Source: an uncultured Roseburia sp. (GTDB lineage Bacteria > Bacillota > Clostridia > Lachnospirales > Lachnospiraceae). From it: a stretch of 29,487 bases of DNA. The notes beneath the pieces were generated by a model that was given only the letters and a program-made list of their open reading frames with translations, was not told where the DNA came from and did not search any database. Made by a program: the position numbers and the translations under genes. Below are positions 1 to 29,487 of the stretch, in pieces. The DNA lies in the NCBI GenBank assembly GCA_934307185.1, contig CAKRCJ010000002.1, forward strand, positions 1 through 29,487, written 5' to 3'. Position 1 is the first letter of the stretch. Each line of letters opens with the position of its first letter.

Positions 1-812
1 TGGTAGTACAGCACAATATGACCGCAGCTAATGCGAACAGAATGTTAGGAATTACAACTGGCGCACAGGCAAAATCTTCAGAAAAGTTATCTTCTGGTTA
101 CAAAATTAACCGTGCAGCAGATGATGCAGCAGGATTAACAATTTCTGAGAAGATGAGAAGTCAGGTTCGTGGATTAAACAAAGCATCTGATAACGCAGAA
201 GATGGTGTATCTTTAATTCAGGTAGCTGAGGGTGCTTTAGGTGAAACTCATTCTATCTTACAGAGAATGAATGAACTGGCAACACAGGCAGCAAACGATA
301 CTAATACAACAGCAGATCGTACAGCAATCCAGAAAGAGGTTGATCAGTTAGCATCTGAAATCAGCAGAATTCGTTCTACAACACAGTTCAATACAATGAA
401 CTTATTAGATGGTAAATTTGCAACTAAAAATTTACAGGTTGGATCATTATGTGGACAGAAGATTACAGTCAGCATTGATGATATGAGTGCTACATCACTT
501 GGTGTTAATGAATTAAAAGTAACAAGCTTTACAGATGCAGGAGCTGCAATGAAGTCTGTTCAGAGCGCAATTAGTATGGTATCTGCACAGCGTTCTTACT
601 TAGGAGCATTACAGAACAGATTAGAGCATACAATTTCTAACTTGGATAACATCTCTGAGAATACTCAGTCAGCTGAATCACGTATCCGTGATACAGATAT
701 GGCAGACGAGATGGTTACATACAGCAAGAACAACATTCTTGCACAGGCAGGACAGTCTATGCTTGCACAGGCTAACCAGTCTACACAGGGCGTATTATCT
801 CTGTTACAGTAA
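1..812 (+). CDS. fliC: Flagellin (5' end cut by one base)
   Basis: Flagellin, the exported subunit that polymerises into the flagellar filament. The window opens inside the start codon: base 1-2 'tg' would complete an ATG whose A lies just upstream, giving an N-terminus MVVQHNM and a protein of about 270 residues. An internal ATG at 18 is not the real start. The N-terminal D0/D1 helix is classic (NRAADDAAGLTISEKMRSQV, then GLNKASDNAEDGVS), as is the C-terminal helix (IRDTDMADEMV...QANQSTQGVLSLLQ). The protein is compact, with only a short link between the two conserved halves, so D2/D3 domains are absent. It carries one cysteine (bases 450-452), unusual for a flagellin. A strong terminator follows. 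The neighbouring glycosylation genes suggest this protein, or a paralogue outside the window, is the glycan acceptor; that is inference. Confidence 0.97.
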   Translation, partial: VVQHNMTAANANRMLGITTGAQAKSSEKLSSGYKINRAADDAAGLTISEKMRSQVRGLNKASDNAEDGVSLIQVAEGALGETHSILQRMNELATQAANDTNTTADRTAIQKEVDQLASEISRIRSTTQFNTMNLLDGKFATKNLQVGSLCGQKITVSIDDMSATSLGVNELKVTSFTDAGAAMKSVQSAISMVSAQRSYLGALQNRLEHTISNLDNISENTQSAESRIRDTDMADEMVTYSKNNILAQAGQSMLAQANQSTQGVLSLLQ

Positions 813-825
813 TTATATGCAATTT

Positions 826-857
826 AAAAGCCGGCAGTTTTTACTGCCGGCTTTTTT
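826..857 (+). terminator. Intrinsic terminator of the flagellin gene
   Basis: A perfect 9-bp GC-rich stem (829-837 with 844-852, AGCCGGCAG/CTGCCGGCT) with a 6-base loop is followed by a run of six T (852-857) and preceded by A residues that can extend the stem. It lies 14 bases after the flagellin stop and would separate flagellin transcription from the genes that follow. Confidence 0.93.
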
Positions 858-872
858 CATAAAGGGAAAAGA

Positions 873-1208
873 ATGAAATTAGAGAATAGATATACAAAAA
901 AGCAGATGATAGAGAATATAAATGAGTGCATTTTAAAATTATATGAAAACGAAAGCAAAAAAGCAATGGAACAGGTCTTAGTTTTATTGGAACAGTTTCA
1001 GACAATGATTGAAAATTGTAATGAGGATGACAACTTAAGCGAAAAAAGAAAGGGACTTTCTTTTTTGCAGGAGCTTTTAGAACAATATAAATATGGAGAT
1101 ATTTTAGCGATTGCAGATTGTTTACAAAAAGATGCAAAACAGTTTATTCAAGAATATTACGGGACAAATCAGAAGGAGAATAGTGGCTTGGGGCATGAAT
1201 ATATTTGA
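873..1208 (+). CDS. Small helical protein between flagellin and Maf
   Basis: I do not recognise this 111-residue protein. It is predicted to be almost wholly alpha-helical, is rich in Glu, Lys and Gln, and has no signal peptide or membrane segment. Its middle holds a leucine-rich helix (LLEQFQTMIENC) and a later helix with the pattern YKYGDILAIADCLQKDAK. The start at 873 follows AAGGGA (862-867). The 3' end overlaps the start of the Maf-type glycosyltransferase gene, so the two are probably translationally coupled. Small helical proteins beside flagellin genes are often export chaperones of the FliS/FliT kind, but I see no diagnostic FliS or FliT motif. A partner of Maf or a flagellin chaperone is therefore only a hypothesis. 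Expression despite the flagellin terminator requires read-through or an unseen promoter. Confidence 0.75.
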   Translation: MKLENRYTKKQMIENINECILKLYENESKKAMEQVLVLLEQFQTMIENCNEDDNLSEKRKGLSFLQELLEQYKYGDILAIADCLQKDAKQFIQEYYGTNQKENSGLGHEYI

Positions 1209-3039
1209 GAATAATATAACAATTTTAGAAAAAAAATATCCTGAAATTGCTCGGAAGATAAAAGAGATGAATATGGAGTCTGCTACAGATCAGGTTCGGA
1301 TTCAAAGGGCGGAAGACGGAGAGAAAGTAATAGAATTATATTGTCGAAAACATTGGTGGAGATTAAACAGTAAAATATCCCCGAAAAGTGCAGCAGCTCA
1401 ATATGCAGAGAGATATGAGATACGAATGTATGGGGTGTATTTTGTATATGGAATTTCAGATGGAAAAAGTATTCGGTGTCTGTCAGAAAGATGTGATGAT
1501 ACGAATGTTATGGTTGTCTGGGAGCCAAATGTAGAAATACTGGCTGTAGCACTGCACAATTTTGATTTTGAAGATTTAATCGCAAATGATAATATTATAT
1601 TATGTGTTCCGGAAGCTGAAGATAATATTGATGATATTTTACAGAAAGTTGTAAGCTACTCAAATATGAAATTGATTGAGTTTTGTATCCTTCCAAATTA
1701 TGATGTGATATATACAAAACAATGCGAAAAGTTTATGCAAAGCTGTATTAATAAAATGCAGGATGAGATTGTGCATAAGAGTACAAGATTGGGGTTCAGT
1801 CGTATGATACCACAACATATGCTATTTCACATGAAAAACATGATTTCGCAGAGAAATATCATGCAGATTAGAGAGGCATTTTTGGAATATCCGGTAAAAG
1901 AGATACCAGCAATTATTGTATCTGCGGGTCCGTCTTTAGATAAAAATGTAAAAGAACTTCAAAAAGCTCAGGGAAAAGCATTTATTATTGTAGTTGACGC
2001 TGCATTAAGAACCGTTTTAAAGGCAGGAGTAAAACCGGATCTTGTATGTACGATAGACCCGGAATCACCGGAACGTTTTTTTGAAGGTCTGGATTTGAAG
2101 AATATTATATGGATGTATGGAAAGTGGACAAGACCATGGATTTTCCAGCAATACGGTGGAAAAATTTTTTATCAGGGGAATTATACAGGAATGTGGAATG
2201 CTATTTTGTCTGATGAGCTAGGGTATGAATTTCCGTCGGTGTTGACAGGTGGATCTGTTACCAGTGATGCATTTATGATAGCTGACTATATTGGATTCCA
2301 GAAAATTATTCTGGTAGGACAGGATATGGCATTTACCAATGGTATTTCACATACAAGTGGTATAGAGGGAGCTTTTGGAGATAATGACGAGTATATTGAC
2401 AGTAGATATCAGGTCTATGTAGAAGGAATTGATGGACAAAAATTAAAAACAGACTTTCAGATGTGGCGCTATAAAGAGTGGTTTGAAAAAATTATAGAGA
2501 AAAATGAAGGTAGGTTTAGAGTCATTAATGCAACGGAAGGTGGGGCTCTCATAAAGGGGACAATTAACCAGAGATTGAGAGAAACCATTAGTTCTGAATG
2601 TAAAATAGAATTTGATGGATATAAAATATTAAATCAGATTGAACCGGCATTTACGTTGCAACAGCAGGAAAAATTAGAAAATAAATTATCAGAATTAAAA
2701 CAGGAAGCATCGGAACTGAAAAATATATTAAAACAGAATATAGAGAATCAAAATGAATTAATTGAGCATTTGGAACAAAATAATCAGAATGAAGCATGGA
2801 TTGCAGACAAATTAAGAACTGTAATGGAACAAAATGCAAAAATAGAACAGTCACTAATCATGGAATTCCTTACTTATTATGCACAAAAGGAAGAATATGA
2901 AGTGGGTGATGAAATATACGCAGATGAAAATATGAGCATTCCGGATATGATTAGAAAAAGCGTATATTTGCAAAATGGATATTTAAAGGGTGTGGAAATG
3001 TTGCAGGAGGACATGGATGAATATGCATTAAAAAGTTAG
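1195..3039 (+). CDS. maf: Maf-type (DUF115/MptE-like) flagellin glycosyltransferase
   Basis: A 614-residue member of the motility-associated factor family, cytoplasmic enzymes that transfer nonulosonic acids from the CMP-sugar to Ser/Thr of flagellin before export. The DUF115 (MAF_flag10) core is visible: IIVSAGPSLDKN (S243-GPSLD), then a hydrophobic strand and VVDAALR, KPDLVCTIDPE (D288), GGSVTSDAF (352-360) and IILVGQDMAF. From about residue 486 to 552 there is a long Gln/Glu/Leu-rich coiled coil. The ATG at 1195 overlaps the preceding gene by 14 bases. A GTG at 1183 in the same frame is nearer to AAGGAG (1173-1178) and may be the true start, adding VAWG. The family name comes from weak likeness to archaeal MptE; a pterin role is unlikely beside flagellin and pse genes. 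Confidence 0.92.
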   Translation: MNIFENNITILEKKYPEIARKIKEMNMESATDQVRIQRAEDGEKVIELYCRKHWWRLNSKISPKSAAAQYAERYEIRMYGVYFVYGISDGKSIRCLSERCDDTNVMVVWEPNVEILAVALHNFDFEDLIANDNIILCVPEAEDNIDDILQKVVSYSNMKLIEFCILPNYDVIYTKQCEKFMQSCINKMQDEIVHKSTRLGFSRMIPQHMLFHMKNMISQRNIMQIREAFLEYPVKEIPAIIVSAGPSLDKNVKELQKAQGKAFIIVVDAALRTVLKAGVKPDLVCTIDPESPERFFEGLDLKNIIWMYGKWTRPWIFQQYGGKIFYQGNYTGMWNAILSDELGYEFPSVLTGGSVTSDAFMIADYIGFQKIILVGQDMAFTNGISHTSGIEGAFGDNDEYIDSRYQVYVEGIDGQKLKTDFQMWRYKEWFEKIIEKNEGRFRVINATEGGALIKGTINQRLRETISSECKIEFDGYKILNQIEPAFTLQQQEKLENKLSELKQEASELKNILKQNIENQNELIEHLEQNNQNEAWIADKLRTVMEQNAKIEQSLIMEFLTYYAQKEEYEVGDEIYADENMSIPDMIRKSVYLQNGYLKGVEMLQEDMDEYALKS

Positions 3040-3058
3040 CATTGCTAACTTTTTAATG
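3026..3058. terminator. Shared bidirectional terminator between convergent genes
   Basis: A perfect 15-bp inverted repeat (3026-3040 with 3044-3058) with a 3-base loop ATT. The A5/T5 tracts inside the stem give a T run at the end on either strand. Both converging genes end inside it: the plus stop is 3037-3039 and the minus stop is the complement of 3045-3047, so each arm encodes Leu-Lys-Ser-stop. Confidence 0.88.
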
Positions 3059-4208
3059 TATTCAAAATAGTTTTAACACGATGCGAAAAAGTGTGATAAT
3101 CCTGCATTTTTCCAAAAGCATTTTTGGCAATCTGAGTACGTTCGCAGTCGTGATGCAAATAATAGCGAATTTTTAAAATAAAATCTTCTTTATCTTCATA
3201 ATAAATAAAATCTTCATTCGGAGAAAAATAATCCCAGAAATCACTTTGATAATTTGTAAGTAAAAATCCACCACTGCCCATAATGTCCATGCAACGGAGC
3301 GGGATACCGGACTGGATGCTTTTTAATGTAATATTTAGGTTAATAAGGCTGTTTTTAAAAACAAGTGGCATAATGGAGTACCAGTCAATAGGACCAACAT
3401 ATTGAGCATTAGGTATATCTTTAGGACGATTATGTGTGTACAGTTTTAACTGGAATTGCTCTGAAGCGGATTTTAATAAAGAAATCCTTTCATTACTTGT
3501 AATTTTTCTGCAAAGAAAATAATTGGCATATACATATGCTGCACTTTCGGTGCCATCTGGTAATGGTGTATAGGGAAGCGCTTTTTGCATGTCATCTAAA
3601 ATAGGCTGAGTAAGAAGTTCTTCGAGAAAAAAAGAACCGTATACCTGTTGTTGTGCAGCCATAATCGCATTTAAGTAACCTCTTGTATAATCACTTATGG
3701 ACGTAAGACGTTCAAAAAAATTATGTTCCTCGTTATATAGGGAACCGACAAAAGAAAGCTCGGAAGAAAGTTTAGAACATAGTTCAGGTGGGCAGGTAAG
3801 TTTGGAAAGTCGTTGTACATTAGCTGCCAGAGGAAGATAGAATACAGTTTGAATACCTGCATTTTTAAAAGTATAATAGGTCACTTTGTCAAACAAAAAT
3901 ACATAATTGCATGAGTTAATAAGACTGCAGGAGTACAGTGAAGTCAATGGACAGTCATAAACATAGGAAACATAAGGTATCCCATATTTTTGACAACAGT
4001 TTGACAAAATCGGAAAATAATTAAAGGAGAAAACAAAACTGTAGTGGTCAGATTCAACAAACTTAAAAAAATCAGATTCAAAGGATGCGTTTACACGGTC
4101 CTGATAGGAGGGGTGAGAAAATAAGTCACATTGAATTTCATTTTCTTCAAAAGCATCAATCATGTCCTGCTTGGCAAATGCGGGTGTATCTAAAAAAATA
4201 ATTTTCAT
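3045..4208 (-). CDS. CgeB-like glycosyltransferase (GT-B, DUF3880/Glyco_trans_1_2)
   Basis: A 387-residue cytoplasmic glycosyltransferase of the CgeB/spore-maturation type. The C-terminal nucleotide-sugar half shows LINLNITLKS, then GIPLRCMDIMGSGGFLLTNY (from residue 301), an acidic FIYYEDKEDF stretch and the closing helix pattern RTQIAKNAFGKM...YHTFSHRV. The N-terminal half has the DUF3880-type DHYSFVFSFNYFP and YVYDCPL segments. Donor and acceptor cannot be read from sequence. It starts 10 bases after the stop of its upstream paralogue, with an AAAGGA site inside that gene's end, so the two form a minus-strand operon. Its stop lies in the shared terminator with maf. Extension of the flagellin glycan is the likely role by context. 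Confidence 0.88.
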   Translation of the reverse strand: MKIIFLDTPAFAKQDMIDAFEENEIQCDLFSHPSYQDRVNASFESDFFKFVESDHYSFVFSFNYFPILSNCCQKYGIPYVSYVYDCPLTSLYSCSLINSCNYVFLFDKVTYYTFKNAGIQTVFYLPLAANVQRLSKLTCPPELCSKLSSELSFVGSLYNEEHNFFERLTSISDYTRGYLNAIMAAQQQVYGSFFLEELLTQPILDDMQKALPYTPLPDGTESAAYVYANYFLCRKITSNERISLLKSASEQFQLKLYTHNRPKDIPNAQYVGPIDWYSIMPLVFKNSLINLNITLKSIQSGIPLRCMDIMGSGGFLLTNYQSDFWDYFSPNEDFIYYEDKEDFILKIRYYLHHDCERTQIAKNAFGKMQDYHTFSHRVKTILNTLKS

Positions 4209-4218
4209 AGTTTATGGG

Positions 4219-5403
4219 TTATCCTTTCGTGTATCCATAGGCTAGTGTAAGCATTTCTAACAGCCTTTGGGAATAGGTATGTTTTTTCGTTATTGTATCG
4301 AATCCGTTTTGGGCTATTTCAGTACGTTCTTTATCATGTTCTAAATAATATTCGGCTTTTTTTAACAAATCTTCTTCATCGGTGTAATAAACAATATCAT
4401 AGCCGGGAGTAAAATAATCGGTTAGTTCAGGCTGATAGTTTGTCAGTAAAAAACCGCCACATCCTAATATGTCAAATATTCGTAAAGGAAGACCATTCCG
4501 TATGGCTTTGGCAGTTATGTTTAAGTTGATTTTACTGTGATGAAAAACAAGTGGCATTTCAGTAAGGGTTTTAACAGTGCCACAGTTTTTGACAGGCAGG
4601 CCGGTTGTATCACTTGCAGTATATAAATTAACTGGAAAATGTGCGCCCAATAATTTCATGGTTGAAATCCGTTCTATGGCAGAAACAATGGGGTCAAGAA
4701 GAAATTGTGCATAGGAAGAACGGGCGTTTTCTGGTGTTGCACCTTCGAAGTCACATTGATTTTCTGCGATAGTACTCAGTTCGCTTACAATAGAATCAGA
4801 TAAAAGAGATTCTAAAAAATGATAGCCATAAACTTTGGATTGAGCAGTCATAATGCTAAAAAGATAACCTTGCAGGTAATCTGACAAATGCCCTAACTTG
4901 TTGTAGTCACATTTTTCGGTGTATAAAGAACCGACAAAAGAGATTTCATTTGAAAACCTTTCTTTAGCAGATGTACTGGCAGGATGGATGACAGATGACC
5001 ACCGGGTAGGATTACTTGCAAGGGGAAGGTGAAAAATACAATCCGGATTATAAGGGGAAAAAGTATTATATTGTGCACTGTCAAAAAGAAAAATACGATT
5101 CCATTCATTATAAATTGCTGGAGAGTATAATTCTGCTACAGGGCTGTCAACCGTCCAGCAGAGGTATCTTATTTTAAAAATATTGCAAACCTCTGAAATA
5201 AAGGGATAAAAATTGATACTGAACACAAAATCATAGGTATGCAAAAAAAGGGTATCGGACAAAAGTGATACGCCCTCGGAAGGAGTAAAATTTTTATTAT
5301 AAATTTCAATTGTAATTTCGTCCACAGTGTTACCTAATTGTTTAAAGGCATCAATGATATCTGGCTCACAAATGCTGCCGTAACGGTAAAAAAGTATGTT
5401 CAT
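4219..5403 (-). CDS. CgeB-like glycosyltransferase, paralogue
   Basis: A 394-residue paralogue of the downstream gene, with the same order of motifs: FVFSINFYPF and YLCWTVDSP in the N-terminal half, then INLNITAKAI, GLPLRIFDILGCGGFLLTNY (from residue 304), DIVYYTDEEDL and the terminal helix RTEIAQNGFDTI...HTYSQRL. The protein is soluble with no signal peptide. The start is supported by AAGGGG a short distance upstream. It is the first gene of a two-gene minus operon read from a candidate promoter at 5445-5474. The pair probably adds consecutive sugars to a flagellin glycan, or decorates different sites; substrate unknown. Confidence 0.88.
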   Translation of the reverse strand: MNILFYRYGSICEPDIIDAFKQLGNTVDEITIEIYNKNFTPSEGVSLLSDTLFLHTYDFVFSINFYPFISEVCNIFKIRYLCWTVDSPVAELYSPAIYNEWNRIFLFDSAQYNTFSPYNPDCIFHLPLASNPTRWSSVIHPASTSAKERFSNEISFVGSLYTEKCDYNKLGHLSDYLQGYLFSIMTAQSKVYGYHFLESLLSDSIVSELSTIAENQCDFEGATPENARSSYAQFLLDPIVSAIERISTMKLLGAHFPVNLYTASDTTGLPVKNCGTVKTLTEMPLVFHHSKINLNITAKAIRNGLPLRIFDILGCGGFLLTNYQPELTDYFTPGYDIVYYTDEEDLLKKAEYYLEHDKERTEIAQNGFDTITKKHTYSQRLLEMLTLAYGYTKG

Positions 5404-5425
5404 TCCCGGAAATCCCCTTGTATAA

Positions 5426-5454
5426 TTGCTATTTATATGCCGTTATTATATACT
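5426..5454 (+). promoter_or_regulatory. Candidate sigma-A promoter for the pseB operon
   Basis: TTGCTA (5426-5431), 17-base spacer, TATACT (5449-5454). The leader to pseB would be about 137 bases. The -10 box shares bases with the -10 of the opposite promoter, so the two should compete for polymerase. Confidence 0.5.
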
Positions 5455-5474
5455 AATTTGTGGGCATCTTACAA
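5445..5474 (-). promoter_or_regulatory. Candidate sigma-A promoter for the minus-strand glycosyltransferase pair
   Basis: On the minus strand: -35 TTGTAA (complement of 5469-5474), 18-base spacer, -10 TATAAT (complement of 5445-5450). This gives a leader of about 35 bases before the ATG at 5403. The -10 overlaps that of the opposing pseB promoter. Confidence 0.6.
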
Positions 5475-5597
5475 GCCAATATAAAAGGGAATACAGGTAA
5501 AGTTGAAAATAGAGGTTATGAGAATGCACTAAAAGTTCGATATAAATATAGAGTATATAGCAGCAGGATGCTGCAGAGTAAAGCAGGAGGCTTATTT

Positions 5598-6590
5598 ATG
5601 TTAAACGGCAAGACAATATTAGTCACCGGTGGAACCGGTTCTTTTGGCAATCAATTCATTACATATGTTCTAGAACATTATGAACCAAAAAAAATCATTG
5701 TATATTCCAGAGATGAATACAAACAATTTATAATGGCAAATAAATTTAAACAATATAAAGACAAATTACGTTTTTTTATCGGTGATGTAAGAGATAAAGA
5801 AAGACTTTATCGTGCATTTGACGGTGTAGATTATGTAGTACATGCAGCGGCTTTAAAGCAGGTGCCGGCATGTGAGTACAACCCGATGGAAGCTGTTAAG
5901 ACTAATATCAATGGTGCGATGAACATTGTTGACGCAGCACTTGATTGTGGGGTAAAGAGAGTGGTTGCTTTATCAACAGATAAGGCTGTAAATCCGATTA
6001 ATTTATATGGAGGTACAAAATTAGTTTCAGATAAGCTCTTTATTGCTGCTAATGCATATGCCGGGGCAAAGGATGTATGCTTTTCAATTGTTCGATATGG
6101 CAATGTAGCCGGAAGCCGTGGTTCGGTTATTCCATTCTTCAGAAATATTGTTGAAAATGGTGGTAAAGAACTTCCGATTACAGATTATAGAATGACACGT
6201 TTTTGGATTAGCCTTGACGAAGGTGTGCAGTTGGTAATAAAAGCTTTATCAGAGGCAAAAGGTGGAGAAACATTTATTTCTAAAATACCATCTTTTAAAA
6301 TAACTGATTTGGCACAGGCAATTTTGCCAGGATGTGAAATGCCGGAAGTAGGCATTCGTGAAGGTGAAAAGCTGCATGAGATTATGGTTACAAGAGAAGA
6401 TTCTATGATGACATATGAATATGAGAAACATTTTATTGTTTATCCACATTTTGACTGGTGGGATGATTCCAAAATTCAGCCGGGTGGGAAAAAGGTTGAA
6501 GCTGGATTTGAGTATAGTTCAGGAAAAAATACAGAATGGTTATCCATAGAAGACATCGCAGAAAGATTAGAAAATGTCAGAGAACATTAG
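5598..6590 (+). CDS. pseB: UDP-GlcNAc 4,6-dehydratase (inverting), PseB
   Basis: First enzyme of pseudaminic acid synthesis: it removes water from UDP-GlcNAc and inverts C5, giving UDP-2-acetamido-2,6-dideoxy-beta-L-arabino-hexos-4-ulose. The 330-residue soluble short-chain dehydrogenase has the NADP-binding TGGTGSFG (10-17), the catalytic STDKA triad region (D128, K129) and YGGTK (Y137, K141), which align with the H. pylori FlaA1/PseB pattern. The length matches single-domain PseB, not the long membrane-bound CapD type. The ATG at 5598 follows AGGAGG by 7 bases; the frame is open upstream to 5460 but has no comparable ribosome site. It begins an apparent operon with pseA, hisH, hisF and a glycosyltransferase. 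PseC, its usual direct neighbour, is 22 kb away. Confidence 0.94.
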   Translation: MLNGKTILVTGGTGSFGNQFITYVLEHYEPKKIIVYSRDEYKQFIMANKFKQYKDKLRFFIGDVRDKERLYRAFDGVDYVVHAAALKQVPACEYNPMEAVKTNINGAMNIVDAALDCGVKRVVALSTDKAVNPINLYGGTKLVSDKLFIAANAYAGAKDVCFSIVRYGNVAGSRGSVIPFFRNIVENGGKELPITDYRMTRFWISLDEGVQLVIKALSEAKGGETFISKIPSFKITDLAQAILPGCEMPEVGIREGEKLHEIMVTREDSMMTYEYEKHFIVYPHFDWWDDSKIQPGGKKVEAGFEYSSGKNTEWLSIEDIAERLENVREH

Positions 6591-6619
6591 CAGGCGAGAA
6601 ATACGGAGGATATTTAGTT

Positions 6620-7783
6620 ATGATACAATATTGCAAACGCTGCTGTTTACCGAGCACAAAGCCGCACTTATCATTTGATGAGGAGGGAATTTGTAATGCA
6701 TGCAGAAATTATGAGAATAGAAAAAATGTAGACTGGGATGAGCGGAAAAAGGAATTAATGGAAATATTAGACAGATATAAGTCTAAAGATGGAAGCAACT
6801 GGGATTGTATTATACCGGTAAGTGGAGGTAAGGATAGTACATATCAGGTTGTTACAATGCTTGAGTTGGGAATGAACCCATTATGTGTAACAGCTACTAC
6901 CTGTGATTTGACAGAAATCGGAAGAAGAAATATAGAAAATATTAAAAAAATGGGTGTCGATTACATTGAGATTACAACAAACCGGGTGGTTCGTGCAAAA
7001 CTTAATCGTATTGGACTTATGGAAGTTGGAGATATTTCCTGGCCGGAGCATGTAAGTATTTTTACAGTTCCGGTACGTGTAGCGGTCAATTTTAATGTTC
7101 CATTGATTATCTGGGGAGAAAATTCCCAAAATGAGTATGGTGGTCCGGCTGCAGCAGTTGAAAATAATGTTTTAGACCGTAGATGGCTGGAAGAATTTGG
7201 TGGAATGCTTGGACTGCGTGTAAATGACCTTATAGGGCAGGAAGGAATTACGAAAAAAGATTTAATTCCATTTACTTATCCGACAGATGAAGAATTAAAG
7301 CGTGTTGGTGTGACCGGAATTTTCCTTGGATATTATATTCCATGGGAGGGACTGAATAATGTTCTTGTTGCAAAGGCGCACGGTTTTGAAAGCTGGGGAA
7401 AAGTAGTAGAAGGTGATTATGATGATTATGAAAATCTTGATAATTATCAGGCAGGAATTCATGAGTATTTTAAGTATTTAAAATTTGGTTTTGGACGTTG
7501 TACAGATCAGGCATCTATGCATATAAGAAGAGGACGAATATCAAGAGAAGAGGCCATGAGAGTAATAAAAGAACGTGACGGGGCGTTCAGATGGACATAT
7601 CTTGATAAAAAACTGGAAGATATTTTAGCACCATTAGATATTACTGTTGATGAGTTTATAAAAATTTGTGATGAGTTTACAAATAAAAAGTTATTTGTAA
7701 CTGATAAAAATGGCAAATTAGTAAAAGATAAAAAAGGCAATTTGACAAAGATTAATTATGATAATGTAGATGAGGGTAATTAA
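6620..7783 (+). CDS. pseA: N-acetyl sugar amidotransferase, PseA/WbpG family
   Basis: Converts an N-acetyl group on a nonulosonic acid (or precursor) to an acetamidino group, using ATP to activate the amide and ammonia as nitrogen donor. The 387-residue protein starts with a cysteine cluster typical of the family (C5, C8, C9, then C25-N-A-C28), probably a metal site, followed by the PP-loop ATP pyrophosphatase motif SGGKDS (68-73). The ATG at 6620 is set by GGAGGA (6605-6610). It is followed at 2 bases by hisH and then hisF, the same trio as in Pseudomonas WbpG-HisH-HisF and Campylobacter Cj1316c-Cj1315c-Cj1314c. With the pse genes here the expected product is Pse5Ac7Am, but a position-specific claim is inference. 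Confidence 0.92.
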   Translation: MIQYCKRCCLPSTKPHLSFDEEGICNACRNYENRKNVDWDERKKELMEILDRYKSKDGSNWDCIIPVSGGKDSTYQVVTMLELGMNPLCVTATTCDLTEIGRRNIENIKKMGVDYIEITTNRVVRAKLNRIGLMEVGDISWPEHVSIFTVPVRVAVNFNVPLIIWGENSQNEYGGPAAAVENNVLDRRWLEEFGGMLGLRVNDLIGQEGITKKDLIPFTYPTDEELKRVGVTGIFLGYYIPWEGLNNVLVAKAHGFESWGKVVEGDYDDYENLDNYQAGIHEYFKYLKFGFGRCTDQASMHIRRGRISREEAMRVIKERDGAFRWTYLDKKLEDILAPLDITVDEFIKICDEFTNKKLFVTDKNGKLVKDKKGNLTKINYDNVDEGN

Positions 7784-7785
7784 TA

Positions 7786-8400
7786 ATGGAGACAGCAATT
7801 ATCGATTATGGAATGGGAAATCTTCTGTCAGTACAGCGTGCTTTTGAAAAGTGCGGGTCGGATGCTGTTATTATTGATAATCCATTGGAACTCCGGGAGG
7901 CCGAGCATATCGTGCTTCCCGGAGTTGGTGCATTTCCGGATGCAATGGATAATCTGAACAAGAATGGATGGATAGAAGAATTAAATCATGCAGTGAGAAA
8001 AAAAGAAATTCCGTTGTTAGGTATATGCCTTGGTATGCAGCTTCTGGCGGAAAAAGGTTATGAAGTACGGGAGTGCAATGGTTTAGGATATATAGAAGGA
8101 GAAATTGTTCGATTTATACCATCAGAAATGAAGGAGAGAATACCACATGTTGGATGGAATAATATTGAAAAAAATTTAGAGATACCATTATTAGATGGAA
8201 TACCAGACAATACAAATTTCTATTTTGTACATAGCTACTATTTCAAAGCATTACGAGAAGAAAATATAGCGGCGGTAACACCTTATTGTGGAGAGTTTCC
8301 TTCTATAGTTGTGAAAGATAATATTGTGGGAACACAGTTTCATCCTGAAAAAAGTCAGAAAGCCGGTTTTAAAGTAATAAAAAATTTTCTCAGGATGTAA
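7786..8400 (+). CDS. hisH: HisH-like glutamine amidotransferase serving PseA
   Basis: Class I glutaminase subunit that releases ammonia from glutamine. The 204-residue protein has the nucleophile elbow GICLGMQ (C81), the oxyanion region LPGVGAF, and the His-Glu pair in TQFHPEKS (H186, E188), so the glutaminase triad is intact. It lies 2 bases after pseA and 14 before the hisF-like gene. No other histidine genes are present, so the pair is most likely dedicated to the sugar amidination step and not to histidine synthesis. Glutaminase activity presumably depends on complex formation with HisF, as in the histidine pathway enzyme. Confidence 0.92.
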   Translation: METAIIDYGMGNLLSVQRAFEKCGSDAVIIDNPLELREAEHIVLPGVGAFPDAMDNLNKNGWIEELNHAVRKKEIPLLGICLGMQLLAEKGYEVRECNGLGYIEGEIVRFIPSEMKERIPHVGWNNIEKNLEIPLLDGIPDNTNFYFVHSYYFKALREENIAAVTPYCGEFPSIVVKDNIVGTQFHPEKSQKAGFKVIKNFLRM

Positions 8401-8414
8401 TGAAAGGATAAGAA

Positions 8415-9173
8415 ATGTTAAAAGTAAGGGTTATCCCAACGTTATTATATAAGTCAGTAGGACTTGTAAAAGGTGTAGGCTTTAATTCCTGGCGCAGAGT
8501 GGATACAGTTTTACCAGCGATTAAGGTTTATAATATGAGGGAAGTAGACGAGTTAATTCTTCTTGATATTGAGGCAACAAATGAAAATAGAGATCCGGAT
8601 TATGATGAAATCAGAGATTTTTCAAGAGAATGTTTTGTGCCGTTCTGTGTTGGCGGTGGAATTCACAATATAGAGCAGATTAGGCAGCTATTACGTGCAG
8701 GTGCAGACAAGGTTGCAATTAACACAGCAGCGTATAGTAATATTTCGCTTATTACAGAAGGCGCGGATTTGTTTGGCTCACAATGTATAGTTGCAAGTAT
8801 AGATTGCCGAAAAATAGGAACGGAATACCATTGTTTTTCACATAACGGTACAGTTGATACAGGATATCAGGTAGAGCAATGGGCAAAAAAAGTGGTAGAT
8901 GCTGGTGCGGGAGAAATTTTATTGACATCCATAGAACTTGATGGAACTATGGAAGGTTATGATATAGAATTAATAAAAAAGGTAACATCAAGTGTTTCTG
9001 TACCTGTTATTGCTTCTGGAGGAGCTGGAAATTATGAGCATATGAGAGAGGCTATAGTTGATGCGGGAGCATCTGCAGTCGCGGCAGCAAGCATTTATCA
9101 TTTTACAGAGCAGACACCGAAAGAAGCAAAAGAATATTTGCAGGAGCATGGGGTTGAGGTTCGGCTTATTTAG
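8415..9173 (+). CDS. hisF: HisF-like ammonia-channel subunit with lost cyclase residue
   Basis: A 252-residue (beta-alpha)8 barrel clearly of the HisF family (CVGGGIHN, GADKVAINTAA, GAGEILLTSIELDGTMEGYD, VIASGGAGN). In histidine biosynthesis HisF closes the imidazole ring using D11 and D130 (T. maritima numbering). Here the N-terminal strand reads RVIPTLLYK, with Leu in place of D11, while the D130 equivalent in VASIDCRK remains. The residues that gate the ammonia tunnel (R5, E46, K99, E167 in T. maritima) all appear present. This fits a protein that only docks HisH and passes ammonia to PseA. The ATG at 8415 follows AAAGGA by 6 bases. Part of the pseB operon. Confidence 0.9.
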   Translation: MLKVRVIPTLLYKSVGLVKGVGFNSWRRVDTVLPAIKVYNMREVDELILLDIEATNENRDPDYDEIRDFSRECFVPFCVGGGIHNIEQIRQLLRAGADKVAINTAAYSNISLITEGADLFGSQCIVASIDCRKIGTEYHCFSHNGTVDTGYQVEQWAKKVVDAGAGEILLTSIELDGTMEGYDIELIKKVTSSVSVPVIASGGAGNYEHMREAIVDAGASAVAAASIYHFTEQTPKEAKEYLQEHGVEVRLI

Positions 9174-9191
9174 ATTTTAAGGATTATAAAT

Positions 9192-10799
9192 ATGAAAAAA
9201 GTTATAGAAACACAGACCACCGGAATAGATGCAATTCAATTGTTAATGGATGAAACATTATGTGAAGGCAGGATAATTATTCCTAAAATGATGGTAAAAC
9301 AGGCAGGTGGAGTGAACCAGAAATTAAAGGCTGGAAAAAAATATGAGCTTATGATGCGTATTGCGGAAATGTTTCCCATTGAACTTATAGAAACGAACGA
9401 AAATGCAGTCGCAGATAACAGCATCATATTGGAGGATGATACACCAGAGAAAAAACAGACTTATGGATGGAAAACAGATTGTTATATTGCATCAAAATAT
9501 GCTGAAGAACTGCAAAAAAGAAATTTATTTGATGTAGTTATTCAGACAATATTAGAAGATGGAAATGTAAGAAAGAACTATAATGAGACAGTATATTTTT
9601 TGGAATTAATGCTTAAAAAGAGTGAAGAATATTATCGAATTGATGATATGACAAAACCGATTCTAATTTATAAAGGGGATGATATTTGCCATAATGTGTT
9701 GACTGTGTTTGCAGAAGAATTTGGAAATGCATTAGAACAGATGGGAAAAAATGTAATTTATTTTGACATGGCAAAAGAACCGATTGGAAACGTAACACGT
9801 TATATGAACCAGCATTTTTGTGCAATTATTGGCGTACAGTCCTACATGTTTTCTATTAAACTGAGTGATGAAAAACATTATATACATGAATATATTTATG
9901 GCCCCAAATTTAATTTTATTTTTGACCACCCAATCTGGTTGAAAAATCATTTAAATCATCATTTACAGTATTTTACGGTATTGACACTTGATGATAATTA
10001 TGTTGACTTCGTAAAAAAACATTTTAAAATGAATGCTATTTTGTTTCCACCTGCAGGGATAGAGAAGGCAGGAGAGGAACAGAAAAAATATGGACTGACA
10101 TTTATTGGTACATATAATGATTACAGAAGCCAGCTTCCTGTTATTCATCAAATGAATCGTTCGATGCGTTTTTTCGCAAATCATTTGCTAAGTATTATGA
10201 GAAAAAATACTTGGTTAACGGCAGAAGATGCGTTTGATAGGACCGTTAAGGAACGAAGATTAATATTGAGTGAGAACGAATACTTAGATTTATTTTATGA
10301 GATGCGTCGGGTATTTTATTGTGTTATTCATTATTATCGTGAGCATGTGTTAAAAACCATTGTAGATAATAATATAAAAGTGGATGTGTTTGGAGATAGT
10401 TGGAAAGACTCTCTTTTTTACGGTCATCCTAATGTGATATGGCATCGAGATGTTACTGTGGAAGAAAGTATAACAATTTGGAAACAATCGAAGCTCTCGT
10501 TAAATATTATGTCATGGCATAAGGCTGGATTTACGGAAAGGATGGCAAATATCATGTTGGCAGAAGCAGTTTTGGTTACGGATGATACAGCATACCTCAA
10601 CGGTCGATATAATGAGAATGATATGCTGGTTTTTCAGCTAAACCAATTAGAAAAACTGCCTTCTAAAATTCAGAAGTTGTTGTCCGATGATAAAAAGAGA
10701 ATTGAAATTGCAGAAAATGGACGAAAAAAAACGAGGGAAGCGCATACATGGCAAAAACGAGCCCAGAGTTTTGTAGATTTTTTATCGGAAATAGAATAA
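9192..10799 (+). CDS. CgeB-like glycosyltransferase, long form
   Basis: A 535-residue glycosyltransferase, about 150 residues longer than the other CgeB-like proteins in the window. The C-terminal part has the family pattern SKLSLNIMSWHKAGFTERMANIMLAEAVLVTDD (glycine at 446; split here only as a description of contiguous motifs SLNIMSW and GFTERMANIM) and the final helix IAENGRKKTREAHTWQKRA. The middle holds the DUF3880-like IFDHPIWLKNHLNHHL and the strand LTFIGTYNDYR. The extra N-terminal region is of unknown function. It starts 18 bases after hisF with AAGGA upstream, and ends the pseB operon. A role in transferring a sugar to or next to the amidinated nonulosonic acid is suggested by position only. 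Confidence 0.85.
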   Translation: MKKVIETQTTGIDAIQLLMDETLCEGRIIIPKMMVKQAGGVNQKLKAGKKYELMMRIAEMFPIELIETNENAVADNSIILEDDTPEKKQTYGWKTDCYIASKYAEELQKRNLFDVVIQTILEDGNVRKNYNETVYFLELMLKKSEEYYRIDDMTKPILIYKGDDICHNVLTVFAEEFGNALEQMGKNVIYFDMAKEPIGNVTRYMNQHFCAIIGVQSYMFSIKLSDEKHYIHEYIYGPKFNFIFDHPIWLKNHLNHHLQYFTVLTLDDNYVDFVKKHFKMNAILFPPAGIEKAGEEQKKYGLTFIGTYNDYRSQLPVIHQMNRSMRFFANHLLSIMRKNTWLTAEDAFDRTVKERRLILSENEYLDLFYEMRRVFYCVIHYYREHVLKTIVDNNIKVDVFGDSWKDSLFYGHPNVIWHRDVTVEESITIWKQSKLSLNIMSWHKAGFTERMANIMLAEAVLVTDDTAYLNGRYNENDMLVFQLNQLEKLPSKIQKLLSDDKKRIEIAENGRKKTREAHTWQKRAQSFVDFLSEIE

Positions 10800-10808
10800 A
10801 AAATTTAT

Positions 10809-10835
10809 TAAGAGACAGAAGAATTATGCCGATAT
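10809..10835 (+). promoter_or_regulatory. Candidate flagellar sigma-D (sigma-28) promoter
   Basis: GCCGATAT at 10828-10835 matches the sigma-D/FliA -10 consensus (GCCGATAA or CCGATAT). TAAG at 10809-10812 lies 15 bases upstream where TAAA is expected (3 of 4). The predicted transcript would begin near 10843, about 35 bases before the next gene. A match to the -10 octamer also occurs by chance inside a coding region (14064-14071), so the -35 and the position carry the argument. Confidence 0.5.
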
Positions 10836-10877
10836 AAATAATAGTATTTACAGAAAGGAAAAGCTACAGGAGTAGCA

Positions 10878-11249
10878 GTGTATATCATGGAAGATAACAG
10901 AAAAGAACAAATTGAAGCATTACAGGTATTAACTGAATTTAATGGACGTTTAGTAAAAAATATGAATATCCTTGTTAAAGAATTATCAGGGGAACGCCTT
11001 GATGACACGGATAATTTTGAAAAGGCAATTATTGATGCAATTAACTGGGAAATTGAAGTGCTGAATGGAACGATGGAACTGTTAAATGAAGGAAAAGAAA
11101 GAATTAATAAAGAATCTTTTAATAAAGCGGTAGTAGCATTAGGAGAAGCGGTTGCTTCAAAAGATGATGCGAAAATGGCAGAGCAGTTTAAAAATATAAT
11201 TCCTGTGTTTGAAGATTTAGGAAAAGCAGCAGAAGAAGTAATTAAATAA
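10878..11249 (+). CDS. Small acidic helical protein, possibly a late flagellar gene
   Basis: An unrecognised 123-residue protein (120 if the ATG at 10887 is used), highly charged, acidic and predicted all alpha-helical, without membrane segments or cysteines. Segments such as LTEFNGRLVKNMNILVKEL, INWEIEVLNGTMELL and KMAEQFKNIIPVFEDLG suggest a helical bundle. The GTG at 10878 lies 5 bases after AGGAG (10868-10872); the ATG at 10887 is 14 bases away, too far for that site. It stands alone between the pseB operon and a strong terminator, under a candidate sigma-D promoter, so it would be expressed with flagellin. A chaperone or adaptor for flagellin glycosylation is plausible but not shown. Confidence 0.75.
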   Translation: MYIMEDNRKEQIEALQVLTEFNGRLVKNMNILVKELSGERLDDTDNFEKAIIDAINWEIEVLNGTMELLNEGKERINKESFNKAVVALGEAVASKDDAKMAEQFKNIIPVFEDLGKAAEEVIK

Positions 11250-11259
11250 AATGGAAAGG

Positions 11260-11298
11260 AAAAACCAGCTTTTTAGTTATGTTAAGAAGCTGGTTTTT
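11260..11298 (+). terminator. Intrinsic terminator after the small acidic protein
   Basis: A 12-bp perfect stem AAAAACCAGCTT (11260-11271) with AAGCTGGTTTTT (11287-11298), a 15-base loop, and five T at the end. It ends only 11 bases before the start of the acetyltransferase gene. Confidence 0.9.
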
Positions 11299-11309
11299 AA
11301 TATAGGTTA

Positions 11310-11789
11310 ATGAATGAAAAATTTGACAGTTCAAAATATAATTTAAGCTTACGTAGGGCAAAGCTGGAGGATGCCGAATTTTTATTTATACTTAGAAACG
11401 ATAAAACAGTTCGGGAAAATTCTTTTCAGACCAAAGTAATTGCGTATGAACAGCATTTAAACTGGTATAAAAACAAAATGCAGGATGAAAAAACACAAAT
11501 TTACATTTTACAGATAAATAAACAAAATATAGGACAGGTCCGGGTAGATGAGGAAAACTCGGATTTGGAAATTTCCTATGCGATCTGCCAGGAATATCGG
11601 GGGAAAGGGTATGCAAAATGGATGTTAGGTACTTTGGAGAAGGAGTTGAGGAAAGTGAAAAACAACATTGGAAAATGTTTGGTAGGAGATGTGAAGAAAG
11701 ATAATATCAGTTCGCAAAAAGTGTTTCTTTCACTTGGGTATATTGAGTCAAAGATGACCTATGGATTCCAATATAGAAAAAGAATATAG
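11310..11789 (+). CDS. pseH: GNAT N-acetyltransferase, PseH-like
   Basis: Probably the third pathway step: acetyl-CoA-dependent N4 acetylation of UDP-4-amino-4,6-dideoxy-beta-L-AltNAc. The 159-residue protein is a single GNAT domain with the acetyl-CoA loop EYRGKGYAKWM (R97-G98-K99-G100-Y101-A102) and a C-terminal NISSQKVFLSLGY strand-helix. The N-terminal FILRNDKTVRENSF and HLNWYKNKM segments are typical of acetyltransferases in nonulosonic acid clusters. It is the only such gene in the window, so assignment to PseH is by elimination as well as motif. The ATG at 11310 has only a weak ribosome site (TAGG) and lies just after a strong terminator, so its transcription may depend on read-through. 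Confidence 0.8.
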   Translation: MNEKFDSSKYNLSLRRAKLEDAEFLFILRNDKTVRENSFQTKVIAYEQHLNWYKNKMQDEKTQIYILQINKQNIGQVRVDEENSDLEISYAICQEYRGKGYAKWMLGTLEKELRKVKNNIGKCLVGDVKKDNISSQKVFLSLGYIESKMTYGFQYRKRI

Positions 11790-11833
11790 CATACAAATAA
11801 AATAAATATATTATTTCATCCGTATGCTATATT
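11783..11833. terminator. Hairpin between convergent genes, possible bidirectional terminator
   Basis: A 12-bp inverted repeat (11783-11794 with 11822-11833, core ATAGCATAC/GTATGCTAT) encloses a 27-base AT-only-rich loop that can pair further (AAATAA with TTATTT). The plus stop (11787-11789) lies in the left arm; the minus gene ends at 11838. No long T run follows, so termination is less certain than at the other sites. Confidence 0.55.
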
Positions 11834-11837
11834 AAAA

Positions 11838-13739
11838 TTAATTCCAAAGATTACAAATTGAATATTTGGAGGTAAGGCGCTTTGACATAAAGCCTTTTGA
11901 GGCGTCGGAACAATTGGAAGTAAAATATTCAATTGCATCCAGAATGTCAGCACAAGAGTTTCCTACATTAGAAAAAACACGCGAGCCTTTTTCACGAACA
12001 TAAGAAAAAGATTCAGGAAATGAAATTAGTTGTTCCATATCTTTTCTAAGGTTTGCTTTTGTAGATTTAATAACATAATCCATTGGAACAACGGCATAGC
12101 GGCTTGGTGTGGTGTCAGGAATGAGCCAATCGGTTACAGCAATACTTGTTTTTCCAAACATTAAGGCTTCTGCCATGACGCTGGATTCATCGGAAACAAC
12201 ATAATCACACATTGCAAGTGCAGTCATAATGCTTTCTTTGGGTTCAATATAATATACGTTATCATACTTTCCTTCATGTAAGGCACGCATATTCTTTATA
12301 TTTTCAACAATATTAGAATATTTTTCAGGCCAATGGGCTTGTTTAATGAGTAAGTTTACATTTAAAGAGGAAAGAGCTTTGATAAAATCATCCTCTTTTC
12401 CATCATTTTCCCACGAAGGTGCGTATAAAATAGAAACATCATATTTTAAATGAAACTTATTACGTAATTCTTCAACATGTTGTAAAAGTTCTGGAGAAGA
12501 AACCAGGTCGCTTTTCGGATATCCGAGTTCATAAGTACCACACCGTGGATTAGCATAGTATTGGCAGGAACATTGCCTCCACAAATCAGCCCAAAAGTCA
12601 CCGGGAATAATACCGATATCAAATTTATTCCAACGTTCTAATTCCCATAGATTAGGCCAGCGATTATGTCCTTGTGCTAAATCGTGGAGAAGAATTACAG
12701 AAAATTTTGAGTTTTCAGGGTGACATACATGCTGGCAATAGATACCAATTTCTGCTGGGGCAAGGGTGTTATCCGTAAAAGTAATTTTGTAACCGCGTGC
12801 TGCAGCTTCATCAGCAATTGGTTTTAAATTATAATATTCGCCCATGTCAGTGTAAAAAAAAGTAATATCTTTTTTGCAGGAAATAAAATTCTCTGTTTTG
12901 GTAAAATCACATGCTGTTACAGGAGAAATATCAAAAAAATGCTGGCTTTCATAGTCTGATAAAAGTTTTTGATAATCAGTGTTTAATTCTTCATCAATTA
13001 AAGTATTTGTCAGAATGGATGATGCCAAAGGGAGATAAGTATATACAATATTTGCAGAATAAAGTAATTGGTATAAAAGTGCAGTACACTGCATGGAATG
13101 AGGAATGCATATATTAAATAAACGTAGTTTCTTTGCATAATCAGCTGATATTAGTAATGTAGATAAATCGCCATATAAGTTTACAGTGTTTGCAAGACTA
13201 TAAGTTAACAGCTGTTTTCCTTCAAAAATATGGTTGTCAAGCATGTCCTGATAGACAAAGTCAGGGTGGGAGATAATTACGTCATTTTCATCAATAAAAT
13301 TGCGTGTGCAGATAACTCCATTAGTAGTTGGAGCTTCTTTAAAGAAAGAAATAAGCAGTGAAATACGATTTTTCTCATACTTATGCTTACAGTCAAAAAA
13401 ACAAATGTATTCGCTTTCTATAGATGTAATACATTGGCAAAATTCTTCTAGCAGATTATCGGCGGAGAGGCAAATAACATTAAGATTATTGTAATTCTGG
13501 AAAGCTTTCACATTTTCAAGACAGGTTTGCGTATCTTCAGAAGATTGTTTGATGTATATAAGCGTTACGCTTGGTCCGGCTGATACGGTGAGAGAATTCA
13601 TGCATGCCATATAAAAGTCGTCATACCCGAAAGTAGACTTATATATTTTAAGACATTCATGCGTGGTGTTATAATCTTTTGCAGAGAGACATTGCTCTAT
13701 TAACTGCATCATTTGAACTTTTGGGGATAAATTATTCAT
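11838..13739 (-). CDS. Two-domain protein: GT-A-like plus glycerophosphotransferase-like
   Basis: A 633-residue protein. The N-terminal part (about 50-290) resembles a GT-A glycosyltransferase fold: VTLIYIKQS, a Rossmann-like LNVICLSAD, and ICFFDCKHKY at the place of a DxD loop. The C-terminal part (about 295-600) resembles the CDP-glycerol glycerophosphotransferase (TagF) fold: ILLHDLAQGH, a GYPKSDLV stretch, ILYAPSWENDG (from 437), LLIKQ (463-467) and DYVVSDESSVMAEAL. The His-Pro of the TagF 'RxHP' motif is missing at LLIKQ. It is a tandem paralogue of the gene upstream, 69 bases away, and ends with nearly the same KRLTSKYSIC-LWN tail. The ATG lies 34 bases from the only good ribosome site, with a small hairpin between. 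Substrate unknown. Confidence 0.82.
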   Translation of the reverse strand: MNNLSPKVQMMQLIEQCLSAKDYNTTHECLKIYKSTFGYDDFYMACMNSLTVSAGPSVTLIYIKQSSEDTQTCLENVKAFQNYNNLNVICLSADNLLEEFCQCITSIESEYICFFDCKHKYEKNRISLLISFFKEAPTTNGVICTRNFIDENDVIISHPDFVYQDMLDNHIFEGKQLLTYSLANTVNLYGDLSTLLISADYAKKLRLFNICIPHSMQCTALLYQLLYSANIVYTYLPLASSILTNTLIDEELNTDYQKLLSDYESQHFFDISPVTACDFTKTENFISCKKDITFFYTDMGEYYNLKPIADEAAARGYKITFTDNTLAPAEIGIYCQHVCHPENSKFSVILLHDLAQGHNRWPNLWELERWNKFDIGIIPGDFWADLWRQCSCQYYANPRCGTYELGYPKSDLVSSPELLQHVEELRNKFHLKYDVSILYAPSWENDGKEDDFIKALSSLNVNLLIKQAHWPEKYSNIVENIKNMRALHEGKYDNVYYIEPKESIMTALAMCDYVVSDESSVMAEALMFGKTSIAVTDWLIPDTTPSRYAVVPMDYVIKSTKANLRKDMEQLISFPESFSYVREKGSRVFSNVGNSCADILDAIEYFTSNCSDASKGFMSKRLTSKYSICNLWN

Positions 13740-13779
13740 GTTTTTATATACTAAGTGTAAAACTTAGTCCATACCTTCC
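13740..13779 (-). promoter_or_regulatory. Leader with distant ribosome site and bridging hairpin
   Basis: On the minus strand GGAAGG (complement of 13774-13779) lies 34 bases before the ATG. Between them is a 6-bp hairpin ACTAAG/CTTAGT (complement of 13763-13768 with 13750-13755, 7-base loop). The same layout precedes the upstream paralogue. Folding would shorten the effective distance to about 15 bases. Confidence 0.45.
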
Positions 13780-13808
13780 TATACAAAATTTAAAATAAGC
13801 ACATTTAC

Positions 13809-15698
13809 TTAATTCCATAAACTACAAATGGAATATTTAGAAGTTAATCTTTTTTCTAGAAAATTTGTCGAGATATTAGGATTATCTGATGTAAAGTATT
13901 CAATTGCATCCATAATATCGGAACAGCAATTTTCAGCATTTGAAAAAAGGTTCTTTCCCTTCTGAAAGACAGTAGAATAACTTTCAGGTGAAGATAAATA
14001 TTTTTCGATATCCGTGCGCAATGCTTTTTTAGTGGATAAAATGGCATAATCTGCAGGAATAGCATATCGGCTTGGAGTAGTATCGGGGATAAGCCAGTCC
14101 GTAACGGCAATGCTCGCTTTGCCAAACATTAAGGCTTCAGCCATAACATTTGATTCATCAGAAACAACAAGATCGCATATTGCAAGTGCGGTCATAATAC
14201 TTTCTTCCGGTTCAATGTAAAATACATTGTCATATTTTCCTTCGTGAAGAAGACGCATTTGGTGTATGTTTTCTGCAATGTTGTTATATACATTGGAACA
14301 GTTTGGCTGCTTAATAAGCAAGTTGACATTTAAAGAAGAAAGAGCTTGGATAAAGTCATCTTCTTTCCCATCATTTTCCCATGATGGAGCATAAAGTATG
14401 GAAATATCATATTTTAAATTTAGCTTTTGACGTAGTGCATGGGCGCATTGTGCAAGTTCTGGAGAAGCTACCAAACTACTTTTGGGATAACCGAGTTCAT
14501 AAGTCCCGCATCTTGGATTGACATAATATTGGCATGCACACTGACTCCAGAGATTAGTCCAAAAAGTACCTGGAACAATACCAATATCAAATTTATTCCA
14601 TGGTTCATATTCCCAGATATTTGGTTTATGCCCCTGATTTAAATCATGTAATAAAATTACAGAAAACTTTGAGTTTTCAGGATGGCATACATGCTGACAG
14701 TAAACACCAATTTCTGCAGGAGTAAAAATATCGTTAGTGAAAGTTACTTTATAACCGCGGGAAGCAGCTTCATCAGCAATTGGTTTTAGATTATAGTATT
14801 CGCCCATATCGGTATATATAAAAGTAATATCTTTTTTACACATAACATAATGCTGTGTTTGGGTAAAATTGGTTAGGTTAGCTGGTCTTTGCGGCAAAAG
14901 AGGGTACGGTGTATTACTAAAATATTTTTGAAAATTATTCAGTAATTTGGTATCATTATAAGCAGGAGTCAGGATAGTTGATACCAAAGGGACATATGTA
15001 TATAAAATTTTAGCAGAATAAAGCAACTCATATAATAGGGATGGTTGCTGCATTGAATTAAGGGTGACTGAACCAGAAAAAGATAGCTTTTTAACATAGT
15101 CTGTTGATAGTAACAGAGTAGATAAATTTCCATATATGTTTATATTATTTGTGATACTATAGGCTAATAACTGATTTCCATCAAAGGTATGCTCATCCAG
15201 AACTTCTTGATAAATCATCTGAGGATGTGCAAGGATTTTGCCTTTGGAGTCAATAAAATTTCGACTGCAAATAATTCCATCAATGCAGGAATTATCTGTA
15301 AACAAAGAAAGAAGAACAGAAATACGATTTTCATTATATTTATGATTACAATCACAAAAGCAGAGATAATGGCTGGAGGTAGTGACAATATAGTTGAAAA
15401 AGTCTTCCGATAAATTATCCGCTGATAAACATATAATCTCAAGATTGCGATAATTGTTGGATAGTTTCAGGTCTTTAAGACAGTCGGATTCATTTTCAGA
15501 TGCTTGTTTGATATAAATAAGGCTTACTAACGGTTCTGGTGTTGGCGAAAAAGAAGATAGACAAGTGATATAAAAATCATCATAGCCAAAAGATGATTTG
15601 TAAATTTGCAGGCATTCAAGGGCAGTATGATAATCGTTAGCCAAAATGCATTGTTGGGTTAATTGCATCATTTGTTCTTTGATAGATGAGTCACTCAT
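13809..15698 (-). CDS. Two-domain GT-A-like plus glycerophosphotransferase-like protein, paralogue
   Basis: A 629-residue paralogue of the following gene with the same two-part architecture. The GT-A-like half has VSLIYIKQAS, LEIICLSAD and LCFCDCNHKY. The glycerophosphotransferase-like half has GVYCQHVCHPENSKF, ILLHDLNQGH, ILYAPSWENDG (from 434), LLIKQPN and DLVVSDESNVMAEAL. The C-terminal halves of the two paralogues are far more alike than the N-terminal halves, suggesting a conserved reaction with divergent acceptor or donor use, or gene conversion. The TagF-type His-Pro is again absent. It is the first gene of the minus operon, behind a good promoter at 15763-15791. The nearest good Shine-Dalgarno is 37 bases before the ATG, with no alternative in-frame start between them. 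Confidence 0.82.
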   Translation of the reverse strand: MSDSSIKEQMMQLTQQCILANDYHTALECLQIYKSSFGYDDFYITCLSSFSPTPEPLVSLIYIKQASENESDCLKDLKLSNNYRNLEIICLSADNLSEDFFNYIVTTSSHYLCFCDCNHKYNENRISVLLSLFTDNSCIDGIICSRNFIDSKGKILAHPQMIYQEVLDEHTFDGNQLLAYSITNNINIYGNLSTLLLSTDYVKKLSFSGSVTLNSMQQPSLLYELLYSAKILYTYVPLVSTILTPAYNDTKLLNNFQKYFSNTPYPLLPQRPANLTNFTQTQHYVMCKKDITFIYTDMGEYYNLKPIADEAASRGYKVTFTNDIFTPAEIGVYCQHVCHPENSKFSVILLHDLNQGHKPNIWEYEPWNKFDIGIVPGTFWTNLWSQCACQYYVNPRCGTYELGYPKSSLVASPELAQCAHALRQKLNLKYDISILYAPSWENDGKEDDFIQALSSLNVNLLIKQPNCSNVYNNIAENIHQMRLLHEGKYDNVFYIEPEESIMTALAICDLVVSDESNVMAEALMFGKASIAVTDWLIPDTTPSRYAIPADYAILSTKKALRTDIEKYLSSPESYSTVFQKGKNLFSNAENCCSDIMDAIEYFTSDNPNISTNFLEKRLTSKYSICSLWN

Positions 15699-15742
15699 AA
15701 TTATTGTATTACTAGCAGGGAGAAAACTAGTTTATACCTCCT
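15699..15742 (-). promoter_or_regulatory. Leader with distant ribosome site and bridging hairpin, paralogous copy
   Basis: On the minus strand a perfect AGGAGGT (complement of 15736-15742) lies 37 bases before the ATG. A 5-bp stem ACTAG/CTAGT (complement of 15727-15731 with 15711-15715) sits between. It aligns with the leader of the downstream paralogue at 13740-13779. Confidence 0.45.
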
Positions 15743-15762
15743 ATTATTTTAATGATAAAACT

Positions 15763-15791
15763 AGTATACACAAAATAATTTTGGTTTACAA
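15763..15791 (-). promoter_or_regulatory. Candidate sigma-A promoter for the minus-strand paralogue pair
   Basis: On the minus strand TTGTAA (complement of 15786-15791), a 17-base spacer and TATACT (complement of 15763-15768). Transcription would start near 15756, giving a leader of about 57 bases that carries the AGGAGGT and hairpin. Confidence 0.6.
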
Positions 15792-15814
15792 CTAAATTTA
15801 GTGCTGTGTAATTT
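15785..15814 (+). promoter_or_regulatory. Candidate promoter for the large plus-strand operon
   Basis: TTTACA (15785-15790), 18-base spacer, TAATTT (15809-15814). The -35 overlaps the -35 of the opposing promoter almost fully. The -10 is weak. The next gene starts at 15851 after AGGAGG. Confidence 0.35.
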
Positions 15815-15850
15815 TAATAGATAAACAGATGTAAAATATAGGAGGAAGAA

Positions 15851-17563
15851 ATGACAGAGGAACAAAAACAAATTGTAGACACAATGAAAGAAATATCAGA
15901 AATGATTGAGTCTGATCAGTTGCCAATAAACCAGTGTCCGTTTTCGGATTTACGAACCGTGTATTATTGTGCATTATGTTATCCGAATGATATAACACGT
16001 GCAGAAAGTATGGCGGCAGACTATTGCGAACTTTTACAAACGATAGCATCTATGGGAGCAAAGGAAGAATTATGCCAGATGTTAAAATTGATGATTAAAA
16101 GTATGGAATATGAGTATGAAAAGAGAAATTATTATGAAGATCAGAACATACTTTTAAAGAAACAGCTCGAAGATGAAAAAAATAATCATTCTATTTATGA
16201 TGAAATTGTAGAATATTATAAAACAGACAGAATTAATGAAAAATTTTTAAATGAGCATACTTACCAATCACTTATTTGTGTGAAGGAGAAGGGAAATATA
16301 GATTTATTTAAAAAGATTTCAAGTGAAGTATATAAAAAGAAATTAGAACAATTGAAAGAAAAAAAAATAAAAAAAATTGTATTCTTTTTAAAAGATAGTG
16401 CAGAGTGGAGCTGTGAGGAATTATATCAAAAATTCAGTCAAACAGCGGAATATGAGGTCTCTATTGTGGTAGCACCATTTTATGCCGGAACAGATAAAAC
16501 TATTCAGGATACATATATGGATACTATAAAGTATTTTGAAAAAAGAAATTTTCACACGATTGGAATGTATGATATTTGCCAGAACAGATTTAAAAGTTGG
16601 AAAGAAATTGGTGTGCCAGATATTGTATTTCATTTAAACCCTCATTACACTGCCTTTCGGGAGAGCAGTGATATCTGTAATTTTCCATTAAGTATTTTGA
16701 ATGTATATATACCCTATGGAATGATGATATATGGAAATGTCGAGCAGCAATTTAACCAATTGTCGCATATGCTTTATTGGAAAATTTTTTGTGAATCACC
16801 GTTGCATAAAATCATGACTTCAAAGTATGCAGATATAGGAGATTACAATGTTATTAGCAGTGGCTATGTGAAAATGGATTCATTTTTAAAAGTACATATA
16901 AATAGTGAAAGAAAAATATGGAAAATACCTGTAGGTGTCGATAATAAAAAAATAAAAAAAATTATATATGCACCACACTGGTCAGTAAAGGATGCATTTA
17001 CAGGATTTGGAAATTTTGACAAAATATATATGCAAATTTATGAATATGCAAAGAATAACACAAAAACAACATCATGGGTATTTAGACCGCATCCAATGCT
17101 CCGTGCGGGAGCAGTCCAGCAGGGAGTTTTTAAATCAGAGGAAGAATACGATAATTACCTTGGAATGTGGAACGAGTTACCAAATGCGCAAGTGATAGAA
17201 AATGGAATGTATGTAGACATTTTTGAAACGTCTGATGCAATGATTTTAGATAGTGTTTCATTTTTAGCAGAATATTTATATATGCATAAGCCAATGCTTT
17301 TTTTGACAAGAGACCGTAATACATTTAATGATTTTGGAAAAGAATTGGTAAAAGTATTATACAAGGTAGATGGTGGAGATTTTGATGGAATCAGACGATT
17401 TATTGAGACGGTTGTAATGAGAAATCAGGATACAATGCAAAAACAAAGAGAGGATTTTTTTGAAAAATATCTGGATTATGAAAAAAGAAATGGAATGTTA
17501 GCAAGTGAATATGTGTATCAGTATATTGATAAGCAAGTTCATACACAGGGAGAAAATGAATGA
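15851..17563 (+). CDS. CDP-glycerol glycerophosphotransferase-like protein
   Basis: A 570-residue protein whose C-terminal half (about 170-550) has the TagF/Glyphos_transf fold: VYIPYGMMIYG, SGYVKMDSFL, IIYAPHWS (371-378), a FRPHP motif (411-415) and LDSVSFLAEYLYMHKPMLFL (D467-S468). These His/Pro motifs are those that bind the CDP-activated donor in teichoic acid polymerases. Members transfer a phosphoalcohol from a CDP-donor, making a phosphodiester. No CDP-glycerol synthase (TagD) is nearby, but a nucleotidyltransferase is, so the donor may be another CDP-linked small molecule. The N-terminal 150 residues are helical and unrecognised. Strong AGGAGG; first gene of the long plus operon, overlapping the next by four bases (ATGA). 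Confidence 0.87.
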   Translation: MTEEQKQIVDTMKEISEMIESDQLPINQCPFSDLRTVYYCALCYPNDITRAESMAADYCELLQTIASMGAKEELCQMLKLMIKSMEYEYEKRNYYEDQNILLKKQLEDEKNNHSIYDEIVEYYKTDRINEKFLNEHTYQSLICVKEKGNIDLFKKISSEVYKKKLEQLKEKKIKKIVFFLKDSAEWSCEELYQKFSQTAEYEVSIVVAPFYAGTDKTIQDTYMDTIKYFEKRNFHTIGMYDICQNRFKSWKEIGVPDIVFHLNPHYTAFRESSDICNFPLSILNVYIPYGMMIYGNVEQQFNQLSHMLYWKIFCESPLHKIMTSKYADIGDYNVISSGYVKMDSFLKVHINSERKIWKIPVGVDNKKIKKIIYAPHWSVKDAFTGFGNFDKIYMQIYEYAKNNTKTTSWVFRPHPMLRAGAVQQGVFKSEEEYDNYLGMWNELPNAQVIENGMYVDIFETSDAMILDSVSFLAEYLYMHKPMLFLTRDRNTFNDFGKELVKVLYKVDGGDFDGIRRFIETVVMRNQDTMQKQREDFFEKYLDYEKRNGMLASEYVYQYIDKQVHTQGENE

Positions 17564-18696
17564 GAGTACTTTTTTTTCAATGGTATTCCTTTATGAACAA
17601 GGGAATAGAAAGGGCTTTAAAAAAACTTAATATAGAATATCGTGTTTTTTTCTGGCAATTTGATGATTGGGAAAAAGATGAAATATTTTTGCAAAGATTT
17701 AAGGAAGAGTTAGAAAAAGAAAATTATACAGTTGTTCTTTCCGTAAACTATGCTCCACTTGTTTCTGAAATTTGTGAACAAAAGAATGTCAGATATCTGG
17801 CTTGGATATATGATTCCCCGTTACATATCAGGGATTTATCGTCATTGAAGAATAAATGTAATTATCTTTTCTTTTTTGACAGCGGACAGGCAGAGGAGTA
17901 TAAGAAAATTGGGGCAAATGCAATACATATGCCATTGGCAGTAGACACAGATATTTTTGGGGAAACAATAAAAAGTAATAATAAAAGATACCAGACAGAT
18001 GTATCATTAGTTGGTAAGCTTTATCAGACGGAATATGCAGATTACATAGGATGTTTAAGTGAGTACGCTAAGGGGTATTTAGAAGGGATTATTAATTCAC
18101 AGTCAAAAATCTATGGTGGATATTTAATACCGGAATTAATTACCCAGGAATTGTTAGACAGAATTAATAAGGATTATAAAGAGAAAAAGATTGATTTTAA
18201 AATGGGGTATAGGGAACTGGAATTTATGCTTGCCTGCGAGACAACAGGGAGGGAAAGGTACACAGCGTTAGCATTACTTTCAAATCATTTTAAGGTTGAT
18301 TTATATTCTACGGATGAAGAAAAAAATCTACCAAATGTTTCGTTTAAGGGATATGCAGATTACTATACACAGATGCCACAGATTTTTTATGGGAGTAAAA
18401 TTAATTTAAATATTTCATTAAAAACGATTCGAACAGGGATACCTCTTAGAGTGATTGATATTATGGGTTGTGACGGCTTTGTGATAACAAACTATCAGGA
18501 GGAAATTGCAGAGTATTTTAAGATAGATGAGGAGTGTGTGGTGTATGACAATCTAGAGGACTTGTACGAGAAAACCAGATACTATTTAGAACATGATTCG
18601 GTGCGTGAAAAGATAGCAGACGCAGGATATCAACGGGTAAGCAGGGATTTTACTTTTGAGGACAGATTGCAGCGAATGTTTCAAAAGATAAAATAA
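17560..18696 (+). CDS. CgeB-like glycosyltransferase
   Basis: A 378-residue member of the same family as the genes at 3045-5403. It has YTVVLSVNYAPLVSE and YLAWIYDSPL in the N-terminal half, KINLNISLKTIRTG, GIPLRVIDIMGCDGFVITNY (from residue 293), VVYDNLEDLYEK and a terminal REKIADAGYQRV helix. The start overlaps the previous stop (ATGA), so translation is coupled to the glycerophosphotransferase-like gene, hinting that the two act on the same glycan. It is soluble, with no signal peptide. Donor unknown. Confidence 0.88.
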   Translation: MRVLFFQWYSFMNKGIERALKKLNIEYRVFFWQFDDWEKDEIFLQRFKEELEKENYTVVLSVNYAPLVSEICEQKNVRYLAWIYDSPLHIRDLSSLKNKCNYLFFFDSGQAEEYKKIGANAIHMPLAVDTDIFGETIKSNNKRYQTDVSLVGKLYQTEYADYIGCLSEYAKGYLEGIINSQSKIYGGYLIPELITQELLDRINKDYKEKKIDFKMGYRELEFMLACETTGRERYTALALLSNHFKVDLYSTDEEKNLPNVSFKGYADYYTQMPQIFYGSKINLNISLKTIRTGIPLRVIDIMGCDGFVITNYQEEIAEYFKIDEECVVYDNLEDLYEKTRYYLEHDSVREKIADAGYQRVSRDFTFEDRLQRMFQKIK

Positions 18697-18711
18697 AGGA
18701 GATAGGATAAA

Positions 18712-20415
18712 ATGTACGATGAACTGATAAAAAAATTAAATCCAAAGCCTGAATTTAATTTAAAATGGTATAACGATGTAGATTTGTATTCAGATGGAGA
18801 TGTTGAGAATAAAATAATTCAATTAATTGCAGAAAACGAGCCGGAACATTATACAGATGCTATTTATAATAATTTTAGCTGGCCTACATATTATCATTTA
18901 ATACATTTGCGAAAGAATATTTTAAATTGGTATGATTTTAAAAAGGATAGTGATGTTTTGGAAATTGGATGCGGTATGGGAGCTGTAACAAGTGTATTGT
19001 GCGACAATTGCAAAACGGTCACAGCGGTAGAATTGTCAAAAAGAAGGGCAACAGCAACATTGCTACGTTGCAGGGAAAAGGAAAATTTAGAAATTATTGT
19101 AGGTAATTTGAACGATATTCAATTTGATAAAAAATTTGATTATATTACATTAATAGGTGTGTTTGAATATCAGGGATGTTATACCGATTCAGATAATCCG
19201 TATAAAGATTTTTTAATTAAGATAAAGCAGTTATTAAAGCCGGATGGAAAGCTACTGATTGCAATTGAAAATCAGTATGGACTCAAATATTGGTGTGGAG
19301 CGTTAGAGGATCATACAGGACTTCCTTTTGATGGAATGAATCAGTATAAGTTTACAAAGCGTGGAGTAAGAACTTTTTCGAAAAAAACGCTGGATAAGAT
19401 AATAAAAGAGAGTGGATTTAAAAATACGTACTTTTACTATCCACTTCCTGACTATAAGCTTCCAACAGTTGTATATTCGCAGGATTATTTGCCTCAGAAT
19501 GAAAATATGCAGAATTTACAGTGTTATTATGTCCCAGATAAGTCTACACTAATTGCAGATGAAATGGAATTGTATAAAGACATTATAGATAATGGAGTGT
19601 TTGAATTTTTTGCAAATTCATTTCTGGTAGAGTGTTCAGACAGTGAAGATATTGGAAAAATCACTTTTGCAACTATGGGAAGTGAACGACAGGAAAAGTA
19701 TCGTATAGCAACCAGATTTGTTGATAATAAAGTTGTTGAAAAAATAGCATTAACAAATTTGTGCAGAGAAGTACATTTAAAGCAGATAACAAAAAATGAA
19801 CAGGCATTAAAGCGATATGGAAGAGATGTTTTGGAAAGTAAATGGGATGATACGGGAAAAATTGTCTCTGATTTTGTGAAAAAACCATTGCTGGAAGATA
19901 AAGTATTGGAAGCATGGGGCGATAATAATATTGAAAGAGTATTTGAAGTATTTGATATTTTATATGAGGAAATATTAAATTCATCGGAATATGCTGAGTG
20001 GCAGAATAATATCTTGTACAGTTTAGGGGCAGATATAGCAGAAGATGAATATGCATATGGACCGATTCTTCGTGTGGCATATTTAGATATGACATTAAGA
20101 AATGCATTTTACGAAGCTGGAAGTATATGCTGGTTTGATCAGGAATGGATTTTAGAAGATGTGCCGGCAAAGTTTGTTTTATGCAGGGCAATAGCGCAAT
20201 TTTATTATGCATATCCTGATTTTGAAAAGTTTTGTTCAATGCAGGTTTTATTGGATAAATATGAGATAACAAGTGTTTATGGGGAATTCCAAATTTTAGA
20301 ACATATGTTTACAGAATTAATATTTGATGAAAAACAGTTAATAGAAAGTGCGGCATTTCGTGGAGGAGATATGGAAACGAGTATTTCTAATATTAAAAAG
20401 CTGTTGTCACGGTAA
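18712..20415 (+). CDS. SAM methyltransferase fused to a kinase-like domain
   Basis: A 567-residue protein. The N-terminal part (about 50-240) is a class I SAM-dependent methyltransferase: VLEIGCGMGAVTSVL (motif I, E84-G90), VTAVELSKRR (motif II), YITLIGVFEY (motif IV) and LLKPDGKLLIAIEN (motif V-VI). From about 310 a second domain follows that I read as similar to the aminoglycoside/choline kinase fold: a lysine in VVEKIAL (K344), glutamates E353/E363 in the next helix, YLDMTLRN (D459, N464) resembling a catalytic loop, and WFDQEW (D476, E478) resembling the metal-binding DxE/DFG site. The kinase reading is pattern recognition, not proven. AAGGAG upstream; within the long operon. It could methylate and phosphorylate a glycan substituent or its precursor. 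Confidence 0.8.
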   Translation: MYDELIKKLNPKPEFNLKWYNDVDLYSDGDVENKIIQLIAENEPEHYTDAIYNNFSWPTYYHLIHLRKNILNWYDFKKDSDVLEIGCGMGAVTSVLCDNCKTVTAVELSKRRATATLLRCREKENLEIIVGNLNDIQFDKKFDYITLIGVFEYQGCYTDSDNPYKDFLIKIKQLLKPDGKLLIAIENQYGLKYWCGALEDHTGLPFDGMNQYKFTKRGVRTFSKKTLDKIIKESGFKNTYFYYPLPDYKLPTVVYSQDYLPQNENMQNLQCYYVPDKSTLIADEMELYKDIIDNGVFEFFANSFLVECSDSEDIGKITFATMGSERQEKYRIATRFVDNKVVEKIALTNLCREVHLKQITKNEQALKRYGRDVLESKWDDTGKIVSDFVKKPLLEDKVLEAWGDNNIERVFEVFDILYEEILNSSEYAEWQNNILYSLGADIAEDEYAYGPILRVAYLDMTLRNAFYEAGSICWFDQEWILEDVPAKFVLCRAIAQFYYAYPDFEKFCSMQVLLDKYEITSVYGEFQILEHMFTELIFDEKQLIESAAFRGGDMETSISNIKKLLSR

Positions 20416-20422
20416 ACCGTGA
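20407..20422 (+). other. Small hairpin overlapping a stop codon
   Basis: TCACGG (20407-20412), loop TAAA, CCGTGA (20417-20422). The stop TAA of the preceding gene lies in the loop. No T run follows, so it is not an intrinsic terminator; it could stabilise or process the mRNA, or be chance. Confidence 0.35.
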
Positions 20423-20466
20423 TTAGAAAAGAAAAATGGAAAAGTAGAAAACGATTGGAATAGATA

Positions 20467-21204
20467 ATGAGAATAAAAGATAAAGTAGAAAATATTGATT
20501 ACAGCGAAACAAAACTTTTTTTTAAAAAAAGAGCAGAAAAATTTCAGGAAAGTAATCCTTACTCAGTTACAATGTATCAGGATAATAATGCTGAGATAGT
20601 GAAACAGCGAAACAAAAAAGAAATTGAAAAGTTGTTGCCTAAATTACATATAGAAAAAAAATCGAAAGTATTGGATGTTGCGTGTGGAATAGGAAGATGG
20701 GCAGATGCGCTGACAGATGATATTACAGAATACTGTGGTTTGGATTTCAGTGAAGAATTAATAGATATTGCAAATAAAAGAAATCATAAAAGTAAATTTT
20801 CTTATTATGTATGTAGTTCCAATGAAATCGCTCAAGTATTAGAAAAAAATGGTAAAGATTTATATAATAGAATTTTGATTGTTGGTATTTTAATGTATTT
20901 AAATGATGTGGATATGATAAGTACATTAGAACAAATACAAAGAAAATGTGAGGAAAAGACAATTATTTGTATTAGGGAACCTATTGCTATAGAGGATCGG
21001 CTTACTTTGAAAGATTTTTTTTCAGAAGAGTTGAACGATAATTATAATGCTATCTATAGAACAAGAGAAGAATTGTTGGAAAGTATAAATAATATATTCA
21101 TAAGCAGAGGATTTGAGATAAAAGAACAGGGTTTTTTATTTGATGATGCAGCACTTAATAACAGAAAAGAAACAACTCAGTATTACTACATTTTAGAAAG
21201 GTAA
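20467..21204 (+). CDS. Class I SAM-dependent methyltransferase
   Basis: A 245-residue methyltransferase with motif I VLDVACGIGRWADAL (V68-G76), motif II YCGLDFSEELI, RILIVGILMYLND as motif IV and KTIICIREP as motif V. The substrate is not evident. It starts 51 bases after the previous gene with only a weak ribosome site, the loosest join in this part of the operon. The following phosphatase and nucleotidyltransferase genes suggest it modifies a small metabolite that is then activated, or the glycan itself. In the C. difficile type A flagellin locus a methyl group is added to a phospho-threonine substituent, a useful comparison, though homology here is not established. Confidence 0.87.
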   Translation: MRIKDKVENIDYSETKLFFKKRAEKFQESNPYSVTMYQDNNAEIVKQRNKKEIEKLLPKLHIEKKSKVLDVACGIGRWADALTDDITEYCGLDFSEELIDIANKRNHKSKFSYYVCSSNEIAQVLEKNGKDLYNRILIVGILMYLNDVDMISTLEQIQRKCEEKTIICIREPIAIEDRLTLKDFFSEELNDNYNAIYRTREELLESINNIFISRGFEIKEQGFLFDDAALNNRKETTQYYYILER

Positions 21205-21212
21205 TAGAGAAA

Positions 21213-21815
21213 ATGAGCAGATATATTTTTCTATTCGATCTGGATTCTACGATAACAAAACAGGAAATATTGCCAACTATTTCAAAGAAATTAGGAATAT
21301 ATAAAAAAATGACTGAACTTACAGAGAGTACAATGAGTGGCGAGATACCGTTTAAGCAGAGTTTTTTGCAAAGAGTGGAGTTGTTGAAAGATATTCCGGT
21401 AAGTGAAGTAAGTGATATGGTAAGTAAAATTCAATTAAACAATTATTTGGTGGAGTTTATACAAAACAATCGAGAGAGATGCTATATTGTAACAGGAAAT
21501 TTAGATGTATGGATTGATGGATTAATAAAAAAAATAGGAATGGAGAGGAATACCTTTTGCTCTAAAGCAATTGTGAAAAATGATTGTATTGAAGATGTGT
21601 TTAATATTGTGGATAAAAATGCAGTTATTAGTCAAATGGTATTGCCATTTGTTGCTATTGGTGATGGAAATAATGATGCAGAAATGATAGAAGCAGCAGA
21701 AATCGGTATTGGATATGGTGGAGTGCGGGAAATTGCACCTGCAGTGCTTGCATGTGCCACGCATGCAATCTATGAAGAAGAAAAATTAGTTGAATTTTTA
21801 GAAAGACTTTTATAA
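21213..21815 (+). CDS. HAD-IB phosphatase (SerB-like)
   Basis: A 200-residue haloacid dehalogenase phosphatase. Motif I is FLFDLDSTIT (D9 nucleophile, D11 acid/base), motif II IVTGNLD, and motif IV AIGDGNNDAEM (D151, D155), so all catalytic residues are present. The short alpha-helical cap after motif I is like that of phosphoserine phosphatase. Between methyltransferase and nucleotidyltransferase genes it probably acts on a phosphorylated intermediate of a glycan substituent. General serine synthesis is unlikely because no other serine gene is near. The start follows GAAAGGT; the next gene begins 12 bases after its stop. Confidence 0.88.
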   Translation: MSRYIFLFDLDSTITKQEILPTISKKLGIYKKMTELTESTMSGEIPFKQSFLQRVELLKDIPVSEVSDMVSKIQLNNYLVEFIQNNRERCYIVTGNLDVWIDGLIKKIGMERNTFCSKAIVKNDCIEDVFNIVDKNAVISQMVLPFVAIGDGNNDAEMIEAAEIGIGYGGVREIAPAVLACATHAIYEEEKLVEFLERLL

Positions 21816-21827
21816 AGGGGGAGAAAA

Positions 21828-22475
21828 ATGCCAGTTTCGAGGACAGTAATTATTAGTTGTGCAGGCATGGGAAATCGCTTAGGTCTTGGAACCACGAAAG
21901 CATTGGTCGAAGTAGAAGGCAAACCACTTATTATGTATCATTTAGAAAAACTGAAAGATGAGAAAGATATTCGGATAGTAGTTGGATATCAGGCGGAAAA
22001 AGTAATAGAGGCAGTTAGAATGTATCGTAAAGATATTGTATTTGTATTTAATCATAATTATAGACAAACCGGCACAGGGGCAAGTGTAACGTTAGCTGCT
22101 CAATATGCAAATGAATATATTTTGTCTTTAGATGGCGATTTATTAATACACCCGGATGACATGAAGAAGATATTGGAATGTGAACATGAATTTGTGAGTG
22201 GTGGAGTTCCAGATACCGATGATCCATGGATGCTTCAGACTTATAAAGATGGTGAGAAAGAATTTGTGAGTGCATTTTCAAAGAATGTAGGTAATTATGA
22301 ATGGAATGGAATCACACAAATAAAAAGTGCCAAAGTGAAAAATGGACAAGGGCATGTGTTTCAATTAATAGAACCGTATTTGCCATTACCATTTATGGAA
22401 ATTAGAACACGGGAAGTTGACACGATAAATGACTATGAACGGGCAGTGAAATGGGTGCGCAATGGATATAAATAA
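21828..22475 (+). CDS. Nucleotidyltransferase (LicC-like NTP transferase)
   Basis: A 215-residue GT-A-type nucleotidyltransferase that would join a phosphorylated small molecule or sugar to NMP. It has the NTP-binding loop IISCAGMGNRLG with K24 in TTKALVEVEGKPL, the metal-binding LSLDGDLLI (D102-D104) and EVDTINDYERA near the C-terminus. Its length and opening are closer to CTP:phosphocholine cytidylyltransferase LicC than to long hexose-1-phosphate enzymes, although LicA/LicB/LicD are absent. With glycerophosphotransferase-like genes in the cluster it is the best candidate for making the CDP-linked donor they would use. Strong GGGGGAG ribosome site. Confidence 0.87.
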   Translation: MPVSRTVIISCAGMGNRLGLGTTKALVEVEGKPLIMYHLEKLKDEKDIRIVVGYQAEKVIEAVRMYRKDIVFVFNHNYRQTGTGASVTLAAQYANEYILSLDGDLLIHPDDMKKILECEHEFVSGGVPDTDDPWMLQTYKDGEKEFVSAFSKNVGNYEWNGITQIKSAKVKNGQGHVFQLIEPYLPLPFMEIRTREVDTINDYERAVKWVRNGYK

Positions 22476-22496
22476 CATGGAAAATAGAGGGAAAAT

Positions 22497-22991
22497 ATGG
22501 ATGATGCTATAACAGATAAAGATTTGATTTATTTTTACTTTGAAATGATAAAAAAAAGTGGGGCATTAAGTGTATTAGATATAGGGATGTTCTTAAAAAG
22601 AATAGGTGCTGTATCCAGACAAGCTATGGGGTGTGAGATTGATGCCAGAGTACAGCTTTGCGGAATTGATTTGTTTCCCGATGTGCAACTGGCTGTTTAT
22701 GACAGAATTTATGATATGATATTTCCTCAAAAATTATTTATAAATGAGATTGTAGATAAAAATAAAAGTATAAATTTTGATATAGCAGTGTTACTTGGCA
22801 TAGAAAACTATGAAGAAGAATTTATGCAGAAAATGTGGAAGTATTCATTGGATAATGCAGCTGCAATCATGACAGAACAGAGAATGGCGGATATGCAGGT
22901 GAAAAAAGGTATGATTACAGGCTATTATCCTGTGTCGACTGGAGAGCGGACATATGCATGGATACCAACAATGGAATTGAGAGGAAATTAG
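22497..22991 (+). CDS. Hypothetical protein, possible degenerate methyltransferase fold
   Basis: An unrecognised 164-residue protein. The order of hydrophobic strands looks like a class I methyltransferase (Rossmann) core: LSVLDIG (24-30), VQLCGIDLF (52-60), FDIAVLLGIENY (94-105) and AAAIMTEQ. Yet the glycine-rich SAM loop after VLDIG is replaced by MFLKRIG, and the protein is shorter than active enzymes. It may be a non-catalytic partner of one of the nearby methyltransferases, or a decayed enzyme. The gene has a good AGAGGG site and lies 3 bases before the next start, so it looks expressed and maintained. Confidence 0.7.
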   Translation: MDDAITDKDLIYFYFEMIKKSGALSVLDIGMFLKRIGAVSRQAMGCEIDARVQLCGIDLFPDVQLAVYDRIYDMIFPQKLFINEIVDKNKSINFDIAVLLGIENYEEEFMQKMWKYSLDNAAAIMTEQRMADMQVKKGMITGYYPVSTGERTYAWIPTMELRGN

Positions 22992-22994
22992 AGC

Positions 22995-23672
22995 GTGGAT
23001 ACAAGAATGTATATTATGGCGCATAAAAAATTCCAGGTGCCAGATAAAAATGGATATATCCCATTGCAGGTTGGAAGCACATTAAATGAAGATTTGGGAT
23101 ATCAGAAAGATGATACAGGTATACAGATTTCTGCAAAGAATAAGACATATTGTGAATTGACAGGGATGTATTGGATATGGAAAAATATTCAATGTGATAA
23201 TGTTGGAATTTGCCATTATAGAAGGTACTTTGTACAGGATGAATTACTTACTATTGAGTATGTGGAAGAATGTTTAAAGACATATGACATTATTGTACCG
23301 GATAGTGGAATGACGATGTATGAAAATGTATATAAACACTATGAAAACAGGCATAAGATAAAAGATTTAAATATTTGTGGTGAGGTGTTATTACAGAAAT
23401 ATCCGAAAGATTATGCTGCATTCAAATGGAGCTTAGAAAGAAATTTTATGTCGTTAGGAAACATGGTAATTACATCCAAAACACTTTATGACGAATATTG
23501 TAGCTGGTTGTTTGATATTTTATTTGAAGTAGAAAAAAGAATTAATATTGAAAACTATGATGATTATCAGAAACGTGTATTTGGTTTTTTGTCAGAACGA
23601 TTATTTCGGACCTGGTTATTAAACAGGCCGTTAAAGGTTAGAGAAGAAAGAGTTTTGTTTATAGATGAATAA
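22995..23672 (+). CDS. DUF4422 family glycosyltransferase
   Basis: A 225-residue protein with the DUF4422 signature: MYIMAHKKFQVP, LQVGSTLN, NKTYCELTGMYWIWKN, GICHYRRYF, and a C-terminal FGFLSERLFRTWL. Members are found in capsule and glycan clusters and are thought to be glycosyltransferases, probably galactosyltransferase-like; the donor here is unknown. The GTG at 22995 is 10 bases from AGAGG (22980-22984) and preferred; an in-frame ATG lies at 23007 but has no ribosome site. It starts 3 bases after the previous stop. Confidence 0.88.
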   Translation: MDTRMYIMAHKKFQVPDKNGYIPLQVGSTLNEDLGYQKDDTGIQISAKNKTYCELTGMYWIWKNIQCDNVGICHYRRYFVQDELLTIEYVEECLKTYDIIVPDSGMTMYENVYKHYENRHKIKDLNICGEVLLQKYPKDYAAFKWSLERNFMSLGNMVITSKTLYDEYCSWLFDILFEVEKRINIENYDDYQKRVFGFLSERLFRTWLLNRPLKVREERVLFIDE

Positions 23673-23705
23673 TAAGCATAAAATTTTCAGTGAGGGTGTA
23701 TAGCT

Positions 23706-24416
23706 ATGGAAAAAGCGATTGCAATCATTACAGCACGGGGAGGTAGTAAGCGGATTCCTCGTAAAAATATTAAAGAATTTTGCGGAAAGCCAATTATTGC
23801 ATATTCAATTGAAGCTGCGAAAAAGAGTGGCAGGTTTTCAGAAATCATGGTATCAACTGATAGTGAGGAGATTGCGGAGATATCAAGAAATTATGGAGCG
23901 AATGTTCCGTTTCTTAGGAGTAAAAAAACATCGGATGATTATGCAACAACTGCAGATGTTTTGATGGAAGTGCTTGATGGCTATAAGCAGCGGGAAAGAG
24001 AATTTGAATATACTTGCTGCATTTATCCAACGGCACCGTTTGTCACGGAAGATAAGTTGATACGTGCCATGGAAATTATGGAAAGAAAAAATCCGGTAGC
24101 GGTTATGCCGGTGGTGCAATTTTCATATCCACCACAAAGATGTTACGTGGTGGATGAAAATGAACGGATTCATTTTAAATTCCCACAATATGCTACAGCA
24201 AGATCACAGGATTTAGAAAAGCAATATCATGATGCGGGACAGTTTTATGTATATCAGACGAAAGATTATTTGAAAAATAAAGGAATGGTGTGGGAAAATA
24301 TTATGCCAATCATTGTTTCTGAATTAGAGGTTCAGGACATAGATAATGAAACGGACTGGGAGCTTGCAGAAATAAAGTACAAGATAATGTGTGAAAAAAA
24401 TAAAGGAATTTTATAG
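23706..24416 (+). CDS. pseF: Pseudaminic acid cytidylyltransferase PseF
   Basis: Last step of the pathway: activation of pseudaminic acid with CTP to CMP-Pse, the donor for the Maf glycosyltransferase. The 236-residue protein has the CMP-nonulosonate synthetase loop ITARGGSKRIPRKNI (R11-P18), IMVSTDSEEIAE, FLRSKKTSDDYA, CIYPTAPF and a C-terminal VQDIDNETDWELAE. The length and RSKKTSDDYATT favour PseF over NeuA or LegF. The gene has GAGGGTG upstream and is directly followed by pseI (1-base gap). Confidence 0.93.
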   Translation: MEKAIAIITARGGSKRIPRKNIKEFCGKPIIAYSIEAAKKSGRFSEIMVSTDSEEIAEISRNYGANVPFLRSKKTSDDYATTADVLMEVLDGYKQREREFEYTCCIYPTAPFVTEDKLIRAMEIMERKNPVAVMPVVQFSYPPQRCYVVDENERIHFKFPQYATARSQDLEKQYHDAGQFYVYQTKDYLKNKGMVWENIMPIIVSELEVQDIDNETDWELAEIKYKIMCEKNKGIL

Positions 24417-24417
24417 A

Positions 24418-25452
24418 ATGATACAGTTTAGGGAAAAAATACAAAATGGTGTGTATGTAATTGCAGAGATGTCTGCAAATCATGCAGGGAAAATAGAAAA
24501 TGCATTTAAAATTATTGAAGAAGCAGCAAAAGCAGGTGCAGATTGTGTAAAGATCCAGACGTACACAGCGGACACACTGACAATCGACTGTGCTGATGAT
24601 GCTTATAGGCTTCATGGCGGTCTGTGGGATGGATATAATTATTATCAATTGTACAAACAGGCATATACACCATGGGAATGGCAGCAAGCCTTGAAGGACA
24701 AATGTGAGGAGGTTGGAGTAGATTTTTTATCTACTCCTTTTGACAAAACAGCAGTAGATTTTTTGGAAGAACTTGGAGTTGAATTTTATAAGATAGCGTC
24801 TTTTGAATTGGTAGATATTCCATTGATAGAATACGTCGCCAGTAAGGGAAAGCCAATTATTATGTCCTGTGGAATGGGAAGTGAACAGGAGATAAAAGAG
24901 GCATTAGATGCATGTCACAGACAGAAAAATTATAATGTTGCGTTATTAAAATGTTGTAGTCAGTATCCGGCACAATATGAGGATATGAATGTTTCGGTTA
25001 TACCCGATATGAAAAAGCGGTTTGGTGTACCAGTAGGATTATCGGATCATTCATTGGGGTCTTTGGCAGATGTAGTAGCTGTGTCATTGGGCGCACAGAT
25101 TATTGAGAAGCATGTATGCCTGAGCAGGCAAATAGATAATCCGGATGCAGGTTTTTCTATGGAATTAAGTGAGTTTGCACAGATGGTCAAAGATGTTAGA
25201 AATGCTTATATTATAAAAGGAAAACCAACTTATGAATTGACGGAGCATGAAAAGAATAGTTTGATTTACCGTCGTTCTCTTGTGGCTGTGAAACCAATTG
25301 CGAAAGGAGAAGCTTTTACAGAGGAAAATGTTAGAAGCATCCGACCGGCAATTGGAATTAAACCGAAATATTATTACGAATTATTAAAGAAAACAGCGAA
25401 GCAGGAATATCATTTTGGCGAGCCGATTTCCATAAATGAAATAAGTGAATAA
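24418..25452 (+). CDS. pseI: Pseudaminic acid synthase PseI (NeuB family)
   Basis: Condenses 2,4-diacetamido-2,4,6-trideoxy-L-altrose with phosphoenolpyruvate to give pseudaminic acid. The 344-residue protein has the NeuB barrel opening VIAEMSANHAGK (E17-K25), ADCVKIQTYTADT, LSTPFDKTAVDFL, FYKIASFELVD, GLSDHSLG and EKHVCLSR, then a C-terminal SAF (antifreeze-like) domain from about residue 283 (RRSLVAVKPIAKGEAF). SAN-H in place of the NeuB GVNHNG and the overall motif set fit PseI. The ATG at 24418 is 11 bases from AAGGA. A GTG at 24391 would overlap pseF and lacks a ribosome site. Confidence 0.93.
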   Translation: MIQFREKIQNGVYVIAEMSANHAGKIENAFKIIEEAAKAGADCVKIQTYTADTLTIDCADDAYRLHGGLWDGYNYYQLYKQAYTPWEWQQALKDKCEEVGVDFLSTPFDKTAVDFLEELGVEFYKIASFELVDIPLIEYVASKGKPIIMSCGMGSEQEIKEALDACHRQKNYNVALLKCCSQYPAQYEDMNVSVIPDMKKRFGVPVGLSDHSLGSLADVVAVSLGAQIIEKHVCLSRQIDNPDAGFSMELSEFAQMVKDVRNAYIIKGKPTYELTEHEKNSLIYRRSLVAVKPIAKGEAFTEENVRSIRPAIGIKPKYYYELLKKTAKQEYHFGEPISINEISE

Positions 25453-25472
25453 AAAATTTTATAGAAGGAAGA

Positions 25473-26489
25473 ATGATGATAGGGTTTCGTGTGGATGCGA
25501 ATGAAGTAATCGCAACAGGACATTTAATGCGTTGCATCAGCATTGCTTTAGAGTGTAAAAAACGCGGGCAGCAATGTATTTTTTTTATGGCTGAAGACAA
25601 AGAGACAGAGCGGTTAAGGAAAGCAGGATTTCAATATTATATATTAAATAGTGACTGGAAAAATCTGGACAATGAAATTTCTGAGTTTCAAAAAATATTA
25701 GAAAATTATAAGTTAAATTATTTAGTAGTGGACTCATATCAGGCGACAGCGGGATATTTGGCAGCATTGGAGGAAATTCAGCCTGTATGTTATATTGATG
25801 ATTTGAAGAGAGAAGTATATGATGTTTCAGTTGTAATTCATTATATAAGTCCGTTTAAAAATGATAGCTATGAAGAAATGTATAGAAATACACATACTGA
25901 ATTGTTAAATAATATGAAATATGCCCCTCTCAGACCTGAGTTTCATTATAAAAAAGAGAAAGTTATCCGAGAAAAGAGTATTCTTATAACTACAGGGGGG
26001 ACAGATTTTTATAATGTTGCAGGAAAAGTTGCGGCATTGTGTCAAAACAGTATGCAGATAAAAAGCTATAAAATACATATTATTGTTGGGAGTATGAATC
26101 AGTACGAAACGGAATTAGAACAATTAGCGGAGAAATATACGAACATTATTTTACATAAAAATATAACAAACATGAGTGATTATATGAGATTATGTGAGGT
26201 GGCGGTATCGGCTGGCGGAACAACATTGTTAGAGTTATGTGCATGCAAAATACCAACAGTCTGTTTTTCTTTTGCAGATAATCAGGTAAAGTTTGCAAAT
26301 GATATGGGGAAAATTGGTGCAGTAAAATATGTCGGAGATGCGCGGAAAATTGAAGATATAGAAAGTAAGATAGTTAAGCAATTGTTAATATTTATAAAGA
26401 ATGAAGAAGAAAGAAAAAAATATGCAGATTGTATGGGAAAACTAATTGATGGACATGGAACGGAAAGAATAGCTGATGTATTATGTTAG
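25473..26489 (+). CDS. pseG: UDP-6-deoxy-AltdiNAc hydrolase PseG
   Basis: Removes UDP from UDP-2,4-diacetamido-2,4,6-trideoxy-beta-L-altrose, with inversion, giving the sugar used by PseI. The 338-residue GT-B-fold hydrolase has FRVDANEVIATGHLMRC, which puts His at residue 17, the catalytic base in C. jejuni PseG. Further motifs are VVDSYQ, YIDDLKRE, ILITTGGTDFYNVAGK and the C-terminal VAVSAGGTTLLELCACKIP. Presence of this enzyme, and not a NeuC-type hydrolysing epimerase, is good evidence for a pseudaminic over a legionaminic pathway. Two ATG codons in tandem (25473, 25476) follow GAAGGA. Confidence 0.94.
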   Translation: MMIGFRVDANEVIATGHLMRCISIALECKKRGQQCIFFMAEDKETERLRKAGFQYYILNSDWKNLDNEISEFQKILENYKLNYLVVDSYQATAGYLAALEEIQPVCYIDDLKREVYDVSVVIHYISPFKNDSYEEMYRNTHTELLNNMKYAPLRPEFHYKKEKVIREKSILITTGGTDFYNVAGKVAALCQNSMQIKSYKIHIIVGSMNQYETELEQLAEKYTNIILHKNITNMSDYMRLCEVAVSAGGTTLLELCACKIPTVCFSFADNQVKFANDMGKIGAVKYVGDARKIEDIESKIVKQLLIFIKNEEERKKYADCMGKLIDGHGTERIADVLC

Positions 26490-26538
26490 AAGTTGAAATA
26501 TAAAAATATATTGGAAAAAGGGAAATAAGTAAAAACAA

Positions 26539-27726
26539 ATGAATGATAAAAAGATTGCTTTTATAATTGCAGTAAATAATGAACAGTATTTTGAAGAATG
26601 TTGTTTTTATATTCACAGGCTTTCTGTACCAGCTGGATATGATATAGATATTATTGCAATTCGTGAAGCTGATTCTATGTGTGCTGCATATAATGCAGGC
26701 ATGAATAATAGCGATGCTAAATATAAAGTTTATATGCATCAGGATGTAATGATACGAAATGTACAATTTATTGAAAATATAATTAAAATTTTTAAACAGA
26801 ATTTGAAAGTCGGAATGATAGGAATGATAGGTGGAACATGTATGCCTGAAACGGGAGTGATTTATCGTGCATGGGATATCGGAATGGTGGATTGCAGGGA
26901 TCCGGATATGGCATATTATCTGGAAGGACAGCAGAATATGCCAAAGAAAGATGTGATTGTGGAAGCAGTAGATGGACTTTTGATGGCAACACAATATGAT
27001 ATTACATGGAGAGAAGATTTATTTACACATTTTGATTTTTACGATGTATCACAATCATTTGAGATGCGCAAAGCTGGATACCAGGTTTTAGTTCCCCATC
27101 AGAAAACACCCTGGGTGATTCATGATAGCGGGTTTGCGAAGCTGACTTATTATGATGAAGAACGAAAAAAATGTAAAAAAGAGTATCCACAGTATTTATA
27201 TGCAGACAACGGGTTTGAATTTACATATGACAGAGAGTGGAATGAATTGAGTGAACTTCTTGCAGAGCAGGTAAAAAAAATGATTGAAGATAAAAATTGG
27301 GAGCAGGTTATTCCAATTATAGATTCTTATGAGAAAGCGGGAAGAAAAAACAGTTCTTTGGAAATGCTAAAAATTTGGAAAAATATATATGAAAAGGAAA
27401 GAACAAATAATTTTTTTAGTAATTGTAAGAATTACGAAGGCATGTATACAAAATACACGGCGGTTCGTTTCTTTTTAAGACGTATGGAATTAAACATGGA
27501 GGAAGATACGTATTTTGAGTTGGTTTCTGCAATACAGGCAAATGGGATTTCATACGATGCATTAATGGAAATTATATCAAGGGCAGTGGTTGACAAAAGC
27601 AATGTGATAAAAAAAATAGGTGATATATATAATAGAAATGGACAGACAGATTATTATAAAAAATGTGAGAAAGTTGAAAAACTGCTAAAAGATAAGTCGA
27701 TACCGATTGCGTATTGTCAAAAATAA
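26539..27726 (+). CDS. Glycosyltransferase family 2-like protein
   Basis: A 395-residue protein with an N-terminal GT-A domain of the Glyco_tranf_2_5 type: FIIAVNNEQYFEEC, YNAGMNNSDAKYKVYMHQD (HQD at 67-69 in place of DxD), GMIGGTCMP, and VEAVDGLLMATQ. The C-terminal 160 residues are helical and may be a TPR-like or dimerisation part. In related clusters such proteins sit with nonulosonic acid genes and elongate surface glycans. It ends the long operon; its stop falls in an inverted repeat shared with the convergent gene. The ribosome site AAAAGGG is rather far (16 bases) from the ATG. Confidence 0.85.
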   Translation: MNDKKIAFIIAVNNEQYFEECCFYIHRLSVPAGYDIDIIAIREADSMCAAYNAGMNNSDAKYKVYMHQDVMIRNVQFIENIIKIFKQNLKVGMIGMIGGTCMPETGVIYRAWDIGMVDCRDPDMAYYLEGQQNMPKKDVIVEAVDGLLMATQYDITWREDLFTHFDFYDVSQSFEMRKAGYQVLVPHQKTPWVIHDSGFAKLTYYDEERKKCKKEYPQYLYADNGFEFTYDREWNELSELLAEQVKKMIEDKNWEQVIPIIDSYEKAGRKNSSLEMLKIWKNIYEKERTNNFFSNCKNYEGMYTKYTAVRFFLRRMELNMEEDTYFELVSAIQANGISYDALMEIISRAVVDKSNVIKKIGDIYNRNGQTDYYKKCEKVEKLLKDKSIPIAYCQK

Positions 27727-27762
27727 TTACATTGAGCAATTATAATTGCTCAATGTAATTAT
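27723..27762. terminator. Long inverted repeat between convergent genes
   Basis: A perfect 19-bp inverted repeat (27723-27741 with 27744-27762) with only two bases between the arms. The plus stop (27724-27726) is in the left arm, and the last residues and stop of the minus gene are encoded by the right arm and centre (stop complement of 27740-27742). It is AT-rich without a long T run, so it is a likely but unproved bidirectional terminator. Confidence 0.7.
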
Positions 27763-28756
27763 CTAACCAAAATTTATCTATGTCATGTCCAAGCTTTTTA
27801 TATAATTTCATTTGCATCGGAATTAAATCACCGTAGATTGAAATATTATAATCAGAAACTTCTTTTAGTACAGTAGCCTCTAATTGCTTGAAAAAAGAAA
27901 GCGGTATTTTAAAATTACGAAGTTTGCCAAAATATATTGTTTCATAAAGATATGTATGAAGAAAATATAATTTGATTTCTTCATAGTATTCATGGAAAAA
28001 GGGAGTTCTTTTCATAAAGTTCCAAACAGCAAGTTGAACATTTGCATGCATTTTTAAAGTGTTCTCCTGTTCCATATCATGTCGCATTGTACCTGTATTG
28101 TTTTGTCTGTAAAAATAAAGTACATTATCCAGTATAATTATTTTGTTTGCGTAAAATAGAAGCGGATATACAAACAAAGGTTCTTCATAGATTGTATGTT
28201 CTGCATAAGAAACATTTGCAAGCTCAATTAAGCTGCGCCGGTATAATTTGTTCCAACAGCCATAAGTAATTTTTTCAGAAACTAATAATTGTTTACGTTC
28301 AATGGATGAAGTAATATTTATGACTTCGGGCGAGATGGTACGATTGGAAGAAACAGCTCCTAAATTTTCAGTGTAATAACAATATTCAAACTGAACAAAA
28401 TCGGCATTATATTCATGGGCTGCTTTATATACTACTTGAAGGAAATCGGATGTGACAAAATCGTCGGAATCGACAAATGCTATGTATTCTCCAGTTGCGT
28501 ATTGTAAAGCTATATTTCTGGCACCTCCCTGTCTCATATTTTCTTCTAGCTTTAGTATGAGGATACTTTCTGGGTAGGCACATTCAAATTCTTGAAGCAT
28601 ATTCCAGGTTTCACCGTTATCCGTAGAAGCATCATCTACGAAAATTAATTCTATATTTTCTATTCCTATTGTTTGTTGTACTAGGGATAAGAAACATTTT
28701 GGAAGCCATTTTGTTGCATTGAAGCATGGAATAATAACACTTACTTTTTTTGACAA
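27740..28756 (-). CDS. Family 2 glycosyltransferase, TTG start
   Basis: A 338-residue GT2 enzyme: VSVIIPCFNATKWLPKC, IFVDDASTDNG (40-48), GARNIALQYATGEYIAFVDSDDF (the DSDD at 96-99 binds the metal-nucleotide) and NKLYRRSLI, with a C-terminal helical tail. The start codon is TTG (complement of 28754-28756), supported by AGAGGT 8 bases upstream; no ATG or GTG fits better. It is the only single-gene minus unit in the right half, separating pseG and its operon from pseC, and has its own likely promoter at 28788-28816. Probably another sugar-adding enzyme for surface or flagellar glycan. Confidence 0.9.
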   Translation of the reverse strand: MSKKVSVIIPCFNATKWLPKCFLSLVQQTIGIENIELIFVDDASTDNGETWNMLQEFECAYPESILILKLEENMRQGGARNIALQYATGEYIAFVDSDDFVTSDFLQVVYKAAHEYNADFVQFEYCYYTENLGAVSSNRTISPEVINITSSIERKQLLVSEKITYGCWNKLYRRSLIELANVSYAEHTIYEEPLFVYPLLFYANKIIILDNVLYFYRQNNTGTMRHDMEQENTLKMHANVQLAVWNFMKRTPFFHEYYEEIKLYFLHTYLYETIYFGKLRNFKIPLSFFKQLEATVLKEVSDYNISIYGDLIPMQMKLYKKLGHDIDKFWLDNYIEQL

Positions 28757-28787
28757 TGATATTTACCTCTAAAAAATTGATGATAAT

Positions 28788-28816
28788 ATAATAGCGTAGA
28801 CAGATGGATATTGCAA
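28788..28816 (-). promoter_or_regulatory. Candidate promoter for the minus-strand GT2 gene
   Basis: On the minus strand TTGCAA (complement of 28811-28816), 17-base spacer, TATTAT (complement of 28788-28793). The leader to the TTG start would be about 25 bases and includes AGAGGT. Confidence 0.45.
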
Positions 28817-28832
28817 TGTCATGATTGATTTC

Positions 28833-28861
28833 TTGTGATGATAAATTATAATAAATATAGA
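28833..28861 (+). promoter_or_regulatory. Candidate promoter for pseC
   Basis: TTGTGA (28833-28838), 17-base spacer, TATAGA (28856-28861). The leader to pseC would be about 69 bases. No sigma-D type sequence is seen here. Confidence 0.4.
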
Positions 28862-28936
28862 TTGTAAATCATATCAGAAACAAATGGATATAGATGTAAA
28901 AAGGTTGCTTATATTTTGAACATAGGAGGAAAAATA

Positions 28937-29487
28937 ATGATACCATACGGAAGACAGACAATTGAAGAGGATGATATACAGGCAGTTGTAGATGTTTTAA
29001 GATCGGATTACCTTACAACAGGTCCAAAGATTGCGGAATTTGAAAAAATGGTTGCAGATTATGTCGGGGCGAAATATGCAGTGGCAATTTCAAACGGAAC
29101 ATCGGCACTTCATGCGGCGTGTTTTGCAGCAGGGATTAAGCCGAGGGATGAAGTAATTACAACCCCGTTAACGTTTGCAGCTTCAGCAAACTGTGTTTTA
29201 TATTGTGGCGGGACGCCGGTATTTGCTGATGTCAATCCAAAAACCTATAATATAGACCCGGAAGATATCCGCAGAAAAATTACCAATAAGACGAAAGCAA
29301 TCATTGCAGTTCATCTTGCAGGACAGCCTTGCGATATGGACGAGATTCATAAAATAGCAAAAGAACATGATTTGATTGTCATTGAGGATGGCGCACATGC
29401 ACTTGGTTCTGTATATAAAGGGAAAAAAGTAGGAACTTTGTCGGATATGACAACGTTCAGTTTCCACCCGGTAAAACCGATTACAAC
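28937..29487 (+). CDS. pseC: UDP-4-amino-sugar transaminase PseC (3' truncated)
   Basis: Second pathway step: PLP-dependent amination of the 4-keto sugar made by PseB, giving UDP-4-amino-4,6-dideoxy-beta-L-AltNAc. Only the first 183 codons are in the window (the family is about 370-390 residues). The start MIPYGRQTIEEDDI after AGGAGG is typical PseC, followed by ISNGTSALHAAC, TTPLTFAASANCVLYCGGTPVFAD, IEDGAHALGS (D151, which contacts the PLP nitrogen) and FHPVKPIT, where K180 is the Schiff-base lysine. The reading frame is open to the edge. It is separated from pseB by 22 kb and may start a further operon beyond the window. Confidence 0.94.
   Translation, partial: MIPYGRQTIEEDDIQAVVDVLRSDYLTTGPKIAEFEKMVADYVGAKYAVAISNGTSALHAACFAAGIKPRDEVITTPLTFAASANCVLYCGGTPVFADVNPKTYNIDPEDIRRKITNKTKAIIAVHLAGQPCDMDEIHKIAKEHDLIVIEDGAHALGSVYKGKKVGTLSDMTTFSFHPVKPIT

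What the first reader, a model, noticed from the sequence alone, without database searches (positions are those of the whole stretch)
15851..22475. A possible phosphodiester-linked, methylated substituent pathway inside a pseudaminic acid island
Glycerophosphotransferase-like, CgeB glycosyltransferase, methyltransferase/kinase-like fusion, methyltransferase, SerB-like phosphatase and LicC-like nucleotidyltransferase genes are consecutive and co-directional. Together they could make a CDP-activated, methylated small molecule and attach it by phosphodiester to a glycan. As I recall it, the C. difficile type A flagellin locus (around CD0240-CD0244) uses a comparable phosphatase, nucleotidyltransferase, methyltransferase and glycerophosphotransferase set to make phospho-N-methyl-threonine on O-GlcNAc. 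Here such a set lies within a full amidinated-Pse locus, a combination I do not know to be described. The substituent cannot be read from the sequence.
Basis: partly seen in the sequence, partly recalled or inferred. Interest (0 to 1): 0.72.

Follow-up and report, generated by a model that had tools for sequence, protein, structure and literature searches.

The report
Phospho-amino-acid flagellin decoration gene cassette
A gut bacterium carries, inside the gene island that makes a sialic-acid-like sugar for its flagella, the same four-gene kit that Clostridioides difficile uses to hang a methylated amino acid on its flagella through a phosphate, so its flagella probably bear both kinds of decoration.

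Summary
The six genes at 15851-22475 are real, consecutive and co-directional. Four (GPT, MT245, HAD, NTP) match the C. difficile Type A flagellin set. Against a near-C. difficile locus (L114), HAD (49.5%), NTP (46%) and MT245 (39%) are reciprocal best hits; GPT is linked by L080 and by profile-profile comparison (probability 98.2). The CD0243 counterpart is MT245, not the methyltransferase fusion; the fusion and CgeB are extra.

The window's NTP falls in a clade of 18, all with MT245. Of 80 related loci, 28 carry MT245 and 20 of those a GPT. Three other Lachnospiraceae have PseI 17-24 kb from NTP, two of them with flagellin too: the combination recurs.

Best reading: HAD and NTP make a CDP-amino acid (threonine-like), MT245 N-methylates it, GPT attaches it by phosphodiester to a Maf/Pse-initiated flagellin glycan. 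A racemase-family gene inside sister cassettes and conserved phosphoserine-phosphatase residues in HAD favour an amino acid. Which one, and the acceptor, are unknown. Seven of seven genomes with HAD-less cassettes lack HAD altogether. New variant of a known kind.

The parts
15851..17563 (+). GPT: TagF/TarL-like phosphotransferase, counterpart of CD0244; predicted to transfer the phospho-amino acid from CDP to the glycan
17560..18696 (+). CgeB-type glycosyltransferase, between GPT and the rest of the core; may build the acceptor glycan
   Evidence: PF13524 + PF12996; 4-base overlap with GPT; not in the Type A-like comparators
18712..20415 (+). 567-aa methyltransferase fusion with a possibly kinase-like C-terminal half; not the CD0243 counterpart
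   Evidence: MT Pfam hits within 60-239; 3325 hits among 8000 candidates; model pLDDT 75; C-terminal half without Pfam or significant PDB sequence match
20467..21204 (+). MT245: N-methyltransferase, counterpart of CD0243
   Evidence: 39% over 245 aa to L114, reciprocal best hit; RLTL....S..L...Y...YRT..E invariant in 14 of 14 aligned sequences
21213..21815 (+). HAD/SerB-like phosphatase or phosphotransferase, counterpart of CD0241
   Evidence: 49.5% over 200 aa to L114, reciprocal best hit; DxDxT and the residues aligned with E20 and R56 of M. jannaschii phosphoserine phosphatase invariant in 7 of 7 aligned sequences
21828..22475 (+). NTP: LicC-like cytidylyltransferase, counterpart of CD0242
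   Evidence: 46% over 212 aa to L114, reciprocal best hit; G13, G15, R17, K24, D102-G-D104, D198-T199 invariant in 9 of 9 aligned sequences; tree
22497..22991 (+). orf164, no Pfam or NCBIfam match; a distant match sits near DUF4422 in L026 and L041
22995..23672 (+). DUF4422 protein, also found in several related loci
   Evidence: PF14393 E 2e-81
18..812 (+). flagellin, the presumed target
   Evidence: PF00669 + PF00700
1111..3039 (+). Maf/PseD-type flagellin nonulosonate transferase
   Evidence: PF01973; NF050051 PseD 139 bits over most of its length, far below the cut-off of 670
5460..9173 (+). PseB, WbuX/PseA-type amidotransferase, HisH and HisF2-like: Pse start and acetamidino group
11310..11789 (+). 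GNAT acetyltransferase, PseH-like
   Evidence: PF13302; no NCBIfam match at 1e-20
23706..26489 (+). PseF, PseI, PseG
   Evidence: NCBIfam over cut-off
28916..29485 (+). PseC, cut by the window end
   Evidence: TIGR03588 match to its first half
11838..15698 (-). two tandem PF04464 proteins (64% identical), possible further phosphotransferases

Best explanation
The window holds a Type A-like cassette (GPT, MT245, HAD, NTP) inside an acetamidino-pseudaminic acid flagellin island of a Roseburia-type Lachnospiraceae. Inferred mechanism: HAD supplies an O-phospho amino acid (threonine, or a near relative), NTP couples it to CTP to give a CDP-amino acid, MT245 N-methylates it (before or after activation), and GPT transfers the phospho-N-methyl amino acid from CDP to a hydroxyl of a flagellin glycan by a phosphodiester. 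The glycan starts with a Pse-type sugar placed by the Maf protein and is probably extended by the CgeB/GT proteins. Shown here: gene identities, orthology to the Clostridioides-type set, recurrence, flagellar linkage. Inferred: substrate, order of steps, acceptor.
For: Reciprocal best hits for HAD, NTP, MT245 and flagellin with L114, L080 and L092, and for GPT with L080; profile match of GPTs. L114 flagellin differs by one residue from each of two C. difficile 630 glycopeptides and by two from a third (peptides in PMC4441256 passages; L114), so L114 stands in for CD0239-CD0244, whose product was solved by NMR (PMC4441256 passages) and for which disruption of any of cd0241-cd0244 prevented the complete glycan (PMC10714395, sections 6-7). 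NTP tree: window with 17 others, all with MT245, support 100/96. Flagellin in the fetched stretch of 7 of 28 MT245 loci versus 2 of 52 others (loci not independent). Amino-acid substrate: HAD residues aligned with E20/R56 of M. jannaschii PSP invariant in 7 of 7 (their role in binding serine is recalled); racemase-profile hits in 16 of 80 loci, 5 of them in the window's NTP clade, PF01177 confirmed in the three scanned. Recurrence with PseI 17-24 kb from NTP in G783, G787, G791.
Against: No chemistry. Lachnospiraceae and Peptostreptococcaceae NTPs are separate clades with loci of other content between them, so a change of substrate is possible. GPT is the weakest link: no pairwise hit to the L114 GPT, and its fold ties with UDP-GlcNAc 2-epimerases. 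HAD is absent (E <= 1e-10) from 7 of 7 genomes checked that keep MT245 and NTP, one of them with a broken NTP, so HAD cannot be the only source of the phospho compound everywhere. The window's flagellin is 21 kb from the NTP gene, and no window ORF matched the L114 GT2-TPR profile at 1e-20; the GT2 ORF at 27740-28756 matches it only over 97 aa (E 1.6e-5). The nearest held genome (G001) and 61 of 62 genomes of its genus lack the NTP at E <= 1e-15.
Confidence: 0.68

Rival explanations
1. Kennedy-type decoration: NTP makes CDP-choline or a CDP-(N-methyl)ethanolamine, with MT245 (or the fusion) acting as an N-methyltransferase of phosphoethanolamine, and GPT adds phosphocholine-like groups to the glycan or a capsule.
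For: Best solved relative of NTP by sequence is LicC, CTP:phosphocholine cytidylyltransferase. Some distant HAD-NTP pairs sit with LicD and with cytidylyltransferase-aminotransferase fusions.
Against: The main LicC match covers residues 7-106 only and is far weaker than the match to the L114 NTP (38 versus 210 bits). 15 of 17 loci with the aminotransferase fusion have no MT245 and group apart in the NTP tree, weakly supported (61/55). HAD keeps phosphoserine-phosphatase residues, and some cassettes include a racemase-family gene. No choline kinase among the Pfam hits of the window.
Confidence: 0.12
2. The fusion protein is a WbdD-like phosphorylating and phosphate-methylating cap enzyme, so phosphate and methyl groups end the glycan as a methyl phosphate, next to or instead of a phospho-amino acid.
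For: Methyltransferase half followed by a half with LDM...N and WFDQEW motifs, invariant in the aligned relatives, which I read as kinase-like; same domain order as WbdD (PMC3482155, passages).
Against: No PDB or Pfam sequence match of the second half to any kinase; the structure search was filled by the methyltransferase half, so the fold of the second half is untested. The fusion is present in few of the related cassettes.
Confidence: 0.1
3. The cassette decorates a capsule or teichoic-type polymer and lies in a flagellin island only by rearrangement.
For: PF04464 is named after the teichoic acid glycerophosphotransferase; 71 of 80 loci show no flagellin within the stretch fetched; the window's flagellin is 21 kb from NTP.
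Against: In L080, L092, L114 and L115 the set follows flagellin with one GT gene between; in L033 flagellin directly follows NTP, and in L031, L034, L035 it lies within 8 kb; the window island has a Maf-type protein.
Confidence: 0.1

Closest known systems
C. difficile Type A flagellin glycan locus CD0240-CD0244
   Same: Four of the five enzymes (HAD, NTP, MT, GPT) are orthologous by reciprocal best hit or profile, via the near-C. difficile locus L114 and relatives; linked to flagellin
   Different: Gene order differs (GPT first, then MT-HAD-NTP); CgeB and a methyltransferase fusion are inserted; no clear CD0240-like initiating GT2-TPR; lies in an acetamidino-Pse island with a Maf protein, so the core sugar is probably not GlcNAc
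P. aeruginosa PAO1 b-type flagellin locus PA1088-PA1091
   Same: Same predicted enzyme types and chemistry class, N,N-dimethylthreonine on a deoxyhexose by phosphodiester (PMC11833859, abstract and sections 2 and 7 seen)
   Different: There the phosphotransferase is fused to a glycosyltransferase (PA1091); sequences not compared here
Aeromonas piscicola AH-3 polar flagellin glycan
   Same: Pse-rooted flagellin glycan with phosphate and methyl groups (PMC7874193, passages seen)
   Different: Phosphate and methyl sit on HexNAc of a heptasaccharide; the genes named in the passages seen are not a HAD-NTP-GPT set
LicC/LicD phosphocholine pathways
   Same: Cytidylyltransferase family and CDP-donor logic
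   Different: No choline kinase among the window's Pfam hits, weak partial match to LicC

Membership tests
Type A-like phospho-amino-acid cassette (the four-gene module) | CD0241-like HAD phosphatase | tested here: met
   49.5% over 200 aa, reciprocal best hit with the stand-in L114
Type A-like phospho-amino-acid cassette (the four-gene module) | CD0242-like nucleotidyltransferase | tested here: met
   46% over 212 aa, reciprocal best hit with L114
Type A-like phospho-amino-acid cassette (the four-gene module) | CD0243-like methyltransferase | tested here: met
   MT245, 39% over 245 aa, reciprocal best hit with L114, shared signature
Type A-like phospho-amino-acid cassette (the four-gene module) | CD0244-like phosphotransferase | tested here: met
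   Profile-profile prob 98.2; reciprocal best hit with L080 only; no pairwise hit with L114
C. difficile Type A locus in the strict sense | CD0240-like initiating GT2-TPR beside flagellin | tested here: not met
   No window ORF at 1e-20, only a 97-aa match of a GT2; a Maf-type protein instead. So filed as carrying the module, not as a Type A locus
C. difficile Type A locus in the strict sense | N-methylthreonine linked by phosphodiester to GlcNAc on flagellin | not testable with these tools
   Needs mass spectrometry or NMR
Acetamidino-pseudaminic acid flagellin island | PseB, C, H, G, I, F and an amidotransferase with flagellin | tested here: met
   PseB/F/I/G and WbuX over cut-off; PseC cut by the window end; PseH only as generic GNAT
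LicC phosphocholine cytidylyltransferase | Full-length match and choline-binding residues | tested here: inconclusive
   Main match covers residues 7-106 only; choline-binding residues not compared
WbdD-type kinase-methyltransferase (for the fusion gene) | Kinase domain after the methyltransferase domain | tested here: inconclusive
   No sequence match; fold of the C-terminal half not searched by itself

The most novel reading that the evidence does not exclude
Commensal Lachnospiraceae use an interchangeable phospho-amino-acid module on Pse-rooted flagellin glycans, in which the amino acid varies by strain: cassettes with a racemase gene would attach a D- or otherwise epimerised N-methyl amino acid, cassettes without HAD draw on another phospho compound, and the window's version also has a second phosphate/methyl route through the methyltransferase fusion. 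CDP-amino acids would then be a general class of donors.
Probability: 0.25. Interest if true: 0.72.

Novelty: new variant of a known kind. Interest (0 to 1): 0.55.

Why it matters
Roseburia-type bacteria are common, benign, motile gut bacteria whose flagellins are major immune antigens (recalled). If their flagella carry a phospho-N-methyl amino acid on a pseudaminic acid glycan, the Type A chemistry is not a peculiarity of two pathogens but a widespread surface chemistry. The homologues also give test material for open steps in the C. difficile model: what HAD really does (it is missing in some lineages), whether CDP-threonine exists, and when methylation happens.

Tried and rejected
The methyltransferase fusion as CD0243 counterpart: rejected, MT245 is the reciprocal best hit. 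NTP protein searches: 0 of 398 genomes over the phylum at E <= 1e-12 (no positive control among them), 7 of 250 in the family at 1e-15, 1 of 62 in the nearest genus at 1e-15: rare and patchy. A first NTP tree was discarded because fusion C-termini had been taken as NTPs for some loci; one search replaces it. In one search L081 was dropped (its frame stops at 128 aa) and rows were cut to 225 residues, which shortens only L044 and L078. The HAD count is not used: that profile had drifted onto NTP through fused ORFs; HAD absence rests. Many of the genomes there are draft or metagenome assemblies, so absence is not certain. The LicD label is loose and was confirmed by Pfam only in L019, L021 and L025. 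The racemase label was confirmed by Pfam in the three proteins scanned. GPT3 as a relative of GPT: profile comparison gave nothing (probability 0.6); the first 280 residues of GPT2 and GPT3 have no Pfam match. Papers searched for an earlier report in Lachnospiraceae or with Pse: none seen in the listings, which are capped; most subscription papers are not held. PMC13317340 (Pse in Clostridium): no word beginning with 'phospho' (passages seen). PMC5109656 (Geobacillus): passages seen, no such set named.
Full report
WHAT IS THERE. Six + strand ORFs lie at 15851-22475 with short gaps or overlaps. Family scans confirm a PF04464 phosphotransferase (GPT), a CgeB-type transferase, a methyltransferase fusion of 567 aa, a 245-aa methyltransferase (MT245), a SerB-like HAD phosphatase and a LicC-like nucleotidyltransferase (NTP). 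The island around them has flagellin, a Maf-type protein, PseB, a WbuX/PseA-type amidotransferase with HisH and HisF2-like proteins, a GNAT, PseF, PseI, PseG and the start of PseC. The window's own assembly is not held; named relatives of its proteins are Roseburia (R. intestinalis NTP 87%; a Roseburia MAG for the fusion, 71%), so Roseburia-type is an inference.

TEST AGAINST THE FLAGELLIN SET. C. difficile was not among the named loci returned. A search of 71 genomes of the family of Romboutsia lituseburensis gave 5 with the NTP. One, G716 (locus L114), has a 290-aa flagellin that differs by one residue from each of two glycopeptides reported for C. difficile 630 (LLDGTSTTIR for LLDGTSSTIR, DMVSSLDAALK for TMVSSLDAALK) and by two from a third (peptides from PMC4441256 passages; locus). 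Its order is flagellin, GT2-TPR, HAD, NTP, MT, GPT, that is CD0239-CD0244. R. lituseburensis (L092), Peptostreptococcaceae VA2 (L080) and G763 (L115, MT frame only 164 aa) show the same order. Window versus L114: HAD 49.5% over 200 aa, NTP 45.8% over 212, MT245 39% over 245, all reciprocal best hits. GPT has blastp hits to L080 (E 2e-11), L092 (4e-8) and L115 (6e-6), none to L114; only L080 is a reciprocal best hit. GPT profiles of the two families align with probability 98.2 and E 5e-14 over 411 columns. MT245 shares a specific signature with the L114 protein. So the CD0243 counterpart is MT245, and the fusion and CgeB are additions.

DISTRIBUTION. A genome-contig scan with an NTP alignment found 176 relatives and kept the best 80 loci. 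Of these 80, 28 carry MT245 and 20 of the 28 a GPT; by the gene table 16 of those 20 also have HAD. In 2014 no CD0244 orthologue had been found beside the other three in any other organism (PMC4441256, passage). Flagellin lies in the fetched stretch of 7 of 28 MT245 loci and 2 of 52 others (Fisher p 0.0075; loci not independent, many stretches cut by contig ends). In an NTP tree of 82 rows (one of 83 dropped) the window belongs to a clade of 18, support 100/96, all with MT245; the Peptostreptococcaceae form another clade (5 rows, 100/100); the 15 loci with a cytidylyltransferase-aminotransferase fusion but no MT245 group together with weak support (61/55). The label MT245 needs at least 5 changes over the starred branches of this tree, so gains, losses or transfers were several.

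THE PSE COMBINATION RECURS. PseI passes its cut-off in 10 of 23 cassette-bearing genomes examined. In three it is near NTP on the same contig: 24 kb away in G783, 21 kb in G787, 17 kb in G791. In G710 it is 3 Mb away and in the other six on another contig. The three loci show PseF, PseI and PseG (PseB and PseC too in G783 and G791), with flagellin in G787 and G791 but not in the 40 kb fetched of G783. G791 lacks HAD. So the arrangement is a repeated Lachnospiraceae design, though not the rule.

SUBSTRATE. Three lines favour an amino acid. First, orthology to a set whose product was solved by NMR as phospho-N-methyl-L-threonine on GlcNAc (PMC4441256, passages; pathway model in PMC10714395, sections 6 and 7; N,N-dimethylthreonine in P. 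aeruginosa, PMC11833859, sections 2 and 7). Second, HAD residues E18 and R54 are invariant in 7 of 7 aligned HADs and align with E20 and R56 of M. jannaschii phosphoserine phosphatase; that these bind the serine part is recalled. Third, a racemase-profile hit is present in 16 of 80 loci, 5 of them in the window's own NTP clade, where it stands next to HAD or NTP (in L027 it is split in two frames); the three proteins scanned are PF01177, Asp/Glu racemase family (L019, L033, L094). The NTP keeps nucleotidyltransferase residues. The window itself has no racemase gene in the table.

THE FUSION. Its family is large (3325 hits among 8000 scored candidates). The N-terminal half is a class I methyltransferase; the C-terminal half has LDM...N and WFDQEW motifs, invariant in the aligned relatives, that I read as kinase-like. 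This would make it resemble WbdD, which phosphorylates a glycan end and methylates the phosphate (PMC3482155, passages). No sequence search supports this, and the fold search was filled by the methyltransferase half.

VERDICT. A Type A-like cassette within an acetamidino-Pse island: a new variant of a known kind. The most likely product is a phospho-N-methyl amino acid on a Pse-initiated flagellin glycan; the chemistry needs mass spectrometry.

Noticed in passing
window 11838-15698 (-): Two tandem PF04464 proteins, 64% identical over their length, opposite in strand to the cassette; a related ORF (52% over 279 aa) lies at the edge of L120, in another cassette genome.
   Followed up: partly
L027, L031, L033, L036, L040, L050, L051, L062, L064, L074, L078, L093, L094, L097, L098, L099: A racemase-family gene recurs in HAD-NTP loci (16 of 80), in all but L062 within 2.5 kb of NTP on its strand, which hints at D- or epimerised amino acid substituents.
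   Followed up: partly
L038, L040, L048, L069, L076, L081, L090: Cassettes with MT245 and NTP whose genomes lack any HAD homologue at E <= 1e-10.
   Followed up: yes
L043, L045-L047, L052-L055, L057-L061, L065, L066: NTP loci with a cytidylyltransferase-aminotransferase fusion of about 600 aa (Pfam confirmed in L021 and L022), some with LicD: perhaps a phospho-amino acid decarboxylase making CDP-ethanolamine or CDP-aminopropanol (my inference).
   Followed up: partly
L020/L047 5965-7284: HAD and NTP read as one fused ORF of 439 aa.
   Followed up: no
L081 / G032 contig 57: MT245-NTP cassette whose NTP frame is interrupted by a stop: a decaying copy, or an assembly error.
   Followed up: no
L077, L079, L083, L085, L091, L103-L105: In other phyla a different, shorter methyltransferase (about 211-228 aa) lies near NTP (Pfam confirmed for L077 and L105), some with a GPT before HAD: the logic may be very widespread.
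   Followed up: partly
window 22497-22991: orf164 has no family match; a distant match (28-31%) occurs near DUF4422 in L026 and L041/L112.
   Followed up: no
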